Source of the DNA: Flavobacterium gelatinilyticum
GTDB taxonomy: Bacteria > Bacteroidota > Bacteroidia > Flavobacteriales > Flavobacteriaceae
DNA length: 64,000 nucleotides
Direction of reading: 5' to 3'
Assembly (NCBI RefSeq): GCF_027111295.1
Contig: NZ_CP114287.1
Location: forward strand, 2,418,001-2,482,000
The position numbers were made by a program, and so were the translations under genes. Position 1 is the stretch's first letter; each line of letters opens with the position of its first letter. The notes under the pieces are model-generated. The model saw only the letters and a list, made by a program, of their open reading frames with translations, had not been told where the DNA came from and did not search any database. This document shows, piece by piece, positions 1 to 64,000 of this stretch.

Positions 1-3000
1 CGGCTTGTACTCCAGCCTTTACTTCCTCCAACAGTTGGTGTAATACGCAATAACCAAACCGTAATATCAAAAGAGAAATTAGCATTCATTCCGTAACTTA
101 CTCCTTTGTTTAAATTCATTTCTGAATATTTTGGATAAATTATCGGGGTATCAAACGAATCTCCTAAATTAAATGCAACACGCATTGTATTGCCCTGATA
201 ACTTATTTTGTCTGCCAGACCATCACCATTAATATCCATAAACGACTCATCTACATCTGATTCTGATCTTGCATAATTGGCACCTCCAGAAATTGATCCC
301 TGTTTAATGCTAAAACCTAAGCCAGCACTCCAGTCTTTTGAAAATCCTTTATTTAAACTTCCCAGATTCCAATTTCCTCCGGGCACAAATCCGTAACCCG
401 TATTCAGCATTACATCCCCGGCGTCTGTAATTTTATCCGGCAGTCCGTCACCGTTGATATCACTATGAATCATTCGGGCACGGTCTGTTCCTTTTCCTTG
501 AGATGCACTTACAGAAAGCTGGTCTTTTGCTTTTTCAGCTTCTTTTTCAGCAGCTGTTTTTGCTGATTCACGCTGTGCAGCTACTTTTCCAACTGTCATT
601 CCTAAACCACTTTTCGCTGTACCATGGCTGTAGCTTCCTCCAAAGTTTGGTCCCTCAGAAGTGGTAGTTGCATGACTGAAATTATCGCCAATATTGATTA
701 CTTCATCAGAAACTTTTCCTACAGGAGCCGTAAGCTGTACATTACCGCCTCGGATATAATCCGGGAATCGGTCGCCATTGAAATCGCTCATTGTTTGTGT
801 AACGTACGAATCTCCGTCAATCGATTTACTGTACCCCACATTTGCAAATCCGGCAGAAGCGCCTGCAGAAATACTTTTACTTTTATTTTCGCTGATCATA
901 TCCAGCGCCGAAGTACTGCCGCCCTGCAGGTTTGGAAGTGAGAAATCTGTATAATCTGCAATGTCATCTTCTCCTAATCTTGAAGTGGCAATAGTCTGTC
1001 CTTTTATATAAATTCCTTCTTCAAGACCTTCCCATGTTGTTTTGGTATAAGACGGATTCAATGACACAAAATAATTATCGGCCATTTCATATCCTTTTCC
1101 GTCATAGTTTTCAGGATCTGTATTATCCAGATCCGGCTCATTGTTATAAGCATCAGATTGTTTTAACTTCGTCTGATCGATCGTGTTTGAAGCCAGAGTT
1201 CCGTTAATAACAAAGCCTCCCCATTGGCGATGGTACAATCCAAGTGTTCTCTCGTCTGTTTTTAAAAGACTGTAAATTGCAAAATCGTCTGTCGCTTTTG
1301 TCCAGATAATATCGTCAGTAAGATCTGCTATGTCTTTTAAATCTGTAACCTGAACCTGAACATTAAGGGCATCCGCTTTTGGATAGTTTTTGATAATTGT
1401 AATAGACTGTTCATTAGAAACGGTCATTTCTAACTGAATTGGTTCCCCTAAAACAGCATCTGGATAATTAACCGCATTATCAAATGCATTATTTAGCAAG
1501 ACTAATGCTCCTGCCGTAATCTGATAGCGGTTACGTGCCAATAAAACATTGTTTTGTTTAGCCGAAATAATTACCTCTCCATTATAGTTATTGATATTGC
1601 CTGGATACTGAAAAGGAGTCGCCAATACCAGATCCTGAGGCAGGATGCTTAATTTTACTTTTCCGCCTGTCGAAGCAGTTACTCCCGGCATATTATAGTT
1701 GCCTTCTCGTTTATTGTACAATAAATGAGATACTTCCATAGGAACTTCTTCTGCAGCTGCTCCGGGATATACCGGAACTCGTACAGTTGGCGCAAAAGAA
1801 ATAGTCTGCCAATTGATATTGGTTGCCGTCTCTAAAGCCATGCTGATCTGCGTTTCGGCCTGAAATGCAGGTAAAGAAACAGAAGCCAGATCGAATGTCG
1901 TTACCTCATTTGCTAAAAATGTTTTTTCGAAAACCACCACAGAAGGACTGCTCTGATCTAAATAAGTTTTAGTAATAACCAAACGAATATGATCTGAAGT
2001 TACGGGCTTATTCAAAATTCCTTTCAGTACCACATTTCCGGCTGCCGGAACTGCTTTTCCTGCAAGTGAACTGCTGAAAAAATCGGTGCTTGCCTTGTAA
2101 GTCGCTAACGAGTACAAATTAGCATCTTTTAATGCAGAGGTAACTGTAAAATCGCTTTCTGTTATATTTCCGCCGGCACCTCTGTCAAAATGTTTAAACT
2201 GTGTATAAGTAATAGCAGGGTCCCAGATTACGGTATCAAAATTTCCGTCTTTTACAGAACTGACTCTGAAATACAATCTTTCTCCTTTTTCAACAGAAAC
2301 TACCGTGTTTTGTTTGGTTTTAACAGCATAATCTTTGGCTCCAATCGCTTCGTTCCATAGTAACTGGTTTCCTTTCTGAAAATACAAATGAACCCCGTCT
2401 GCTTTATCATCGCCGGCATTGTTTACATATTCTGCACGGGCTTTTATTCTTTCCGGAGTTGTTTCTTCTACTAATTGATATTGATGTGAAATCGAAATAA
2501 TTCCTTTAACCGGAGCTTCCCACATACGCACTACATCGTGCAGCGGATTTTGTTTTTCTATTTCCTCTGCCGAAATTGTCGTGTATCCCGGAATAGTAAT
2601 ATTACCTCCTCCAAAAACAGGCGACGGCGTTCCGGTACTGCTGTTTTTAAAAGTTGGTATTCCGTTTTCTAAACGATTGTAATATACTTGTCCGTTACGA
2701 ACAAAATCGACTAATCCGTCTCCGTTAAAATCCATGAAATACGATTTGGTTTTACTGGTCGAACGCTGCTGATCGTAACCAATATTACCGTATTTCAAAT
2801 TTAAATCGACACCCCAGTTAAACGAAGTCGATTTAGAAAAACCAACATCGCTGATATTAATTTCCTGCAATTCGCCAAAAGCCAATTTACCTGTACCTGC
2901 CAGATTTTTTCTGTAATAAACTCCGTTTTTATTTTTAAATACCTTATCCGGAAGTCCGTCACCATCTATATCCTCTAATACTGCAGCAGTATCAGATCGC

Positions 3001-5408
3001 CCCCAGCTGTTTCCTCCGTGTCCTCCAACAGTAAATCCTTTAAGGCTTCCTGCATTGGTTGCCAAACCAATACCCAGCCTATAACTCACTCCTTCTGTCG
3101 TTCCTTCAGTACTGCTTACCAGAGAATGTTTTCCTGAAAATAAAACATCGCTGAAAGACGGAATTGAAGAATTCGAAAGATTATCATCAGGTACGCTCCA
3201 AGCCTGCTCCGGTCCAAAAGGAACATATTTACCTGAAGCGTCACGAACATCATCAAAATAGCTTAAGGTATTGGTGTAAAACAGGTTTGATTCTGAATCG
3301 TATTCTGAAATGGATTCCAATAAAGTCTTTTTGAACGCACCTTCTTTATATTTCAGTTCGTAACTGCGGATCATGTCGTTTTTGTAACGCACTTCGATTT
3401 TGCGCAGCAGCTGGTTGTTTAGCTGTTTGAATCCTAATCGGGCTGAAACCTGAACGTCGGGACGGTTTGACTCGCCCAGATCGGCATTTTTTATAAACGT
3501 TACGCTGTAGTTTCCTTTCTGGGTTCCAAATCCGGTGTAGTATACTTTTTTAAGGTACAGCTCGCCGTCTCGTTTATCGTATTCGTATTCTACGGTATTT
3601 CCTTTTAAATCGACCTGAAGACAAAGCGCCCAGTGTGCAATATTTCCGTTTGCGTCCTGAAGGATGCCGCTTGTCTGGAGTCCGCCTGCTGTTCCTCCGT
3701 AATAACTCGCCACACCGCTTTTGTCTTTTACCACCCAATAGTAGTTTTTAGGAGATGATCCTTTACGGATAATCTGCTGAAAAGCGCCTTCGCGTCTTGG
3801 GTAAAACTGCTTATCTGTGGTTCTGCCGATCCATTCTGCTCTGTGCGAGTTCGGGATCAGGGCTTCTCCGGCAATCGAATAACTTTCGGTTTCGTTTGAA
3901 GTATCGTATCGCGGTGCTCCCCAGCGGGTTTCGATATTTACCGAAGGGGCAGAAACATCCCAGCCCATTCCGGCCCAGCTGTGTCCGCCGTCACTGTCGT
4001 ACTGAAGGTTTAACGACGGCTGCATACCTCCTCTTCCGTTCGGGATCACAATTGCAAAACTGGTGCTTGCTGTTCCTCTTCCGTTTGCTGATGGCGGGGC
4101 AATAGATTGTATGCCTACCAGTGGACTTGCCGCTTTAAGGTCTTTAATGCTTGTCGGGGTATATCCTGATGTTTCAGGAGATTCCGGCATTTTGATAATT
4201 CCGGCTATAAAATCGGTAAAATGGGTGGTTTTAGCCTTAATTACCCCTTGTTTTATATCTAATGAGTCTTTGGTTACTTCCTGCCACAAACGTTTGTTTT
4301 CGTCAAAGTAAAATACGTTGATGTCTTTTTCTGTATAACCTTCGGGAATTGCTTTTTTATTGTACGGAAGCGACAGGGTTACGGCATTTTCAAAAGTAGT
4401 TCCGTGAGGCAGTAATCTGAATCCGGCATTTACATTGGTTACATTGACCATAGCCGAATTTAAAGGCGCGATGTCAATTTTTCGAAGTCCGCTTACTGAA
4501 ACTGTTACATTGTTTTTTAAAGCTCCTATTGGGAATACAGCTGAAAATTCTTTGTAGGCTAATGTATTTGCGGTTTCAAAGTTTATATTTTTAAAGATAC
4601 GTTCTTTTGCATTTTCTAAAGGCCTGTAATTTTCGGCTTTAGAAAACTGGCTTAATTCTATTTTATCGCTTACCAGTACGCCTGCAGCTGTTTCTTTGAT
4701 AATCGAAATGGATTTTCCTGCATTTTCGGCATCCAAAACCAATTCAAATTCAGGCTGATTTACATCGATGCTGATTCCGGCAATGGTAAGTTTTTTGATT
4801 TGGGAAGGAAAGTTGGTTCCTTTTATATATAATTTATCTTCTGCTTTTAAGAGTGTAAGGTGGTCCTGTTTTGCTGTGGTTCTATAAACAATGCGGACAT
4901 TTTTTACTTTATAGGCATTTGAAATTCCTTCGGGTGCTGTAAATAATAATACGTTGTCTCCTTCTCGCAGTGATTTCTCAGAAAGTAATTCTGATTGTCT
5001 GGTCCAAGCTTTATTCTCCGATACAAATTGTCCTCCAATACTGGGCTGATTGTTCAAACTTCTTGAAACCGATGCTGCCTGATCGTAACCAAACAATTCG
5101 TATTCCAGATAGGCGTTTTCACCAGTCTGCGGCAGTTCATCAACTTTAAGATGAAAAACGTTATCATAGGCATCATCTACTTCATCTGCATGGCTTGTAC
5201 CAATGATTCCTTCTTTGATATCGGCAGTAAATAGTTTTGCGGTTTTTTCTTCATTTTTAAAAACGGCTGCCGAATCGGATTCTATAACAGCTTGCTTTTC
5301 TTCTGAATCATTTTCAGAAAAAAAAGAAGGGATTTTGTACTCGCCAAAATTAGCAGCGAATAGAAAGGTGCCTATTAAAAACAGCAGGAATATAATTTTA
5401 TTTTTCAT
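1..5408 (-). CDS. Giant SpvB/TcdB-type secreted protein, C-terminus cut off by window edge
   Basis: The frame is open from an ATG at 5408 to the left edge (about 1,802 codons seen), so the C-terminus lies outside the window. A signal peptide (MKNKIIFLLFLIGTFLFA) starts the protein. Around residue 481 the sequence GMGWDVSAPSVN, followed by RWGAPRYD and GEALIP, resembles the SpvB/TcaC N-terminal domain of insecticidal toxin complexes and RHS-like proteins. Aspartate-rich FG-GAP/VCBS-like motifs of the form D-x-NGDGL-x-D occur near residues 811, 892, 1540, 1645 and 1724, as in TcdB-like proteins. It is the last visible gene of a four-gene minus-strand set with two barrel proteins and a T9SS-sorted protein. 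Export to the surface is inferred. The missing end may carry RHS repeats and a toxin tip, but that cannot be seen. Confidence 0.85.
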   Translation of the reverse strand, partial: MKNKIIFLLFLIGTFLFAANFGEYKIPSFFSENDSEEKQAVIESDSAAVFKNEEKTAKLFTADIKEGIIGTSHADEVDDAYDNVFHLKVDELPQTGENAYLEYELFGYDQAASVSRSLNNQPSIGGQFVSENKAWTRQSELLSEKSLREGDNVLLFTAPEGISNAYKVKNVRIVYRTTAKQDHLTLLKAEDKLYIKGTNFPSQIKKLTIAGISIDVNQPEFELVLDAENAGKSISIIKETAAGVLVSDKIELSQFSKAENYRPLENAKERIFKNINFETANTLAYKEFSAVFPIGALKNNVTVSVSGLRKIDIAPLNSAMVNVTNVNAGFRLLPHGTTFENAVTLSLPYNKKAIPEGYTEKDINVFYFDENKRLWQEVTKDSLDIKQGVIKAKTTHFTDFIAGIIKMPESPETSGYTPTSIKDLKAASPLVGIQSIAPPSANGRGTASTSFAIVIPNGRGGMQPSLNLQYDSDGGHSWAGMGWDVSAPSVNIETRWGAPRYDTSNETESYSIAGEALIPNSHRAEWIGRTTDKQFYPRREGAFQQIIRKGSSPKNYYWVVKDKSGVASYYGGTAGGLQTSGILQDANGNIAHWALCLQVDLKGNTVEYEYDKRDGELYLKKVYYTGFGTQKGNYSVTFIKNADLGESNRPDVQVSARLGFKQLNNQLLRKIEVRYKNDMIRSYELKYKEGAFKKTLLESISEYDSESNLFYTNTLSYFDDVRDASGKYVPFGPEQAWSVPDDNLSNSSIPSFSDVLFSGKHSLVSSTEGTTEGVSYRLGIGLATNAGSLKGFTVGGHGGNSWGRSDTAAVLEDIDGDGLPDKVFKNKNGVYYRKNLAGTGKLAFGELQEINISDVGFSKSTSFNWGVDLNLKYGNIGYDQQRSTSKTKSYFMDFNGDGLVDFVRNGQVYYNRLENGIPTFKNSSTGTPSPVFGGGNITIPGYTTISAEEIEKQNPLHDVVRMWEAPVKGIISISHQYQLVEETTPERIKARAEYVNNAGDDKADGVHLYFQKGNQLLWNEAIGAKDYAVKTKQNTVVSVEKGERLYFRVSSVKDGNFDTVIWDPAITYTQFKHFDRGAGGNITESDFTVTSALKDANLYSLATYKASTDFFSSSLAGKAVPAAGNVVLKGILNKPVTSDHIRLVITKTYLDQSSPSVVVFEKTFLANEVTTFDLASVSLPAFQAETQISMALETATNINWQTISFAPTVRVPVYPGAAAEEVPMEVSHLLYNKREGNYNMPGVTASTGGKVKLSILPQDLVLATPFQYPGNINNYNGEVIISAKQNNVLLARNRYQITAGALVLLNNAFDNAVNYPDAVLGEPIQLEMTVSNEQSITIIKNYPKADALNVQVQVTDLKDIADLTDDIIWTKATDDFAIYSLLKTDERTLGLYHRQWGGFVINGTLASNTIDQTKLKQSDAYNNEPDLDNTDPENYDGKGYEMADNYFVSLNPSYTKTTWEGLEEGIYIKGQTIATSRLGEDDIADYTDFSLPNLQGGSTSALDMISENKSKSISAGASAGFANVGYSKSIDGDSYVTQTMSDFNGDRFPDYIRGGNVQLTAPVGKVSDEVINIGDNFSHATTTSEGPNFGGSYSHGTAKSGLGMTVGKVAAQRESAKTAAEKEAEKAKDQLSVSASQGKGTDRARMIHSDINGDGLPDKITDAGDVMLNTGYGFVPGGNWNLGSLNKGFSKDWSAGLGFSIKQGSISGGANYARSESDVDESFMDINGDGLADKISYQGNTMRVAFNLGDSFDTPIIYPKYSEMNLNKGVSYGMNANFSFDITVWLLRITPTVGGSKGWSTS

Positions 5409-5488
5409 AAAACAGGGTAATCGATTAGGGATAATCGGTTTATATTATATTTCGTTCAGCGTGAAGGTTTGTTTCTTCTAATGCCGGA

Positions 5489-7456
5489 TTATTTTACAAT
5501 AACTTTAAACGTTTTGGTGCCCGAGTCTGAGCTTACTTTTACCAGATACATACCGGCAGAACCTTTTATAGCGTCTTCGTGCAGATAGGTTTCGATCTGG
5601 CTGTATTGTTTTTCTTGTATAAGTGATCCTGTCGGCGAATAAATGCTTATTGAGGCATTGGTCTTTTTAGGGAACTGCATCGCTATGGCAAATTTTCCGT
5701 CGGGTGTCGGGTTTGGGTATAAGATCAGAATATTTGAATCTGTAACTTCTTTACCGTCTGTGCTAACGGCAATTTTCTTTGATGTTTTACATTCCTGATC
5801 GTTTATCAGTCGGAGTTCGTAATCTCCGGGCTGATCGATTAATATTTTTGAATTGTCATCTATAAAATTGCCTTCGTAAAACCATTCATACTGGTAATTT
5901 CCTGCCGGAAGGTCTTTGCCTGCATCAAGAAGCAGTGCATTGCCGTCTGTGAGGAGATAATCTGATTTCAGGTTTGGGAATGTTCCTTCTTTATCGGCCA
6001 CAAAAACGGTTTCTGAGTACATATTTCCTTTTTTGTCTTTTACGATATAATCATACGTTCCTGAGGAAAGCTGTACGCCGCTTTGGCTCTTGGCTGCCTG
6101 GTTCCATTGTTTTACAACGGCTTCGCTGCCTTCTTTTTTAACGGTTACGGTAAATGGGGCTTCTCCTCCTTCAATAGTATAATTGAGTTCTCCTGATCCT
6201 GCCACACCGCATACTGCCTCGGTAATCCAGACTCTGCTGAACATCTGCGGGGCTACTTTTATGGTAAATTTTGCAGTTCCGGTTTTGTGCTTGTTCCAGT
6301 CAAAATCTTTTAAAACTAATTTTTCTTTTGCCGAAGTGCTTCCTAAACGAATGTATTCCGAGTCATTTTCGTCATAAGTTCCTTTTCCTGAATAGTCTAC
6401 CAAAAGCCAGTAATAGGTATCTTTGGGCAGCGTTCCTTTTACAAATGATGGATTAAAGGTCCAGTCAAGGCTTAGATCGGTTGGGTTTTCGAAATCAAGC
6501 TGCCATTCTCGTGAAACGCCTACAGGTTCGCCCTGTTCTTGTTTTTTTACGAGAAGGTTTTTACCGTTATCGCTCCAAAATGCAAAATAGTTGTTCGGTA
6601 TTTTGTTGGTTTTGCTTTTCAGCTCCATGGTCAAAAGTCCTTCTTCGATCATATTATTGCTTTTTACCTGAAGCAATCCGCTGGCATCATCACGTCCCAC
6701 AGCCGTTATAGACGAAGTAAAGTCTTTGTGTTTTTCGACATCCCAAATGGTTTCTCCTTTACTGTTTACGTAATTTTTATTGTCAAACTGTGAAAGGGAA
6801 ATTCCGTATTTGATGGCCAGATAACTTGCTGCTCTCTGAGTTTCCTGTCCGGATAAAACTCGGTTGTATACCAGTATTTCGCTGATGTTTCCTTTAAATT
6901 CTTCCGGCGGGAGTTTCTCCATTTTGGATTTCTGCCCGATGGTCAATGAGGAAAGTTTGGCCACACTGTCCGTAATATTCTGCTGAAAAAAGTGAATATT
7001 GGCTTTATGGGGTTTGATTTTTTCCTGATACGACTGGTAGGAATATTTTTTTAGGTCGACTAATCGTTTGTTTGTTGCGGCCGAAATGATTTTCTTCGGG
7101 TCGTTGATGGTCCATAAAAACTGTTCTTTCAGACTGTCTTTTACTTTGTATACCATAAAAAGCGTCTGACGTCTTTTACTGCTTACGCCAAGGGGTACAA
7201 TTAATGAGTCCTGAGTAGTGTCAAAAACAATACTCGGGTTAAAATTGAAAGCGGCACCGCTTTGTTTTTGGGCTGTTATTTTGGCTTCATTATTTTCAAT
7301 GAGGCTTTCCCAGTAATAATTCTCGCCTGTATTTTTAGATTTCAGCCAGAAATAAGGCTCTAAAACGGCTCCGGGAAGTACTTTTTCCTGTGAAAAAGCA
7401 AAGTCAGCACAAAAGGCTGACAGTATAATTACCAGTAAAAAAATCTTTTTGTTCAT
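5489..7456 (-). CDS. T9SS-sorted surface protein with LamG-like and SprB-repeat-like regions
   Basis: This 655-residue protein has a signal peptide (MNKKIFLLVIILSAFCADFAFS). Residues about 60-240 look like the LamG/concanavalin-like segment of many flavobacterial surface proteins; the phrase ISEILVYNRVLSG followed by YLAIKYGISL is typical. Residues about 415-490 (CGVAGSGELNYTIEGGEAPFTV) resemble a SprB-type repeat. The last 75 residues (ILYPNPTPDGKF to the KTFKVIVK end) are a clear type A C-terminal sorting domain recognised by the type IX secretion system. It lies 80 nt upstream of the SpvB/TcdB-like gene and 32 nt after a barrel gene on the same strand, so co-transcription is likely. The role is probably adhesion or display of the giant partner; no catalytic motif is visible. 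Confidence 0.88.
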   Translation of the reverse strand: MNKKIFLLVIILSAFCADFAFSQEKVLPGAVLEPYFWLKSKNTGENYYWESLIENNEAKITAQKQSGAAFNFNPSIVFDTTQDSLIVPLGVSSKRRQTLFMVYKVKDSLKEQFLWTINDPKKIISAATNKRLVDLKKYSYQSYQEKIKPHKANIHFFQQNITDSVAKLSSLTIGQKSKMEKLPPEEFKGNISEILVYNRVLSGQETQRAASYLAIKYGISLSQFDNKNYVNSKGETIWDVEKHKDFTSSITAVGRDDASGLLQVKSNNMIEEGLLTMELKSKTNKIPNNYFAFWSDNGKNLLVKKQEQGEPVGVSREWQLDFENPTDLSLDWTFNPSFVKGTLPKDTYYWLLVDYSGKGTYDENDSEYIRLGSTSAKEKLVLKDFDWNKHKTGTAKFTIKVAPQMFSRVWITEAVCGVAGSGELNYTIEGGEAPFTVTVKKEGSEAVVKQWNQAAKSQSGVQLSSGTYDYIVKDKKGNMYSETVFVADKEGTFPNLKSDYLLTDGNALLLDAGKDLPAGNYQYEWFYEGNFIDDNSKILIDQPGDYELRLINDQECKTSKKIAVSTDGKEVTDSNILILYPNPTPDGKFAIAMQFPKKTNASISIYSPTGSLIQEKQYSQIETYLHEDAIKGSAGMYLVKVSSDSGTKTFKVIVK

Positions 7457-7488
7457 AGTCTGAAAATGATTTTTATGATGATGCTGTA

Positions 7489-8220
7489 TTAAAAGTTCCC
7501 CAAATCGTCAAAGTCGAATGAGTAGCCCAGGATGATCGAAAAGGCGTTTATTTTGTTTTTCTTTTCGGTGTATTTATGTCCGTTTTCTTCGGTCATAAGG
7601 GCATCTGTAAGTCCAAGCATATATCGAGCACCTACCGAAAAATTAGAATTGAATTCGTATCCTAGTGAAAAGGTTCCGTAGAAATAGTTTTTTCCTGTAA
7701 AGGATTCTTTCAGCACCTTCTCCACATTGGCATCGGGCTCGAAATAAACGCCTGAATCTGCAAAAATCTGCTGGGCATTTGAGGTGTATTTGACATTATC
7801 TGACTGTACATTAAAAGCCACATAAGGTCCTGCTCCAATGTAAAATCCTTCAACCGGGTAGTATTTAAACTGTGCCCCGACGTTGATGTACGAGTAATCG
7901 AAACTCATCGTATACTTAAGTCCTTTTATGTCCTGATAATCCAAATCTGTGCCCTGCATTGAGTACGAGATTTCGGTCTGGATTCCTACATTGGCATACG
8001 GATATTTCCAGTTGATGAAAAAACCGCCCATAGGTCCAAATTTGCCTTTTTCTTTAAAACTAAATCCGTCATACAAACCTTTTTCAACTATCATATCAGG
8101 AAGTCCCGACATTGATGAATAAATCCCTCCCGCAAAAAGTCCGTATGTGATTTCTCTGTCGCCTTGTGCAAATAACGTTTTGGTGCTTACTAGTAAAAGA
8201 AGCAGAATAAGTTTTTTCAT
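7489..8220 (-). CDS. Outer-membrane beta-barrel protein (PorT-like), paralogue 1
   Basis: This 243-residue protein has a signal peptide (MKKLILLLLLVSTKTLFAQ) followed by alternating aromatic/hydrophobic strands with glycines (GGFFINWKYP, GAQFKYYPVEGFYIGAG, FGTFSLGYEF-like strands) and a C-terminal IILGYSFDFDD. That pattern fits the 8-10 strand outer-membrane barrels called PorT-like in Bacteroidetes. It is clearly paralogous to the neighbour at 8232-8933 (ITYGLFAGGIYS versus ITYGLKIGALHS; YYPVEGFYIGAGPYVAFN versus VYPYEGLNFGVGAFYGIN), with only 11 nt between them. The placement suggests a dedicated outer-membrane partner for the secreted proteins downstream, but that is inference. Confidence 0.82.
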   Translation of the reverse strand: MKKLILLLLLVSTKTLFAQGDREITYGLFAGGIYSSMSGLPDMIVEKGLYDGFSFKEKGKFGPMGGFFINWKYPYANVGIQTEISYSMQGTDLDYQDIKGLKYTMSFDYSYINVGAQFKYYPVEGFYIGAGPYVAFNVQSDNVKYTSNAQQIFADSGVYFEPDANVEKVLKESFTGKNYFYGTFSLGYEFNSNFSVGARYMLGLTDALMTEENGHKYTEKKNKINAFSIILGYSFDFDDLGNF

Positions 8221-8231
8221 TTTTTATTAAA

Positions 8232-8933
8232 TTACCATTGGTGAAAACTGTAGCCTAAAGAAAAACAGAACACACTGCTCTTGTTTTGGTTTTCGATAAA
8301 CTGAAATGAGGATGCGTTGCTTTTGATCATGTCCTTTACGCCCAGATAGTAGCGAAAGTCAAAGTGAACGCTTTTATGAAGTTCATAGCCTAATGCCAGG
8401 CAGAGCGAGAAATCATCCGCTCCGTCAAGTCCGTCTTTGTAAAACTGTCTGGTGGCAACGTCATACGCTCCGTTTGCTTCGTTCGAAGTATAGGTGATAT
8501 CGTTTGGCGATAAGTTGATTCCGTAAAAAGCGCCCACTCCAAAATTAAGGCCTTCATACGGGTATACTTTGTATAAGGCTCCTAACTGAAGAAATGCGTA
8601 ATTAAGCCCCAGTTCGAATTCTTTACCCACTGCATCACGGTAGGTAACGGTTTCTCCTGATTGTCTGAATAAAATTTCAGGCTGAATGGCAACACGGGTA
8701 TCGTGAAGTTTGCAGTTTAAAAAGAATCCGCCCTCGAGTCCGTACTTGCCTTTGCTTTCCAAAACACTGTTATCAAAGGTGTTATCTCGTCCTTTGATGC
8801 TTGCGGGTAAATTACTGAATGTAGAGTGTAAAGCTCCTATTTTTAATCCGTAGGTGATGTTGGTTTCGTTCTGGCTGTAACTTGTGGTATTAAATAAACA
8901 ACTGAATATTATTAAGGGTAATATTACTTTCAT
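8232..8933 (-). CDS. Outer-membrane beta-barrel protein (PorT-like), paralogue 2
   Basis: First gene of the minus-strand secreted-protein set. The longest reading would start with TTG at 8939; the ATG two codons later at 8933 opens a better signal peptide (MKVILPLIIFSCLFNTTSYS) and is chosen here. The rest is a glycine/aromatic-rich barrel pattern (GLEGGFFLNCKLHDTRVAIQPEILF, FLQLGALYKVYPYEGLNFGVGAFYGI) ending in SVFCFSLGYSFHQW, with an aromatic last residue as usual for outer-membrane barrels. It is a diverged tandem duplicate of the next gene downstream. Confidence 0.8.
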   Translation of the reverse strand: MKVILPLIIFSCLFNTTSYSQNETNITYGLKIGALHSTFSNLPASIKGRDNTFDNSVLESKGKYGLEGGFFLNCKLHDTRVAIQPEILFRQSGETVTYRDAVGKEFELGLNYAFLQLGALYKVYPYEGLNFGVGAFYGINLSPNDITYTSNEANGAYDVATRQFYKDGLDGADDFSLCLALGYELHKSVHFDFRYYLGVKDMIKSNASSFQFIENQNKSSVFCFSLGYSFHQW

Positions 8934-9574
8934 AGGCAAAAATTTCCGCGAATATATGTATTAATTATTGATGTGATAAACCGAAAATCGACTAAAAAGT
9001 GAAAATTACCTGATTCGAGGTATTAATTTTCTGAAAAATAAAATGTAGGGCTATACCAACAAAATCTCTTTTTTAGCCAAAACAGCTTTTAAGATATATC
9101 GTAAAGACTAGGTTGTTAGTATTTTACAAATCAAACTCTTTGATTGTTTTCAAATAAAAATTAAGAATTATCTTATTTTTAAAATTTAGCAGAGAAGTTT
9201 TACTTTTGCCATTTTAAAAATGAAAAAAGCGTATAATAAAATATTTTACGCTTTTCCCGGAAGTTGATTTTATTATCAATCTTAAGTAATAATTAAGGAA
9301 CCGGTATAACGGCTTTAATCCAAAAATAACCCTAAAGATTTTCTAGTCTAAATTACCGGTCATATCAACTCTTTTATAAAAAAATGACACGAAGCAGAGA
9401 TTATGAGTCACAAGACAATTTTTATCAGGAATAAAATAAACAGGACGTACAAAAAAATGCAAAATCCGGAGACATTTGCACTTGAAATTCTTAACTGCTA
9501 AACAGTAACATCTATATAAACCAAAAAGACCGTTCAAAAAGAACGGTCTTTCTTAAAAATATCTTTTAAAATAA
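8934..9574. other. 640-nt intergenic region with promoter-like box and hairpin
   Basis: No convincing protein gene. It must carry the promoter of the minus-strand set starting at 8933, but I see no clean box. On the plus strand TACTTTTG (9201-9208) matches the Bacteroidetes -7 consensus and is followed by a 15-codon ORF (9220-9267, MKKAYNKIFYAFPGS). That ORF overlaps a hairpin whose arms AAAAGCGTA (9225-9233) and TACGCTTTT (9247-9255) pair perfectly; on the minus strand the hairpin is followed by a T-rich run. It may be a terminator, a short RNA or a leader. A second weak stem pairs GAAAATTACC (9001-9010) with a sequence ending at 9031. Confidence 0.4.
9526..9550 (-). terminator. Rho-independent terminator of the 9575-9880 gene
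   Basis: Perfect 10-bp stem AAGACCGTTC / GAACGGTCTT with a 5-nt loop, followed by a T run on the minus strand, 25 nt beyond the stop codon. Confidence 0.85.
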
Positions 9575-9880
9575 TTAAGCTCTAAACAAAGCGTATTTAT
9601 TATAATTGTACAAAACCTTATCGTATGGCACGTAAAGCGAAACAATTTTTTCTGATGATTCATTAAAATTGATTCCGTGGTGTTTTCTGAATAAGTAAAT
9701 TTCTTTTAAACAATTCGAAAGACTCTGGTGAATTTCGGTTGTAAAAGTCGGCAGTTTTTTATCGCCTACCAAAAGGTCGATCTGATAGTTTGAACTGCTT
9801 TTTGATAAATTATTACCAATAATTCTAATTGTGAATGTAGTTGGCTTTCCGTACTCTTCGCCCTGATATTGTAGTGTCAT
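9575..9880 (-). CDS. Conserved-looking hypothetical protein, 101 aa
   Basis: I do not recognise a family. The protein is soluble, has no signal peptide, and has mixed alpha/beta character (FTIRIIGNNL, YQIDLLVGDKKLPTF, then a helix SLSNCLKEIYLFRKHHG). It is an isolated single gene: a strong terminator follows it and the leucine-rich repeat gene upstream ends 126 nt away. Base composition and codon use look like the neighbours, and the terminator supports a real transcription unit. Confidence 0.65.
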   Translation of the reverse strand: MTLQYQGEEYGKPTTFTIRIIGNNLSKSSSNYQIDLLVGDKKLPTFTTEIHQSLSNCLKEIYLFRKHHGINFNESSEKIVSLYVPYDKVLYNYNKYALFRA

Positions 9881-10006
9881 AATTTTATATTTTTAAGGTT
9901 GGTATTTTCTTTTTCGTAATTTCAGATAGAACTTAGTATTCACATTTAAAGTTAGGAAAAAAAACGAAACTGATTTACAAACTTAAATTAAATTTAAGAT
10001 TGACAT

Positions 10007-10864
10007 TTAATTTAAGATACTATTTTCTGATTTTTTTTCTTTGGCAGCATCCAGCAGATAAGGTTTTCCATTTTCATCAAACATGGTCATATTCATGGCG
10101 TCTAATACAATCAGGTTTTTTGAAACTGAACCTTTAAATTTATTGTATGAAAGATTCATTTCAGATAAATTTTCGAGTTCTTCGAGTTCTTTCGGAATCT
10201 CTCCTTCAAAATTATTATTGAAGAAACTTAGATTCTGCAAAGCCTTAAAGTTCAAAATTTCGGGACTTATGTTTCCTGAAAACTGGTTATTATTTAAAAG
10301 AAGAATTTCTAAAGACGAAAGCTTGTATAAAGAATCCGGAATTGTTCCTGCTAATGTATTGTCAAACAAACAAAGGATTTGCAGCTGATTTAGTTTTCCA
10401 ATTTCTGACGGAATCGTTCCTGAAAAATTGTTTTTGAAAAGTTCTAAATCTCTCAAATTCTTTAAATCGCAAATGGTTTCCGGAATTGTTCCTGACAATT
10501 GGTTATGGGAAACATTCAAAACTTCGAGTTTCTTTAAATTGCCAATTGATTGCGGCAGCATCCCTGTCAGCTTATTTTTATGAAGGTCGATGACGGATAA
10601 ATTTGCTAAATCGAAAAATTCGGCAGGAAGTTCTCCCTGTAAATTATTATCGGATAAATATACTGCGGTTACTTTTCCTTTTTCGGTATGAACGCCATAC
10701 CAGGCCGAAACCGACAACGATAAATCCCATTTTACTTTCCACTGCGATCCATTCGTCGCATGATATAGTTTTAATAGCGCGTTTTTCTCTTTTTCCGAAA
10801 CTGTGTCTGCAAAAATATTCAGAGAAAAAACAAATGCTAAAAAAAGAGTTGCAAGGCTTTTCAT
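10007..10864 (-). CDS. Secreted leucine-rich-repeat protein
   Basis: Using the ATG at 10864 gives 285 residues with a signal peptide (MKSLATLFLAFVFSLNIFA). An upstream start at 10912 would precede the likely transcription start (see the -7 box at 10894-10901), so the shorter form is preferred. After an N-terminal cap containing NALLKLYHATNG and a W-rich segment come about eight 23-24-residue repeats of the plant-type pattern LxxLxLxxNxLxGxIPxxIGxL (for example LEVLNVSHNQLSGTIPETI). This LRR class makes curved binding surfaces; in Bacteroidetes such proteins are usually exported. There is no T9SS sorting domain; the tail after the last repeat is short and polar. Partner unknown. Confidence 0.85.
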   Translation of the reverse strand: MKSLATLFLAFVFSLNIFADTVSEKEKNALLKLYHATNGSQWKVKWDLSLSVSAWYGVHTEKGKVTAVYLSDNNLQGELPAEFFDLANLSVIDLHKNKLTGMLPQSIGNLKKLEVLNVSHNQLSGTIPETICDLKNLRDLELFKNNFSGTIPSEIGKLNQLQILCLFDNTLAGTIPDSLYKLSSLEILLLNNNQFSGNISPEILNFKALQNLSFFNNNFEGEIPKELEELENLSEMNLSYNKFKGSVSKNLIVLDAMNMTMFDENGKPYLLDAAKEKKSENSILN

Positions 10865-10893
10865 AACAGATTTGGGACTTTGTTTTTCCGCTC

Positions 10894-10901
10894 CAAAATT
10901 A
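10894..10901 (-). promoter_or_regulatory. Candidate -7 box for the LRR gene
   Basis: On the minus strand the sequence reads TAATTTTG, an exact match to TAnnTTTG. It lies 29 nt before the ATG at 10864 and downstream of the alternative ATG at 10912, which argues for the shorter protein. A TTTG lies 15 nt upstream, closer than the usual spacing. Confidence 0.45.
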
Positions 10902-10989
10902 GATAAATACAAGACACAAAGCGAATTATATTGATAAAGTTTTGATAAATAAAAGTCTGTGTTATTTTTCTTGTTTTTAAAACTTTTAC

Positions 10990-11017
10990 TTGTAATACTT
11001 TTTTTTGATTAATTTTG
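10990..11017 (+). promoter_or_regulatory. Candidate promoter of the DUF1761 gene
   Basis: TTG at 10990-10992 and TAATTTTG at 11010-11017, spaced 17 nt, resemble the Bacteroidetes housekeeping promoter. The ATG follows 28 nt downstream. Confidence 0.5.
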
Positions 11018-11045
11018 AACTAACTAATTACAAAAACCTAATAGT

Positions 11046-11534
11046 ATGGAATTTCACTTTTACGCATTTCTGGTCTCTGCAGTCGTAACGCTTGTCGTGG
11101 GCTTTATCTGGTACAATCCAAAAGTATTTGGAACCATCTGGATGAGAGAAAACAACTTAACTCAGGAAGAACTGAGAAAAGGCAATATGCTGAAAATTTT
11201 CGGGCTTACTTACATTTTCTCTTTAATGATTTCAACGACTTTATTGTCGCTGACCATTCATCAGTCAGGAGCAGTGGGAATGATTGGCGGTCCGCCTATG
11301 ATTGCAAGTGCTAAACCCTCTTTTGCTGCTTTTATGGCTGACTACGGAACGGCTTTCAGAACTTTTAAACACGGAGCACTTCATGGCTTCATGTCGGGAT
11401 TATTTTTTGCTTTCCCACTTATCGGAATCAATGGTTTATTCGAAAGAAAATCATGGAAATACATTTTTGTACATGCCGGTTTCTGGATCGTATCGCTTAC
11501 TTTAATGGGCGGTATTATCTGCGCATTTGTATAA
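11046..11534 (+). CDS. DUF1761 family membrane protein
   Basis: This 162-residue protein has four hydrophobic segments (about residues 5-23, 55-75, 115-135 and 142-162). The N-terminal pattern FIWYNPKVFGTIWMRENNLTQEEL is the hallmark of DUF1761, a small family of bacterial integral membrane proteins of unknown function. The gene is a single transcription unit with its own promoter-like box and a strong terminator. Confidence 0.85.
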   Translation: MEFHFYAFLVSAVVTLVVGFIWYNPKVFGTIWMRENNLTQEELRKGNMLKIFGLTYIFSLMISTTLLSLTIHQSGAVGMIGGPPMIASAKPSFAAFMADYGTAFRTFKHGALHGFMSGLFFAFPLIGINGLFERKSWKYIFVHAGFWIVSLTLMGGIICAFV

Positions 11535-11548
11535 TATAAAATATTCTT

Positions 11549-11580
11549 AAACCCGTTTGAAATTTATCAAGCGGGTTTTT
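11549..11580 (+). terminator. Terminator after DUF1761 gene
   Basis: The stem AAACCCGTTTGA / TCAAGCGGGTTT (one G-T pair) has a 6-nt loop and is followed by a T run, 15 nt after the stop codon. Confidence 0.85.
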
Positions 11581-11601
11581 CTTAATAATAACTTAAAGGA
11601 A

Positions 11602-11631
11602 TTGAGTTATTGTAAATATTATCTAATTTTG
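11602..11631 (+). promoter_or_regulatory. Promoter of the GNAT/FemAB-like gene
   Basis: TTG (11602-11604), 19 nt, then TAATTTTG (11624-11631): a full match to the Bacteroidetes TTG-N19-TAnnTTTG layout. The predicted transcription start near 11638 lies just before the TTG start codon at 11651, which supports that unusual start. Confidence 0.65.
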
Positions 11632-11650
11632 AAGAAATTAGTTCACTCAT

Positions 11651-12799
11651 TTGAATACAACTTATTCTTTCCGAATTTATAAAAGCGCTTCGCAGCTGCC
11701 TTCAGAATGGAATGCGCTTGCCTCATCTAACATTTTTCTAACGCGGGAATATCTCGAAGTACTGGAAAATTCTTCTCCGGTTAATATGACCTGTCACTTT
11801 ATAGGGATTTTTGAAGAAGAAAAAAAACTAGTCGGGATTGTTTTATCTCAGTTTCTGTTTGCCGAAAAACTTGAATCGTTTGGTGAACGCGATAAATGTT
11901 TAAAAACGTCTGTTCGGAATTTTGCTCTTAAAAATTTTGCCTCGCACGTATTGTTTATAGGCAATAATATGCTGACGGGACAAAATGCTTTTGCTTTTGA
12001 TAAAAACATAAAACAATCAAAAGCAATTAAAACGCTGCACAAGGCTATTACACAGCTCAAAAAGGATTTAAAAGAGAAAGGCAAGAAAGTTCACATTACC
12101 AGCATAAAAGATTTTACCGAAAAAGAAATCAAACCGCTGCAGGATGAATTCAAAAACAATTATACGTTTTCTACTCAGCCGAACATGATTTTTGACATTA
12201 ATGAAAACTGGAAAACCGAACAGGATTATATTGATGCATTATCCAAAAAATATCGGGACCAATACAAACGTGCCCGAAAAAAAGCGGACGGAATTGTAAA
12301 ACAGCAAATGTCATTATCGGATATTAAAAAATACGAAGACGTAATTTATGATTTGTATTTTCATGTGGCAAAAAACGCTCCTTTTAATACTTTCTTTTTA
12401 GCACGAAATCATTTCAGTTTTTTCAAAGAAATCATGGGAGAAAACTTTTTGCTTTATGGTTATTTTTTAGATGAAAAACTAATAGGTTTTAATACTCTTA
12501 TAAAAAACGGCGAGGTCATGGATACCTATTTTTTAGGTTATGACGAAAGTGTACAGCGCGAAAAAATGTTATACCTCAACATGTTGTACGATATGATTGC
12601 TTATTCTATCAAAAAAGGTTTCAAAGAAATTGTTTTTGCCAGAACCGCACTCGAAATTAAAAGTTCGGTTGGTGCAAAACCGGTAAAAATGTACGGGTTA
12701 ATCACACACAGCAATGCATTGATTAATCATAATATTTCCCGATTTTTTAATTATCTGGAACCTAAAACGGAATGGCAGGAACGTAATCCTTTTAAATAA
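11651..12799 (+). CDS. GNAT-fold N-acyltransferase, FemAB/peptidoglycan-recognition-like
   Basis: The 382-residue protein begins with a TTG codon. An in-frame stop lies at 11639-11641 and the next in-frame ATG comes about 45 codons later, inside the folded region, so TTG is the only sensible start. The C-terminal half (about 190-360) has the tandem-GNAT look of FemAB-like acyltransferases: ALSKKYRDQYKRARKKA, then FKEIMGENFLLYGYFLDEKLIGFNTLI, then MLYLNMLYDMIAYSIKKGFKEIVFAR. Related proteins transfer amino-acyl or acyl groups to cell-wall or lipid precursors; the substrate here is unknown. The gene is monocistronic, convergent with the lipid-kinase gene, and followed by a long inverted repeat. 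Confidence 0.72.
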   Translation: MNTTYSFRIYKSASQLPSEWNALASSNIFLTREYLEVLENSSPVNMTCHFIGIFEEEKKLVGIVLSQFLFAEKLESFGERDKCLKTSVRNFALKNFASHVLFIGNNMLTGQNAFAFDKNIKQSKAIKTLHKAITQLKKDLKEKGKKVHITSIKDFTEKEIKPLQDEFKNNYTFSTQPNMIFDINENWKTEQDYIDALSKKYRDQYKRARKKADGIVKQQMSLSDIKKYEDVIYDLYFHVAKNAPFNTFFLARNHFSFFKEIMGENFLLYGYFLDEKLIGFNTLIKNGEVMDTYFLGYDESVQREKMLYLNMLYDMIAYSIKKGFKEIVFARTALEIKSSVGAKPVKMYGLITHSNALINHNISRFFNYLEPKTEWQERNPFK

Positions 12800-12807
12800 A
12801 AAATGTA

Positions 12808-12945
12808 CCGCCCCGCTGGAGTTTTTTACTACTTTGATATATTTTTCTATAAATATTTCTTCGTTTCCTGAACTGAAAAAGCTCCTTTAGGAACGAAATA
12901 TTTATAGAAAAATCTGCGATAAAGTAAAAAGCTCCGGCGGAGCGG
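12808..12945. repeat. Long imperfect inverted repeat between convergent genes
   Basis: Two arms of about 60 nt (12808-12875 and 12886-12945) pair across a short loop. The core of 19 nt (12841-12859 against 12895-12913) is perfect, and the outer ends carry CCGCCCCGCTGGAG and CTCCGGCGGAGCGG. It could form a very long hairpin and act as a bidirectional terminator, or it may be a dispersed MITE/REP-type element. I cannot see other copies in this window. Confidence 0.75.
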
Positions 12946-12987
12946 CATAATGCATACCAATATCTGCAATAAAAGCATCAATCAAAA

Positions 12988-13857
12988 TTACGGAACCGCC
13001 AGTTTCATTTGTTTGTGCAGAATATCAATTTCTAAAAATTTTTGCGCACCGCAATATTCTCCGTCAATTTGAAAATTAACCGGATAATCGGTTTCTATTG
13101 TTGCTTTGTCTGTCGAAATAATTACAATATCATCTGAATCAATGGGCATGTTTCCGGTAATTATTTTTCCAATCAATAATAAATCAAGGCTTTTCAGAAT
13201 CACCAGTTCAAATTTACCGTCGTTCATCGTGCCATTCGGATTAATGATTACGCCTGTTCCGTATTTCTGCGAATTGGCAATTACAATCATTCTTGCGACA
13301 TGCTGTACTGTTTTGTTATTTGCCGAAATTGTGGCTACAAAAGGTTCTTCAGATTCTTTTAAAGTTGTAAACGCCTGCAGGGCATATCCCCAAAAACCCC
13401 GAACATCACTTTGCTCGTAATTTTTAACCAGATTGGCATTTAAACCCAGATCGCTTAAATGGATGCTTTTTTTACCGTTGATGCAAATCATATCCATTTC
13501 GATATAATGATGCAGAAAGGCAATTTTAAGGTTCTCCTCGATTCCGGCAGGCAGATTTAAATCGACCGAAAGTCCGTTTGCAGATCCGGCGGGCAGAATT
13601 CCAATGATCACGTCCTGATCTTCCATGGCTTCTGCCACCATTTTTATTGTTCCGTCGCCTCCCGCAACGACAATTCTTTCGGGAGCATATTGATTGTATA
13701 TGTTTTGTATTGCTTTCAAATCGTTTTTTCCGGTGGTTTCATATACCTCCAGATCGAAATGATTTGTCGCTGCAAATTCCTGAACAGCCTCGATTAGTTC
13801 AGATTTATCAAGGTCTCCCGATATGGGATTTACGACAAATAGGATATTCTTTTTCAA
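12988..13857 (-). CDS. Diacylglycerol/sphingosine kinase-family lipid kinase
   Basis: This 289-residue protein belongs to the DAGK-catalytic family (YegS/BmrU/LCB5 type). Visible landmarks are VVNPISGD at the N-terminus, the nucleotide-binding VVAGGDGTIKMVAEA (about residues 62-76), LPAGSANGLSVDLNL (about 91-105) and the C-terminal FQIDGEY. The start is TTG: codon 13857-13855 is the only start compatible with the KKNILFVVNPISG beginning, and no ATG lies just upstream. It should phosphorylate a lipid hydroxyl with ATP at the inner membrane. It is divergent from an App1-type phosphatidate phosphatase gene 61 nt away, and the pair could make opposing lipid phosphorylation steps. Confidence 0.85.
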   Translation of the reverse strand: MKKNILFVVNPISGDLDKSELIEAVQEFAATNHFDLEVYETTGKNDLKAIQNIYNQYAPERIVVAGGDGTIKMVAEAMEDQDVIIGILPAGSANGLSVDLNLPAGIEENLKIAFLHHYIEMDMICINGKKSIHLSDLGLNANLVKNYEQSDVRGFWGYALQAFTTLKESEEPFVATISANNKTVQHVARMIVIANSQKYGTGVIINPNGTMNDGKFELVILKSLDLLLIGKIITGNMPIDSDDIVIISTDKATIETDYPVNFQIDGEYCGAQKFLEIDILHKQMKLAVP

Positions 13858-13918
13858 AATTTTATTTTTAAAACCAATTAAAATAAGTAAATTACAGTTA
13901 CATAAATATACGTAATTA

Positions 13919-14881
13919 ATGAAACCAATTTTACAATTATACCGGGGTTATGCAAATGAACAGGAATTAATTGTGATGGGGCATGTTTTAAGAAGAGAAC
14001 ACAATTATGATTTTGAGAAAAAGAAATTAAAAAACGCAACCTCAGTCCTCAAATTATTCCGAATTAAAACCATTAAAAATTTTGATATTTATCTTCATTA
14101 CAACGACAAGATAATTCATACCAAGACTTTAGACGATGGTTTTTTTAATTTTTGTATTCCGCTCGAGAAAGAAACACATTTTGGCTGGATGCCTTATGAA
14201 GTAAGCCTGAAATATAAAGATCAGACTGTGCTTTGTAAAGGCAGTTTTATTAGGCCGCACAAAGGAAATCTCGGCATCATATCGGATATTGATGATACGT
14301 TTTTGATTTCGCATACCAATAATTTCTTCCGTAAAATTTATATTTTATTATTCCGAAATGTAAATGACCGCAAAGTTTTTAAAGATGTTGTACCGCATTA
14401 TCAGGCTTTAAGTTCGGCCGGAAGACATACTACAGAAGAAGTAAATGCTTTTTTCTACATTTCCAGCAGTGAATGGAATTTATACCGCTTTATTGCCAAA
14501 TTTACCCGAATAAACAAACTTCCAAAAGCAGTTTTTCTGCTGAAGGACATCAAAAGAGGTATCACTGATTTTTTTATGAGCGGCAGAGGGAATCACGATC
14601 ATAAATTCGAAAAAATAAAACACGTTGTCGAATTTTACCCTACTCTTAAATATGTTTTAATGGGTGATGATTCGCAGCACGATCCGGTTCTATACGAGCG
14701 TATCTGCAAAATATTTCCGGTTACGGTAATTGCGGTTTACATCAGGCAGACGGGAAAATATCAGAAAAGGGAAGTTCAGAAAATATTGAAGAATCTGGAA
14801 AGTCTTGATGTTGCGGTTTGTTATTTTAAAGACAGCAGCGAAGCGATTGAACATTCCCGCTCTATTGGGATTATTAAGTGA
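13919..14881 (+). CDS. App1-family (DUF2183) phosphatase
   Basis: This 320-residue protein carries the HAD-like catalytic motif DIDDT (about residues 123-127, in GIISDIDDTFLISHT) and later FYISSSEWNL and LMGDDSQHDPVLYERI, all typical of the App1 phosphatidate phosphatase domain. The N-terminal 110 residues form the usual beta-rich App1 cap region. In yeast App1 dephosphorylates phosphatidate; bacterial relatives are presumed to act on phosphorylated lipids. Its divergent position next to a diacylglycerol-kinase-like gene suggests opposing roles, which is inference. Confidence 0.85.
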   Translation: MKPILQLYRGYANEQELIVMGHVLRREHNYDFEKKKLKNATSVLKLFRIKTIKNFDIYLHYNDKIIHTKTLDDGFFNFCIPLEKETHFGWMPYEVSLKYKDQTVLCKGSFIRPHKGNLGIISDIDDTFLISHTNNFFRKIYILLFRNVNDRKVFKDVVPHYQALSSAGRHTTEEVNAFFYISSSEWNLYRFIAKFTRINKLPKAVFLLKDIKRGITDFFMSGRGNHDHKFEKIKHVVEFYPTLKYVLMGDDSQHDPVLYERICKIFPVTVIAVYIRQTGKYQKREVQKILKNLESLDVAVCYFKDSSEAIEHSRSIGIIK

Positions 14882-14890
14882 GTTTTTCTT

Positions 14891-14912
14891 GTTTCAGGTT
14901 TCAGGTTTTCAG
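14891..14912. repeat. Short 7-nt-period repeat (TTTCAGG units)
   Basis: The sequence contains GTTTCAGGTTTCAGG followed by TTTTCAG: two exact units and a third partial one at 7-nt period, in the gap after the App1 gene. It belongs with similar tracts at 43240-43317, 44833-44946 and 56747-56816. Confidence 0.6.
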
Positions 14913-14938
14913 TCTTGCTTTTACTCTGAAATTAAAAA

Positions 14939-14973
14939 ACCTTTGTCAAAGTTTTAAAAACTTTAACAAAGGT
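14939..14973. terminator. Bidirectional terminator between convergent genes
   Basis: The stem ACCTTTGT / ACAAAGGT is extended by AAAGTTTT / AAAACTTT with one mismatch. It lies between the App1 gene (+) and the ABC-F gene (-) and probably serves both. Confidence 0.7.
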
Positions 14974-15025
14974 CTGTAATACGTTCCTGCTGAACTTGAA
15001 ATCTAAAAATTGAAACTCTAAAAAA

Positions 15026-16939
15026 CTAAGAATTAAAATTATCAATCTCTTCCTGAACAGCTTCCCAGTCAATTAATAACTGATCCAGATCTTCTTTCTT
15101 TTTGTTGTATGCTGTAAAGAATGAAGCGTCTTCGATATGTTTGTCGTAATTAGTTTCGAGCATTTTATCGTCGTGCTGAATGTCTTTTTCTAACTGCTGA
15201 ATCTGGCTTTCGATTTTGCTTAATCTATTTTGAAGCGCTTTTGTTTTTTTCTGGTCTTCGTAAGATGCTTTTGTCGTTTCTTTTGGAGCTGTTGTTTTTA
15301 CAACATCTTTTTTCTCTACTTCACGCATGTTTTCAAGATTGCGCTGTTCTAAAAAGAAATTAATGTCTCCCAGATATTCCTTGATTTTTTGATCTTTAAA
15401 TTCGTAAACGATATTCGACATTCCCTGAAGAAAATCCCTGTCGTGAGAAACTAACAGTAATGTTCCTCCGAATTTTTGAAGTGCTGCTTTTAAAACGTTC
15501 TTAGATTTAATATCTAAGTGGTTCGTAGGCTCATCCATCAGCAATACGTTGATTGGCTGTAATAATAATTTACAAAGTGCCAGGCGGTTACGCTCTCCTC
15601 CTGAAAGTACCTTTACTTTTTTCTCAACATCATCGCCTCTAAAAAGGAAAGAACCTAACATATCGCGCACTTTCATGCGGTTTGTGTCGGTTGCGGCATC
15701 TTCCATTGTTTGAAGCAAAGTGATTTCTCCGTCTAAATATTCGGCCTGATTTTGAGCAAAATATCCTAACTGTACATTGTGTCCCAATTTGATATTTCCA
15801 TCATACTCAAATTCGTTTACTAATGCTTTGATGAAAGTTGATTTTCCTTGTCCGTTTTGACCAACGAAAGCAATTTTACTTCCTCTTTCGACCAATAAAC
15901 TAATATCTTTAAGAATCGTTTTGTCGCCGTATGATTTGGTTACATGTTCTGCTTCGATAACTACTTTTCCAGGTTCTTTAGAAACCGGAAACGAAATGTT
16001 CATTACTGAATTATCGTCTTCATCAACTTCGATTCTTTCTACTTTATCTAATTTTTTAATCAAAGACTGCGCCATCGAAGCTTTTGAAGCTTTTGCACGG
16101 AATTTCTCGATTAATTTTTCGGTTTCTTCAATCTTTTTCTGCTGGTTCTTTTGAGTTGCTAATTGTTTTTCGCGAATCTCATGACGCAGTTCTAAATATT
16201 GAGAATAGGGTTTATTAAAGTCGTATGCTTTTCCTAAAGAAATTTCGATTGTACGATTGGTAACGTTATCCAAAAACATTTTATCGTGCGAAACGATTAC
16301 CACAACTCCCGGATAATTACGAAGGAAATTTTCTAACCAAATGATACTTTCGATATCTAAGTGGTTGGTAGGCTCATCCAGAAGCAGTACATCGTTTGAC
16401 TGCAATAATAATTTAGCCAATTCGATACGCATTCTCCATCCTCCGGAAAAAGTTTCTGTCTGGTTATTAAAGACTTCTCTTTTAAAACCAAGTCCTAAAA
16501 GAATTTTCTCGGTATCTCCTACATAGTTGTAACCTCCAAGAAGTTCAAAACGATGGGTGTAGTCAGATAAATCTTCAATGATCTGACCGTATTCTTCGCT
16601 TTCGTAGTCTGTTCTTGTAACGAGTTGGTGATTAATTTGTTCCAGCTTTTTTTCTACAATCTTAATTTCTGTGAAGGCTTCATAAGCTTCTTCCAAAACT
16701 GTTCTTCCGTGTTCGAAATCAATATCCTGACGTAAAAAGCCCATCCGGATGTCTTTTTCCTGAGAAATTACTCCTGAATCCGGTGCGAAATCTCCTGCCA
16801 GCATTTTAAGCATGGTCGATTTACCCGCTCCGTTTTTACCTACAAGACCTACGCGGTCTCCGGCGCCTAAACGAAAGGTAACTTCTTCAAATAAATACGT
16901 TCCGCCAAAAGAAACTGAAAGATTGTGTATGTTAAGCAT
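15026..16939 (-). CDS. ABC-F family ATPase (translation-associated)
   Basis: This soluble protein of about 637 residues has two ABC domains and no membrane span, as in the ABC-F family (Uup/EttA/YdiF-like), whose members bind ribosomes. The first domain has GKNGAGKST, FSGGWRMR and LLLLDEPTNHLD; the second has GQNGQGKST, LSGGERNRLAL and LLMDEPTNHLD. A charged linker (KNQQKKIEETEKLIEKFRAK) separates them, and the last 90 residues form a coiled coil. The ATG at 16939 (MLNIHNLSVSFGG) starts directly at the domain and is preferred over one five codons upstream at 16954. Whether it gives antibiotic protection cannot be told from sequence. Confidence 0.92.
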   Translation of the reverse strand: MLNIHNLSVSFGGTYLFEEVTFRLGAGDRVGLVGKNGAGKSTMLKMLAGDFAPDSGVISQEKDIRMGFLRQDIDFEHGRTVLEEAYEAFTEIKIVEKKLEQINHQLVTRTDYESEEYGQIIEDLSDYTHRFELLGGYNYVGDTEKILLGLGFKREVFNNQTETFSGGWRMRIELAKLLLQSNDVLLLDEPTNHLDIESIIWLENFLRNYPGVVVIVSHDKMFLDNVTNRTIEISLGKAYDFNKPYSQYLELRHEIREKQLATQKNQQKKIEETEKLIEKFRAKASKASMAQSLIKKLDKVERIEVDEDDNSVMNISFPVSKEPGKVVIEAEHVTKSYGDKTILKDISLLVERGSKIAFVGQNGQGKSTFIKALVNEFEYDGNIKLGHNVQLGYFAQNQAEYLDGEITLLQTMEDAATDTNRMKVRDMLGSFLFRGDDVEKKVKVLSGGERNRLALCKLLLQPINVLLMDEPTNHLDIKSKNVLKAALQKFGGTLLLVSHDRDFLQGMSNIVYEFKDQKIKEYLGDINFFLEQRNLENMREVEKKDVVKTTAPKETTKASYEDQKKTKALQNRLSKIESQIQQLEKDIQHDDKMLETNYDKHIEDASFFTAYNKKKEDLDQLLIDWEAVQEEIDNFNS

Positions 16940-17109
16940 AATATTTTGCTGCAAACTAAAGGCTGTTAAAAACCTTTATGATTTAGTAATTAAAAACAAA
17001 CTGTAAATAAGCCAATTGCCTTTTACAATTTTTAAAGTGCAAAAGTATAATTTTTAATTGAAGTTTTTACTTTGAAAAACAACAGGTTTTGGAATATTAC
17101 CAATAAAAA

Positions 17110-17143
17110 AAGGACTGAAAATTAAATCTAACTTTCAGTCCTT
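17110..17143 (-). terminator. Terminator after terC, end of the Ter block
   Basis: Stem AAGGACTGAAA / TTTCAGTCCTT with a 12-nt loop and, on the minus strand, a following T run, about 30 nt after the terC stop. It closes the 14-kb gene block. Confidence 0.85.
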
Positions 17144-17171
17144 CTTAAAATCTTATTTTGTTTTATAACTT

Positions 17172-18173
17172 TTATTCTTCTTCTTTTGGTTCCGGCATTA
17201 AGATCGAAGCGATTACAGAAATGATCAATACACCGCCAATTACCATTAATGAGTAAACAGAATCGATATGGTAGAATGGAGAAATAATCATTTTAACTCC
17301 GATGAATGACAAGATAATTGCCAGACCATATTGTAATTTACTAAACAAGTGAATGAAGTTGTCTAGTAAGAAAAACAATGCTCTAAGTCCCAAAATAGCA
17401 AAAATATTAGAGGTATACAGGATAAACGGATCGTTTGAGATTGCAAAAATCGCAGGGATAGAATCTACTGCAAACAGTAAATCTGTAAACTCAATTACGG
17501 CTACTACTACTAAAAGCGGTGTTGCTAATTTTTTTCCGTTTTCGAATGTAAAGAATTTGTCTCCGTCGTATTTATCGCTGACTTTAAAGAATTTTCTAAT
17601 TAATCTTGCACCTCTTGTGTTGTTGTAATCCTGATCGTCGTCATCGTCTCCTGAAGACCATGATTTGATACCTGCATATACAAGAAATAATCCAAAAGCA
17701 GTCATAATCAGGTTAATGTCATATTTGAATCCTTCTATTCCGGCAAGACCTAAAAGTTTGTTTAGATACGTAAGTTCGATTAAGAAAGCTCCTGAGAATA
17801 TAAAGATGGCTCTTAATACTAATGCTCCAATGATTCCCCAAAACAGCACTTTATGTTTGTTTTGATTAGGTACATCAAAAAATTTAAATACTAATATGAA
17901 TACGAAAAGGTTATCAACTGATAATGCTTTTTCAATCCAGTAAGCCGACTGAAATTCGTAAAATTTGGCTGCTCCGGCATAGTGATATACCAGTCCGCTG
18001 AAAATCATGGCTAAACTTATCCAGACTAATGACCAGGTAATTGCCTCTTTGTTTGATACTACGTGGCTTTTTTTGTTGAAGATTCCCAAATCCAACAACA
18101 GCATGATGACTACTGCAACCGCAAAAACGATAATTAAACCGGGATGTTCCGAAAAAATTGGGTGTTGATTCAT
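17172..18173 (-). CDS. terC: TerC-family integral membrane protein
   Basis: This 333-residue protein has about eight to nine hydrophobic helices and the family signature WIEKALSVDNLFVFILVFKFF, plus a second half with VIEFTDLLFAVDSIPAIFAIS. The conserved acidic residues in these helices are thought to bind metal ions; TerC/Alx proteins are associated with tellurite resistance and manganese export. It is the last gene of the Ter block (31 nt after the kinase gene), the place where a membrane anchor or metal transporter for the system is expected. A cytoplasmic acidic loop (SSGDDDDDQD) sits mid-protein. Confidence 0.92.
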   Translation of the reverse strand: MNQHPIFSEHPGLIIVFAVAVVIMLLLDLGIFNKKSHVVSNKEAITWSLVWISLAMIFSGLVYHYAGAAKFYEFQSAYWIEKALSVDNLFVFILVFKFFDVPNQNKHKVLFWGIIGALVLRAIFIFSGAFLIELTYLNKLLGLAGIEGFKYDINLIMTAFGLFLVYAGIKSWSSGDDDDDQDYNNTRGARLIRKFFKVSDKYDGDKFFTFENGKKLATPLLVVVAVIEFTDLLFAVDSIPAIFAISNDPFILYTSNIFAILGLRALFFLLDNFIHLFSKLQYGLAIILSFIGVKMIISPFYHIDSVYSLMVIGGVLIISVIASILMPEPKEEE

Positions 18174-18204
18174 TTTAGATATTAATTTAGTTAATTTTTT
18201 ATTT

Positions 18205-19716
18205 TTATGTATTGGCCATGGTCACATGAATTATTCTTCCACCTTCTTCATTCGAAAGCAGTATTTTTTTTCCGTCTGTAAGCTCCACCATTGTACCAAT
18301 CGGTATTTCTTTGTCTTCTGTTAAATCTTTTAGCGAAGTCAGTTTTTGATTGACCAAAACCCACTTCCCGTTAAAAAATGTAAAATACCCTACAGGCACT
18401 TTTTGCACCTGGGTTAATTTCTCATTTCTGGCAATATTACGATTAACATGCCATTGAAACAAATATTGATCATTATAAACCATCAATCTGTGATTCTCGG
18501 GCTTCCAGGTGCCTTCCTGAAACTGATAATAGAGATCTAAAACCGGAAGTGTACCCTGATGTGCTGTACTACAAAACGGACATTTTGGAGTATTAGTATT
18601 ATCAAATACATACCATTTTTGTTCGCAGGCCGGATTATGGCATTTCTGCATTAAATCGGTTGTTTTGAGTAACGCAATTTCCCATTCTTCCGCATTAGGG
18701 CGCTGCATCGGGTTATGAAGTCCATCTACAAAGACTTTATCAAATAAGGTTTTTAAATAAGGCCCTGTAATGGTATATGGGAGTTTAGTTATATCCGCCC
18801 ATGGCAAATCCCATTTTGAAACCTGATTGAGTTTAGGTCTGTTTGTATCATCTGTCGGGTGTTCGATAAACATCGCCTTCTCTCCCATTGACAGTAAATC
18901 ATCTTTTTCTGTATCAAGATCATGGACTTTCCCGCCTTTTAACGGGTGTCTGTGTAATAAAAACATATAAATTAAAACCGGAAGTGCATGCAGGTCTGTT
19001 AACCTGTTTGGCAACTTTCTATTCGGGTCGTTTTTATCTAAATGTTTGCTTGAAAGTACTTCGGGAGCAATAAATTCGGCAGTACCAATTACTTCCGCAG
19101 GAAATAACCCCGGAACAACTAATCCGTCCAGATCGATCATGCAGGCTGATCTTTCTATAGGATCGATCAAAACATTGTTGTATGATAAATCAGAATGCGC
19201 CAGTCCCATAGCATGCATTTTTTTAACACCTCGGGAAAGGTTTACGCAAACCTGAAAATAGCTTAACCAGTCGCCTAATTCTGAAGTGGCAACACGCAAT
19301 GGAAAATGAGGGTTTCTGAATTTTGGTCCTGCAAACCATTTTCCGTTTTTCTCTTTGCCCTGAATTAAATCACTGGTCTGATATCCTTTTCTAAAAAAGA
19401 ATTTCGGCTTGTAAACCGGAACAATTATCCCTGTTAAACTGTTATATTCGATGACATCTGTCGGCCATCTGAAAACTTCATTTAAATAATATTCTCCTGC
19501 TTCTCCGTTCTGAATCTGCATGTAATATTTATTGGTGATTTTCTGAAGTCTTTCTTTTTGATTAAAATCTAATTTTTCTCTAAAAATTGCCACAACGTAT
19601 TTTCTGTCGGGGCTGAAGTAGACATCTTTTACACCGCCGCGCATAGGTTCGCCATTATCAACAAATTGATAGGTTTTTGCAGGGTCGTTTATTGATTTTA
19701 CTGTAACTGTACTCAT
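18205..19716 (-). CDS. TerY-P-type Ser/Thr protein kinase with zinc ribbon
   Basis: The 503-residue protein has a kinase domain at about residues 20-350: glycine-rich GEPMRGGVKDVYF, catalytic loop HSDLSYNN (174-181; HSD instead of HRD), DLDG (195-198) in place of DFG, and APEV. The usual VAIK lysine is not obvious (VVAIFREK). A zinc ribbon follows with Cys at about 359, 364, 379 and 382, then a beta-rich tail (PVGYFTFFNGKWVLVNQ). This matches the kinase of the VWA-phosphatase-kinase triad described for Ter systems. The phosphatase gene ends 2 nt upstream, implying translational coupling. Substrates are probably TerY-like VWA or TerD proteins (inference). Confidence 0.85.
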   Translation of the reverse strand: MSTVTVKSINDPAKTYQFVDNGEPMRGGVKDVYFSPDRKYVVAIFREKLDFNQKERLQKITNKYYMQIQNGEAGEYYLNEVFRWPTDVIEYNSLTGIIVPVYKPKFFFRKGYQTSDLIQGKEKNGKWFAGPKFRNPHFPLRVATSELGDWLSYFQVCVNLSRGVKKMHAMGLAHSDLSYNNVLIDPIERSACMIDLDGLVVPGLFPAEVIGTAEFIAPEVLSSKHLDKNDPNRKLPNRLTDLHALPVLIYMFLLHRHPLKGGKVHDLDTEKDDLLSMGEKAMFIEHPTDDTNRPKLNQVSKWDLPWADITKLPYTITGPYLKTLFDKVFVDGLHNPMQRPNAEEWEIALLKTTDLMQKCHNPACEQKWYVFDNTNTPKCPFCSTAHQGTLPVLDLYYQFQEGTWKPENHRLMVYNDQYLFQWHVNRNIARNEKLTQVQKVPVGYFTFFNGKWVLVNQKLTSLKDLTEDKEIPIGTMVELTDGKKILLSNEEGGRIIHVTMANT

Positions 19717-19718
19717 GT

Positions 19719-21128
19719 TTAGTAAATTATAGCAAGGGTTCTGTCATCATGATTTCCGGGACTCCAAAAGTCCATCCAGTTTGAAAGCTGTTCTGCTATA
19801 GGTGCATTATCATTTTCGAAATCAACTTTAGAACCGTCTTCATTATTTCCTTTCAGATCAGACAGAAAGTTGTTCCATTTTTCTATTTTTTCCAGATTGG
19901 CTTCTACAACAAATTTCGGGTCGTAAATACCATCTGTCATCAGCATTAAATAAGAGAAATCATCAACTAATTTAAATCCGAAACGGGATGAAAGTTTTTC
20001 GCTCTGAAAAATCTCCGGCATGGTTATAAATCGTGTACCGCCGCCAAATTCGCCCACATCTATAGTGTTCATCAGCGTGATTTCGGTTACATCTTTATTA
20101 AGCAGACCAATCGGGCAGTCACCTACTCCGAAAGTTAGAACGGCGTAACCAAACTCATATTTTTTGACTAAAGCAAAAATTAAAGTGGCGTGGAATTTTT
20201 TAAGTTCTTCGTTATTTTCAAGGGCAAATTGTTCGATTTTCTGATTAACAAAATGGGCGCCTTTTAATAACGTACTGTAAACAAAATGGCTGATTTTTTT
20301 TGATGATTCGGGATCTGTTTTTTTATAATGGCTGAATAAAATTTCGTCAAAATCCGCAAGGTTTTCTTTATCGAGATTTTCTTCAAAATAATCAATTACG
20401 GTATCGCAGGCCAGTTTTGAACCTTTTCTGGACAACGCTGCAGAGCCAGCTCCGTCTGAAACTGCCAGAACGCTCCAGCCGTTTGAACTGAAATTTTTGA
20501 ATGCAAAATCGTCTTCTCTAAATGAGCCTGAATTGGCATGACTTCTTCCTCTTTTTGAAGCAACAACAATTTTTTTATCTAAGAAAGTACCCGAAACTGA
20601 GATATTATCTTCTTTGGCAAAAAGCGCATTTTGATCGGTTTCGATATTCTTCCAAAGTGATTTTGGATCCGGATTTACAATAAGTGTAAAGACTTTTTCA
20701 TTTAATGGTGTTTCTTCAGCTTCACCATCAATTTTAAAAAGCAGTTTTATTTTTAAGTCACCGCTTACTTTTGGGTTTCCTGAAAGAAGTTCTTTTTCGG
20801 GATCAAAACTAAGTCCGGTTTCTTCTAAATTCTGGATTTCGTACGAAATAATATCATCCCAGCCCAATTGAATAAAGTCAATTTTGGCTTCGTATGGTTT
20901 ATTTACAGTACCGTTTGGCAGAAAAACAGACTGATGCATTATATCGTCAATTCGGTTTTTTAAGTTCCAGTTCTGCATAATCATCTGCTGTTTTTCTTTA
21001 ATTAATTTTACTGCTATAATATTGGTTTCATTGGAAATAAAATCTTCAAAAAGCGATTGTTTGCTTTTTGGAATTTCGATTTTATTCTGGAATAAAAAAG
21101 ACTCTAAATATCTTTTAGTCTCTTCCAT
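19719..21128 (-). CDS. PP2C-type protein phosphatase with N-terminal Ig-like extension
   Basis: The C-terminal 290 residues are a PP2C phosphatase: FREDDFAF, SDGAGSAALSRKG (metal-binding D225-G226), GVGDCPIGLL, LMTDGIYDPKF and a final NHDDRTLAIIY. The first 170 residues are not PP2C: after a helix, the stretch GLSFDPEKELLSGNPKVSG resembles the putative-Ig (He_PIG-like) signature usually seen in surface proteins, though no signal peptide is present. It should reverse phosphorylation by the adjacent kinase. Genes are tightly packed: 4 nt from the VWA gene upstream and 2 nt from the kinase gene. Confidence 0.87.
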   Translation of the reverse strand: MEETKRYLESFLFQNKIEIPKSKQSLFEDFISNETNIIAVKLIKEKQQMIMQNWNLKNRIDDIMHQSVFLPNGTVNKPYEAKIDFIQLGWDDIISYEIQNLEETGLSFDPEKELLSGNPKVSGDLKIKLLFKIDGEAEETPLNEKVFTLIVNPDPKSLWKNIETDQNALFAKEDNISVSGTFLDKKIVVASKRGRSHANSGSFREDDFAFKNFSSNGWSVLAVSDGAGSAALSRKGSKLACDTVIDYFEENLDKENLADFDEILFSHYKKTDPESSKKISHFVYSTLLKGAHFVNQKIEQFALENNEELKKFHATLIFALVKKYEFGYAVLTFGVGDCPIGLLNKDVTEITLMNTIDVGEFGGGTRFITMPEIFQSEKLSSRFGFKLVDDFSYLMLMTDGIYDPKFVVEANLEKIEKWNNFLSDLKGNNEDGSKVDFENDNAPIAEQLSNWMDFWSPGNHDDRTLAIIY

Positions 21129-21132
21129 AGGT

Positions 21133-22185
21133 TTATCCTTGTGTTCTGTTTACATCAAAACCGCCTTCTCCATAGCCGTACGATCCCTGATTGTTACACC
21201 ACGGGCATGTGCTTACCTGCTCGTCGCCAATACAATGTATTTTTTGACATACACATACGGCAAAAGCAATCTGATTACCGCAGCACGGACAAGTTGGTCC
21301 TCCAATAAGTTCTTCTGTATTTACTTTAGTATTAAAATTACTAGAATCTGCCAGTTCAAAATAAGTATTATCAACCTGATAGGCTCCAACAAGTTTGTAG
21401 TTTTTAGATGCCAGTTCGATTCCTGCATATATCGAAGGCGCAATAACTTTGCGGTACTTCATTAGATAGGGTCTTTTGGTGTTCTGACATTTTCCGTTTA
21501 AAACTACATAATTGTCATCAACGTATTGTTTGTTGGGTTCTTCTTTGGTTAAATCTATTTTAGAAAGTGTTTCGCCGTCTAATTTTGCGAGTTCAAAACC
21601 TGACGAATTATTTTCTACCGAAATACTGCTGGTTTTGATAGAATCTGTTACCCATTTAAAAAATTCTTTATACGATTGTACATTGGTGTTTTTAAAGTGA
21701 AGCACGTTTTCTGTCAGCTGTCCTAATAATTTTGTGTCGGTCTCATTTCCAAACGAAACGGCAATTAAATTTGCTGTTCGCTGCCAGTTGTTTTTCCATT
21801 CATTTATAGCGGCCTGTGTGTCATCTGTAGGGACTCCGTCTGTGAACAGAAATACAATTGGTTTCCAGTCTCCTTTAACTTCATAAGTTGTTTTAACAAT
21901 ATTGCTTCTTAATTCATACATCAAATGTCCGAGTCCTTTGCTTAGTGATGTACCGCTTCCTATTGGGAATTTAGGCGGATAAAAACTCACTATTTCCTGC
22001 AGCGGCACCAAAGTTTTTGGCTGTCCGGCAAAAACAATAATAGAGACATAAACGGTTTCAAGCGCATGCGGATCTGTTTTTAATGCCTGAATTATGGTAG
22101 ATAGTCCTTCTTCGACCTGCTGAATAGGTTCGCCAACCATTGACTCTGAAATATCAATTAAAAAATATATTGGTAATCTTCTCAT
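21133..22185 (-). CDS. TerY-like VWA protein with C-terminal zinc ribbon
   Basis: This 350-residue protein has a von Willebrand A domain (about residues 1-200) with a metal-ion-dependent adhesion site: DISES, GTSLSKG and FTDGVPTD. A linker then leads to a cysteine-rich C-terminus (CPCCGNQ, CVCQKIHC, CPWC) that should bind zinc; the arrangement is that of TerY proteins with a C-terminal metal-binding domain in TerY-P triads. It is translationally close to the phosphatase gene (4 nt) and to the small membrane protein gene (1 nt). It is likely the scaffold that joins kinase and phosphatase to the other Ter proteins. Confidence 0.88.
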   Translation of the reverse strand: MRRLPIYFLIDISESMVGEPIQQVEEGLSTIIQALKTDPHALETVYVSIIVFAGQPKTLVPLQEIVSFYPPKFPIGSGTSLSKGLGHLMYELRSNIVKTTYEVKGDWKPIVFLFTDGVPTDDTQAAINEWKNNWQRTANLIAVSFGNETDTKLLGQLTENVLHFKNTNVQSYKEFFKWVTDSIKTSSISVENNSSGFELAKLDGETLSKIDLTKEEPNKQYVDDNYVVLNGKCQNTKRPYLMKYRKVIAPSIYAGIELASKNYKLVGAYQVDNTYFELADSSNFNTKVNTEELIGGPTCPCCGNQIAFAVCVCQKIHCIGDEQVSTCPWCNNQGSYGYGEGGFDVNRTQG

Positions 22186-22186
22186 T

Positions 22187-22438
22187 TTAAAGGAATTTTA
22201 ATAGCATTAAAAATATAATTAAGAGTACAATCTGGCTCATATCGACTGCTAATCCTGCTCCAACCTGAAAAGGTTTTATAAAGGTTTTCAGAAAATTGAA
22301 TATGGGCGAAAATATAGTGTTGAAAAAGTCAAAAATCGATTTGTACTGAGGATGCAATTTATCTTTGTAAGGCAGTAATTTTGAATATAAAAACAAGCCG
22401 ACAATTAGAATATTGAGGAATATTTTAATCAAATCCAT
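22187..22438 (-). CDS. Small membrane protein of the Ter block, 83 aa
   Basis: No family recognised. It has an N-terminal hydrophobic segment (IFLNILIVGLFLYSKLL), an amphipathic middle (YKSIFDFFNTIFSPIFNFLKTFIKPFQVG) and a C-terminal hydrophobic segment (MSQIVLLIIFLMLLKFL). Its ATG overlaps the previous stop as TAATG at 22436-22440, so it is co-translated with the 149-aa protein. A membrane anchor or adaptor for the VWA proteins is a guess from position. Confidence 0.75.
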   Translation of the reverse strand: MDLIKIFLNILIVGLFLYSKLLPYKDKLHPQYKSIFDFFNTIFSPIFNFLKTFIKPFQVGAGLAVDMSQIVLLIIFLMLLKFL

Positions 22439-22887
22439 TACAAAAGTGACTTTATAAGCTCGTTGGCTATTTCTTTAAAAACTTGTCTTTCAGCAGCATT
22501 TTTAGTTGAATATCCATATACCGCTACTCCATTATTAGGTTCCATATAATTAATTGAAAAACAGGCACCGTAGCATTTATTTCTTCCCTGAAGCGGAATA
22601 TCATGTCTTACTTTTAGATACGCACAGTTTTTCCGAACAATAACATCATGAATATCAAACTCGTTTTTGGTGTAATTTTGTTTTAAAATCTGTTCTGTTT
22701 TTTTTATATCAAAATTGGCAATTCCGGTAGTTTCATAGCATATAGTAATGTTATCTATATCCATGGTTTCTAATATCTGATCCGAACTTAATTCTATATT
22801 TTCAAGCTCATTTTCTCGTCCTTCCTGATAGGCCTCATCAATTGCTGTTGCTGCATGAATGAGTAGTTTTGAAAATGTAATTAGCAT
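22438..22887 (-). CDS. Ter-block hypothetical protein, 149 aa
   Basis: No family recognised. It is soluble and alpha/beta in character: a helical N-terminus (FSKLLIHAATAIDEAYQEG), then strands (ITICYETTGIANF, CAYLKVRHDIPLQGRNKCYGACFSINYME) and a C-terminal helix (AERQVFKEIANELIKSLL). It sits between a VWA gene (18 nt upstream) and the small membrane gene (1-nt overlap), so it is an integral part of the operon. The fold may resemble a small sensory or profilin-like sheet domain, but this is not supported by any motif. Confidence 0.75.
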   Translation of the reverse strand: MLITFSKLLIHAATAIDEAYQEGRENELENIELSSDQILETMDIDNITICYETTGIANFDIKKTEQILKQNYTKNEFDIHDVIVRKNCAYLKVRHDIPLQGRNKCYGACFSINYMEPNNGVAVYGYSTKNAAERQVFKEIANELIKSLL

Positions 22888-22905
22888 ATCCGGTATTTTT
22901 TAAGA

Positions 22906-23541
22906 TTAAACTACAACTGTTATTTCGCTTGGCGGTGGCGGCAGTGTTACACTTTCTCCTGTTCCCTGGCTTTTATTTCCCTGTTCGATTGTTTCGGAAA
23001 CCCATTTAAAAAATTGTTTTAAAGTAGAGCTGTCTGCCGAATCAAGATGAACCACATTATCTGTAAGTTCTTTCAGAATACTGTCGTTTGCCATATGACC
23101 TGCTGCACAGCCTACAACGGCGCCAAAATTCAGGGCTTTTATTTCCTGTATCTTTTCTCTGTAAAACTGAATATCGGATGGTTTTCCGTCTGTAAAAACA
23201 AAAAGCAGCGGTTTCCAGTCGCCTTTGAGCGTTGCTGATCCTTTTATAACTTCGGTTTTTACTTTCTGAATTACAAAATCCAGTCCTGCTCCTGTATTGG
23301 TAGGGCCACTCTGCGGACAAGTTATTTCGGGAAGCTGAAAATGAACCAGTTCTGTTAACGGCACAATTTCTTTTACTTCTCTGTCGTAGGTTATAATACT
23401 AATCCACAGCGAATCAAGAGCCTGAGCGTCTGAGCGCAGCGTATTAATCATACCGCTTAAAGCATTATTCAGAGCCTGAATAGGTTCTCCATACATAGAC
23501 CCTGAAGTATCCAGCAAAAAATATACGGGTAGTCTTCTCAT
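22906..23541 (-). CDS. TerY-like VWA protein, short form A
   Basis: This 211-residue VWA domain protein has metal-site motifs DTSGSM (11-16), GPTNTGAG and FTDGKPSD. It aligns over its whole length with the VWA gene at 23620-24258 (same MRRLPVYxLLDTSGSM start, same WVxxxI helix at the end), showing tandem duplication. Unlike the third VWA protein it lacks a zinc ribbon and ends in LPPPPSEITVVV, a proline motif shared with its neighbour. It is cytoplasmic with no signal peptide. Confidence 0.88.
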   Translation of the reverse strand: MRRLPVYFLLDTSGSMYGEPIQALNNALSGMINTLRSDAQALDSLWISIITYDREVKEIVPLTELVHFQLPEITCPQSGPTNTGAGLDFVIQKVKTEVIKGSATLKGDWKPLLFVFTDGKPSDIQFYREKIQEIKALNFGAVVGCAAGHMANDSILKELTDNVVHLDSADSSTLKQFFKWVSETIEQGNKSQGTGESVTLPPPPSEITVVV

Positions 23542-23619
23542 ATTACTTTTTAAAAAATATTAAAACAATGAAAATGCAAACTTTAAAATTCAATTTATTT
23601 AACTCCGCCACGACTGAAA

Positions 23620-24258
23620 TTAAACTACAATGTTTAATTCAGATGGTGGCGGAGGTAATTCTTTAAAATTGGTGAGTTCTCTGCCTGAATCTTCTATTTT
23701 TGTTGATGTTACGCCAATCGAAGCGGTTACCCATTGAAAAAACTTCCCGATACTGGAACTGTCTGCGTTTTCCAGACTTACAACAGTATCTGTAATTTGT
23801 TTCAGGACATTCGTATCTGCGCCTCCTCCTGCTGCACAGGCAACAGTAAAAGCTGTTTTTACTTTTTTAAATTCTGCCAGACCGTTTTGCCAGTTATCTG
23901 TCGGGATTCCGTCAGTCATAATAAATACGAGCGGTTTCCAGTCTCCTTTTTGTTCTGTTGTTGTTTTGGCAACTTCAGATTCAATTTTTTGTGCCGTTAA
24001 TCTCAAAGCATCTCCCAGAGCCGTTACTCCTGTTGCTTTTAAATCGACCATTTGAAAAGAAGCCAAATCGGTTAAAGGAATAATCTGTTGTGCAGTACTG
24101 TCAAAAGTAATCACGCTTAAGAAAGCTGTTTCGATTGCCTGCGGATTCTGACGTAATGAACTAATCATCATTTGAACGCCATTTTTTACAGCTTCAATAG
24201 GTTCTCCGGTCATTGATCCGGATGTATCTAACAATAAATATACAGGTAGTCTTCTCAT
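23620..24258 (-). CDS. TerY-like VWA protein, short form B
   Basis: This 212-residue VWA protein has metal-site motifs DTSGSM, TGVTALGD and MTDGIPTD. It is the tandem paralogue of the gene at 22906-23541 and shares the C-terminal LPPPPSELNIVV. The 78-nt gap between the two paralogues is one of the two longest in the Ter block, and no terminator was seen in it. In Ter systems TerY-type VWA proteins are thought to scaffold complexes with TerD and the kinase/phosphatase; that role is inferred here. Confidence 0.88.
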   Translation of the reverse strand: MRRLPVYLLLDTSGSMTGEPIEAVKNGVQMMISSLRQNPQAIETAFLSVITFDSTAQQIIPLTDLASFQMVDLKATGVTALGDALRLTAQKIESEVAKTTTEQKGDWKPLVFIMTDGIPTDNWQNGLAEFKKVKTAFTVACAAGGGADTNVLKQITDTVVSLENADSSSIGKFFQWVTASIGVTSTKIEDSGRELTNFKELPPPPSELNIVV

Positions 24259-24271
24259 CGTGTTATTTTAT

Positions 24272-24685
24272 TTATACAGGAATATTGTAAGTTGGTGCCT
24301 GAGCCGTATCGTCTCCTGAATTTGAGCTTACTACCCCGCCAATGTTATATGTGCTTGTATTTGCTTCCGGATCGTGCTGGATTAATTCACTCATAACTAC
24401 CTGAGTAAAATCTTTTCCTCCCACGATATGATGATAAAGCGACCCGATTGTATAAATTGGTCCCCATGGAAATCCCCACCATCCAATGAAGAAATTCAGC
24501 AAGACATATCCGTACGAATATTTAAAAGTGTTTTCGCCGGGTCTGATAAAATAAATGTCTGAACTTCTTTTCAAAGTCATTAATATGAACGAAATAGTAT
24601 ATGGGAAAACAACAAATTTTCCGCCCTGATCGACCAGGTCTCTTATCTGAGAAACTCGCAGTCCTTCTATGTTTTTGATTAACAT
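24272..24685 (-). CDS. Ter-block membrane-associated hypothetical protein, 137 aa
   Basis: No family recognised. Hydrophobic segments at about residues 26-40 (GKFVVFPYTISFILMTL) and 62-85 (YVLLNFFIGWWGFPWGPIYTIGSL) suggest two membrane helices or a re-entrant hairpin, with GWWGFPWGP being unusual. The C-terminal 40 residues are polar and contain two related short motifs, TYNIGG and the terminal TYNIPV. Its ATG overlaps the TerD-like stop by one base (TAATG), so it is translationally coupled to that gene. Confidence 0.75.
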   Translation of the reverse strand: MLIKNIEGLRVSQIRDLVDQGGKFVVFPYTISFILMTLKRSSDIYFIRPGENTFKYSYGYVLLNFFIGWWGFPWGPIYTIGSLYHHIVGGKDFTQVVMSELIQHDPEANTSTYNIGGVVSSNSGDDTAQAPTYNIPV

Positions 24686-25344
24686 TACAGGTACGACTGA
24701 ACGATTTTGTGAATAGTCTGTCCTAAGAATGTATCATCCGTTGGATCTCCAATAGCACTAAATTTCCACTCTCCGTTACGTTTGTACAATTTACCCATGA
24801 TGATAGAGCGTTTGTTTACGTACTGACGGTCTGCAGATACATTGTATGATGCAAACTCAGAAACTACTTTTGTCGGCGTACCTTCGTACATTCTGATTTT
24901 TGCGTATGGAATTTGAGAGAAATCCTCTTTTCCGGCATTGTTTAAAAAGAAAAATATCTGATTTACTTTGGCATCAACTTTCGAAAGGTCAACTGTGATA
25001 ATTTCGTTGTCTAAACCATCATCTCCTCCCTTATCACCTTCAAGATCATCACCTGTGTGTCTTAAAGCACTGTCAACACTTACTAATTTACCTTTTGGTA
25101 AACCAAACTGCTGCAATACTTCAACTCTGTATAAAGGTGAGTATAAATGATCGCAAAGTTTGTTCTGATCATCAATTAAAACGCAGCTTAAATCTAAGTC
25201 GATGTCTACTACATTTTTTGATAATCCTAAAAAGCCTTTTGTTTCAATTGCTCCCCAGTTTACTCCCACACAGAAGTTTGTTAATGTTTCTCCGCTTGAT
25301 TTTCTTAAATCAATCTTTTGTCCTTTGGTTAAGTTAATTGCCAT
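24685..25344 (-). CDS. TerD-family protein, long form (219 aa)
   Basis: It begins MAINLTKGQKIDLRKS, shared by all TerD paralogues here, then has GVNWGAI and an inserted loop (KGFLGLSKN) before the acidic DIDLDLSC. The calcium-binding region is GDDLEGDKGGDDGLDNEIITVDL. The C-terminal half (FASYNV, KRNGEWKFSAIGDP) is canonical TerD. Compared with 28017-28625 it has a longer insertion between the acidic loops (YSPLYRVEVLQQFGLPKG). TerD domains bind Ca2+ and occur in stress and metal-resistance operons; no enzyme activity is known. Confidence 0.92.
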   Translation of the reverse strand: MAINLTKGQKIDLRKSSGETLTNFCVGVNWGAIETKGFLGLSKNVVDIDLDLSCVLIDDQNKLCDHLYSPLYRVEVLQQFGLPKGKLVSVDSALRHTGDDLEGDKGGDDGLDNEIITVDLSKVDAKVNQIFFFLNNAGKEDFSQIPYAKIRMYEGTPTKVVSEFASYNVSADRQYVNKRSIIMGKLYKRNGEWKFSAIGDPTDDTFLGQTIHKIVQSYL

Positions 25345-25364
25345 TTCTGTAAATCTTGTTTAAA

Positions 25365-25916
25365 TTAATTATATTTATTTAAGTAATCCTGTAAACCGCC
25401 TTTCATTCCAATTCCAACCGCTTCGAACTTCCATTCGTCATTTCTTTTGTAAATTCTTCCAAACTCAACTGCTGTTTCGATAGAGAAATCTTCGTCAAGT
25501 TCATATTTTACCAATTCTGTATTTGATTCATCCAAAATTCTGATAAATGAATTTCTGATCTGTCCGAAGTTTTGTCTTTTCGTATCGGCGTGGTGTATCG
25601 TAACTACAAATGAAATTTCCTGAACTTCCGGAGAAATTTTAGATAAGTCAACGTAGATTTTTTCATCGTCGCCATCGCCGTCGCCGGTTAGGTTATCTCC
25701 TGCGTGAATAACTGCCTGATCCGGAGATTTTAAGTTATTGTAATAAATAAAATGATTGTCGTTTGGAATTTTTCCGTTTGCACCAACTAAAAAAACTGAA
25801 GCATCCAAATCAAAACTTGATCCTGTGCTGCTTGAATTACTATCCCAGCCTAATCCTACAGTAAATTTAGGAGCGCTGATGCTTTGTCTTTGTCCTTTCT
25901 CTAAGTTAATTGCCAT
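25365..25916 (-). CDS. terD: TerD-family protein, canonical form (183 aa)
   Basis: Canonical length and motifs: MAINLEKGQR start, GLGWD, FDLDAS, YYNNLKSPD, the calcium loop GDNLTGDGDGDDE, GQIRNSFIRI, FSIETAVEFGRIYKR and the end GMKGGLQDYLNKYN. It is closest to the paralogue at 28629-29183. It is followed in the operon by a long-form TerD, the same order as the 28629/28017 pair, which suggests duplication of a two-gene unit. Confidence 0.93.
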   Translation of the reverse strand: MAINLEKGQRQSISAPKFTVGLGWDSNSSSTGSSFDLDASVFLVGANGKIPNDNHFIYYNNLKSPDQAVIHAGDNLTGDGDGDDEKIYVDLSKISPEVQEISFVVTIHHADTKRQNFGQIRNSFIRILDESNTELVKYELDEDFSIETAVEFGRIYKRNDEWKFEAVGIGMKGGLQDYLNKYN

Positions 25917-25925
25917 TTTATTTTT

Positions 25926-26894
25926 TTAATTAATATTAATATTCAACATTGTTTTTAAAATATTGGTTTGTTCATCGACATTCTGCAATTCATCCAGAAA
26001 ATCTACTGATGAAATTTTTTCAAGATACTCTTTTAATACTTCCAGAACACTTTCCGGCAATGTGGTTTTTATCGTGCTGAGTTCTTTCTTAAGTTCGGCA
26101 TTTTTGTTTTTTAATCCTTTTACAATCGTTTCTTTAGAAGAATCATTTTTAGAAAGATCAATTCCTTTTACAGCTTCTTCATTGAGAAAGTAAAACGATT
26201 TTTCATTGGCTACAAAAACAAACTTATCGTTAGAATCCCTAAACTCGTAAATCTCTATTATTTCATTATTACAGACCAGTCCGCACGAAAATTTTATTTT
26301 GAAATTCAGGATGTTTAAACGTCCTAAAAGTCTTCGTTCAAATCTGGCATGTGCATTTTCGTATACACTTTTGTTAAACTGCGACAATTTTTCATACTGG
26401 TCGATGGTTATTTCCCTGTAATATTCGGATTGCACCCTTTGAGAAAATGTTATGAGATCGTTCCAGTTAAAGAAAACATCTTTTTTATCTGACGCTAGCT
26501 GCTGATAGAGTTCTTCTATCTTTTTGGACATATTCAGCGCATGAAGCTGCATTTGTTTAGCAAACTTTGTATCGCCTATTTCCTGTTTTAGTTTTACCAG
26601 AATGTCTTCATTAATATAAATCTCATCTGAAATTAAAACGTACTGCTGTTCCTTTGATTTTTTTAGTTTTTGAAATAAATCGATCAGACTGTTAGTATAT
26701 TGAATATGAAAAAGTTCCAGTTTATTAATATCTAATATTCTGTTGTTTTCAAAGAGTTTGTGTATGATTTTTGTCCGTACCAAAACTCCAACAAGATCCT
26801 TGTGATTAAAGAAATTGGCCAGCAATTCTAAAATCACAAGTTTTCTGTTACTTTCTTTTATTATTTCAAGATATCTTTCCTCTTCCTCCTGCAT
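25926..26894 (-). CDS. Ter-block helical hypothetical protein, 322 aa
   Basis: No family recognised. It is highly charged and almost entirely helical, with probable coiled coils at about residues 60-90, 110-160 and 255-285 (KNKNAELKKELSTIKTTLPE). A beta-rich stretch lies in the middle (LVCNNEIIEIYEFRDSNDKFVFVANEKSFYFL). It sits 9 nt before the canonical TerD gene and 32 nt after telA. Its helical character next to TelA suggests a structural or TelA-associated role, but that is inference only. Confidence 0.75.
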   Translation of the reverse strand: MQEEEERYLEIIKESNRKLVILELLANFFNHKDLVGVLVRTKIIHKLFENNRILDINKLELFHIQYTNSLIDLFQKLKKSKEQQYVLISDEIYINEDILVKLKQEIGDTKFAKQMQLHALNMSKKIEELYQQLASDKKDVFFNWNDLITFSQRVQSEYYREITIDQYEKLSQFNKSVYENAHARFERRLLGRLNILNFKIKFSCGLVCNNEIIEIYEFRDSNDKFVFVANEKSFYFLNEEAVKGIDLSKNDSSKETIVKGLKNKNAELKKELSTIKTTLPESVLEVLKEYLEKISSVDFLDELQNVDEQTNILKTMLNININ

Positions 26895-26926
26895 TTATCT
26901 ATTTTCAAACATTCTTTTTATTATTC

Positions 26927-28012
26927 TTAGCTTACTACGCCTTTTTTCAGTTCTTGTTCAAGACTTTGTAAACCTGCGTCAAGCTGTCTTCTGGTTTCTG
27001 TACCCTGCTCGTGTATTTGTTTTACTTCTGTCAGTGTATCAATCAAAGATTTTGTTGTCATTTTTAGTGTTTCAAGAGAAACGATTGTGTTTTCGTTTTC
27101 TTTGGCTACTTCGATACTGTTTTGTTTCAGCATTTCGGCATTTTTCTGCAAAATAGTATTGGTAGTTTCTGATACTTTTCTTTGTACTTCGATATTCTGT
27201 TTTTGTCTCTGCAATGCAACGGCAAGCGTCAGCTGGTTTTTCCAAACTGGCAGTGTTGTAGTCAGGATAGACTGTGCTTTTTCGGCAATCGACGTGTTGT
27301 TGTTCTGCACCACTCTAATTTGAGCCAGAGACTGAAGCATAATAAAACGCACGATTTTCATATCAGCAAGACGTTTGTCTAAACGATTAATGAAAGTTCT
27401 TTTATCAGAAATCTGATAATCCTGATATTGTGCGCTGTTTCCTTCCATTACAGCAAGTTCTTCGTTTAATTCCTTAAAACGAATTTGCCCTGCAATAATG
27501 TGTTTTTCCATTTCTTTGATCAGATTCACGTTTCCGTCAAACATAGTCTGAAGGGCGCTGTTATCTTTTACAGAATTGATCATTCCGGCTTTTACCTTAT
27601 TGCTGATTTTATCAATGTTTACAGTAATTTTATCGTATTCCTGAAACAGTTTTTTAACATCGATAATAAATTTATTCAGCAATGGAATTTTTGAAACAAA
27701 TCGTTTAAAAGGTCCCTGATCCAGCTGATCAACATCAACATAATTTAGTTCTGTTAATAAATCATTGATCAAACCTCCTACTTCACCTGAATTATAAGTT
27801 CTTACGTTTGTTAAGAAATTATCACTTTGTTTGGCAATAGAATTTTGAATTTCAGCGCCATAATTCAGTATCGAATTGGCATCGTTCTCGTTTAACTGAT
27901 TTGATATAGATTTGTAATTATTTACATCTGCTTCTGTAACAACAGCTAAATTTACATTTCCGTCTTTATCAATTAAGGCTGTATTCTCCTGAGTAACTAA
28001 TTGATTTTCCAT
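26927..28012 (-). CDS. TelA-like toxic anion resistance protein
   Basis: This 361-residue helical protein matches the TelA (toxic anion resistance) family: the N-terminal LNENDANSILNYGAEIQNSIAKQSDNFL, then VGGLINDLLTELNYVDVDQL and FKRFVSKIPLLNKF, then long coiled helices with LAVMEGNSAQYQDYQISDKRTFINRLDKRL and LTTTLPVWKNQLTLAVALQRQ. TelA proteins accompany Ter systems and confer tellurite or stress tolerance by an unknown mechanism. The gene is 4 nt from the upstream TerD gene and clearly in the operon. Confidence 0.9.
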   Translation of the reverse strand: MENQLVTQENTALIDKDGNVNLAVVTEADVNNYKSISNQLNENDANSILNYGAEIQNSIAKQSDNFLTNVRTYNSGEVGGLINDLLTELNYVDVDQLDQGPFKRFVSKIPLLNKFIIDVKKLFQEYDKITVNIDKISNKVKAGMINSVKDNSALQTMFDGNVNLIKEMEKHIIAGQIRFKELNEELAVMEGNSAQYQDYQISDKRTFINRLDKRLADMKIVRFIMLQSLAQIRVVQNNNTSIAEKAQSILTTTLPVWKNQLTLAVALQRQKQNIEVQRKVSETTNTILQKNAEMLKQNSIEVAKENENTIVSLETLKMTTKSLIDTLTEVKQIHEQGTETRRQLDAGLQSLEQELKKGVVS

Positions 28013-28016
28013 GATC

Positions 28017-28625
28017 TTATAAGTGATTCTGTTGAATTGTAACGATTGTCTGTTCTAGTTTTTTATCGCTTGTAGGCACTCCTACTGCGTTGAATTTCCA
28101 TTCGTCGTTTCTTTTGTAGAAAACGCCTAATACCATCGAAACGTTTCCTGCAAAAGAAGCATCGTTTGCGATATCATAACGGGCAAATTCCTGACTTACT
28201 CTTGTTGGCGTTCCTTCGTATATTCTGATAGAAGCAAAAGGAATATCTTTAAAATCCTGGCCTCTAAAACTGTTTATAAAAAATGCAACATAACTTGCAG
28301 AAGGCGTTAATTGAGAAAAATCTAAAGTAATAACTTCATTATCAAGTCCGTCGTCGCCATTTAAATCTCCTGTTAAATCATCTCCGCTGTGTTTGATAGC
28401 GCGGTCGTTTGAAATTAATTTTCTAAAGTTTACGGAGTCAATATGTGTTTTTTTCTCATCGTAAACTGCACAGCTTGCATCTAAATCTACAGGTTCTTTT
28501 TTGGTGCCAAAAAATCCTTTTTTCTCGATTGCTCCCCAGTTTACTCCTACGCAGATGTTTACCAGTTTTGAACCGTTGCTTTTTTCAAGATTTATACGTT
28601 GTCCTTTTTCTAAATTAATTGCCAT
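28017..28625 (-). CDS. TerD-family protein, long form (202 aa)
   Basis: It has MAINLEKGQRINLEKS, GVNWGAIEKKGFFGTKK, VDLDASCAVYD, and the calcium-binding GDDLTGDLNGDDGLDNEVITLDF. Like the 24685-25344 protein it belongs to the subgroup with the NWGAI signature and an inserted loop, and ends KRNDEWKFNAVGVP. It starts 3 nt after the stop of the canonical TerD gene at 28629-29183. Confidence 0.92.
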   Translation of the reverse strand: MAINLEKGQRINLEKSNGSKLVNICVGVNWGAIEKKGFFGTKKEPVDLDASCAVYDEKKTHIDSVNFRKLISNDRAIKHSGDDLTGDLNGDDGLDNEVITLDFSQLTPSASYVAFFINSFRGQDFKDIPFASIRIYEGTPTRVSQEFARYDIANDASFAGNVSMVLGVFYKRNDEWKFNAVGVPTSDKKLEQTIVTIQQNHL

Positions 28626-28628
28626 ATC

Positions 28629-29183
28629 TTAGTTATATTTATTTAAGTAATCCTGTAATCCGCCTTTCATTCCAACACCCATTGCTTCAAATTTCCATTG
28701 TCCGTCTTTGTTGTAAATTCTTCCAAATTCAACTGCTGTTTCAATAGAGAAATCTTCTTCAAGTTCGTATTTCACCATTTCTGTATTATTAGAATCATCT
28801 ACAATACGAATGAATGAATTGCGCACCTGCCCAAAATTTTGTCTTCTGCTTTCGGCATCGTGAATGGTAACCACGATACAGATTTCTTTTACGGCAGAAT
28901 TGATTTTAGTCAGGTCTATTTTGATTTGCTCGTCGTCTCCGTCGCCATCTCCCGTAAGGTTATCTCCTGTATGAATAACTGATTCATCCGGAGCTTTTAG
29001 ATTATTGTAAAAAATAAAATGATCGTCAGATAATATTTTCCCATTAGCTCCAACAATAAAAGCCGAAGCGTCAAGGTCAAAACTAGAACCTGTACTGCTG
29101 TTGTTTGTATCCCACCCTAAACCAATTGTAAATTTGGGTGCATTTATATTTTCTCTTTGTCCTTTCTGCAAATTAATAGCCAT
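28629..29183 (-). CDS. terD: TerD-family protein, canonical form (184 aa)
   Basis: The 184-residue canonical TerD has MAINLQKGQR, GLGWD, FDLDASAFIVG, FYNNLKAPD, the calcium loop GDNLTGDGDGDDEQIKIDL, GQVRNSFIRI and the end GMKGGLQDYLNKYN. It is nearly collinear with the 25365-25916 protein, and both are followed directly by a long-form TerD gene. The gap to the phosphoribosyltransferase gene upstream is 3 nt. Confidence 0.93.
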   Translation of the reverse strand: MAINLQKGQRENINAPKFTIGLGWDTNNSSTGSSFDLDASAFIVGANGKILSDDHFIFYNNLKAPDESVIHTGDNLTGDGDGDDEQIKIDLTKINSAVKEICIVVTIHDAESRRQNFGQVRNSFIRIVDDSNNTEMVKYELEEDFSIETAVEFGRIYNKDGQWKFEAMGVGMKGGLQDYLNKYN

Positions 29184-29186
29184 AAT

Positions 29187-29993
29187 CTAATCTATTTTTA
29201 TTACGTTAATATTGTTTTTATATTCTAAAATCTGATGGTAGTTGTTACTAATCGCCAGATGAAATAATTCGTTGCTTTTTTTTCTTGAAATGTTCGAAAT
29301 CAGATACGCGAATTGTTTATCATCCATACTCAGGATAAATTTTACAATTCTGGTATTGTATTGAAAATCTTCGCTGTTAACAATCGAAATAATATCTTCT
29401 ACGTTTTTAACGGCGAAATAATTATAATGATTTTCGATTTTTGGGTGAACCTCTTTGTTTGTCAGTTCGGCATAATACACAAAAACAAAATCACCCTGAA
29501 CATCGTACTGGTTCAGGATTTTGTTTACGGTATGTTCATGGCTTCCGGTTATTTTAATATCGTCTACAAAAATGCACAGCTTCCCTTCGATAAAATTACG
29601 ATCAATGTAATAGGTATCGTTTGAGATTAGTTTTACCCTTTGCTCAAAATCGAGATTGCCGTAATCTGTTACATAAGTCTGGTTTCTGTAAATTTTTGAT
29701 TCGATACAGGCTTTTTTACCGTTTTTAAATAAAAAGCCGTTGAGTTCTTTTTTAAAATAATAGCATAAAAAATTGGAAGCCGTAGGAATAGACAAATACG
29801 GACTTGGGAGAATTACAATGTCTTTATCTGACAATACTAAATCTCCGTATTCTTCTATAAATCCGTCAAAAAGATCCTCAGCAAATTTCTCTGCATAGAA
29901 TTTGTCGCCAAATTTAAACCGGCTGTATTCTGCTTCTTTAAAAGGACAAATATCCTGATCTGTGATTTTATGTAAGCTGTAACTTTTATTCAC
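29187..29993 (-). CDS. Ter-associated phosphoribosyltransferase
   Basis: This 268-residue protein has the PRPP-binding motif IFVDDIKITGSHEHT (about residues 136-150), which defines type I phosphoribosyltransferases, and an upstream beta-strand region VILPSPYLSIPTASNFLCYYF. The C-terminal 60 residues are helical and extra to the core. Ter systems often carry a biosynthetic module with phosphoribosyltransferase and HAD enzymes thought to make a nucleoside-like metabolite; here it is adjacent to the HAD gene (2-nt gap). The base or acceptor substrate cannot be read from the sequence. Confidence 0.82.
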   Translation of the reverse strand: MNKSYSLHKITDQDICPFKEAEYSRFKFGDKFYAEKFAEDLFDGFIEEYGDLVLSDKDIVILPSPYLSIPTASNFLCYYFKKELNGFLFKNGKKACIESKIYRNQTYVTDYGNLDFEQRVKLISNDTYYIDRNFIEGKLCIFVDDIKITGSHEHTVNKILNQYDVQGDFVFVYYAELTNKEVHPKIENHYNYFAVKNVEDIISIVNSEDFQYNTRIVKFILSMDDKQFAYLISNISRKKSNELFHLAISNNYHQILEYKNNINVIKID

Positions 29994-29995
29994 TT

Positions 29996-30661
29996 TTATA
30001 TTTTTAGAAGGTGTGCATTAAAACCAAATTGTATCGCTCCGTTGTAATCAGCGATACTATTGTCGCCAATATGCAGTACCTCTTTTTTTTCTATTTTTTT
30101 ATATTTACTTATTTCATCGAGTACAAGCTGAAAAATAGCTGCACTTGGTTTTGAAAACCCGGCTTCATCAGAATAAATCTGAAATTTGAAATAATCTGAC
30201 AGTTCATAATATTCGAGCAGTTTTCTTAAAGCCGCTCCTTTTATAAATGCCGTATTACTCAAAATACTTATCGATTTGTCCTGATTTGTAATTTCCTGAA
30301 ACATTTTTTTTATATCGGGAAAAATCAAAACTGGCTTGTATTCTAAAAACAATTCCTCTGTATGTCCGTAAAACTGAAACAGACGATCTGTGTCATTTTT
30401 AACAATATCAACGTCCAAAGCGCTTAAAATTAGGTAATAAATTTCGTATGTGTCTATATTTAATCCTGTTTTTTCGTTAATATTATTACACAAAACATCA
30501 AAATAGCGCACAATCTCATTTACTTTTTCGATTGGATGTTCAATTTCAAAAAAATCCCTGAACAATGCATTTCTTTTCTGCTTAAATTCAGGGGATGATT
30601 TTATTAATGTAAGCCATAAATCAAAAGACAGATGGCTGTAATTTTCATAGTTTATTTTCAA
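29996..30661 (-). CDS. Ter-associated HAD-superfamily hydrolase
   Basis: This 221-residue HAD protein has motif I SFDLWLTLI (Asp in the FDLW context, residues about 12-20), motif II ISILSNTAF, motif III lysine in GFSKPSAAIFQLVL and motif IV HIGDNSIADYNGA. The cap is of the helical C1 type, so a small phosphorylated metabolite is the likely substrate. It lies directly before the phosphoribosyltransferase gene and could remove phosphate from that enzyme's product or a precursor (inference). Confidence 0.85.
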   Translation of the reverse strand: MKINYENYSHLSFDLWLTLIKSSPEFKQKRNALFRDFFEIEHPIEKVNEIVRYFDVLCNNINEKTGLNIDTYEIYYLILSALDVDIVKNDTDRLFQFYGHTEELFLEYKPVLIFPDIKKMFQEITNQDKSISILSNTAFIKGAALRKLLEYYELSDYFKFQIYSDEAGFSKPSAAIFQLVLDEISKYKKIEKKEVLHIGDNSIADYNGAIQFGFNAHLLKI

Positions 30662-30741
30662 AAGTCTGTTTTTAAAATTTACAATAAAAACATTGGTTTA
30701 GTGACTAAAACCAAATGCACTGCAAAACTGAAATTTTATAA

Positions 30742-31317
30742 TTATTTAATGATTTCCCCTGAATAATATTTCTCAAGAAAAAATCCCAGATCAGCTTTAT
30801 AACCAATACCTGAAGCTTCGAATTTCCAGTTTCCATTTCGTTTGTACAATCTTCCAAACTCAACACCGGTTTCAATAGAAAAATCTTCTCCAAGTTCATA
30901 TTTGGCAATTTCCTGTCCGTTTGCATCATCGACAATTCGGATGTACGAATTTCTTACCTGTCCAAAATTTTGTTTTCTGCGTTCAAAATCTTCAATAGTA
31001 ACCACAAAAAGAACTTCTTCAACAGCAGGATCAATTTTGCTTAAATCAACTTTTATTGCTTCATCGTCATCGCCGTCACTGTTTCCTCCTGTCGGGTCGT
31101 CTCCGGTATGAATTAATGCACCGTCCGGAGATGATAAATTATTATAAAAAACAAAGTAACTTTCACCTAAAAGCTTTCGGTCTGAATTGATCATAATTGC
31201 CGAAGCATCTAAGTCAAAATCATGTCCTGTGCCTTCATTTGGGTCCCAGCCTAAACCAACAGTTATATTAGACAGTCCAATATCGATCCTTTGTCCTTTT
31301 TGTAAATTTATTGCCAT
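30742..31317 (-). CDS. terD: TerD-family protein, first gene of the Ter block (191 aa)
   Basis: It has MAINLQKGQRIDIGLSN, GLGWDPNEGTGHDFDLDASAIMI and a variant calcium loop GDDPTGGNSDGDDDEAIKVDL, then GQVRNSYIRI, FSIETGVEFGRLYKR. The end differs from the others (KADLGFFLEKYYSGEIIK instead of the KGGLQDYLNKYN type). It is more diverged from the other canonical copies than they are from each other. As the first gene it should lie nearest the promoter; I see only a weak TATTATTG (7 of 8) at 31348-31355 upstream. Confidence 0.92.
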   Translation of the reverse strand: MAINLQKGQRIDIGLSNITVGLGWDPNEGTGHDFDLDASAIMINSDRKLLGESYFVFYNNLSSPDGALIHTGDDPTGGNSDGDDDEAIKVDLSKIDPAVEEVLFVVTIEDFERRKQNFGQVRNSYIRIVDDANGQEIAKYELGEDFSIETGVEFGRLYKRNGNWKFEASGIGYKADLGFFLEKYYSGEIIK

Positions 31318-31658
31318 TATACTATTTATTTAAAATTTTAACCTATACAATAATACAAAAAAGCCGACCTTAAAAAATGCGGGATCGCGTAAAAAGAGAA
31401 ATACTTATTAACAAAATCAATAATTATCTTATTAAATTAAAATGATTTCAGTATTTTATAGTGAAGCTGTTCAACGACAAAGGACTACAAATTTTATGGC
31501 TTCAAAAACGCAAAAGAGATCACTGATTTGAGCAGAAAAGACAAACTTTATCACTATATTTACAGCCTCTTTTAAATGATCAAAACCGGCATTACGAGCT
31601 GTAAATTCAGACACTTTTACTAAAGGGTTCGTAATACTGCAAAACACATCTAATACAA
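31318..31658. other. 341-nt intergenic region upstream of the Ter block and DUF983 gene
   Basis: Divergent control region. On the minus strand TATTATTG at 31348-31355 is a one-mismatch match to TAnnTTTG about 35 nt before the first terD start; no TTG box is at the proper distance. A 29-codon ORF (31442-31531, +) is present but has no supporting signal. No terminator or clear operator was seen. Confidence 0.35.
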
Positions 31659-32042
31659 ATGTTTAAAAAAGGATCCAAAATCAATAGTATCTTTACAGGA
31701 AGCTGTCCAAAATGCCAAAAAGAAAGCATGTATGAAGACAAAAATCCGCTTCATTTAGCCAAAGTTCTCAAAATGAATGATCACTGCAGCCACTGCGGAT
31801 TAAAATATCAAATAGAGCCCTCATTTTTTTATGGGGCAATGTATGTGAGTTACGGGTTGAATGTTGCAGTAGGAATTGCTGCCTTTATCGTATCATTTGT
31901 ATTTTTTGGATCTACAATAGAAGAATCTTTTATTGCAATCGTGATTACCTTAATTCTTTTGTTTCCGTTTGTACTTCGTCTTTCTAGAAATTTATACATT
32001 AATATGTTTATTTCTTACGATCCAAAGGTCGGCCAGAAGTAA
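31659..32042 (+). CDS. DUF983 family membrane protein with zinc-ribbon-like N-terminus
   Basis: This 127-residue protein begins with two Cys pairs (CPKC at about residues 18-21 and CSHCG at about 43-46) followed by two hydrophobic segments (VSYGLNVAVGIAAFIVSFVFF and IVITLILLFPFVL). This is the layout of DUF983, a small bacterial membrane family of unknown function. The last 35 nt overlap the convergent oxidoreductase gene. Confidence 0.85.
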   Translation: MFKKGSKINSIFTGSCPKCQKESMYEDKNPLHLAKVLKMNDHCSHCGLKYQIEPSFFYGAMYVSYGLNVAVGIAAFIVSFVFFGSTIEESFIAIVITLILLFPFVLRLSRNLYINMFISYDPKVGQK

Positions 32043-33096
32043 TAGATTTCAAATATCTTTTGTGAAAACGTCTAATATCGGCCTCGCGGTCGACGGGCAT
32101 TCCTTTTTCGATATGATCAAATAATGCTTGTGCCATAGCCGGTCCAAGCATAACGCCTCTTGTTCCTAAACCGTTAAGCAGATGTATGGATTTATATTCT
32201 TCATGAGTTCCAATAAGCGGTCTTCTGTCTGCAACAGTAGGACGAACCCCTCCAAAATGTTTCACGATCTCAAAATCACAGGTTATAATTTCTTTGATAC
32301 GGGCCAAAAGTTCCTGTTTTCCTTCTTCTGTAGGATCATCTGTTTTGTCATGCCAGTTGTAGGTAGCACCAACCTTAAATAAATCATCTCCTATTGGCAG
32401 AATAAATACACTTGTATTTACAACCACATCAAGATTTAAATCCGGGGCTTTGATAACAAACAATTCGCCTTTTGTGCCATCTAAAGGCAGATACTTAAAA
32501 AAGGGATTTTTAAGCATTCCGAATCCTTCTGCAAAAATGATATTTTTTACCTGAATATCCTTATACTTAACACCGGACTCAAGAAACTCAATCGCATCGT
32601 AATCAAAAGTTTCTTCGCGTAATAAATTATTTTCGAGCAGGTATTCTTTATAGGTATCTAAAAGTAATGCCAAATCAACATAACCGGTATTTAAAACTTC
32701 TCCGTAATCGTGCGGCGAGTCGATGCTGTTAAACTTTCGGGTAATTAATTTTGTAGATAAAAAAGGTGCTAAATTTATTTTATCTGAAGCAGCAAACCAG
32801 TTATTTTGTTCTTCGATAGAAAAGAACTTTCTAAGAACAGGCATTCTGAAATTGAATTTTTCCTGTAATTTATCCTCAACCCGATCATAAAATTCTTTCA
32901 TCAGAACCAAGTGTTCCTGCGCATTCCAAACCTCACTAAAACGCTTTAAAATAACCGGATTATACAAACCTCCCGCCACTCTCGATGAGTGTTGTGACTT
33001 ATCATCAATCACTAAAATTGTTTTGTTGTTTTTAAGAGCGACTTCGGAAAATGAAATTCCGGCTAATCCGGATCCGATGATTAAATAATCAAGCAT
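32008..33096 (-). CDS. FAD-dependent oxidoreductase (DAO family)
   Basis: The 362-residue protein opens with the FAD-binding Rossmann motif YLIIGSGLAGISF and continues with the DAO-type GGLYNPVILKRF and a C-terminal GVRPTVADRRPLIG and LNGLGTRGVMLGPAMAQ. These are features of glycine/D-amino-acid oxidase-like flavoproteins. It lies downstream of gldO on the same strand with a terminator between, so it is a separate unit. The substrate is unknown. Its 3' end overlaps the DUF983 gene by 35 nt. Confidence 0.88.
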   Translation of the reverse strand: MLDYLIIGSGLAGISFSEVALKNNKTILVIDDKSQHSSRVAGGLYNPVILKRFSEVWNAQEHLVLMKEFYDRVEDKLQEKFNFRMPVLRKFFSIEEQNNWFAASDKINLAPFLSTKLITRKFNSIDSPHDYGEVLNTGYVDLALLLDTYKEYLLENNLLREETFDYDAIEFLESGVKYKDIQVKNIIFAEGFGMLKNPFFKYLPLDGTKGELFVIKAPDLNLDVVVNTSVFILPIGDDLFKVGATYNWHDKTDDPTEEGKQELLARIKEIITCDFEIVKHFGGVRPTVADRRPLIGTHEEYKSIHLLNGLGTRGVMLGPAMAQALFDHIEKGMPVDREADIRRFHKRYLKSITSGRPLDRKK

Positions 33097-33114
33097 GATA
33101 TAATGTATAAAATA

Positions 33115-33150
33115 AAAAAACTCTGACTACAAAGGTAGTGAGAGTTTTTT
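33115..33150 (-). terminator. Terminator after gldO
   Basis: Stem AAAAAACTCTGACTAC / GTAGTGAGAGTTTTTT with a single G-G mismatch and a 4-nt AAAG loop, 20 nt after the gldO stop. It is nearly the same sequence as the terminator after gldN. Confidence 0.88.
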
Positions 33151-33169
33151 TTATAATAGGTCCAGAAGC

Positions 33170-34162
33170 CTAGTAATTCCACATATCTTCTTCGAAATTA
33201 CGAATCTTTTCTTTTACTCTTTCAGATTCCAGCAGCTGACTTTGAGCATTATCTTTCATGTAATCTTTAATCTCACGATCTCCATACATATTTTCTTCTT
33301 TGTAGATAATAGCGTTAAAGCGTCTTGAGTTTAAGATCTGATCAAATGAGATAGGAAGCGCAGAGTTTTTGTCATTAAAAGCTTTTGCTTCATGAAGTAC
33401 TTCCCGGGCATTGGGAAAGAAAACCCAGAACAATTCTATATAATCTTTTTCATCGCTGTTCATGGTATAAACGTCCGGAGTCACAGGACAAATTCCAAGC
33501 ATACGGTATTTTAATTCGCTCTGGCGTTTATCAAAATACCAGTAGCCTTTTACTTTATACTGAGACACATCGGCTGCTGTAAGATCTTGCTTTAAAATAT
33601 ACTCCGCAGGAACAGTTCTCGTAGGACCAACAGTTTCTTCGACATAATTTACTTTTTTATTTTTACCTGTACCGGTTACTACTTTTTTCTTTATAACACG
33701 TGATCTGAAATCATCCGGATATTGGTTAATGAGTTCACGACCTGCATCGGTAGTATCAACACGCGTTAAAGATCCCTGGATATCTTTTAATGATTTCTTG
33801 GTATTAAAGTAACTGTCTGTATACACCTCGGTTATCCTGCCTTGTCTGATGGCTTTTGTTAAAACATCATAAAGAGAGCGTCTGTCTGCACCAATATTAG
33901 ATGTATCTACCGGAAAATACAACGGAAAATTTATCTTCTCATCTAAATCAATAATTTCCCAAGTTGTTTTACCCATTAGTATATCCCTGTCATCTACATA
34001 ACCATAAGGTAATGGTTTATCGTCATCTGACATCATCTGGGCAACGGTTTTCAGTCCTATTTCCGAAGGTGTTTTTGCGTTAAGCAGATTGGATTGCGCA
34101 GTAGAAGCAAAAACTCCGGCAAAGGAAGCAATAGCTAGTAAAATCTTCTTCATTTTCATCAT
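33170..34162 (-). CDS. gldO: Gliding/T9SS ring protein GldO (GldN paralogue)
   Basis: This 330-residue periplasmic protein has a signal peptide (MKKILLAIASFAGVFASTAQS; ATGs at 34162, 34159 and 34153 are all possible). It is almost collinear with the neighbouring GldN: shared TWEIIDL, PLYFPVD, RVIKKKVVTGTGKNKKVNY-type segment and ICPVTPDVYTMNSD. GldK and GldN form the periplasmic ring of the type IX secretion system; in F. johnsoniae GldO is partly redundant with GldN. Transcription from the gldK promoter would have to pass the gldN terminator. Confidence 0.95.
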   Translation of the reverse strand: MMKMKKILLAIASFAGVFASTAQSNLLNAKTPSEIGLKTVAQMMSDDDKPLPYGYVDDRDILMGKTTWEIIDLDEKINFPLYFPVDTSNIGADRRSLYDVLTKAIRQGRITEVYTDSYFNTKKSLKDIQGSLTRVDTTDAGRELINQYPDDFRSRVIKKKVVTGTGKNKKVNYVEETVGPTRTVPAEYILKQDLTAADVSQYKVKGYWYFDKRQSELKYRMLGICPVTPDVYTMNSDEKDYIELFWVFFPNAREVLHEAKAFNDKNSALPISFDQILNSRRFNAIIYKEENMYGDREIKDYMKDNAQSQLLESERVKEKIRNFEEDMWNY

Positions 34163-34293
34163 GATAATAATTATAAGAAATTAAACGTAAGTTATTATTA
34201 AATATTGTTTTATTTTTCTTACATGAATAAAATAAAGTATAAATCTCTATTGGCTTTAAAAAAAATTAGTCGGTTGTGAATTATCCATATAAA

Positions 34294-34327
34294 AAAAACT
34301 CTTACTACAAATGTAGTAAGAGTTTTT
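34294..34327 (-). terminator. Terminator between gldN and gldO
   Basis: Perfect 15-bp stem AAAAACTCTTACTAC / GTAGTAAGAGTTTTT with an AAAT loop, 20 nt after the gldN stop. It should reduce or block read-through from gldN into gldO. Confidence 0.9.
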
Positions 34328-34346
34328 CTTGTTCTGTATCAAATAC

Positions 34347-35336
34347 TTAGTAATTCCACATATCTTGTTCGAAGTTACGAATCTTTTCTTTTACTCTTTC
34401 AGATTCTAATAACTGATTTTGTGCGTTATCTTTCATGTAATCTTTGATCTCACGATCTCCGTACAAGTTTTCTTCTTTGTAGACAACAGCATTAAAACGT
34501 CTTGAATTTAAAATCTGATCGAATGAAATAGGAAGAGCAGAATTGCTGTCGTTAAAAGCTTTCGCTTCATGCAGCGCTTCACGAGCATTTGGGAAGAAAA
34601 CCCAGAATAATTCGATATAATCCTTTTCGTCACTGTTCATTGTATAAACGTCCGGAGTTACAGGGCAGATTCCTAATAAACGATATTTTAACTCACTCTG
34701 ACGTTTGTCAAAATACCAGTATCCTTTAATCTTATACTGAGCCACGTCTGCCGAAGTAAGATCTTGTTTTAAGATATACTCAGCCGGAACTGTTCTTGAT
34801 GGTCCTACTGTTTCCTCAACGTAGTTTACTTTTTTGTTTTTACCAGTTCCTGTAACTACTTTTTTCTTCAATACACGTGATTTGTAGTCATCAGGGTATT
34901 GGTTGATAAGCTCTCTACCAGCATCTGTTGTATCAATACGAGATAATGATCCTTCGATGTCTTTCATAGATTTTTTAGTATTGAAATAGCTGTCAGCGTA
35001 AATTTCAGTTATTTTACCCTTCTTAACAGCTTTCGTCAGGACTTCATAAAGAGAACGTCTGTCTGTACCAATATTAGCTGTATCTATAGGAAAGTATAAT
35101 GGAAAGTTGATTTTTTCATTCAAATCAATAATTTCCCATGTTGTTTTTCCCATCAAAATATCTCTATCGTCTACATAGCCATAAGCTAATGGCTTATCGT
35201 TATCTGAGATAAGCTGCGCAGGAGTTTTAAGTCCTATTTGAGCAGGTGTTTTCGCATTTAGCAAATTTGATTGCGCATTAGAAGCAAAACCTCCAGCGAT
35301 AGTAACAACAGCTATTAAAAAATTTCTTACTTTCAT
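34347..35336 (-). CDS. gldN: Gliding/T9SS ring protein GldN
   Basis: This 329-residue protein has a signal peptide (MKVRNFLIAVVTIAGGFASNAQS) and the GldN-family body (NAKTPAQIGLKTPAQL, YGYVDDRDILMGKTTWEIIDL, ELFWVFFPNAREALHEAKAF). With lipoprotein GldK it builds the large ring under the outer membrane needed for T9SS secretion and gliding. It lies 45 nt after gldM in the gldKLMN order and ends at a strong terminator. Confidence 0.96.
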   Translation of the reverse strand: MKVRNFLIAVVTIAGGFASNAQSNLLNAKTPAQIGLKTPAQLISDNDKPLAYGYVDDRDILMGKTTWEIIDLNEKINFPLYFPIDTANIGTDRRSLYEVLTKAVKKGKITEIYADSYFNTKKSMKDIEGSLSRIDTTDAGRELINQYPDDYKSRVLKKKVVTGTGKNKKVNYVEETVGPSRTVPAEYILKQDLTSADVAQYKIKGYWYFDKRQSELKYRLLGICPVTPDVYTMNSDEKDYIELFWVFFPNAREALHEAKAFNDSNSALPISFDQILNSRRFNAVVYKEENLYGDREIKDYMKDNAQNQLLESERVKEKIRNFEQDMWNY

Positions 35337-35381
35337 CGTGGTATCGTTATAAGATATTGAGTGTAGTTTTAAACTACTTTA

Positions 35382-36926
35382 TTATTGTATTTCGTAAATT
35401 ACCGGAGCAGTTCTTGGTAATAAATAACTTCCGGCTCCAACAAGTTTAGTTTTAATTTCAGAAATAGTAACCTGATCTCCTTTACCTGCTCTTGCAAGAA
35501 CTGATTTACATTGTGCATTCATTTTATTACCAGTAACAACAACTGTAGGCTGTCCTGCTATTTTCATGTTAAATCCAACAACATCTAAACCAACTTCGAA
35601 ATCGAAATCAAGTAATTTAGCACCAATAGTAGCAATCTCTAAGTTAGATTTAGGACCTTTAACAACTCCCATCTCACCTCTGATTGTTCCTGTTGGTCCA
35701 GGAATACCTTTAATTCTGAATGTTTTCTTATCTGTAACTTTATCACCATTTGGCAATGTTCCTGTAACAGAAATTGTAGCTTCTGTACCTTGTCCAGGGT
35801 TCATGTTGTATTTACCAGGCTTGCCAGCAGATGATAATCCTGGAGCACTTGCATTAATTTTATTAGCATCAACACCTGCGAAAGATATAGAGATTGGGTT
35901 AACAACACCTCTATAGACTACATTCATTTTATCTGCAGAAATTGTAGCAGAATTTGGTCTTGGTACTACAACATACGTTCCTTTAAACGGTAAATTAATT
36001 TTCTTATTATCTTCAATAAAATTAAATTGTCCATTAATATTTTGTTCTCCTACACTTCCTGCAGTAAGATTAATTTTGGCCTGACCTGTAGCAGCATCTA
36101 AAACCGCACCTGTAACGCTTTCTGGTTTAGTGTTTTCGTCATAACGACCTAAAACTACTTTACCAGTTACTTTTTCTCCTTGAAAATAAGCGTTTTTATC
36201 TAAAACCACAATTGCCTGATAGTTACTGTAAGATGCAGCAGCAACCGCAGCTTTTCCTAAAGCACTGTTGTAAACGTCAGCTTCAGTTTTCTTAACGTCA
36301 TTCTGCCAAGTTGAAAGTTTTGCAGCAGATGCAATTGCAGGGAAACCTTTAAAGTGGTAAGCTAAGTATTTTTCTTTTATACCTTCTTTGTTTTTTACGT
36401 CAGAAACATCAAATTTTTTCTCAACCTCAGAAATAATACTTGCATATTTTTTATCTGTTCCTAAAGCAGCTTTAAGGTTTGATTTATATTTTTCGATTGC
36501 AGCGATAATACTATTACCTTTTGCTGTATATCCGTCTCCTGTAAACCAGTCGTCGATATTATCACCTCTGTCCATTGACTCGTAAGGTAATTTTCCAGTT
36601 TCTTTTTCAACTTCGAAACCTTTGATAGACTGAGCTTTTAAGCCTGCAATAAAATCATAAAATTCTTTAGAGATTGCCTGAACTTTGTGTGCTGTTTCAG
36701 CAGCTTTAGCAAATTCTCCTTTTGCCTCAGCAGCTTTTTGATCTAAAGATGTTAATAAACCTTCGTTTGTTGTAATCGAAGTAGCATTTGCAGCTTCGAA
36801 TTTTTCATTCATCAAACCAAAAGCCGAAATAACTTCTTTTGATACGTTCATTGCTAACATCGCGATGAAAACCAGATACATCAGGTTAATCATCTTCTGT
36901 CTAGGGGTTAATTTTCCTCCTGCCAT
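35382..36926 (-). CDS. gldM: T9SS motor protein GldM
   Basis: This 514-residue protein has one N-terminal membrane helix (MINLMYLVFIAMLAMNV) preceded by MAGGKLTPRQK, including Arg9, and a long periplasmic part built of a helical domain followed by beta-sandwich domains (for example YVVVPRPNSATISADKMNVVY, GIPGPTGTIRG). GldM dimers run through the GldL ring and carry proton-driven rotation to the GldKN ring. It sits 52 nt after gldL. Length and order agree with F. johnsoniae. Confidence 0.97.
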   Translation of the reverse strand: MAGGKLTPRQKMINLMYLVFIAMLAMNVSKEVISAFGLMNEKFEAANATSITTNEGLLTSLDQKAAEAKGEFAKAAETAHKVQAISKEFYDFIAGLKAQSIKGFEVEKETGKLPYESMDRGDNIDDWFTGDGYTAKGNSIIAAIEKYKSNLKAALGTDKKYASIISEVEKKFDVSDVKNKEGIKEKYLAYHFKGFPAIASAAKLSTWQNDVKKTEADVYNSALGKAAVAAASYSNYQAIVVLDKNAYFQGEKVTGKVVLGRYDENTKPESVTGAVLDAATGQAKINLTAGSVGEQNINGQFNFIEDNKKINLPFKGTYVVVPRPNSATISADKMNVVYRGVVNPISISFAGVDANKINASAPGLSSAGKPGKYNMNPGQGTEATISVTGTLPNGDKVTDKKTFRIKGIPGPTGTIRGEMGVVKGPKSNLEIATIGAKLLDFDFEVGLDVVGFNMKIAGQPTVVVTGNKMNAQCKSVLARAGKGDQVTISEIKTKLVGAGSYLLPRTAPVIYEIQ

Positions 36927-36978
36927 TTTTTTCTAATTAGTTCTTATTAATAAATCTACTATAATAGTTAAAAACTAA

Positions 36979-37626
36979 TTATCCTTTGTTACTCATTGCA
37001 GAAAGCATACCACCATAAACATTGTTCAAAGAAGCAATGTTTGCAGTCATAGACGCCATTTGTTCTTTTAATTTAGATGCGTTTTCAGCGATTTCTTTGT
37101 TAGCTTCAGCGTTTCTTGAAGCACTTTCTAATTGTACTTTATATAAACTGTTTAATGATTCCATTTGAGCAGCAGCAAGAGATAATTCTTCTCCGTATTT
37201 TTTAGTAGAAGCGATAGAATCTACAGTTGGAGCAATTCCTTTAGCAGCTGATTCGAAGTTTTTGATGCTGTTTCCTAAACTTGCCATTAACTCACCGTCA
37301 ACTTTAGCTTCTTTTAACATTGCATCTAATTTTTGAGATAATAAACCTTGGGCATCAGTTGTACTCTCTACTTTGTCGGCTTTTTTTCTAGCTTGTCCGT
37401 TAGCTAATTCCGGGTAAACAAGAGTCCAGTCTAACTCATCCTCAACTGGTTCAAAAGCAGATAACGCGAAGATTGCCGCCTCAGTCAAAAGACCCAAAGA
37501 AAGCATTACAGTTCCTGTCAATGGTCCAATCTCAAAGTGAGTAATTTTGAATAAAGCTCCAACGATTACCACTGCCGCTCCCATACCATAAGCGAAATTC
37601 ATAACTTTTTTACTTAATAATGCCAT
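36979..37626 (-). CDS. gldL: T9SS motor protein GldL
   Basis: This 215-residue inner-membrane protein has two transmembrane helices (about residues 11-29 and 37-57). The intramembrane Glu49 (LSLGLLTEAAIF), which is essential for proton-driven rotation in the known GldLM motor, is present, as are Lys27 and His30 (ALFKITHFE). The cytoplasmic C-terminal half is helical (KLDAMLKEAKVDGELMASLGNSIKNFE). It forms a ring around GldM. It is 80 nt after gldK. Confidence 0.97.
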   Translation of the reverse strand: MALLSKKVMNFAYGMGAAVVIVGALFKITHFEIGPLTGTVMLSLGLLTEAAIFALSAFEPVEDELDWTLVYPELANGQARKKADKVESTTDAQGLLSQKLDAMLKEAKVDGELMASLGNSIKNFESAAKGIAPTVDSIASTKKYGEELSLAAAQMESLNSLYKVQLESASRNAEANKEIAENASKLKEQMASMTANIASLNNVYGGMLSAMSNKG

Positions 37627-37706
37627 AATAATTTTTTTTTAGGTTTTAATTTTAAATAGATTCGATTTGGTTTTTGTATATTAACTATTAATTATACTCA
37701 TTATTA

Positions 37707-39101
37707 TTATTTTCTTCCGCCTCCGGTTACCTGAGTTCCCATGTAATCTTGTACAGTTCTGAAACCAATGTAACTTCTTGCTGAATCAGCATATTCGTGG
37801 TCACGAGTACTCACTTGTAAGAAGTAAGCAACATCTTTCCATGATCCACCACGAACCACTTTTCTTTGGTTGTTTCCGTCAATAACGTTAGGGTTCATTG
37901 TAGAAACGTATTCGTATGCATTTGGGTTGTAAGCTGAATCTGTCCACTCAGAAACGTTTCCTGCCATGTTATACAATCCGTAACCATTTGGTTCGTAAGA
38001 TCTTGCTTCAACAGTATACAAAGCTTCGTCAGCTGCATAATCTCCTCTGTTTGGCTTAAAGTTTGCCATAAAACAACCTCTGTCACTCTTAGTGTAAGGA
38101 CCTCCCCATGGAAAAGTTGCAGACTCAAGACCACCTCTCGCAGCATACTCCCACTCTGCTTCTGTTGGAAGTCTGAAAGAGTTTACTAAATCACGTCCTT
38201 TTTTCTTAGATTTAATATAACTGTTTTTATTTAAAGTTCTCCATGCACAGAATGCTTTTGCCTGTATCCATGTTACACCCACTACAGGATAATCCCCGTA
38301 AGCTTTGTGCCAGAAATAGTCATTATGCATTGGTTCATTATATGAGTAAGAGAAGTCTTTAATCCATACTGTTGTATCAGGATAAATTTTAACTTGTTCA
38401 GTTTTAACGAAGTCTTTTCTTTTTCCAACTTTAGCTTTTGCAGCAGCCTGGATGTCCATCCAAGAATAACGGAATTTTAATTTGTTTACATCAATTGTTC
38501 TTAAACCATTGTATGATTCTTCAATTGGTAAATACATAGAGTCCATTACTTCAGCATAGTACTCATCCGGGTAAGCTTTAGTATCTCTAATTAATTTTAC
38601 TTTTTTATTCAATTTTCTACCAGCATACGGATCATCTTTTGTCCCTACACTATAGTAGTTATCATACATATATTTATCGTAAGCGGTCATTTTATCCGGC
38701 TCAGAATCATTAAATGCATAATCAGCGATACTACCGCCTTTACTACCTTTTCCACCAGTGCTTTTTTGACCAGTTTCATCAGCTAAAATAGCAAGACGAA
38801 CTCTCATTGTAGAATCTTTTACCCATTCTACAAACTGACGGTACTCACTGTTAGTAATTTCAGTTTCGTCCATGTAAAAAGAACGAACGGTTACTGATTT
38901 TGTCGGAGCATCTTCGACATTCGCTAAATCAGCATCAGATTTACCCATAATAAAGGATCCGCCCGGAACCAAAGTCATTCCATAAGGTTTTTCAGGATGC
39001 CATTTCCCTCCGGTAACACCTACTAATTCACCTTTGTCACCTGACTTACCACAGCCAATTACTAGTGTTAACATTGCTGCAAATGCAATAAACTTCTTCA
39101 T
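37707..39101 (-). CDS. gldK: T9SS ring lipoprotein GldK
   Basis: This 464-residue outer-membrane lipoprotein has a lipobox ending at Cys17 (LTLVIGC). The rest is a formylglycine-generating-enzyme/sulfatase-modifying-like fold: MTLVPGGSFIMG, ETEITNSEYRQF, AYGDYPVVGVTWIQAKAFC, FRLPTEAEWEYAARGG and MAGNVSEWTDSAYNP. In GldK this fold is structural, not catalytic; with GldN it forms the periplasmic ring of T9SS. It is the first gene of gldKLMN, with a promoter-like element at 39138-39168. Confidence 0.97.
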   Translation of the reverse strand: MKKFIAFAAMLTLVIGCGKSGDKGELVGVTGGKWHPEKPYGMTLVPGGSFIMGKSDADLANVEDAPTKSVTVRSFYMDETEITNSEYRQFVEWVKDSTMRVRLAILADETGQKSTGGKGSKGGSIADYAFNDSEPDKMTAYDKYMYDNYYSVGTKDDPYAGRKLNKKVKLIRDTKAYPDEYYAEVMDSMYLPIEESYNGLRTIDVNKLKFRYSWMDIQAAAKAKVGKRKDFVKTEQVKIYPDTTVWIKDFSYSYNEPMHNDYFWHKAYGDYPVVGVTWIQAKAFCAWRTLNKNSYIKSKKKGRDLVNSFRLPTEAEWEYAARGGLESATFPWGGPYTKSDRGCFMANFKPNRGDYAADEALYTVEARSYEPNGYGLYNMAGNVSEWTDSAYNPNAYEYVSTMNPNVIDGNNQRKVVRGGSWKDVAYFLQVSTRDHEYADSARSYIGFRTVQDYMGTQVTGGGRK

Positions 39102-39137
39102 ATAAATTTGGATTATCTATTCATTATTAAAAGTCCG

Positions 39138-39168
39138 TAAACGTATTTATTATTTATCTAAAAAACAA
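39138..39168 (-). promoter_or_regulatory. Candidate promoter of gldKLMN
   Basis: On the minus strand TTG (39168-39166), 20 nt, then TACGTTTA (39145-39138), one mismatch to TAnnTTTG. It lies about 40 nt before the gldK ATG. Confidence 0.45.
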
Positions 39169-39363
39169 TACTACTTGCGAAATTTATTTTACCGGTCAAA
39201 AATAATGTTAAATAAAATAAAAAAAAAATATTTCATCGACAAACTGATTAAAAAAATCGATGTAAAACATTAATTTTTATGCTTTATAAACCTTATCTTA
39301 CTAATTATTTTAACTTAATTTCTTTAATTGTACAAAACGAAAAAATTCCTTCATTTTTTCTTC

Positions 39364-40515
39364 TTACAAAGCATTTTTTCGTTGTGCTTTCCACCATCTT
39401 TCGGGCAGTTCCTGATTGCAGGCGCTCAAATATTCGTCATAAGAACACGGTAATAACGTATTTCTTTTCAATTTATTACTGCCGTTTGTTTCGTATGGGA
39501 TCTCAATCCACCATCTCTCTGTTTTATCGCTTTTATAAAACACCAATTCTTCTTCTTCAAGCGGTACAATATATTTTAAATAATTGGTTCTGCTTCCAAA
39601 CGGATATTCCTTAGAACGATAGTGATATCCTTCGATAAAATACCAGACAATCTGAGCAATAATAGGAGCTTCCTGCACTGTGCTGTTGTGATTAAAAACG
39701 CCAAAAGAAGAGACTTTGTCGCTTATTCCGGCATATCTTGCTAAAGCACAAATCTCTTTTCCGTTAAATCCGTTTGGCTCGAAGGAAATCATATTGCCTG
39801 AAGCTGAAGATTTTACCGAATTTAAGTCTATACTTACCAAATCAGCATCTCTAAAAACAGGCTCTGCTAACGTAATTTTATTAGAAATCTCACCTAAGCG
39901 ATAGGCATCAAAAAACAATTTCTCAATTAAATCAATCTCTTCCTGAGAATTATAATAAGTCTGATATCCTATATTACAATAATTAAAGAGATTATTTGGT
40001 TCATCTATAATGATTTGAGTAAGATACGAATTAGCAGAAACGCTTTCGTTTTCTTTGCCAAAATCAAATTTATTATCTACTGAAACCAGGTTAACCATCT
40101 GCTCTAAATCGTCATAAGCACGATACAAAGCGTACGTAAGATCCTGAGAACCTCCCAGAACTATAGGAATGATTTTATTCTTGATTAAGGCAGAAGTTAC
40201 CTTCTTAACTGCAAAGTAAGTATCCTCTACAGAATCACCTGCAAGAATATCCCCTAAGTCTGCAATTGAAGCATCCCAATTACCTGGAAACATTCCGTAA
40301 AGTTTCTTGCGGACTGCAGTAAGATTAACTTCATTGACCATATTTATATTACGACGGTCTTCTAAAACACCTACAATCGCAATATGAATTTTATCCATAT
40401 CCGGAAACTGATCTTGAGTATGAAAGACTACTTTGCTGCCAAGCTCTTGAGAAGACAGTGAATGGACATATTTTACAATTACGTCGTTTACTGGTTCTAA
40501 AAAATCAAATTCCAT
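39364..40515 (-). CDS. Arginase/formimidoylglutamase-fold protein lacking metal ligands
   Basis: The 383-residue protein has the ureohydrolase (arginase/agmatinase/formimidoylglutamase) fold: IAIVGVLEDRR, LGGSQDLTYALYRA, LVSVDNKFDFG and ADLVSIDLNSVKSS. The conserved two-manganese ligands are replaced: GGDHS is GGSQD (121-125), DAHxD is DNKFD (147-151), and SxDxDxxDP is SIDLNSVKS (228-236). It is therefore probably not a working hydrolase. It lies 14 nt after topA and upstream of gldKLMN on the same strand. A structural or regulatory role, possibly linked to gliding, is speculation. Confidence 0.78.
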   Translation of the reverse strand: MEFDFLEPVNDVIVKYVHSLSSQELGSKVVFHTQDQFPDMDKIHIAIVGVLEDRRNINMVNEVNLTAVRKKLYGMFPGNWDASIADLGDILAGDSVEDTYFAVKKVTSALIKNKIIPIVLGGSQDLTYALYRAYDDLEQMVNLVSVDNKFDFGKENESVSANSYLTQIIIDEPNNLFNYCNIGYQTYYNSQEEIDLIEKLFFDAYRLGEISNKITLAEPVFRDADLVSIDLNSVKSSASGNMISFEPNGFNGKEICALARYAGISDKVSSFGVFNHNSTVQEAPIIAQIVWYFIEGYHYRSKEYPFGSRTNYLKYIVPLEEEELVFYKSDKTERWWIEIPYETNGSNKLKRNTLLPCSYDEYLSACNQELPERWWKAQRKNAL

Positions 40516-40529
40516 CTATTGTTTTTAAA

Positions 40530-43064
40530 TTATTTCTTCTTTGCTGTTGTTGTCTTTTTAGCCGGAGCTTTTTTCGCTGCTGTCGTTTTTTTTGCTGCCG
40601 CTTTTTTAGCCGGAGCCTTTTTAGCCGGTGCTTTTGCTTCGATCATTTCCTGAACCTGAGCCAGTGTTAATTTTGAAGCATCCACATCTTTACTTAATTC
40701 AATTTTGACTTTTCCTTTCAAAATTACTGAACGTCCCCAGCGTGCTTTTTCAACTACAATTCCTTCTTCTTCCCAGTTATGAATAACCTTATCGATATTC
40801 TTCTGTAATTTATCTTCGATTAATTCTTCAACATCTGCCTGAGATAAATTATCGAAATTGTACTTTTTACTCACATTTACAAAAAGACCATTCCATTTAA
40901 TAAAAGGACCAAAACGACCTACTCCTTTTTGAACGGCTTCTCCTTTATACATTGCGATCGGTGCATCGGCAAGTGCTTTTTCATCAATCAGTTCCTGAGC
41001 TCTTTCTTTTGAAACCCCTAAAGGATCTTCACCTCTCGGCAATGAAATAAACACACTTCCGTGACGTACATAAGGGCCGTAACGACCATTATTTACTTCA
41101 ACTTCTTCTCCTTTATATGTACCTAAATTTTTAGGAAGCAAAAATAAATTCAAAGCTTCTTCAAGTGTAATATTTCCAATATTCTGATCTGCCATTAAAC
41201 TGGCAAACTTTTTATCTTCATCGTCTGCTTCTCCAATCTGTGCCATCGGCCCAAATTTCCCTAAACGAACAGAAACCTGTCTTCCGTCAGCATCTTTCCC
41301 CAGAATTCTTTCTCCGCTTTCACGTTCAGCATTTGCCTCAACTTCTTTTACATTAGGATGAAACTGGTTGTAGAATTCCTGCATCATTTTAGCCCAGTCG
41401 ATATTACCTTCGGCAATTTCATCGAAATCCTGTTCTACTTTTGCAGTAAAATTATAATCTAATATATTCCCGAAATTCTTAACTAAGAAATCCGTTACAA
41501 TGGTACCGATATCTGTTGGAACAAGTTTTCCTTTATCAGATCCTGTATTTTCTTTTAAAAGCTTCTCACCTACTTTACTATTTTGCAAAGTAAGTTGTGT
41601 GTAATTACGCTCATGCCCTTCAAGAGTCCCTTTTTCAACATAATTTCTGTTGATAATAGTCGAAATTGTTGGTGCATAAGTAGACGGACGCCCAATTCCA
41701 AGTTCCTCTAGTTTTTTAACTAAAGATGCCTCTGTGTAACGTGCCGGCGGTCTTGAATATCGTTCTGTAGCTGTAATATAGTTATTAGTAAGCTTTTCGT
41801 TTACTTTTAGTGCCGGAAGCATTCCTTCCTGCTCTTCTTCATCATCATCGTGTCCTTCTAAGTATACTTTTAAGAAACCTTCAAAAAGTAAAACTTCTCC
41901 TGATGCTGAAAAAAGTTCATCATGATTATCTGCTTCAATTTTTACGTTTGTTCTTTCAAGCTGTGCATCGCTCATTTGCGAAGCCAGTGTTCTTTTCCAG
42001 ATCAAATCGTACAAACGAGCCTGATCACGATCAATGTTTACTGAATGGCGTGACATATCCGTCGGACGAATTGCCTCGTGCGCTTCTTGTGCGCCTTTGT
42101 TTTTATTGGCAAAAAACCTCGGTTTAGAAAACTCTTTTCCGTATGATTTTATAATTTCAGCCTCAGCTGCATCCATGGCGTCTTTAGAAAGATTCACAGA
42201 GTCGGTTCTCATATACGTAATAAGTCCCGCTTCGTATAAACGCTGTGCTAACTGCATGGTGATTCCAACCGGCAGATACAATTTTCTCGCTGCTTCCTGC
42301 TGCAAAGTAGAAGTTGTAAAAGGAGCTGTTGGTGATTTTTTGGTAGGTTTAGTTTCTAAATCGGCTACCTTATATTTAGATCCGATGTTTTGATTTAAGA
42401 AATCTTCGGCTTCTTTTTTAGTATTGAAGTTTTTAGGCAGTTTTGCTTTGAAGGTTTTACCTCCTTCATTAACAAATTCAGCAACAATTGAGTACGTTGC
42501 AACTGCGTTAAAACTTTGAATTTCGCGTTCTCTTTCAACTATTAAACGAACAGAAACCGACTGTACACGGCCTGCTGAAAGTCCGCCTTTGATTTTTCTC
42601 CATAAAACCGGAGACAATTCGTAACCTACTAAACGATCCAGAACACGACGTGCCTGTTGTGCGTTTACTAAATTATAATCAATTTCTCTAGGATTATCAA
42701 TTGCTCTAAGAATCGCAGATTTTGTAATCTCATGAAAAACAATACGTTTGGTCTTTTTTGTATCCAGTTTTAATTCTTCCGCCAAGTGCCATGAAATAGC
42801 CTCTCCCTCGCGGTCCTCATCGCTTGCTAACCAAACCGTTTCGGCATTCTTAGATAGTGTTTTAAGTTTACTTACCAGGGATTTTTTATCAGGAGAAACT
42901 TCATATTTAGGTTTAAAACCATTTTCAACATCTACTCCTATTTCCTTGGAAGGTAAGTCGGCTATGTGACCATAACTCGACTCCACCTGAAAATCACTCC
43001 CGAGAAATTTCTCGATCGTTTTCGCCTTTGCAGGTGACTCCACTATTACTAAATTCTTTGCCAT
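40530..43064 (-). CDS. topA: DNA topoisomerase I
   Basis: This protein of about 844 residues has the TOPRIM start AKNLVIVESPAKAKTIEKFLG and VWLASDEDREGEAISWHLAEEL, the catalytic region GLITYMRTDSVNLS (active-site Tyr in MRTDS context) and RPTDMSRH. Several C-terminal topo-C repeats follow (GRYGPYVRHGSVFISLP, GRFGPFIKWNGLFVNV). The tail is Lys/Ala-rich (KKAPAKKAAAKK), as in other Bacteroidetes. It relaxes negative supercoils. The ATG at 43064 is preferred: a TTG seven codons upstream (43085) overlaps the likely -7 promoter box. Confidence 0.95.
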   Translation of the reverse strand: MAKNLVIVESPAKAKTIEKFLGSDFQVESSYGHIADLPSKEIGVDVENGFKPKYEVSPDKKSLVSKLKTLSKNAETVWLASDEDREGEAISWHLAEELKLDTKKTKRIVFHEITKSAILRAIDNPREIDYNLVNAQQARRVLDRLVGYELSPVLWRKIKGGLSAGRVQSVSVRLIVEREREIQSFNAVATYSIVAEFVNEGGKTFKAKLPKNFNTKKEAEDFLNQNIGSKYKVADLETKPTKKSPTAPFTTSTLQQEAARKLYLPVGITMQLAQRLYEAGLITYMRTDSVNLSKDAMDAAEAEIIKSYGKEFSKPRFFANKNKGAQEAHEAIRPTDMSRHSVNIDRDQARLYDLIWKRTLASQMSDAQLERTNVKIEADNHDELFSASGEVLLFEGFLKVYLEGHDDDEEEQEGMLPALKVNEKLTNNYITATERYSRPPARYTEASLVKKLEELGIGRPSTYAPTISTIINRNYVEKGTLEGHERNYTQLTLQNSKVGEKLLKENTGSDKGKLVPTDIGTIVTDFLVKNFGNILDYNFTAKVEQDFDEIAEGNIDWAKMMQEFYNQFHPNVKEVEANAERESGERILGKDADGRQVSVRLGKFGPMAQIGEADDEDKKFASLMADQNIGNITLEEALNLFLLPKNLGTYKGEEVEVNNGRYGPYVRHGSVFISLPRGEDPLGVSKERAQELIDEKALADAPIAMYKGEAVQKGVGRFGPFIKWNGLFVNVSKKYNFDNLSQADVEELIEDKLQKNIDKVIHNWEEEGIVVEKARWGRSVILKGKVKIELSKDVDASKLTLAQVQEMIEAKAPAKKAPAKKAAAKKTTAAKKAPAKKTTTAKKK

Positions 43065-43082
43065 CGCTCTTATTTTCTGCAA

Positions 43083-43090
43083 CAAAAGTA
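43083..43090 (-). promoter_or_regulatory. Candidate -7 box of topA
   Basis: On the minus strand TACTTTTG, an exact TAnnTTTG match 18 nt before the ATG at 43064, overlapping the alternative TTG start. Confidence 0.55.
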
Positions 43091-43239
43091 TTTATTTTTT
43101 TTAAATATTAACCTTATGAATGCATTTTTGAGGTATTTTGATATTATGAAACTTAAAATTGAAGATTTATCTGTAATATCATCTATTATATATATAGGTA
43201 CAATTTTTAATGGTTTATGACCGAGAATGCTCTTTTTAT

Positions 43240-43317
43240 TTTAGAATTTAGAATTTCTCGAAAAAACCGCGCTTTTTTTCCTAAACATTTAATCCGCGAT
43301 CTAAAATCTAAAATTTC
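43240..43317. repeat. 7-nt-period repeat tracts upstream of miaB
   Basis: TTTAGAATTTAGAATTTC (43240-43257) and ATCTAAAATCTAAAATTTC (43299-43317) are both tandem at 7-nt period, on either side of CCGCGC/CCGCGA. They lie in the 315-nt gap between topA and miaB, which otherwise holds the two promoters and no gene. Confidence 0.55.
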
Positions 43318-43329
43318 CCTTCTGCCATC

Positions 43330-43362
43330 TTGTCATATTTAGAGCTTTTTGCCCTATCTTTG
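43330..43362 (+). promoter_or_regulatory. Promoter of miaB
   Basis: TTG (43330-43332), 22 nt, TATCTTTG (43355-43362), an exact -7 consensus. The transcription start should fall near 43368, about 12 nt before the ATG. Confidence 0.6.
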
Positions 43363-43379
43363 CACTTTGAATTTTTATA

Positions 43380-44825
43380 ATGGAAAAGATTATCGAAGAA
43401 AGCAAACAAGGTGAAAGTCTTGTTTTGGAAAATAAACCTGAGAATACTAAAAAACTATTTATAGAGAGTTACGGCTGTGCGATGAATTTTTCGGACAGCG
43501 AGGTCGTAGCTTCCATTTTGTCCGATGGAGGATACAATACCACTTCAGTTTTAGAAGAAGCTGATTTGGTTTTGGTAAACACCTGCTCCATCCGTGACAA
43601 AGCGGAACAGACTATTCGCAAACGTCTCGAAAAATACAATGCTGTAAAACGCACCAATCCGAAAATGAAAGTAGGTGTTTTAGGCTGTATGGCAGAACGT
43701 TTGAAAAGCCAGTTTCTGGAAGAGGAAAAAATAGTTGATCTTGTTGTAGGTCCCGATGCTTATAAAGATCTGCCGAACTTATTGGCGGAAGTTGAGGAAG
43801 GCCGTGACGCAATCAATGTAATTTTATCGAAAGAGGAAACGTATGGCGATATTTCGCCTGTTCGCTTAATGAGTAACGGAATTACTGCTTTGGTTTCAAT
43901 CACTCGTGGATGCGATAATATGTGTACGTTTTGTGTCGTACCTTTTACACGAGGACGTGAACGCAGCCGTGAACCGCAGAGTATTATGGCTGAAATTCAG
44001 GATTTATGGAGCAAAGGTTTTAAAGAAATCACACTTCTTGGACAAAACGTTGACAGTTACCTTTGGTACGGCGGGGGATTGAAAAAAGATTTCGTAAACG
44101 CTTCTGAAATGCAAAAAGCAACAGCTGTTGATTTTGATCAACTGCTTGAAATGGTTGCTGTTGGTTTCCCGAAAATGCGTATCCGATTTTCGACTTCTAA
44201 TCCGCAGGATATGCACGAAAGCATTCTGCACGTTATGGCGAAATACCCTAATATCTGCAAACATATTCACTTACCTGTTCAATCCGGAAGTAACCGAATT
44301 TTAAAAGAAATGAATCGTCTGCATTCTCGTGAAGAATATATGGCTTTGATTGATAAAATCAGAGCAATTGTTCCGGATGCTTCGATTTCGCAGGATATGA
44401 TTGCCGGTTTCCCAACAGAAACTGAAGAAGATCATCAGGATACAATGAGTTTAATGGAATATGTAAAATATAATTTCGGTTATATGTATTCGTATTCTGA
44501 ACGCCCGGGAACTTTGGCAGGAAGAAAAATGGAAGATGATGTCGAAGAAGAAACCAAAGCCAGAAGATTACAGGAAATTGTTGATTTACAACAAAAACAC
44601 GCCTGGTTTAGAAGCGAAGAATTTGTTGGTAAAACAGTTGAAGTTTTAGTCGAAAAAGTATCTAAAAAATCGAAAGACGAATTCTCAGGAAGAAACTCTC
44701 AAAGCATTACAGTAGTTTTTCCGAAAGAGAATTATAAAATCGGTGATTTCGTAAACGTAAAAATTACAAGTTGCACCAGTGGAACTTTAAAAGGTGAAGC
44801 TGTGGGGCTTAGCAGCATGAACTAA
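43380..44825 (+). CDS. miaB: tRNA-2-methylthio-N6-isopentenyladenosine synthase MiaB
   Basis: This 481-residue radical-SAM methylthiotransferase has N-terminal cluster cysteines at about 33 (YGCAMNFSDSE), 69 (VNTCSIRDKAE) and 103 (LGCMAE), and the radical-SAM CxxxCxxC at 178/182/185 (RGCDNMCTFC). It also has LPVQSGSNRILKEMNR, IAGFPTETEEDH and a C-terminal TRAM domain. It adds a methylthio group to i6A37 of tRNAs. A 7-nt-period repeat hairpin separates it from the regulator gene downstream. Confidence 0.96.
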   Translation: MEKIIEESKQGESLVLENKPENTKKLFIESYGCAMNFSDSEVVASILSDGGYNTTSVLEEADLVLVNTCSIRDKAEQTIRKRLEKYNAVKRTNPKMKVGVLGCMAERLKSQFLEEEKIVDLVVGPDAYKDLPNLLAEVEEGRDAINVILSKEETYGDISPVRLMSNGITALVSITRGCDNMCTFCVVPFTRGRERSREPQSIMAEIQDLWSKGFKEITLLGQNVDSYLWYGGGLKKDFVNASEMQKATAVDFDQLLEMVAVGFPKMRIRFSTSNPQDMHESILHVMAKYPNICKHIHLPVQSGSNRILKEMNRLHSREEYMALIDKIRAIVPDASISQDMIAGFPTETEEDHQDTMSLMEYVKYNFGYMYSYSERPGTLAGRKMEDDVEEETKARRLQEIVDLQQKHAWFRSEEFVGKTVEVLVEKVSKKSKDEFSGRNSQSITVVFPKENYKIGDFVNVKITSCTSGTLKGEAVGLSSMN

Positions 44826-44832
44826 AAAGTTA

Positions 44833-44946
44833 TTTCAAGTTTCAGGTTTCAAGTTCTTTGCGTAACTTGAAACTTGAAACCTGAAACAATAAAATTATAA
44901 GCCTAAAAGTTAACTTGAAACCTGAAACAAATAAAAACTTGAAACA
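44833..44946. repeat. 7-nt-period repeat cluster with hairpin potential
   Basis: After miaB, units of TTTCAAG/TTTCAGG (44833-44855) face CTTGAAA/CCTGAAA units (44864-44888), and more copies follow to 44946 (ACTTGAAACCTGAAAC). The facing blocks can form an imperfect stem of about 20 bp, so this tract may also end miaB transcription. Confidence 0.65.
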
Positions 44947-44955
44947 AAATCTAAT

Positions 44956-46212
44956 ATGGAAACAGTTCAAGCAATAAAACAACGATTTGAGATTATTGGT
45001 AATGATCCGAAATTAAATCGTGCTATCGAAAAAGCCATTCAGGTTGCTCCTACTGATATTTCGGTTATGGTAACTGGGGAAAGTGGTGTTGGTAAAGAAA
45101 ACATTCCAAGAATTATACATTCGCTTTCGCACAGAAAGCACGGAAAATATATTGCCGTAAACTGCGGTGCTATTCCGGAAGGAACTATTGACAGTGAACT
45201 TTTTGGACACGAAAAAGGCGCCTTCACCGGAGCGACAAGCACACGTGAAGGATATTTTGAAGTAGCCGATGGCGGAACCATCTTCCTTGATGAAGTGGGC
45301 GAACTGCCATTAACAACACAAGTACGATTACTTCGTGTTCTTGAAAACGGAGAATTTATAAAAGTAGGTTCGTCTCAGGTTCAAAAAACAAATGTTCGTA
45401 TCGTTGCCGCAACAAATGTTAATTTGTTTAACGCTATCGAAAAAGGAAAATTCCGTGAAGATTTGTATTACCGTTTAAGTACAGTCGAAATCACACTGCC
45501 TCCTTTAAGAGAAAGAAACGATGACATACATTTATTGTTCAGAAAATTTGTGGCTGATTTTGCCCATAAATACAAAATGCCGCCTTTAAAACTGGATGAT
45601 GATGCGGTGCAGCTTTTACAAAAATTCAGATGGAGCGGTAATATACGTCAGCTTAGAAATGTCGCTGAACAGATTTCGGTTTTAGAAACCAACCGCGATA
45701 TTAATCTGGCAACATTACAGTCGTATCTGCCTGCCGAAGGAAGCAATCTGCCTTCTGTAATAAACGATCAGAAAAAAGACAGTGATTTTAGTACCGAAAG
45801 AGACATATTATATAAGGTGCTTTTTGATATGAAAAGCGACCTGAACGATCTAAAAAAACTGACTCTTGAATTAATGAAAAACGGCACCTCAAAAGTGCAG
45901 GATATCAATCCAAATTTAATTCAGAAAATATATGGAAATCAGGAAAATGAAAGCGAAATTGATTTTGAAGAAGAACCAAGAACCGCTGTAATGACTCCTG
46001 CTGTACGCGAAGAAAACTATCAGATTCCTGAAGACAATTATTTATTTGCCGAAACTATAGAGGAGGAAGAAATTTTACGTCTGGAGCAGAAAGAAATTGA
46101 AATGATCAAAAAATCTCTGGAAAAGAATAAAGGAAAACGAAAAGCTGCCGCAGATGAGTTAGGCATCTCAGAAAGAACTTTATATAGAAAAATCAAACAA
46201 TTCGATTTATAA
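44956..46212 (+). CDS. Sigma-54-dependent transcriptional activator without receiver domain
   Basis: This 418-residue protein has an AAA+ domain with Walker A GESGVGKE (41-48), the sigma-54 contact loop GAFTGAT (88-94), Walker B GTIFLDEVGE and the arginine-finger region REDLYYRLSTVEI. A linker follows, then a Fis-type helix-turn-helix at the C-terminus (RKAAADELGISERTLYRKIKQF). There is no N-terminal receiver, GAF or PAS domain, so activity must be controlled by level or by a partner protein. It should remodel RNA polymerase with RpoN at GG-N10-GC promoters. In flavobacteria it keeps company with lptE and secG. Confidence 0.92.
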   Translation: METVQAIKQRFEIIGNDPKLNRAIEKAIQVAPTDISVMVTGESGVGKENIPRIIHSLSHRKHGKYIAVNCGAIPEGTIDSELFGHEKGAFTGATSTREGYFEVADGGTIFLDEVGELPLTTQVRLLRVLENGEFIKVGSSQVQKTNVRIVAATNVNLFNAIEKGKFREDLYYRLSTVEITLPPLRERNDDIHLLFRKFVADFAHKYKMPPLKLDDDAVQLLQKFRWSGNIRQLRNVAEQISVLETNRDINLATLQSYLPAEGSNLPSVINDQKKDSDFSTERDILYKVLFDMKSDLNDLKKLTLELMKNGTSKVQDINPNLIQKIYGNQENESEIDFEEEPRTAVMTPAVREENYQIPEDNYLFAETIEEEEILRLEQKEIEMIKKSLEKNKGKRKAAADELGISERTLYRKIKQFDL

Positions 46213-46283
46213 AAATTATAAAATTCTAAGTTAAAATTCCTGATTCCAATTTCGAGAAAGTAAAATCTCAAACTTCAAATTAG

Positions 46284-46291
46284 TATATTTG
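46284..46291 (+). promoter_or_regulatory. Candidate -7 box upstream of lptE
   Basis: TATATTTG is an exact TAnnTTTG match 80 nt before the lptE ATG. No TTG at normal distance. Confidence 0.35.
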
Positions 46292-46371
46292 ACCCAAATT
46301 CAATTTTGAAGAGCAGACATTACAGCTATTAAAATCAGGATTTTTAAACATTGGAATTCATTAAAATACAT

Positions 46372-46893
46372 ATGAAAAAAATATATTCTCTATTCGCATT
46401 TCTCAGCCTTTTCATGTTAAGTGGCTGCGGGTATTACAATTTTACCGGAAGCACAGGCCAAATCAATGCAAAAACGTTTCAGGTAAACTTCTTTCAAAAC
46501 AATGCCGATTTGATTGAACCGGGAATCGATAGAGATTTTACACTGGCATTACAGGATTTGATTATGAATCAGACCAACCTGAATCTGGTAAGCAACGGCG
46601 GTGACTTAATTTACGAAGGAGAAATTGTAGATTACAGAGTTACCCCAATGACCGCAACAGCAGTAACATCCGGCGGTGATGCGGGTGCAGCACAAAACCG
46701 TCTGACTATTCGTATCAATGTACGATTTACGAATAAAGCCAAAGAAAGTGATGATTTTGAGAAACCATTTGAATTTTATTTTGATTTCCAAGGAAATGCA
46801 CTACCTACCGGAAGTGTTCTAAATGAAGCTATTAAAACCATTTTTGAAAGAATTACGCAGGACATCTTTAATGAGTCTCTTGCAAAATGGTAA
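46372..46893 (+). CDS. lptE: LPS-assembly lipoprotein LptE
   Basis: Starting at the ATG at 46372 (seven codons inside the longest reading) gives a clean lipoprotein signal: MKKIYSLFAFLSLFMLSGC with Cys19. The 173-residue body (GYYNFTGSTGQI, TFQVNFFQNNADLIEPGIDRDFTLALQDLI, DYRVTPMTATA, RITQDIFNESLAKW) is the Bacteroidetes LptE family. LptE plugs the outer-membrane LptD barrel that inserts lipopolysaccharide. The longer start would hide the lipobox and is less likely. Confidence 0.9.
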   Translation: MKKIYSLFAFLSLFMLSGCGYYNFTGSTGQINAKTFQVNFFQNNADLIEPGIDRDFTLALQDLIMNQTNLNLVSNGGDLIYEGEIVDYRVTPMTATAVTSGGDAGAAQNRLTIRINVRFTNKAKESDDFEKPFEFYFDFQGNALPTGSVLNEAIKTIFERITQDIFNESLAKW

Positions 46894-46969
46894 GTTTTTA
46901 ATACATTGCTGACAAAACAAAAAACCAGAAACAATTAATTAAGACAATTCGAAGATTAAATAAAAAATA

Positions 46970-48763
46970 ATGAATGTAACTGATTATACCTACTTAATGA
47001 ACAAGCCCGATGCTATTACAGAAAAGCAAACGGAAGCATTAGGAAGTGTTCTGAATGAATTTCCGTATTTTCAAAGTGCAAGAGCACTTCGATTAAAAGG
47101 ACTTTACAGCCAGAACAGCTTTAAGTATAATTATGCTTTAAAAGTTACGGCTGCACATACGGCAGATCGTTCGGTTTTGTTTGATTTTATTACTTCAGAA
47201 AAATTCACTTCGATCCAAAATGACTTTTATGACCAAAAACTCAGAGAGCTTATGGATATGAATGTTTTTGGAAGTGAAATCGTTTCATATGAACAAGTTA
47301 AAAAAACTCCCGAAATAAGAATTGACCCAATTGAACAATCAATTCTAAAATCGATTAAAGAAGCCACCACAGTTGTTTTTGAAAGACCAGTTAAAGAAGA
47401 AGAAAAAACAATTGAACCGGTAATTGAAGAGCCGGCTGCAAATACTGCTCAGGAAACAGAAATTTTCATAGAACCTATTCCTACCGAAGAAGAAATTCTG
47501 AACAGTTTTGTAAAAGTTTCAGAAGCTGAAGAAAATACTTCTGAAGAAATTATTGAAGCTCCTATTTCAATTCCTACTGAAGAAGAAATCTTAAATTCTT
47601 TTGTTGAAAATACAAATACAGAAGAAGAAGCTGAAGAAACCACTGCAGAAGAACCTGTAATTGTAAGCCCAAGCGAGGAAGAAATTTTAGATACCTTTAA
47701 AAAGGTAGAGGAAGCAGTTTCTGACTCTGTTTTAGCAGATAAAACCGAGGAAGAGATACTAGAAACTTTTACTGAAGTAACAGAAGTTGAAGAACAAACC
47801 TTTGAGCCTGTTATTGAAGAATCGATTGCAAGTCCAAGCGAAGACGAAATTCTGAATACTTTTACTAAAGTTGAAGAAAACGATTCTGAACCTATTGAAA
47901 AACCAGTTTCTGACAGCAGCAAAGAAGAGGAAATTATAAATATTTCAGCAGAAACCGAAAATACAGAAAAAACCACTCAGCCAATTGTAGAAAAACCTGC
48001 AAAACCTGTGAGGCTAACCTTTTTTGAGGAATTTGTTGACGATGAAGATGATGAGGAAATTTCAGAAAAAACCGAGATTCCTGCCGCCAAAATCGTAAAC
48101 GCGATTACAGAACCTGCTGAAGTTGTTTTTGAAGAAGCTAAAGAAGCTGAACAAAATGATGCAGCTAACACTGATTCTGCTGAAGAAACTACAGAAACAG
48201 CTGTAAGTGAAGTGATTTCTAAAACGGAAGACACAACTCAATCAGAGGAAGTTATCCAAATTGAAAATGTTTCTGAAATTGTAAAAACAGCAGAGGAGAA
48301 TTTAGAAATAGGAAAACCAATAGACTTTTCCGGCAATGAAAAACATTCTTTTCAGGAATGGCTTCAATTAGCAAGAACTGAGCCTATTGACCGGACAGCA
48401 GATGCGCATCAGGAAACCGATAAGGGTGAAAAAAAAAGCGGTGAAGTAACCGGAACCGATTCAACTGAAGACGAAAAGAAGAAAAAAGCAGAAATAATTG
48501 ACAGATTTATTGAAGCAAATCCAAAAATTTCTCCAATAAAACCAACAATGGCAAATCCGCCGATTCAATTTAACATCAATGAAGAGGAGAATTCATACCT
48601 GATGACAGAGACTTTGGCCCGTGTATATTTAGAACAAAAAAAATATACAAAGGCCATACAAGCATATGAAATATTAATTTTGAAATATCCAGAAAAAATT
48701 AGTTTCTTTGCAGACCGCATTTCGGATATAAAGATTTTACAACAAAATAACAATAACAATTAA
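46970..48763 (+). CDS. Acidic repeat protein with C-terminal TPR-like segment
   Basis: This 597-residue protein has no signal peptide. The N-terminal 130 residues are folded (FPYFQSARALRLKGLYSQNSFKYNYALKVTA). Residues about 171-326 hold six degenerate copies of P[TS]EEEIL-x-[ST]F (at about 171, 202, 234, 259, 289 and 317), about 25-32 residues apart in very acidic sequence. The C-terminus has one clear TPR-like helix pair (LARVYLEQKKYTKAIQAYEILILKYPEK). It lies between lptE and secG with a 5-nt gap to secG. Function unknown; a tether or interaction scaffold is possible. Confidence 0.82.
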   Translation: MNVTDYTYLMNKPDAITEKQTEALGSVLNEFPYFQSARALRLKGLYSQNSFKYNYALKVTAAHTADRSVLFDFITSEKFTSIQNDFYDQKLRELMDMNVFGSEIVSYEQVKKTPEIRIDPIEQSILKSIKEATTVVFERPVKEEEKTIEPVIEEPAANTAQETEIFIEPIPTEEEILNSFVKVSEAEENTSEEIIEAPISIPTEEEILNSFVENTNTEEEAEETTAEEPVIVSPSEEEILDTFKKVEEAVSDSVLADKTEEEILETFTEVTEVEEQTFEPVIEESIASPSEDEILNTFTKVEENDSEPIEKPVSDSSKEEEIINISAETENTEKTTQPIVEKPAKPVRLTFFEEFVDDEDDEEISEKTEIPAAKIVNAITEPAEVVFEEAKEAEQNDAANTDSAEETTETAVSEVISKTEDTTQSEEVIQIENVSEIVKTAEENLEIGKPIDFSGNEKHSFQEWLQLARTEPIDRTADAHQETDKGEKKSGEVTGTDSTEDEKKKKAEIIDRFIEANPKISPIKPTMANPPIQFNINEEENSYLMTETLARVYLEQKKYTKAIQAYEILILKYPEKISFFADRISDIKILQQNNNNN

Positions 48764-48768
48764 TACAA

Positions 48769-49110
48769 ATGAGCACATTTTCAATTTTCTTAGTTTTAAT
48801 CACAATAGTTTGCTTTCTATTGATCGTAGTGATTATGGTACAAAACCCTAAAGGAGGCGGATTGTCTTCTACTATCAGCGGAACTCAAATGTTAGGCGGT
48901 GTACAAAAAACAACTGACTTTTTAGACAAAAGTACATGGACGTTAGCTACTATTTTGATTGCTTTAATCCTTCTTTCAAGCTTAAGCTTCACTGGAGCTT
49001 TAGGTGATACAGGATCTAAAATCATTGAAAAAGGTGAAGCTCCTGCAGCAACTGCACCAGCAGCGCCAGCACAAGGAACTCCTGCTCCGGCAGCACCAGC
49101 AGCAAAATAA
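48769..49110 (+). CDS. secG: Preprotein translocase subunit SecG
   Basis: This 113-residue protein has two membrane helices (IFLVLITIVCFLLIVVIMVQ and WTLATILIALILLSSLSF) flanking the SecG motif NPKGGGLSSTISGTQMLGG. The Ala/Pro-rich tail (PAATAPAAPAQGTPAPAAP) is common in Bacteroidetes SecG. It helps SecYE move proteins across the inner membrane. It starts 5 nt after the acidic repeat protein gene. Confidence 0.95.
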   Translation: MSTFSIFLVLITIVCFLLIVVIMVQNPKGGGLSSTISGTQMLGGVQKTTDFLDKSTWTLATILIALILLSSLSFTGALGDTGSKIIEKGEAPAATAPAAPAQGTPAPAAPAAK

Positions 49111-49129
49111 TAATTTTGATATAATTGAA

Positions 49130-49162
49130 AATGCCAGCCTGTCAAAGCTGGCATTTTTTTTA
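49130..49162 (+). terminator. Terminator after secG
   Basis: Stem AATGCCAGC / GCTGGCATT with an 8-nt loop and a long T run, 20 nt after the secG stop. Confidence 0.9.
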
Positions 49163-49187
49163 GGAAAAAATGTCAGTTTATAGAGCA

Positions 49188-49204
49188 TGGCACAATTTCT
49201 GAAA
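49188..49204 (+). promoter_or_regulatory. Possible sigma-54-type -24/-12 element before groESL
   Basis: TGGCAC (49188-49193), then a GG-to-G spacing of 10 nt to CTGAA (49200-49204). It matches the -24 box fully and the -12 box only in part (GA in place of GC). No CIRCE element and no TAnnTTTG box was seen before groES. Confidence 0.3.
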
Positions 49205-49251
49205 GTTTTTAGAACATTAAAAAACGTATAACCTATTAATAATATAAAATC

Positions 49252-49530
49252 ATGGCTTTAAACATTAAACCGCTTTCAGACCGCGTACTTATTGAGCCTG
49301 CTGCAGCTGAAACTAAAACTGCCTCAGGTATTTTTATTCCAGATACTGCCAAAGAAAAACCACAAAAAGGTACTGTTGTAGCAGTAGGAAACGGATCTAA
49401 AGATCACACTATGACTGTAAAAGTTGGAGACACTGTTCTTTATGGTCAATTTGCCAGAACAGAAGTAATAAAATCAGAAGGAGTTGATTATTTGATTATG
49501 CGTGAAGACGACATCTTAGCAATTATCTAA
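49252..49530 (+). CDS. groES: Co-chaperonin GroES
   Basis: The 92-residue protein is typical Gro[21 protein letters not shown], the mobile loop [18 protein letters not shown], and the C-terminal [16 protein letters not shown]. It caps the GroEL ring. It is 82 nt upstream of groEL. Confidence 0.98.
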
Positions 49531-49579
49531 AAACATATTGTATCAAGTACGGATTTTTAAGGATTAAGAACTCCGATAA

Positions 49580-51244
<1,665 letters not shown>

Positions 51245-51267
51245 TTCATTCTCTTCTTAAAACTTAA

Positions 51268-51297
51268 AAGCGCCGGATTTTATCTGGCGCTTTTTTT
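51268..51297 (+). terminator. Terminator after groEL
   Basis: Stem AAGCGCCGGAT / ATCTGGCGCTT (one G-T pair), 3-nt loop, followed by seven T. Confidence 0.88.
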
Positions 51298-51301
51298 GTT
51301 C

Positions 51302-51481
51302 GCCACAAATTCACGAATTATTTTTTTCTAATCTTTACACCTATTTTTATTTACCACAGATTTCGCAGATCAAAAGAATTATAATCTGCGGTAAATTTTT
51401 TCCATACAAAGCATTCGTGTAATTTAAAGACAATTATTTTTAAACACAAGATTTAAAAAAACAATTCGTGAATTTGCGGCT
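51302..51481. repeat. Nested inverted repeats in the 313-nt gap after groEL
   Basis: Outer arms GCCACAAATTCACGAATT (51302-51319) and AATTCGTGAATTTGCGGC (51464-51481) pair with one mismatch. Inside, ACCACAGATT (51352-51361) faces AATCTGCGGTAAA (starting near 51382). The gap holds no gene apart from the repeats, the groEL terminator and the next promoter. Confidence 0.65.
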
Positions 51482-51528
51482 AATCTTTTATTTAACATTC
51501 TCTTTTTCTTAAAAAAATCTATTATAGA

Positions 51529-51536
51529 TAACTTTG
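51529..51536 (+). promoter_or_regulatory. Candidate -7 box of the phosphodiesterase gene
   Basis: TAACTTTG is an exact TAnnTTTG match 21 nt before the ATG at 51558; no clear TTG box. Confidence 0.5.
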
Positions 51537-51557
51537 CAAAGACAATAAATTTTTAAA

Positions 51558-52757
51558 ATGAAAAAATATTTCACTCCACTCCTTTCTTTATTTTTCCTTG
51601 CACTTTCTATCACTTTACAAGCTCAAAACAACAAAGATTCCTATGTTGTTTTAGTTTCTATGGATGGATTTCGCTGGGATTATGAGAAACATTTCAATCT
51701 CCCTAATTTAAAGCAGATTGAAAAAGAAGGCGTTCATGCCAAATCAATGAAACCTTCTTATCCAACCAAAACTTTTCCAAATCATTATTCGATAGTAACA
51801 GGTCTTTATCCGGATCATCACGGTATTATCAACAATGTTTTTTATGATGCTTCTTTAAACCAATCATTTTCATTATCAAGCGATGCCAAAAATGATTCCC
51901 GTTTTTATGGTGGAAATCCAATTTGGAATTTAGCTGAACAACAAGGTGTTAAAACCGCTTCGTTCTTTTGGCCGGGTTCTGATATTGACAAAAGAAATCC
52001 GACTTATTACAAAAATTACGATGGCAAAACTCCATACGGAGCCAGAATCGATACGGTTATGAAATGGCTGCAGCTTCCTGAAAAACAACGACCTCATCTG
52101 GTTACTTTATATTTTGATGAACCGGATCATACCGGGCATAATTTTGGTCCGCTTTCGCCTCAAACCGAAAAAACGGTAATCAAAATGGATTCGATTATGG
52201 GTGAATTATCCAGAAGACTAAATGAATTGCCAATTGGAAAACAAATCAATTTAATCATAGTTTCAGACCACGGAATGGCTGATATCAGTAATGAGAAAAA
52301 AGCAGCGGTTCTCGATTATTTAAAACCTGAATGGCTAGGTTACAAAGATGTAATTAACCCAATTATGAGTTTACAGGCAAAACCGGGGTTTCAGGATTCT
52401 ATTGCAAAAGCTTTAAAAAAAGTACCGCATATTAAATTCTGGAAAGCATCAGAAGTTCCGGAAAGATTACATTACGGAACAAATCCGCGTGTACATGATT
52501 TTGTTATTGAGGCCGAAAAAGGATGGAGTTTAGTAAGCAAAGAAAGTAATCACATAAAAGGAGGAACTCACGGTTATGATAATAACGAGAAAGATATGCA
52601 CGCTATTTTTTATGCCAAAGGTCCAGCTTTTAAAGTCAATAAGAAAATTAAAACATTTGAAAATGTTTCTGTTTATCCTTTAATAGCAGAGATTTTAGGC
52701 TTAAAAATTGGAGAAATTGATGGCAAATTGAGCGATGTTGATGGAATGCTTAGATAA
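51558..52757 (+). CDS. Ectonucleotide pyrophosphatase/phosphodiesterase (ENPP family)
   Basis: This 399-residue exported protein (signal peptide MKKYFTPLLSLFFLALSITLQAQ) is an alkaline-phosphatase-superfamily enzyme. The metal site begins with Asp36 (VSMDGFRWDY), the catalytic Thr lies in PTKTFPNHYSIVTGLYPDHHG (about residue 72), and later ligands are DEPDHTGH, VSDHGM and the C-terminal GTHGYDN. ENPP enzymes split phosphodiester or pyrophosphate bonds of nucleotides in the periplasm. Its stop codon TAA runs straight into an intergenic repeat. Confidence 0.93.
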   Translation: MKKYFTPLLSLFFLALSITLQAQNNKDSYVVLVSMDGFRWDYEKHFNLPNLKQIEKEGVHAKSMKPSYPTKTFPNHYSIVTGLYPDHHGIINNVFYDASLNQSFSLSSDAKNDSRFYGGNPIWNLAEQQGVKTASFFWPGSDIDKRNPTYYKNYDGKTPYGARIDTVMKWLQLPEKQRPHLVTLYFDEPDHTGHNFGPLSPQTEKTVIKMDSIMGELSRRLNELPIGKQINLIIVSDHGMADISNEKKAAVLDYLKPEWLGYKDVINPIMSLQAKPGFQDSIAKALKKVPHIKFWKASEVPERLHYGTNPRVHDFVIEAEKGWSLVSKESNHIKGGTHGYDNNEKDMHAIFYAKGPAFKVNKKIKTFENVSVYPLIAEILGLKIGEIDGKLSDVDGMLR

Positions 52758-52980
52758 TGTGTCAATTAGAAAATGTGCCAATTAGAAAATTTGATAATAC
52801 AGGACTGCCCCATAGGCTTCGGCTTCGCTCAGCCTGACAAAACAAACAATAAACCCGACAGATTTTAAAACCTGTCAGGTTTACTGGACATAAGACGCAC
52901 TGCAGCGCGTCTCTACAGATATGCGATATGTCAAATCATTTTCTGATTATCTAATTCTCTCATTGACACATTATCTAATT
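52758..52980. repeat. Mosaic intergenic repeat element A
   Basis: It contains GTGTCAATTAGAAAATGTGCC-type units at the left (52759-52798) and inverted TCTCTCATTGACACATTATC at the right, ending at the SDR stop. Between them are the palindromes ACCCGACAG / CTGTCAGGTTT (52853-52882) and AGACGCACTGCAGCGCGTCT (52893-52912). Element B at 54843-55119 has the same parts. Both flanking genes end exactly at its edges. Confidence 0.75.
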
Positions 52981-53818
52981 AAAAATTAGTCCCAACAGAA
53001 ACCTCTTTCCATTTCCCTAATTCACTTTGAACACTAGCAATTTTCTGGTTTGCCATGTTGAAGGCATCTTCACCTAAAAACAAATGCAGCGGCGGATTTT
53101 GATCCTGACTTACTTTAATTAAAGCTTCGGCTAATTTTACAGGATCTCCAGGCTGATTTTCATTGATATCTTCTTTGTGCGCACTTTGAGATTGTCTCAC
53201 TTCTTTGTATTCGGCAATTGGATTTTCAGGCAATAATAATGAGCTGTCTTTTAAGAAATCAGTTCTAAAATAACCCGGATACACTATAGTCGCGTGAACT
53301 CCAAAAGGTTTTATTTCTGCAGCTAATGATTCTGTTAAACCAGCAACGGCGAATTTAGTCGAACAGTAAATTCCCCACCCCGGAAATTCTCCATAATATC
53401 CTCCAACAGAAGAAATATTAAAAATATGTCCTGATTGATTGGCACGAAGAATCGGCATTGTATTTCTGATTACATTTAACAAACCAAAAACATTTACCTC
53501 AAAATTCTTTCTGGCCTCAGCATCTGTCAGCTCTTCTAATGCACCTAACAATCCGTAACCTGCATTATTTACTAAAACATCAATAGTTTTAAAATGGTGT
53601 ACAGATTTTTCTATCGCATTTTTTACGCTTTTTTCATCTGCCAAATCCATTTCAAGGGGAAGAAAATTTTCTGATGAGTTTCCTAATTCTTTGATCAAAG
53701 AAGATTCATTTCTTGAAGTTGCGGCAACTTTAAAACCTTCTGCTAATAATTTTTTAGCTAATTCTAATCCAAGTCCTTTTGAAGCACCTGTGATAAACCA
53801 AACTTTGTTATTTTCCAT
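52979..53818 (-). CDS. Short-chain dehydrogenase/reductase
   Basis: This 279-residue SDR has the cofactor motif TGASKGLG (about 10-17), VNNAGYGLLGALEELT, and the catalytic Ser (NISSVGGYYGEFPGWG) and YCSTK. The C-terminal part is extended as in classical NADP-type SDRs that act on alcohols or ketones. The substrate is not predictable. It lies 92 nt downstream of the AraC gene on the same strand, which may control it. Confidence 0.92.
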   Translation of the reverse strand: MENNKVWFITGASKGLGLELAKKLLAEGFKVAATSRNESSLIKELGNSSENFLPLEMDLADEKSVKNAIEKSVHHFKTIDVLVNNAGYGLLGALEELTDAEARKNFEVNVFGLLNVIRNTMPILRANQSGHIFNISSVGGYYGEFPGWGIYCSTKFAVAGLTESLAAEIKPFGVHATIVYPGYFRTDFLKDSSLLLPENPIAEYKEVRQSQSAHKEDINENQPGDPVKLAEALIKVSQDQNPPLHLFLGEDAFNMANQKIASVQSELGKWKEVSVGTNF

Positions 53819-53910
53819 GATTTTAAATTTTTACGTTTATAATTACAGGACAAAGGTATTGGCGAAGTGCTTCTTAAAAATTAAAGCAATCAAGTAAGAA
53901 GTTGCAAAAA

Positions 53911-54819
53911 TCAAACAATTTCGTTCAAACGATAGTTTTTAGGCGAAACCTGAACGTTTTTCTTGAAGAAATTAATAAAATGAGACAATTCTTCAAATCC
54001 TAAACACCAGGCTATTTCATTAATATTCCAATTGGTCTGTTTAAGAAGAATCATCGCTTCCTGAATAACCCTTTCGGCAACAATCTGCGAAGTGGTTTTT
54101 CCGGTTGTTTCTTTTAAAGCTTTATTTAAATGATTAACATGCACATTTAACTGACTGGCATATTCTGAAGGCGAACGGAAGTTAATCTGCTGTTTGATGG
54201 ATTCTATTGGAAACTGACGCTCAAGCAATTCCAAGAATAAAGAAGAAACTCTTATTGTGGCATTTGATTTACTATATAATGAAGCGGTTACAGTCTGCGT
54301 TTTCAATGCTAAATGAATAATTTCAAAAACCAGATTGCGAAGAACATCATATTTAAAAGCATAATCTGAATTGATTTCATCAAACATCCTTAAATAGACT
54401 TTTTTCAGGGACTCGGCTAATTCTTCAGAAACCGGAACGACCGGATTACCGCCGGGCTGAAATAAGGGATATTCTTTTAAATTCCCAAACTGACTAAAAA
54501 AGGCATCGGTAAAAATGCAGAAAAATCCGGTTTGATTTTCATCTATATGTTCCCAGCTGTAAGGAATCTGCGGATTAGCAAAAAACAAAGCCTGATCCTC
54601 AATAGCCACAACTTTATCTGCATAATGCACTTTGTTTTTCCCTATAATGAGACTTATTTTATAGAAGTCTTTCCGTGTATACGGTAACGGATTACAGGTA
54701 CTTCCCACGTAATCATCTAGTTTAAAAACATTAAAATGTCCGATTTCTTTTTTAAGGTTTTCGGGCATTCCGTTTATCTTAACGGTATAAAAATCTTCTA
54801 AGGTTTCTGTCGGCTTCAT
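53911..54819 (-). CDS. AraC-family transcriptional regulator
   Basis: This 302-residue regulator has a variable N-terminal sensing domain (cupin-like, with FFANPQIPYSWEHID) and a C-terminal double helix-turn-helix (NVHVNHLNKALKETTGKTTSQIVAERVI, then INEIAWCLGFEELSHFINFFKKNVQVSPKNYR), the AraC signature. It is likely to control the SDR gene downstream. The ligand is unknown. Confidence 0.92.
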   Translation of the reverse strand: MKPTETLEDFYTVKINGMPENLKKEIGHFNVFKLDDYVGSTCNPLPYTRKDFYKISLIIGKNKVHYADKVVAIEDQALFFANPQIPYSWEHIDENQTGFFCIFTDAFFSQFGNLKEYPLFQPGGNPVVPVSEELAESLKKVYLRMFDEINSDYAFKYDVLRNLVFEIIHLALKTQTVTASLYSKSNATIRVSSLFLELLERQFPIESIKQQINFRSPSEYASQLNVHVNHLNKALKETTGKTTSQIVAERVIQEAMILLKQTNWNINEIAWCLGFEELSHFINFFKKNVQVSPKNYRLNEIV

Positions 54820-54842
54820 TTTCCAAAGTTACAAAAATCAAA

Positions 54843-55119
54843 TTATTTTTAATTAGATAATTTGAGAATGTGTCAATTAGAAAATTAGATAATGATCTGA
54901 CACAACACATATTTGTAGAGACGCACTGCAGTGCGTCTTACGCATGTAATCTCAACATTTCATACACGGCACGTAGACGCACTGCTGTGCGTCTCTACAG
55001 AAATCGTCATGAATTAAAGTAACCCCAACAGGTTTTTAAAACCTGTCGGGGTTATCAAAAAATACTACAATACGTTTGTTGCGATTATTTTCTAATTATC
55101 AAATTGACACATTCTCTAA
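54843..55119. repeat. Mosaic intergenic repeat element B
   Basis: It contains GTGTCAATTAGAAAATTAG units at the left (54870-54892), two palindromes AGACGCACTGCAGTGCGTCT (54919-54938) and AGACGCACTGCTGTGCGTCT (54975-54994), and a palindrome ACCCCAACAGG / CCTGTCGGGGTT (55022-55053). The right end has inverted TTGACACATTCTCTAATTA running into the SulP stop codon. It matches element A in components and order. Confidence 0.75.
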
Positions 55120-56649
55120 TTAGGACACCACTTTATAAGTCGGATCTTCAATTACATTTACATCAATAACAGCATCGGCATTTTTCAGCAGCTTTCTGCA
55201 GTCTTCGCTTAAATGTTTCAGCTCAACCACTTTATTGGCCTGATTGTATTTTTTTGTCAGATTGTTAAGCGCTTCAATCGCCGACATGTCTGAAACACGG
55301 CTTTCTTTAAAATCGATTATAATATGTTTTGGGTCATTCTGAATATCAAATTTTTCTAAGAATACGGTTGTAGAGCCAAAAAATAATGGTCCGTAAATTT
55401 CATAATGTTTTATTCCGTTTTCATCGATATAATGACGTGCACGGATTCTTTTGGCACTTTCCCAGGCAAAAACCAAAGCTGAGATAATCACTCCAATCAA
55501 AACCGCCAAAGCCAGATTATGCAACACAATGGTAACGACAGCAACCAGAATGCCGACAAAAATATCATGTCGCGGCATTTTATTGATAATCCTGAAGCTT
55601 GCCCATTCAAAAGTAGTAACCGCTACCATCATCATAACACCAACCAGAGCCGCCATTGGTAATTTCCCAATAACCGGAGCGCCAAAAAGAATAATAATCA
55701 AAATAGTCAAAGCGGCAATAATTCCCGAAAGTCTTGCTCTTGAGCCGGCACCAAGATTCACTAAGGTCTGGGCGATCATAGGACAGCCTCCCATTCCGTA
55801 GAAAAAACCGTTTAAAATGTTTGAACTTCCCTGTGCTATGCATTCTCTGTTACTGTTTCCGCGGGTTCCGGTAATTTCATCAACCAAATTCAGCGTGAGC
55901 AGACCTTCTGTTAAACCAACAGCCGCAACAATTACCGAATAAGGAAATATGATCTGTAAAGTTTCAAATGAAAATGGAATATTCGGGATGTGAAAAGGAG
56001 GAAATCCTCCCTGAACAGATGCAATATCTTCTACCGTTTTGGTTTCAATATTAAAAACAATTACTAAAGCAAAAACTACCATAATGGCAACCAAAGAAGC
56101 CGGAACTGCTTTAGTAATCTTCGGAAAAAGCAGTACAATCCCGATAGTCAGCGCAACCAAACCCAGCATAATATATAAAGGTGTTCCCTGAAGCCAGGAC
56201 ACCTGTCCGTTTACAATAGTCTTAAATTGTTCCAGCTGCGACATAAAAATCACCACTGCGAGTCCGTTTACGAAACCAAACATTACAGGCTGAGGAACGA
56301 GTCGGATAAATTTACCGAGTTTAAAAAGTCCGATGACTATTTGTACAATACCTCCAAGGGCGACTGCTGCAAAAACATATTCAATTCCGTGCGATTTCAT
56401 CAGCGCAATCAAAACAATGACTGTTGCTCCTGCCCCGCCCGAAATCATTCCGGGTCTTCCTCCAAAAATGGCAGTTACCAATCCGGCAATAAAAGCCGCG
56501 TACAATCCTACCAAAGGCGGAAATCCGGCTAAAATGGCAAACGACAGAGATTCCGGAATCATCGTCATAGCCACAGTTAAACCAGCTAAAATTTCATTTT
56601 TATAATTAACCTTTTGGGTAAAATCGAAGAGTTGAAACGTTTTTTTCAT
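55120..56649 (-). CDS. SulP-family anion transporter with STAS domain
   Basis: The preferred ATG at 56649 gives 509 residues starting MKKTFQLFDFTQKVNYKNE. The protein has about 12-14 membrane helices with the SulP motif TVAMTMIPESLSFAILAGFPPLVGLYAAF and GGRPGMISGGAGATV. The C-terminal 100 residues form a STAS domain (PKHIIIDFKESRVSDMSAIEALNNL). Members carry sulfate, bicarbonate or other anions with H+ or Na+; the ion here is unknown. It is a single gene bounded by repeats on both sides. Confidence 0.93.
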   Translation of the reverse strand: MKKTFQLFDFTQKVNYKNEILAGLTVAMTMIPESLSFAILAGFPPLVGLYAAFIAGLVTAIFGGRPGMISGGAGATVIVLIALMKSHGIEYVFAAVALGGIVQIVIGLFKLGKFIRLVPQPVMFGFVNGLAVVIFMSQLEQFKTIVNGQVSWLQGTPLYIMLGLVALTIGIVLLFPKITKAVPASLVAIMVVFALVIVFNIETKTVEDIASVQGGFPPFHIPNIPFSFETLQIIFPYSVIVAAVGLTEGLLTLNLVDEITGTRGNSNRECIAQGSSNILNGFFYGMGGCPMIAQTLVNLGAGSRARLSGIIAALTILIIILFGAPVIGKLPMAALVGVMMMVAVTTFEWASFRIINKMPRHDIFVGILVAVVTIVLHNLALAVLIGVIISALVFAWESAKRIRARHYIDENGIKHYEIYGPLFFGSTTVFLEKFDIQNDPKHIIIDFKESRVSDMSAIEALNNLTKKYNQANKVVELKHLSEDCRKLLKNADAVIDVNVIEDPTYKVVS

Positions 56650-56746
56650 AGGGCACAAATGTAGAAAATAATGCCCAAAAAGAGAATATCTCTTTCTAAA
56701 CCTGAAAAATGTAATAAAACCGTAACTTAATTTTTGTTTTTGTTTG

Positions 56747-56816
56747 TTTCAAGTTTCATGTTTTACGTGACTAATCTGACCTGAAACATGAAACATGAAA
56801 CATGAAACCTGAAACA
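56747..56816. repeat. 7-nt-period repeat (CATGAAA units)
   Basis: TTTCAAGTTTCATGTTTTACG (56747-56767) faces CCTGAAACATGAAA plus two further CATGAAA copies and a final CCTGAAAC (56780-56816), at 7-nt period. The two parts can pair, giving a hairpin between the SulP gene and the 70-aa gene. Confidence 0.65.
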
Positions 56817-56822
56817 AAATAA

Positions 56823-57035
56823 TCATTCCAGCCGGATACACATGAATCCAAGGCAATTTACATAATTGATAATATTATCGCATTGTAGTTCTATACCTTC
56901 TACACGCAGGATTTTATCGCAATCCTCTAAATCAAAATTAATTTTATAGGCCGGAAACTGTCTTTTAATTACCGCTATTATATAATTGGTCTCAGCTTCC
57001 TTCTGCACGTTGGTTTTAAAAATCTCAACAATCAT
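56823..57035 (-). CDS. Small conserved-looking protein, 70 aa
   Basis: The protein MIVEIFKTNVQKEAETNYIIAVIKRQFP and its tail (LEDCDKILRVEGIELQCDNIINYVNCLGF) suggest a beta-alpha-beta ferredoxin-like small domain of the kind found as short stand-alone proteins in Flavobacterium. It has three Cys but no CxxC metal pair. It lies 32 nt after the DUF6268 barrel gene on the same strand with no terminator between, so it probably shares that transcript. Confidence 0.7.
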   Translation of the reverse strand: MIVEIFKTNVQKEAETNYIIAVIKRQFPAYKINFDLEDCDKILRVEGIELQCDNIINYVNCLGFMCIRLE

Positions 57036-57067
57036 AACTATTAGATTTAAATCTTAAAAACTCTGAA

Positions 57068-58057
57068 TTACTTTTTACCAAAAAGATTATACGATATCCC
57101 AAATCGCACATACCCCTGAGGATCTTCTTTATGATCATACACATATTTGCTTGTGCGTTCTCCCCTTTCGGTAAGACGAACGCTGAAAACATTATTGACA
57201 CCGCCTTTTACAAAAGCTATAATTTTTGGGGTAAAACAATATTCATAGGTGATTCCGGTTTTTAATTCCAGCTGGTTCAGCTCATAAATTCCTTTTAGAT
57301 TTGAAGTATTTAAATTGAGGTAAAAATTTTCTGTGTTTAATTCTGTTCCCAAAGAAATTCTTCCATCTTCAAGCAGTTCTCTTCTAAACAAAAGACGCTG
57401 CGGCAGAATAAAATCCATATCCCACTTTGAATTTTTAAATTTATGATTGACAGAAAAAAGTGGTGTAACCGGCACAATCGACGACGGATCCAGCAAAGCC
57501 AGAACCCCCAGCGTCATCGTTGTACTCGGCGTTCTTTTAATCACCACTACGGCAGAGGCAAAACCCTTTACACGCTGTGCATTATCTTCATTTCCGTCAA
57601 CAGTTATTGTAGCATTGTAAATAGCCGGTTTTTTAAAAAGCGTAGACATATAGGTTCCTGTTAAAGCACCTGCCCAAAAATGAAATTCCCGACGGTCTCT
57701 TCTAAAAGTTTCGGCAGTTGTATAATTATAGATATCACCAAAATCATAACTTTCGTATTTATAACGAAGCGAGGTTGTCAAAACCAGTTTCTTAGATTTT
57801 GAAGCATAAAACGGCATATTGAAAGCGGCTTTAAACCTATTGTGATTTTCAATTCTTCCTCTTTCAAATTTATTCCCCAAAAAATCCGAATCATAATTAG
57901 ACGGTCCTAATTCTTCGTACTGCACATCAAAAGTTCGTGTATTAGGAAACTTATCTACAACCGCTTTGGCAAAGGTTTTTACGCCAGGTTCTTTTTCCTG
58001 AGCGGTTAAACTAAAAGTGGTACAAACGAATAAAACCGACATGATTTTTGATTTCAT
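57068..58057 (-). CDS. DUF6268-like outer-membrane beta-barrel protein
   Basis: This 329-residue protein has a signal peptide (MKSKIMSVLFVCTTFSLTAQ) and a run of amphipathic beta-strands with aromatic belts (RFKAAFNMPFYASKSKKLVLTTSLRYKYESYDF, FHFWAGALTGTYMSTLF, YVRFGISYNLFGKK at the end), the DUF6268-type barrel pattern in Bacteroidetes. It is divergent from a sensor kinase/response regulator pair, and the shared 181-nt gap holds a tandem direct repeat just upstream of its promoter. It is the most likely target of that pair. Confidence 0.82.
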   Translation of the reverse strand: MKSKIMSVLFVCTTFSLTAQEKEPGVKTFAKAVVDKFPNTRTFDVQYEELGPSNYDSDFLGNKFERGRIENHNRFKAAFNMPFYASKSKKLVLTTSLRYKYESYDFGDIYNYTTAETFRRDRREFHFWAGALTGTYMSTLFKKPAIYNATITVDGNEDNAQRVKGFASAVVVIKRTPSTTMTLGVLALLDPSSIVPVTPLFSVNHKFKNSKWDMDFILPQRLLFRRELLEDGRISLGTELNTENFYLNLNTSNLKGIYELNQLELKTGITYEYCFTPKIIAFVKGGVNNVFSVRLTERGERTSKYVYDHKEDPQGYVRFGISYNLFGKK

Positions 58058-58106
58058 AAAATTGGAGTATAGGATTTTGTTAGAGATTGTAATTGAAATT
58101 CAGCGT

Positions 58107-58114
58107 CAAAAGTA
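58107..58114 (-). promoter_or_regulatory. Candidate -7 box of the barrel gene
   Basis: Minus-strand TACTTTTG, an exact TAnnTTTG match, about 50 nt before the ATG at 58057. No TTG box lies at 17-22 nt; instead the 20-bp direct repeats sit there, as in an activator-dependent promoter. Confidence 0.55.
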
Positions 58115-58140
58115 AATTACCAACTCCTATTATAACAGTA

Positions 58141-58180
58141 ATTTTATACCAGTGGCGTCTATTTTATACGAACGGCGTTT
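58141..58180. promoter_or_regulatory. Tandem 20-bp direct repeat, candidate LytTR site
   Basis: Two adjacent copies, 58141-58160 and 58161-58180, share ATTTTATAC at the left and GGCGT near the right; 16 of 20 positions are identical. The 20-nt period places both on the same DNA face (two turns), the usual spacing for LytTR-domain dimers. The repeats start 27 nt upstream of the -7 box at 58107-58114. Confidence 0.6.
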
Positions 58181-58213
58181 GTATAATTTATCTCCTCCAA
58201 AACAGTAAAAACT

Positions 58214-58233
58214 ATACTATTATAGTATTTTTG
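58214..58233 (+). promoter_or_regulatory. Palindrome and -7 box before the sensor kinase gene
   Basis: ATACTAT-T-ATAGTAT (58214-58228) is a perfect palindrome overlapping TATTTTTG (58226-58233), an exact TAnnTTTG match. The box lies only 5 nt before the ATG at 58239, so the transcript would be leaderless or nearly so. Confidence 0.5.
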
Positions 58234-58238
58234 CCGTT

Positions 58239-59237
58239 ATGACGATTGCAAAAATTTATCAAAACTTTATCCTTCGAAACATCTTCGTAAATACACTTGT
58301 ATATCTTGTTATTCTGGCTTGTGTTTACGACGAAATAAAACTCGACGGACATACCTGGCAGTATATCCTCAGCCAGATTGCCATTGGTTATTTTCCCTGT
58401 ATTATCTGGATAACCTGCTTTAATGTTTTTATTATTAAGCCGTTTTTATTCCGTAAAAAGTTTCAGCTTTTTTGTCTGCTGCTTTTAATCTACTGGACCG
58501 GTTTTTACTTTTTTATGGATTGGTTTTTTCCGTTTGTAGGATTAGGAAATTTAAAAACACTGCAAATATTATCTCTGATTATCAACGGAACATTTTTCTA
58601 TTTTGTGCATATCGTCATAACCAAAAAAATGACTCAGGCTGATAAAGACATTATGAATTTCAAATCTGAACTTTCGTTTTTAAAACAACAGCTGAATCCG
58701 CATTTTTTATTGAATGCCATGAATAATTTATACGGAGAAGCACTGGCGGAACCTGATAAAGTTCCGGACCGAATCCTGAATCTTTCGGATATGCTCAGGT
58801 ACCAGATCGAAGCTTCTAAAAAGGATTATGTTTTGATGGAAGAGGAAATAGGGTTTGTTCAGAAATACATTGAATATTATACATTTAGAAACGAAAGGCT
58901 TTCTGTAACCCAAAATATCGAAGGGGTTCATGATGAAATCGAAATTCCGCCTTTGTTCTTTTTACCTTTGGTAGAAAATGCTATTAAATTCTCCGGTGAA
59001 ACATCGGAGCCTTTTATAAATCTGGATTTAAAAGTAAAATGCCGAAATCTGACGTTTACTTTAAAAAACAATTATCTGGATTCGGGTTCGCGTCTTTCGA
59101 GTACCGGAATTGGCATTGAAAATCTTAAAAGACGTCTGGAAGTTTATGGCTTAAAACACGATTTAAGCTGTAAAAAAGACAAAAACATGTTTACTGTAAA
59201 ATTAAGTATATGGCATTTACCTACCGCTGTCTTATAA
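58239..59237 (+). CDS. LytS-type membrane sensor histidine kinase
   Basis: This 332-residue kinase has four hydrophobic segments in the first 130 residues with no large extracytoplasmic domain, then the His_kinase (LytS/YehU) domain: SELSFLKQQLNPHFLLNAMNNLYGEAL with the phospho-accepting His at about 155, then LPLVENAIKF and GIGIENLKRRL in the ATPase region. Short loops suggest it senses a membrane-linked signal. Its 3' end overlaps the response regulator gene by 28 nt. Confidence 0.9.
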   Translation: MTIAKIYQNFILRNIFVNTLVYLVILACVYDEIKLDGHTWQYILSQIAIGYFPCIIWITCFNVFIIKPFLFRKKFQLFCLLLLIYWTGFYFFMDWFFPFVGLGNLKTLQILSLIINGTFFYFVHIVITKKMTQADKDIMNFKSELSFLKQQLNPHFLLNAMNNLYGEALAEPDKVPDRILNLSDMLRYQIEASKKDYVLMEEEIGFVQKYIEYYTFRNERLSVTQNIEGVHDEIEIPPLFFLPLVENAIKFSGETSEPFINLDLKVKCRNLTFTLKNNYLDSGSRLSSTGIGIENLKRRLEVYGLKHDLSCKKDKNMFTVKLSIWHLPTAVL

Positions 59238-59920
59238 TCGATGATGAGTCTCCGGCGCACAAAGCACTGATTTCGCACATCTCAAAATACGACGAACTGG
59301 AACATTCCGGAAGCGCCTTCAGCGGTATGGAAGCTTTGAAGATGCTCAATGCCAACCAATACGATATTATTTTTCTGGACATTAATATGCCGGTTATTTC
59401 GGGTGTAGAATTAATGGAATTACAGCCCAACCGACCGCTGACAATTGTCACCACCGCTTATTCTGATTTTGCGCTTTCGGCGTACCAAAACGACGCTATT
59501 GATTATCTGCTGAAACCCATTTCACCGGACAAATTTGCCAAAGCAATCGAAAAAGCAAAAACCTTTTTCTCAGGCAACAGCCTGAAAAAGGAAACCTCAA
59601 CAAATTCCAAAACACTTTCTTATCGCATAAACGGACAAACGGTCGACATGCCGCTTGAAGATATTATTTATATCGAAAGTCTGGGCAATTACATGAAACT
59701 CTACAGCACCAAACTGAATCTGCCGCATATTATTTACGGTTCGCTCTCAAGCATTTCCTCAGAAATTGACAGTACAAATTTTGTACAGGTGCATCGCTCT
59801 TTCATCGTAAATGCGGGTAAGATTTCCTCTGTTACCTCCAAAAATTTAACCATGTCAAACGGAGAAAATATCCCCGTAGGCCGAAAATACCAGATCTTGC
59901 TGGACAGCTTCTTTAAGTAA
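59210..59920 (+). CDS. LytTR-family response regulator
   Basis: This 236-residue regulator has a receiver domain with DDE (11-13), phospho-acceptor Asp57 (FLDINMPVISG) and the Lys in DYLLKPISPDKF. The C-terminal part (about 135-236) is a LytTR DNA-binding domain: EDIIYIESLGNYMKLY, FVQVHRSFIVNAGKI, IPVGRKYQILLDSFF. It overlaps the kinase gene and is followed by a terminator. The tandem repeat at 58141-58180 is its most likely binding site. Confidence 0.93.
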   Translation: MAFTYRCLIIDDESPAHKALISHISKYDELEHSGSAFSGMEALKMLNANQYDIIFLDINMPVISGVELMELQPNRPLTIVTTAYSDFALSAYQNDAIDYLLKPISPDKFAKAIEKAKTFFSGNSLKKETSTNSKTLSYRINGQTVDMPLEDIIYIESLGNYMKLYSTKLNLPHIIYGSLSSISSEIDSTNFVQVHRSFIVNAGKISSVTSKNLTMSNGENIPVGRKYQILLDSFFK

Positions 59921-59945
59921 ACGTTACATAATCATTACGCATATA

Positions 59946-59980
59946 AAAATCTCAAATACAAATAGTTGAGATTTTTTTTT
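59946..59980 (+). terminator. Terminator after the response regulator gene
   Basis: Stem AAAATCTCAA / TTGAGATTTT with a 9-nt loop, then a T run, 25 nt after the stop. Confidence 0.88.
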
Positions 59981-60003
59981 GTGGTAAAAAACCGTATAAA
60001 TAC

Positions 60004-60036
60004 TTGACATTATTTTTTAGAATTGTGGTATTCTTG
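60004..60036 (+). promoter_or_regulatory. Candidate promoter of the unknown lipoprotein gene
   Basis: TTGACA starts at 60004 and TATTCTTG (one mismatch to TAnnTTTG) at 60029-60036, 22 nt apart. Inverted ATTGTGG (60022-60028) and CCACAAT (60049-60055) straddle the start region and could be an operator. Confidence 0.45.
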
Positions 60037-60101
60037 ATACAAATTAGTCCACAATAATTTGTTGGCTTTTACCAAAAAACAAACCTAAAAACAAACCAAT
60101 T

Positions 60102-61640
60102 ATGAAAAATTATGTAACCTTCACACTATTGATATTTTTTATCATTTCGTGTAATTCCAGCAAAGATTTAAAAAGATTAGATTCGAAATCTTTTTCTGGA
60201 AAAAATAATGTATTAGGATTAAATGCAATAAATGCAAATAACAATTATTATACTAAAGCTATAATTGATTATCTCCTAATTAAAAAAATAATAGATGGAA
60301 ACAGTATTAGAGAATTTGGAATTCCGAAAAACAATCCCAAAAATGAAAACACTGAAAAAGTTCTTCAAATTGCACTTTTCCCAGAACTATCCACAAATAC
60401 ATCATATGCAAACACTAACACTGATGCAACAATAACAAAATTATTAGAATCAGGGATTAGAACCTGCTTTTATGATTTACCTTTAAAATTAAAAGATTTA
60501 CAGAGTGGCTTTCAATTTAACCATTATGTATTTAAAAGTTCTAATCGTGCTGCTATGCAAGCATTTGGCATTGTCAATAGTGAAGTAAAAGAAAACTCTT
60601 TATACATAATTACAGATTATCTACAATATCAAGATATCAATTGCTCCGGTCTACCCACAATACGATATGCAGTAGGTATAAGAGCTGAGTTTAGAATAAT
60701 TGGAATAGAATCAGAATCTCAATTACAAGGCATTGGTTCATTAGCTGGTCTCGCCGCTCAGGTTGAAACCAATTCACAAAAAGTAAATTTAACAATAAAA
60801 ACAATAGGACTAACAGGTATTGATTCCAGACTTTCTATACCATCTAATACTACCTTCGATGTAAAAACATATAGTGATTACGAAAAAATAATTGATTTCA
60901 TAAGAAATCTCAAAGATAACGAAGACAAAGAAGTTAAAGATAATAAACAACTAATTGTTCAGCCACAAATAATCCCAGTAATGGATGAATATAGAGCATC
61001 TCTTGAGTATTCATTTTATCCAATGCTAGAATCAATTGAGTTATTAGAATTAAAGCTAAGAACAATTGAAAAAAATAATTTATCTCAAATTGAAATTGAT
61101 ACAATTAAGAAAAATATAAATAGTTTAAAATTATCAATTTTACAAGATGAAACTAAGGATTTAATTAGGAAGTATAGACAATTAAATAATAATTATAATA
61201 CTATAAATAGTACTTCGAATATTACCGAAATTTTCACCTATTTAAACAGAAAAAGTAATATCGAATCTTCTTTAGAGCAATTTTCAAAAGATACCACAAA
61301 AGATTCTTTAGCTCATAACACTTCAAAAAAAACACCTAAAATCATAGATTTGGTTGGAGGCAGAAATGTTTTAATTGCAAAAGAATGGGAAGAAAAAGGT
61401 TTCGATTATATTTTATCAAAAGAATTCGATAAAGCTATATTCGCTTTCAAGCAATCTGAAATTGAAGTACCACAATTTCATAGTTCATCTGAAATAGTAA
61501 AGTTTTTAAATGACAACAAATCTAAAATAACAAATAATAATAACGAATACCTTAAAGCATTAAAAATAATTCGTGAAAATTATACTTGGAGAGTTTCAGA
61601 AGAAATAATCAAAAAATTAGATACCAAATTAAAACCATAA
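60102..61640 (+). CDS. Unknown lipoprotein, 512 aa, AT-rich
   Basis: It has a lipobox (IFFIISC, Cys17). Residues about 85-230 read LQIALFPELSTNTSYANTN, GIRTCFYDLPLKLKDLQSGFQFNHYVFKSSNRAAMQAFG and YAVGIRAEFRIIGIESES, a beta-rich domain I do not recognise. Residues about 300-400 are helical with coiled-coil character, and the C-terminus has a TPR-like helix pair (LSKEFDKAIFAFKQSE). The gene is clearly more AT-rich and Asn/Lys/Ile-rich than its neighbours, which suggests recent arrival. It is alone with its own promoter-like box. Confidence 0.75.
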   Translation: MKNYVTFTLLIFFIISCNSSKDLKRLDSKSFSGKNNVLGLNAINANNNYYTKAIIDYLLIKKIIDGNSIREFGIPKNNPKNENTEKVLQIALFPELSTNTSYANTNTDATITKLLESGIRTCFYDLPLKLKDLQSGFQFNHYVFKSSNRAAMQAFGIVNSEVKENSLYIITDYLQYQDINCSGLPTIRYAVGIRAEFRIIGIESESQLQGIGSLAGLAAQVETNSQKVNLTIKTIGLTGIDSRLSIPSNTTFDVKTYSDYEKIIDFIRNLKDNEDKEVKDNKQLIVQPQIIPVMDEYRASLEYSFYPMLESIELLELKLRTIEKNNLSQIEIDTIKKNINSLKLSILQDETKDLIRKYRQLNNNYNTINSTSNITEIFTYLNRKSNIESSLEQFSKDTTKDSLAHNTSKKTPKIIDLVGGRNVLIAKEWEEKGFDYILSKEFDKAIFAFKQSEIEVPQFHSSSEIVKFLNDNKSKITNNNNEYLKALKIIRENYTWRVSEEIIKKLDTKLKP

Positions 61641-61677
61641 CAAATAACCATATACATTTAATTAAATACTTCCACTT

Positions 61678-61706
61678 GAAAGCTCAACTCAAAAAGTTGA
61701 GCTTTC
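61678..61706 (+). terminator. Hairpin after the unknown lipoprotein gene
   Basis: Perfect 11-bp stem GAAAGCTCAAC / GTTGAGCTTTC with a 7-nt loop, 38 nt after the stop. There is no T run, so it may be weak or only a stabilising structure. Confidence 0.5.
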
Positions 61707-61918
61707 ATATCTCAATACTAAAAATCACGTAAAGATACGTTATGCCCTATGCTTATTTATTAATGCAATTGTTGAATAAAATTTTTATTTGAATTATGTT
61801 TTTCCATAAAGCAAATAATTAAGTTATTCAGATATTTGAAGACAATAAACAAAGTAAGAATTTAAAAAGAGATTAAAGTTTACTAATTGATACTAGAAAT
61901 CAACTAACCAAAACAACT

Positions 61919-62140
61919 ATGTACTCAACAACCCAACAAGAAAAAGATTTTTTAAATCAGGTAAAATCACCAACTACAAACTCTTTAAAAGAGTTAACTG
62001 ATAGAGAACTAATGGAAAAACAAACTATTCATTTAATGAATATTGAGAAAAGTAACGAAAGAATAAAAGTCAATTTGCAATTTTGGTTTTATTTCGCGAT
62101 TGTCGGTATTGTAATAGCTATTTTATTTTCAATACAATAA
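61919..62140 (+). CDS. Small membrane-anchored protein, 73 aa
   Basis: It is a helical, charged N-terminus (QEKDFLNQVKSPTTNSLKELTDRELMEKQTIHLMNIEKSNERIK) with one C-terminal membrane helix (FWFYFAIVGIVIAILFSIQ), a tail-anchored layout. No family recognised. It is AT-rich like the lipoprotein gene upstream and ends before a bidirectional terminator. A clear promoter was not seen. Confidence 0.6.
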   Translation: MYSTTQQEKDFLNQVKSPTTNSLKELTDRELMEKQTIHLMNIEKSNERIKVNLQFWFYFAIVGIVIAILFSIQ

Positions 62141-62202
62141 AAACATATCCAAAAACATTTTTCTATAATTAAAAAAGAATCTTTAATTCACAATATACCT
62201 TA

Positions 62203-62239
62203 AAAAAGAGTCGATCTTAAATAAAGACAGACTCTTTTT
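62203..62239. terminator. Bidirectional terminator between convergent genes
   Basis: Stem AAAAAGAGTC / GACTCTTTTT with a 17-nt loop, with A/T runs on both sides, between the small membrane gene (+) and the DoxX gene (-). Confidence 0.8.
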
Positions 62240-62245
62240 CTATAT

Positions 62246-62662
62246 TTAACCCCTCCTCCTAAAATACCCAATAGCCCCAGTAGACCACAAAGCCAGAAAA
62301 ATTAAAACAGGCTGAAAAAATAATCGGATGAGGCGTGCCTGATCTGTGTCGAGTCCGAAAGCAGGAGTTTTGTTTATATATTGAGCTATATTGCCCGGAA
62401 AAACCAATATATAAAATACTGCGAGAGCAATACCCGCTATAACTTTATATCTCGTTAGAAATACCATACTCAATCCCAAGGTTATTTCTACTACTCCGGA
62501 AAGTATTACAACTAAATCTTTATCCATCGGAACCCAGTTTGGAACCTGCGCCTGAAATTCCGTTCGCTGGAAAGTAAAATGACCAATCGCTGCTGTTATC
62601 ATAAAAAGTCCCAGAAGTATCCTGAAGAAATTCTGGGTTTTAGTAGTTTCTATCGTTTCCAT
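62246..62662 (-). CDS. DoxX-family membrane protein
   Basis: This 138-residue protein has four hydrophobic helices and DoxX-type features: RILLGLFMITAAIGHFTF, VVEITLGLSMVFLTRYKVIAGIALAVFYILVFPGNIAQY and a C-terminal RLFFQPVLIFLALWSTG. DoxX-like proteins are small quinone-linked or redox-related membrane subunits, often of unknown function. It is monocistronic and ends at the convergent terminator. Confidence 0.82.
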   Translation of the reverse strand: METIETTKTQNFFRILLGLFMITAAIGHFTFQRTEFQAQVPNWVPMDKDLVVILSGVVEITLGLSMVFLTRYKVIAGIALAVFYILVFPGNIAQYINKTPAFGLDTDQARLIRLFFQPVLIFLALWSTGAIGYFRRRG

Positions 62663-62795
62663 ACGTTTTGTTTAAATCTTCTTTCAAATTTACAACAGAA
62701 AGACTTTCATTTCTTTGTAAAGTTTCGATCAAAAAATTATGAGATACCCACGTTTCAAATAGAAAGTTCATAAAACTCGCTGTCTATCTCGGCAT

Positions 62796-62803
62796 TATCT
62801 TTG
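62796..62803 (+). promoter_or_regulatory. Candidate -7 box for the 118-aa secreted protein
   Basis: TATCTTTG is an exact TAnnTTTG match 49 nt before the ATG at 62853. The start of the unit is thereby placed near 62809. Confidence 0.5.
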
Positions 62804-62852
62804 TGTTCCTCTCTAAAACCAGAAACGTCTAACCCTCAAAATCCTCACAAAA

Positions 62853-63209
62853 ATGAAAAAACTGATACCCGCCTTCATTTTATTAAGCTGTTTAAGCAGT
62901 TTTGGACAAACCATTAACGGAATTCCAATTAAAGATTTAAATGTAAAATATCTGCAGATTATCGGAACCGAAAAATACATGTCGTCGAAATTAAATATTG
63001 CAATCGACATTGGCCAGCGAACCGCACTCCTTTCGAGCAACAAAGACACAGCACGCATTAAAGATGAAAAAGGAGAAGTCCTGGACTTTAACTCTATTAT
63101 GGATGCTTTAAACTACATGTCGGCATACGGATATGAATTTGTACAATCTAATATCGTAACCATCGAAAAATCGAATACCTATTATTACTTAATGAAGAAA
63201 AAGGAATAA
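62853..63209 (+). CDS. Small secreted protein, 118 aa
   Basis: It has a signal peptide (MKKLIPAFILLSCLSSFGQ) and a mature part of about 100 residues (TINGIPIKDLNVKYLQIIGTEKYMSSKLNIAIDIGQRTALLSSNKDTARI, then SIMDALNYMSAYGYEFVQSNIVTIEKSNTYYYLMKK). This looks like an alpha/beta single domain with a C-terminal beta hairpin. I do not recognise the family. It is a single gene with its own promoter and terminator. Confidence 0.75.
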   Translation: MKKLIPAFILLSCLSSFGQTINGIPIKDLNVKYLQIIGTEKYMSSKLNIAIDIGQRTALLSSNKDTARIKDEKGEVLDFNSIMDALNYMSAYGYEFVQSNIVTIEKSNTYYYLMKKKE

Positions 63210-63244
63210 AAACCAATTTCTTTTTACAGCAAACAAAAAATCAG

Positions 63245-63272
63245 AACTGCAGCAAAAACCTGCAGTTTTTTT
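63245..63272 (+). terminator. Terminator after the 118-aa gene
   Basis: Stem AACTGCAG / CTGCAGTT with a 7-nt loop and a T run. Confidence 0.85.
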
Positions 63273-63409
63273 ATTTTAAGTTAAACAAAAATCGCCTGTA
63301 TTTTGGGCAGAAAATATAATGGTGTTAATTTTCTCTTTTAAAAAACGCCTTCCTTAAATAAATTTCCTACTTAATTAATTACCTTCGCAAAGCCGTAAAA
63401 CGTTAATCC

Positions 63410-63417
63410 TATTTTTG
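63410..63417 (+). promoter_or_regulatory. Candidate -7 box for the zinc-motif gene
   Basis: TATTTTTG, an exact TAnnTTTG match, lies 7 nt before the ATG at 63425, again implying a nearly leaderless transcript. No TTG box in range. Confidence 0.45.
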
Positions 63418-63424
63418 TAGAACA

Positions 63425-63874
63425 ATGAGCATTTTCAATTTATTCAGGAAAACAAATTTAGAATGTCCAAGATGTCTTGGCAAAGGACTTGTTGACTGGG
63501 AAGATATTCGGCGTTTAAACAAACAGCTTCGCTGGGTTCCGGCTCCATGCGCATATTGCAACGGCATTGGCAAGGTTCCAAAAGAGCAGCTCTTAAAAGT
63601 AGCTGTAGATTGTACATATCTTACGATTGACCTGCCCGATTCTGAAATAGAAAAAATAAAAGAAGGTCACGAAGAGGCCATAGAAAAAGGAAAACAACGC
63701 GAACTTTTTGTAGACAATATCATTCGCTATGCAGAGCATCATTTGTCGCAAAACATGGATGCCGAAAGTATCGCAAATCTCTATCTCAGTACCGAAGACG
63801 AAAAAGCTCCTTTTTCGGTCGAAAAAGAACACCTTATCAAATACATACAGTTGGTTATTGACTCTAAAGTTTAG
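63425..63874 (+). CDS. Zinc-binding CxxCxGxG protein, 149 aa
   Basis: Two DnaJ-type motifs, CPRCLGKG (about residues 14-21) and CAYCNGIG (about 41-48), should bind one zinc in the N-terminal third. The rest is helical (ECRLKEGHEEAIEKG-like and NIIRYAEHHLSQNMDAESIANLYLSTED). There is no J-domain. It may be a small zinc-dependent chaperone-like or regulatory protein, but the family is not recognised. It is monocistronic, followed by an inverted repeat. Confidence 0.72.
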   Translation: MSIFNLFRKTNLECPRCLGKGLVDWEDIRRLNKQLRWVPAPCAYCNGIGKVPKEQLLKVAVDCTYLTIDLPDSEIEKIKEGHEEAIEKGKQRELFVDNIIRYAEHHLSQNMDAESIANLYLSTEDEKAPFSVEKEHLIKYIQLVIDSKV

Positions 63875-63889
63875 TCTTAGTTTTCAATT

Positions 63890-63946
63890 TCAGTATTCAG
63901 TTTTAAACGCAGATCAAATTACCGCAAGCTTAAAACTGAATACTGA
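63890..63946. repeat. Perfect 17-bp inverted repeat after the zinc-motif gene
   Basis: Arms TCAGTATTCAGTTTTAA (63890-63906) and TTAAAACTGAATACTGA (63930-63946) pair perfectly across a 23-nt loop. The arms show the same 7-nt periodicity (TTCAGTA TTCAGTT) as the other dispersed repeats. It may act as a terminator but has no T run. Confidence 0.7.
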
Positions 63947-64000
63947 GACTGAACCCTGCATTAAAACTGCGAATTAATTCTAATCGAAGCCTTAACCAGT

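Follow-up and report, generated by a model that had tools for sequence, protein, structure and literature searches.

Ter genes are widespread. The window considered here, the whole stretch of 64,000 nucleotides of Flavobacterium gelatinilyticum DNA that was analysed, holds a dense cluster of such genes, and it raises the question of what kind of Ter system this is, whether its biosynthetic arm is the remnant of a longer pathway, and what the cluster as a whole might do. Published sources are cited here from excerpts and comparisons with them extend to those excerpts.

An eighteen-gene Ter cluster with a TerY-P triad

The cluster comprises 18 genes, all on the minus strand, between positions 17172 and 31317. 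These encode five TerD proteins, TelA, three VWA proteins (one of which is TerY), PP2C, a kinase, TerC, a HAD enzyme, a PRTase_3 and four proteins that could not be placed. The coordinates, strand and families of the original prediction held when the genes were mapped and matched to Pfam and NCBIfam models, but its count of sixteen genes did not, since its own list of 14 placed and 4 unplaced genes gives 18. The first gene, a TerD (30742..31317, Pfam TerD E 1.7e-67), is followed by a HAD-superfamily enzyme with a TTG start and a D-x-W-x-T motif I (29996..30661, Hydrolase 5.6e-13) and by a PRTase_3 phosphoribosyltransferase with a GTG start (29187..29993, PRTase_3 3.6e-90), whose PRPP-loop motif is VDDIKITGSH. 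Two further TerD genes (28629..29183, 1.3e-73; 28017..28625, 5e-31) precede TelA (26927..28012, Pfam TelA 5.7e-92) and the adjoining gene for U322, a 322-aa protein (25926..26894, assigned to PF26677 in precomputed annotation). Then come the last two TerD genes (25365..25916, 4.3e-72; 24685..25344, 2.5e-30), so that the five span E values of 2.5e-30 to 1.3e-73, and U137, an unplaced 137-aa protein without a Pfam domain (24272..24685). VWAb (23620..24258, VWA 2.7e-14) and VWAa (22906..23541, 2.1e-14) both carry the MIDAS sequence DTSGS and a TDG motif. They are followed by U149, an unplaced 149-aa protein (22438..22887), and TM83, an 83-aa protein with two hydrophobic stretches by hydropathy and a match to YGGT below the cut-off (22187..22438, 1.5e-4).

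The triad genes lie next to each other in the order TerY-PP2C-kinase. TerY (21133..22185) joins a VWA domain (5.8e-14; the three VWA genes match at E 2e-14 to 6e-14), with MIDAS DISES and TDG, to a TerY_C metal-binding domain (8.9e-49). The PP2C phosphatase (19719..21128, PP2C_2 2.6e-28) has the motifs SDGAGS, TDG and DDRT, and the Ser/Thr kinase (STK; 18205..19716, Pkinase 2.3e-08) contains HSDLSYNNVL and IDLDG. A zinc-ribbon-like motif, CHNPAC...CPFC, can be read at the kinase C-terminus, where no Pfam zinc-ribbon model matches. TerF was not recognised, its vWA-TerF-like model reaching E 0.019, below the cut-off. The last gene encodes a predicted TerC/Alx-family membrane metal transporter with 8 hydrophobic stretches by hydropathy (17172..18173, Pfam TerC 2.5e-49, NCBIfam TIGR03718 of the Alx subfamily 3.9e-106). 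Its gene content identifies the cluster as a Ter system that includes a TerY-P triad, a known kind; domain matches, motifs and the definition of TerY-P as excerpted (PMC11090510) bear out the original reading on this point. What the cluster does we infer.

Fifteen of the 17 intergenic gaps measure -1 to +32 bp, the remaining two being 78 and 80 bp, and the cluster is probably a single transcript that ends after TerC. A terminator-like hairpin on the minus strand (17107..17146) lies directly 3′ of TerC; it is one of 7 such sites between 16800 and 31800, against 8.6 expected in shuffles, and by position alone is suggestive of a terminator. Searching the window against Rfam at gathering cut-offs returned no manganese riboswitch and no other RNA. 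The cluster sits in a block of 14.7 kb (16955..31658) between an ABC-F gene (15026-16954) and a DUF983 gene (31659-32042). In 13 of the 14 relatives fetched this block is missing as a whole and DUF983 directly adjoins ABC-F, whilst the fourteenth has the cluster. Neighbouring species of Flavobacterium that carry or lack the block at this site can serve as natural controls. A functional link to the neighbouring gliding genes was rejected, as the 13 relatives keep gldM/gldN without the block.

Units that come and go whole

Loci around the best 80 of 332 PRTase_3 relatives were compared, to which all counts of loci and motif copies in this section refer. The remaining 252 lie outside the sample and distant arrangements are therefore under-sampled. 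Each locus spans at most 10 kb beyond the PRTase, and the kinase and TerC are often cut off. TelA, U322 and the triad occur together in 30 of the loci, TelA and U322 without the triad in 35, the triad alone in 12 and neither in 3; TerD is present in 78/80. The layout had been called unusual. However, because 65 of the best 80 loci hold TelA with U322, 30 of these with the triad as well, it is, on these gene contents, common among relatives. The system is of a form common in Bacteroidota and here carries both of its optional modules. Across the best 80 loci the modules behave, by their pattern of co-occurrence, as units, and since each of TelA-U322 and the triad can be missing, neither is needed by the rest.

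U322 stands beside TelA in all 65 TelA loci and on this evidence is a fixed partner of TelA, an association that is new here. Its structure model combines long helices with a small strand domain (mean pLDDT 84.7). Moreover, of 395 phylum genomes, PRTase_3 and U322 match an identical set of 15, after three weak matches to each, in different genomes, were excluded; two of the three excluded from one of these searches (L038 and L039) were fetched and contain no gene matching the cluster profiles. A check named with the original prediction was whether the unplaced genes are conserved with the cluster, and here they part ways: U322 is, U137 is found in 25 of the 42 loci having VWA genes, and U149 and TM83 occupy a variable slot. 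U137 has 494 relatives, with no Pfam domain in any of 120 among the matches listed. Motifs are kept across the best 80 loci. The TerD acidic loop is present in 267/269 copies, the VWA MIDAS in 77/77 and TDG in 76/77, the TerY MIDAS in 40/40 and its CxCC in 36/40, and the PP2C motifs [SA]DGAGS and DDRT in 41/42 and 42/42. Among 23 uncut copies of the kinase, 22 have the catalytic motif and the other is a 59-aa remnant; in a further 20 copies the locus end cuts the gene.

The HAD-PRTase_3 pair is the constant part, adjacent in 79/80 loci, with the PRPP-loop pattern in 80/80 and the HAD motifs in 79/79. In all 79, motif I reads DxWxT, D-x-W replacing the usual D-x-D. For this reason phosphatase action should not be assumed for the HAD enzyme, yet 2om6, a solved HAD protein named as a phosphatase, has FDVWNTLL at the same position. 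The pair had been taken as a "reduced biosynthetic module", in which a nucleoside-like pathway of ATP-grasp, citrate-lyase-like, PRTase and HAD enzymes has shrunk to two members. What speaks for this is that HAD and PRTase_3 alone are present: none of the 18 cluster proteins matches the TerB, citrate-lyase-like, PRTase_2 or ATPgrasp_Ter families at E 0.1, and the window's genome has no match to the citrate-lyase-like family (C-C_Bond_Lyase, PF15617) or to PRTase_2. The predicted absence of TerB, ATP-grasp and citrate-lyase-like members thus stands for the cluster, with two qualifications for the genome, namely one partial TerB match over the family cut-off, 1.5 Mb away (38/118 positions, 28.9 bits), and one weak match to ATPgrasp_Ter (PF15632, E 6.6e-5), the latter being general ATP-grasp cross-talk because the search matches 373/395 genomes. 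However, the citrate-lyase-like family is found in 0/17 PRTase_3 genomes, that of the window included, and 0/17 reach the PRTase_2 cut-off (two have matches below it). Moreover, on the Rhizobium plasmid pRL10 no Ter genes lie within 18 kb of the pair, nor do any lie within 10 kb of it in Capnocytophaga (L086), and on a Hymenobacter plasmid it is divergent, beside a Ter set. In the excerpted PMC7824862, the biosynthetic arm of a Ter system is also already described as consisting of PRTases and HAD fold phosphoesterases. On the relatives compared, we therefore regard loss from a longer pathway as very improbable; by its conservation the pair looks like a two-enzyme unit of its own. This suggests that the arm is self-contained, and its product could therefore be sought with two purified proteins. 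Taken together, the cluster splits into units that appear to be gained or lost whole (the constant HAD-PRTase_3, TelA-U322, the triad and the U149-TM83 slot), which makes them a guide to the parts an experimenter should delete.

A variable slot between VWAa and TerY

Comparison of loci places U149 and TM83 in a slot whose content differs. Over 16 full loci, a set which shares contigs with the 80 (e.g. L024/L042, L023/L060), the median identity of U149 to the window is 46%, whereas the 16 other genes measured lie at 72-95%. With an AU test of 1.8e-43, the trees indicate that U149 is exchanged between strains by recombination, which is new here, and its divergence that it is fast-evolving. The exchange may extend beyond U149, as the trees covered U149 only and TM83 is short. 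The mean pN correlation with other genes is lowest for TM83 (0.18), followed by U149 (0.31), TerD1 (0.33) and PRT (0.35). Positive selection on U149 was considered and rejected: its median dN/dS of 0.19 (118 of 171 pairs, those with dS under 1.5) is higher than in any other of 17 genes, yet it stays well under 1 and hence gives no sign of positive selection overall. The structure model of U149 runs helix, strands, helix (mean pLDDT 83.0). A degenerate Macro domain was also rejected, the Pfam match (E 0.08) being below the cut-off and three relatives having no Macro match; the Macro protein in L068 is a different gene from U149.

U149-TM83 might serve the triad as an input cassette that can be exchanged, a replaceable sensor that makes Ter clusters polymorphic conflict systems, a speculation to which we give little weight. 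A soluble and a membrane-anchored version would be swapped between strains in this slot, which in other species would hold an AIM24 protein, a protein with a Macro domain or no gene at all. If so, a conserved Ter phosphorylation switch would respond to differing strain-specific cues, such as phages.

Proposed working and comparison with known systems

We cautiously favour a Ter stress or conflict system built from the constant HAD-PRTase_3 pair, TerD, TerC, TelA-U322 and the TerY-P triad, all of which keep their motifs. HAD and PRTase_3 would produce or recycle a small phosphoribosylated compound, and the TerD proteins would bind this compound and/or a divalent metal. TelA and U322 may form a sub-membrane scaffold, and metal-dependent VWA proteins would gate the kinase and PP2C, which could set the phosphorylation of this scaffold or of TerD. 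The output would be at the membrane via TerC, as metal export or an altered membrane, and would guard against metal/oxyanion stress or the entry of phage, with U149-TM83 as the likeliest entry point of a variable input. This follows a published scheme, as excerpted, of a PRTase/HAD signal, binding by proteins of which TerB and TerD are named as examples, TerC, and sub-membrane structures of TelA and vWA proteins (PMC7824862); of the last, TelA and three VWA proteins are present here. TerD has been suggested to recognise nucleotide derivatives (PMC7159879), TerY-P has been hypothesised to be a metal-sensing phosphorylation switch (PMC11090510), and TerC is linked to Mn (PMC12096827) and to Zn, Mn, Te and phage phenotypes (PMC12054061).

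Two narrower readings compete with this one, and each seems to us rather doubtful taken alone. If the cluster serves mainly metal homeostasis, TerC would export Mn/Zn, TerD and VWA proteins would buffer or sense metal, the triad would tune this and phage effects would be secondary. The Alx subfamily membership of TerC is in keeping with this, as are the export of Mn by B. subtilis TerC proteins to metalate exported enzymes (PMC12096827) and, in Klebsiella, the loss of Te, Zn and Mn resistance on terC deletion and the induction of ter genes by zinc (PMC12054061). However, the HAD-PRTase pair and the exchanged U149 are left unexplained, and presence or absence of the whole block at one site is easier to reconcile with an accessory system than with housekeeping. 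The patchiness of the block and the allele exchange of U149 would instead suit a mainly anti-phage role, in which the triad senses infection, U149-TM83 gives specificity and the Ter proteins prevent entry or halt growth. Phage defence is described for TerY-P-like modules whose kinase has an OB-fold (PMC11090510, PMC7699616), and loss of Klebsiella terC lowered growth under 4 of 8 phages, with no difference for the other 4 (PMC12054061). Against this, the kinase tail here is zinc-ribbon-like, the OB-fold type being a candidate reading only; PADLOC, with 10 of the 18 cluster proteins scanned, gave no match for nine and weak kinase matches for the tenth; Pfam recognised no nuclease or effector in the block, though four proteins are unplaced; and the dN/dS of U149 gives no overall sign of positive selection.

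The stress or conflict system that we favour has close counterparts. With the Ter-dependent stress response systems of Anantharaman, Iyer, Aravind 2012 the cluster shares TerD, TerC, TelA, vWA, PRTase and HAD genes clustered on the same strand. Relative to the excerpted account of those systems, it is without TerB, TerF above cut-off, and ATP-grasp, citrate-lyase-like and PRTase_2 genes, and it adds U322, U137, U149 and TM83. The TerY-P triad is defined as VWA, PP2C and a kinase with a zinc ribbon (PMC11090510); all three are adjacent here and the kinase has a C-terminal Cys motif, but they lie inside a TerD-TelA-TerC cluster with two more VWA genes rather than beside a restriction/nuclease system. 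The ter locus of Klebsiella likewise combines Ter genes (terZABCDEF) with a putative biosynthetic set, of 14 genes with terXYW, and HAD, but in two divergent operons, whereas the window cluster occupies one strand (PMC8115787, as excerpted). In plasmids, PRTase_3 occurs in 17 records (Rhizobium 15, Sinorhizobium 1, Hymenobacter 1), none of them enterobacterial. The plasmid of Hymenobacter monticola (L040) resembles the cluster in its TerC-like gene (DUF475), kinase, PP2C, two VWA and three TerD genes and HAD-PRTase_3 pair; it differs in having no match to the TelA, U322, TerY and U149 profiles and in the HAD-PRTase pair lying on the opposite strand. A stand-alone antiphage TerY-P with an OB-fold at the kinase C terminus was reportedly described by Gao in 2020. 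We know of no triad and no PRTase_3 beside MeeF or MeeY of Bacillus subtilis. What these TerC proteins, MeeF (YceF) and MeeY, have in common with the window cluster is the metal transport of the TerC family (PMC12096827).

Gene content and layout among relatives

The Ter cluster occupies 31317-17172 on the minus strand and comprises 18 genes; the original prediction counted sixteen, while its own list adds up to 18. From 5′ to 3′ on the transcribed strand these encode TerD, a HAD-superfamily enzyme, a phosphoribosyltransferase (PRTase_3), two TerDs, TelA, an unplaced 322-aa protein (U322), two further TerDs, an unplaced 137-aa protein (U137), the VWA proteins VWAb (23620..24258) and VWAa (22906..23541), an unplaced 149-aa protein (U149), an 83-aa protein with two hydrophobic stretches (TM83), the TerY-P triad (TerY, PP2C and kinase) and TerC. 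By gene coordinates, 15 of the 17 intergenic gaps measure -1 to +32 bp, the remaining two being 78 and 80 bp. Directly 3′ of TerC lies a terminator-like hairpin (17146-17107, minus strand), such sites being no commoner than in shuffles. Neither tRNAs nor RNA families at gathering cut-offs were found in the 64-kb window, which covers 2418001-2482000 of one 5.83-Mb contig.

PRTase_3 was above cut-off in 15 of 395 phylum genomes, the same 15 that contained full-length matches to U322 (each search gave three weak matches in other genomes, which were left out). Alignment of PRTase_3 against named genomes yielded 332 relatives, and locus counts rest on the best 80 of these, annotated with profiles built for the window's families. 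Among these 80, TelA and U322 accompany the triad in 30 loci and occur without it in 35, and the triad occurs without TelA/U322 in 12. The three loci with neither are L069, on a short contig, and two from Capnocytophaga, L086 as well as L088, whose contig is 3.7 kb long. The layout had been predicted to be unusual; this is not supported, the window's combination being one of three common ones among the best 80 of 332 loci.

TelA and U322 adjoin in 65 of the best 80 of 332 loci and are jointly missing from the other 15; in gene neighbourhood, U322 is a fixed partner of TelA. Its predicted model (mean pLDDT 84.7) combines long helices with a small strand domain; a fold search with U322 gave no convincing match, and the protein carries Pfam number PF26677 in precomputed annotation. 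Of the 42 VWA-bearing loci within the best 80 of 332, 25 encode U137, which has 494 relatives, with no Pfam domain among the 120 listed. The place of TelA-U322, ~900 bp after the PRTase, is taken in L067, L068 and L069 by a 113-aa unplaced protein together with one that has an SH3b domain (the domain scan covered L067). Upstream of HAD, an extra 216-219 aa protein with the TerD-like start MAINLQK is encoded in L078 (8663-9322), L091 and L106 (both 8671-9321), and was not picked up by the TerD profile.

The HAD-PRTase_3 pair

Within the best 80 of 332 loci, HAD adjoins PRTase_3 in 79, the PRPP-loop pattern of PRTase_3 is kept in 80/80, and four loose HAD motif patterns matched in 79/79. Motif I reads D-x-W-x-T; the solved HAD 2om6 has FDVWNTLL at this place, therefore the D-x-W variant is not unique to these enzymes. 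PRTases and HAD enzymes have already been named as the biosynthetic arm of Ter systems (PMC7824862), and the original prediction regarded the pair as a reduced module. A reduction looks unlikely. The pair is found on Rhizobium plasmid pRL10 with no Ter genes within 18 kb, and in Capnocytophaga (L086:9325-10804), where the locus has no Ter genes and the pair lies between, and in line with, CCP_MauG (di-haem peroxidase) and DUF4130 genes. Moreover, the citrate-lyase-like family was found in 0/17 PRTase_3 genomes, as was PRTase_2 at cut-off (two weaker matches). Because of these Ter-free occurrences and missing families, the pair is best seen, on gene content, as a putative self-standing unit rather than the remnant of a larger pathway. 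On a Hymenobacter plasmid it is divergent, beside a Ter set.

Site of the block and probable exchange of U149

One or both window-like flanks were found in 26 of the 96 loci searched, some of which represent one genome fetched twice. The matching flanks are DUF983, FAD oxidoreductase and gldN/gldM at one side and an ABC-F gene at the other, the block between ABC-F and DUF983 spanning 16955..31658. The ABC-F gene is present in 80/81 genus genomes. Around it, 14 relatives were fetched out of those 80: DUF983 directly adjoins ABC-F with no Ter gene between in 13, and the cluster is at the site in one. In genome G004 a triad-less cluster, with flanks unlike the window's, and the ABC-F gene are on different contigs; the cluster sits elsewhere and the site is therefore not universal. 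In L066 (15467-15646) a 59-aa piece of the kinase's 3′ end lies between TerD and TerC, which points to a probable footprint of triad loss in that locus. Adjoining the block are two tandem GldN paralogues (33170-34162, 34347-35336) beside GldM (35382-36926); two copies were also seen in 11 of the 13 relatives where that stretch was visible.

U149 and TM83 sit between VWAa and TerY, a slot that across loci holds both, TM83 alone, TM83 with a Macro protein, an AIM24 protein with another, or nothing. The Macro-domain protein of L068 (14611-15120; Macro E 1.2e-36) is encoded after TM83 and before TerY, and in L080 (13876-14631) the AIM24 protein is accompanied by a 164-aa unplaced protein between VWA and TerY. 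U149 is the fastest-changing gene measured, with a median identity to the window of 46% over 16 full loci; 16 other genes in the same loci have medians of 72-95% (TerC lay outside those loci). Its dN/dS of 0.19 indicates purifying selection overall. Two types exist, with an N-terminal hydrophobic stretch (15/19 clusters) and without (the window, L042, L047 and L057), and the U149 tree splits them with support 100. Six other genes, combined, from the same 19 clusters reject this grouping (AU test, p-AU 1.8e-43). Thus U149 has, as judged from these trees, most probably been exchanged by recombination, the tested neighbouring genes sharing a common history. A protein search with the window's type returned 35 proteins including its own; the method requires words in common, and most proteins of the other type escaped it.

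Proposed working and known systems

Judging from the families, the most likely scheme is that HAD and PRTase_3 would make or trim a nucleotide-like molecule, which TerD may bind (or a metal), with TelA-U322 as a scaffold at the membrane. The triad could flip this assembly via phosphorylation, responding to metal and to input through U149-TM83, and TerC would deliver the output. TerD has been considered a possible binder of nucleotide derivatives (PMC7159879), TerY-P has been hypothesised to act as a switch and described as an antiphage module (PMC11090510, PMC7699616), and TerC has been tied to Mn, Zn and phage (PMC12096827, PMC12054061). A literature search on Ter genes, TerY-P and Flavobacterium/Bacteroidetes returned no title naming this arrangement, and the key 2012 paper on Ter systems (Anantharaman, Iyer, Aravind) may describe it; a Flavobacterium columnare genome paper mentions TerD (PMC5395568). 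The points worth following are the U149 exchange and the U322-TelA partnership; the Ter cluster itself belongs to an already known kind of system.
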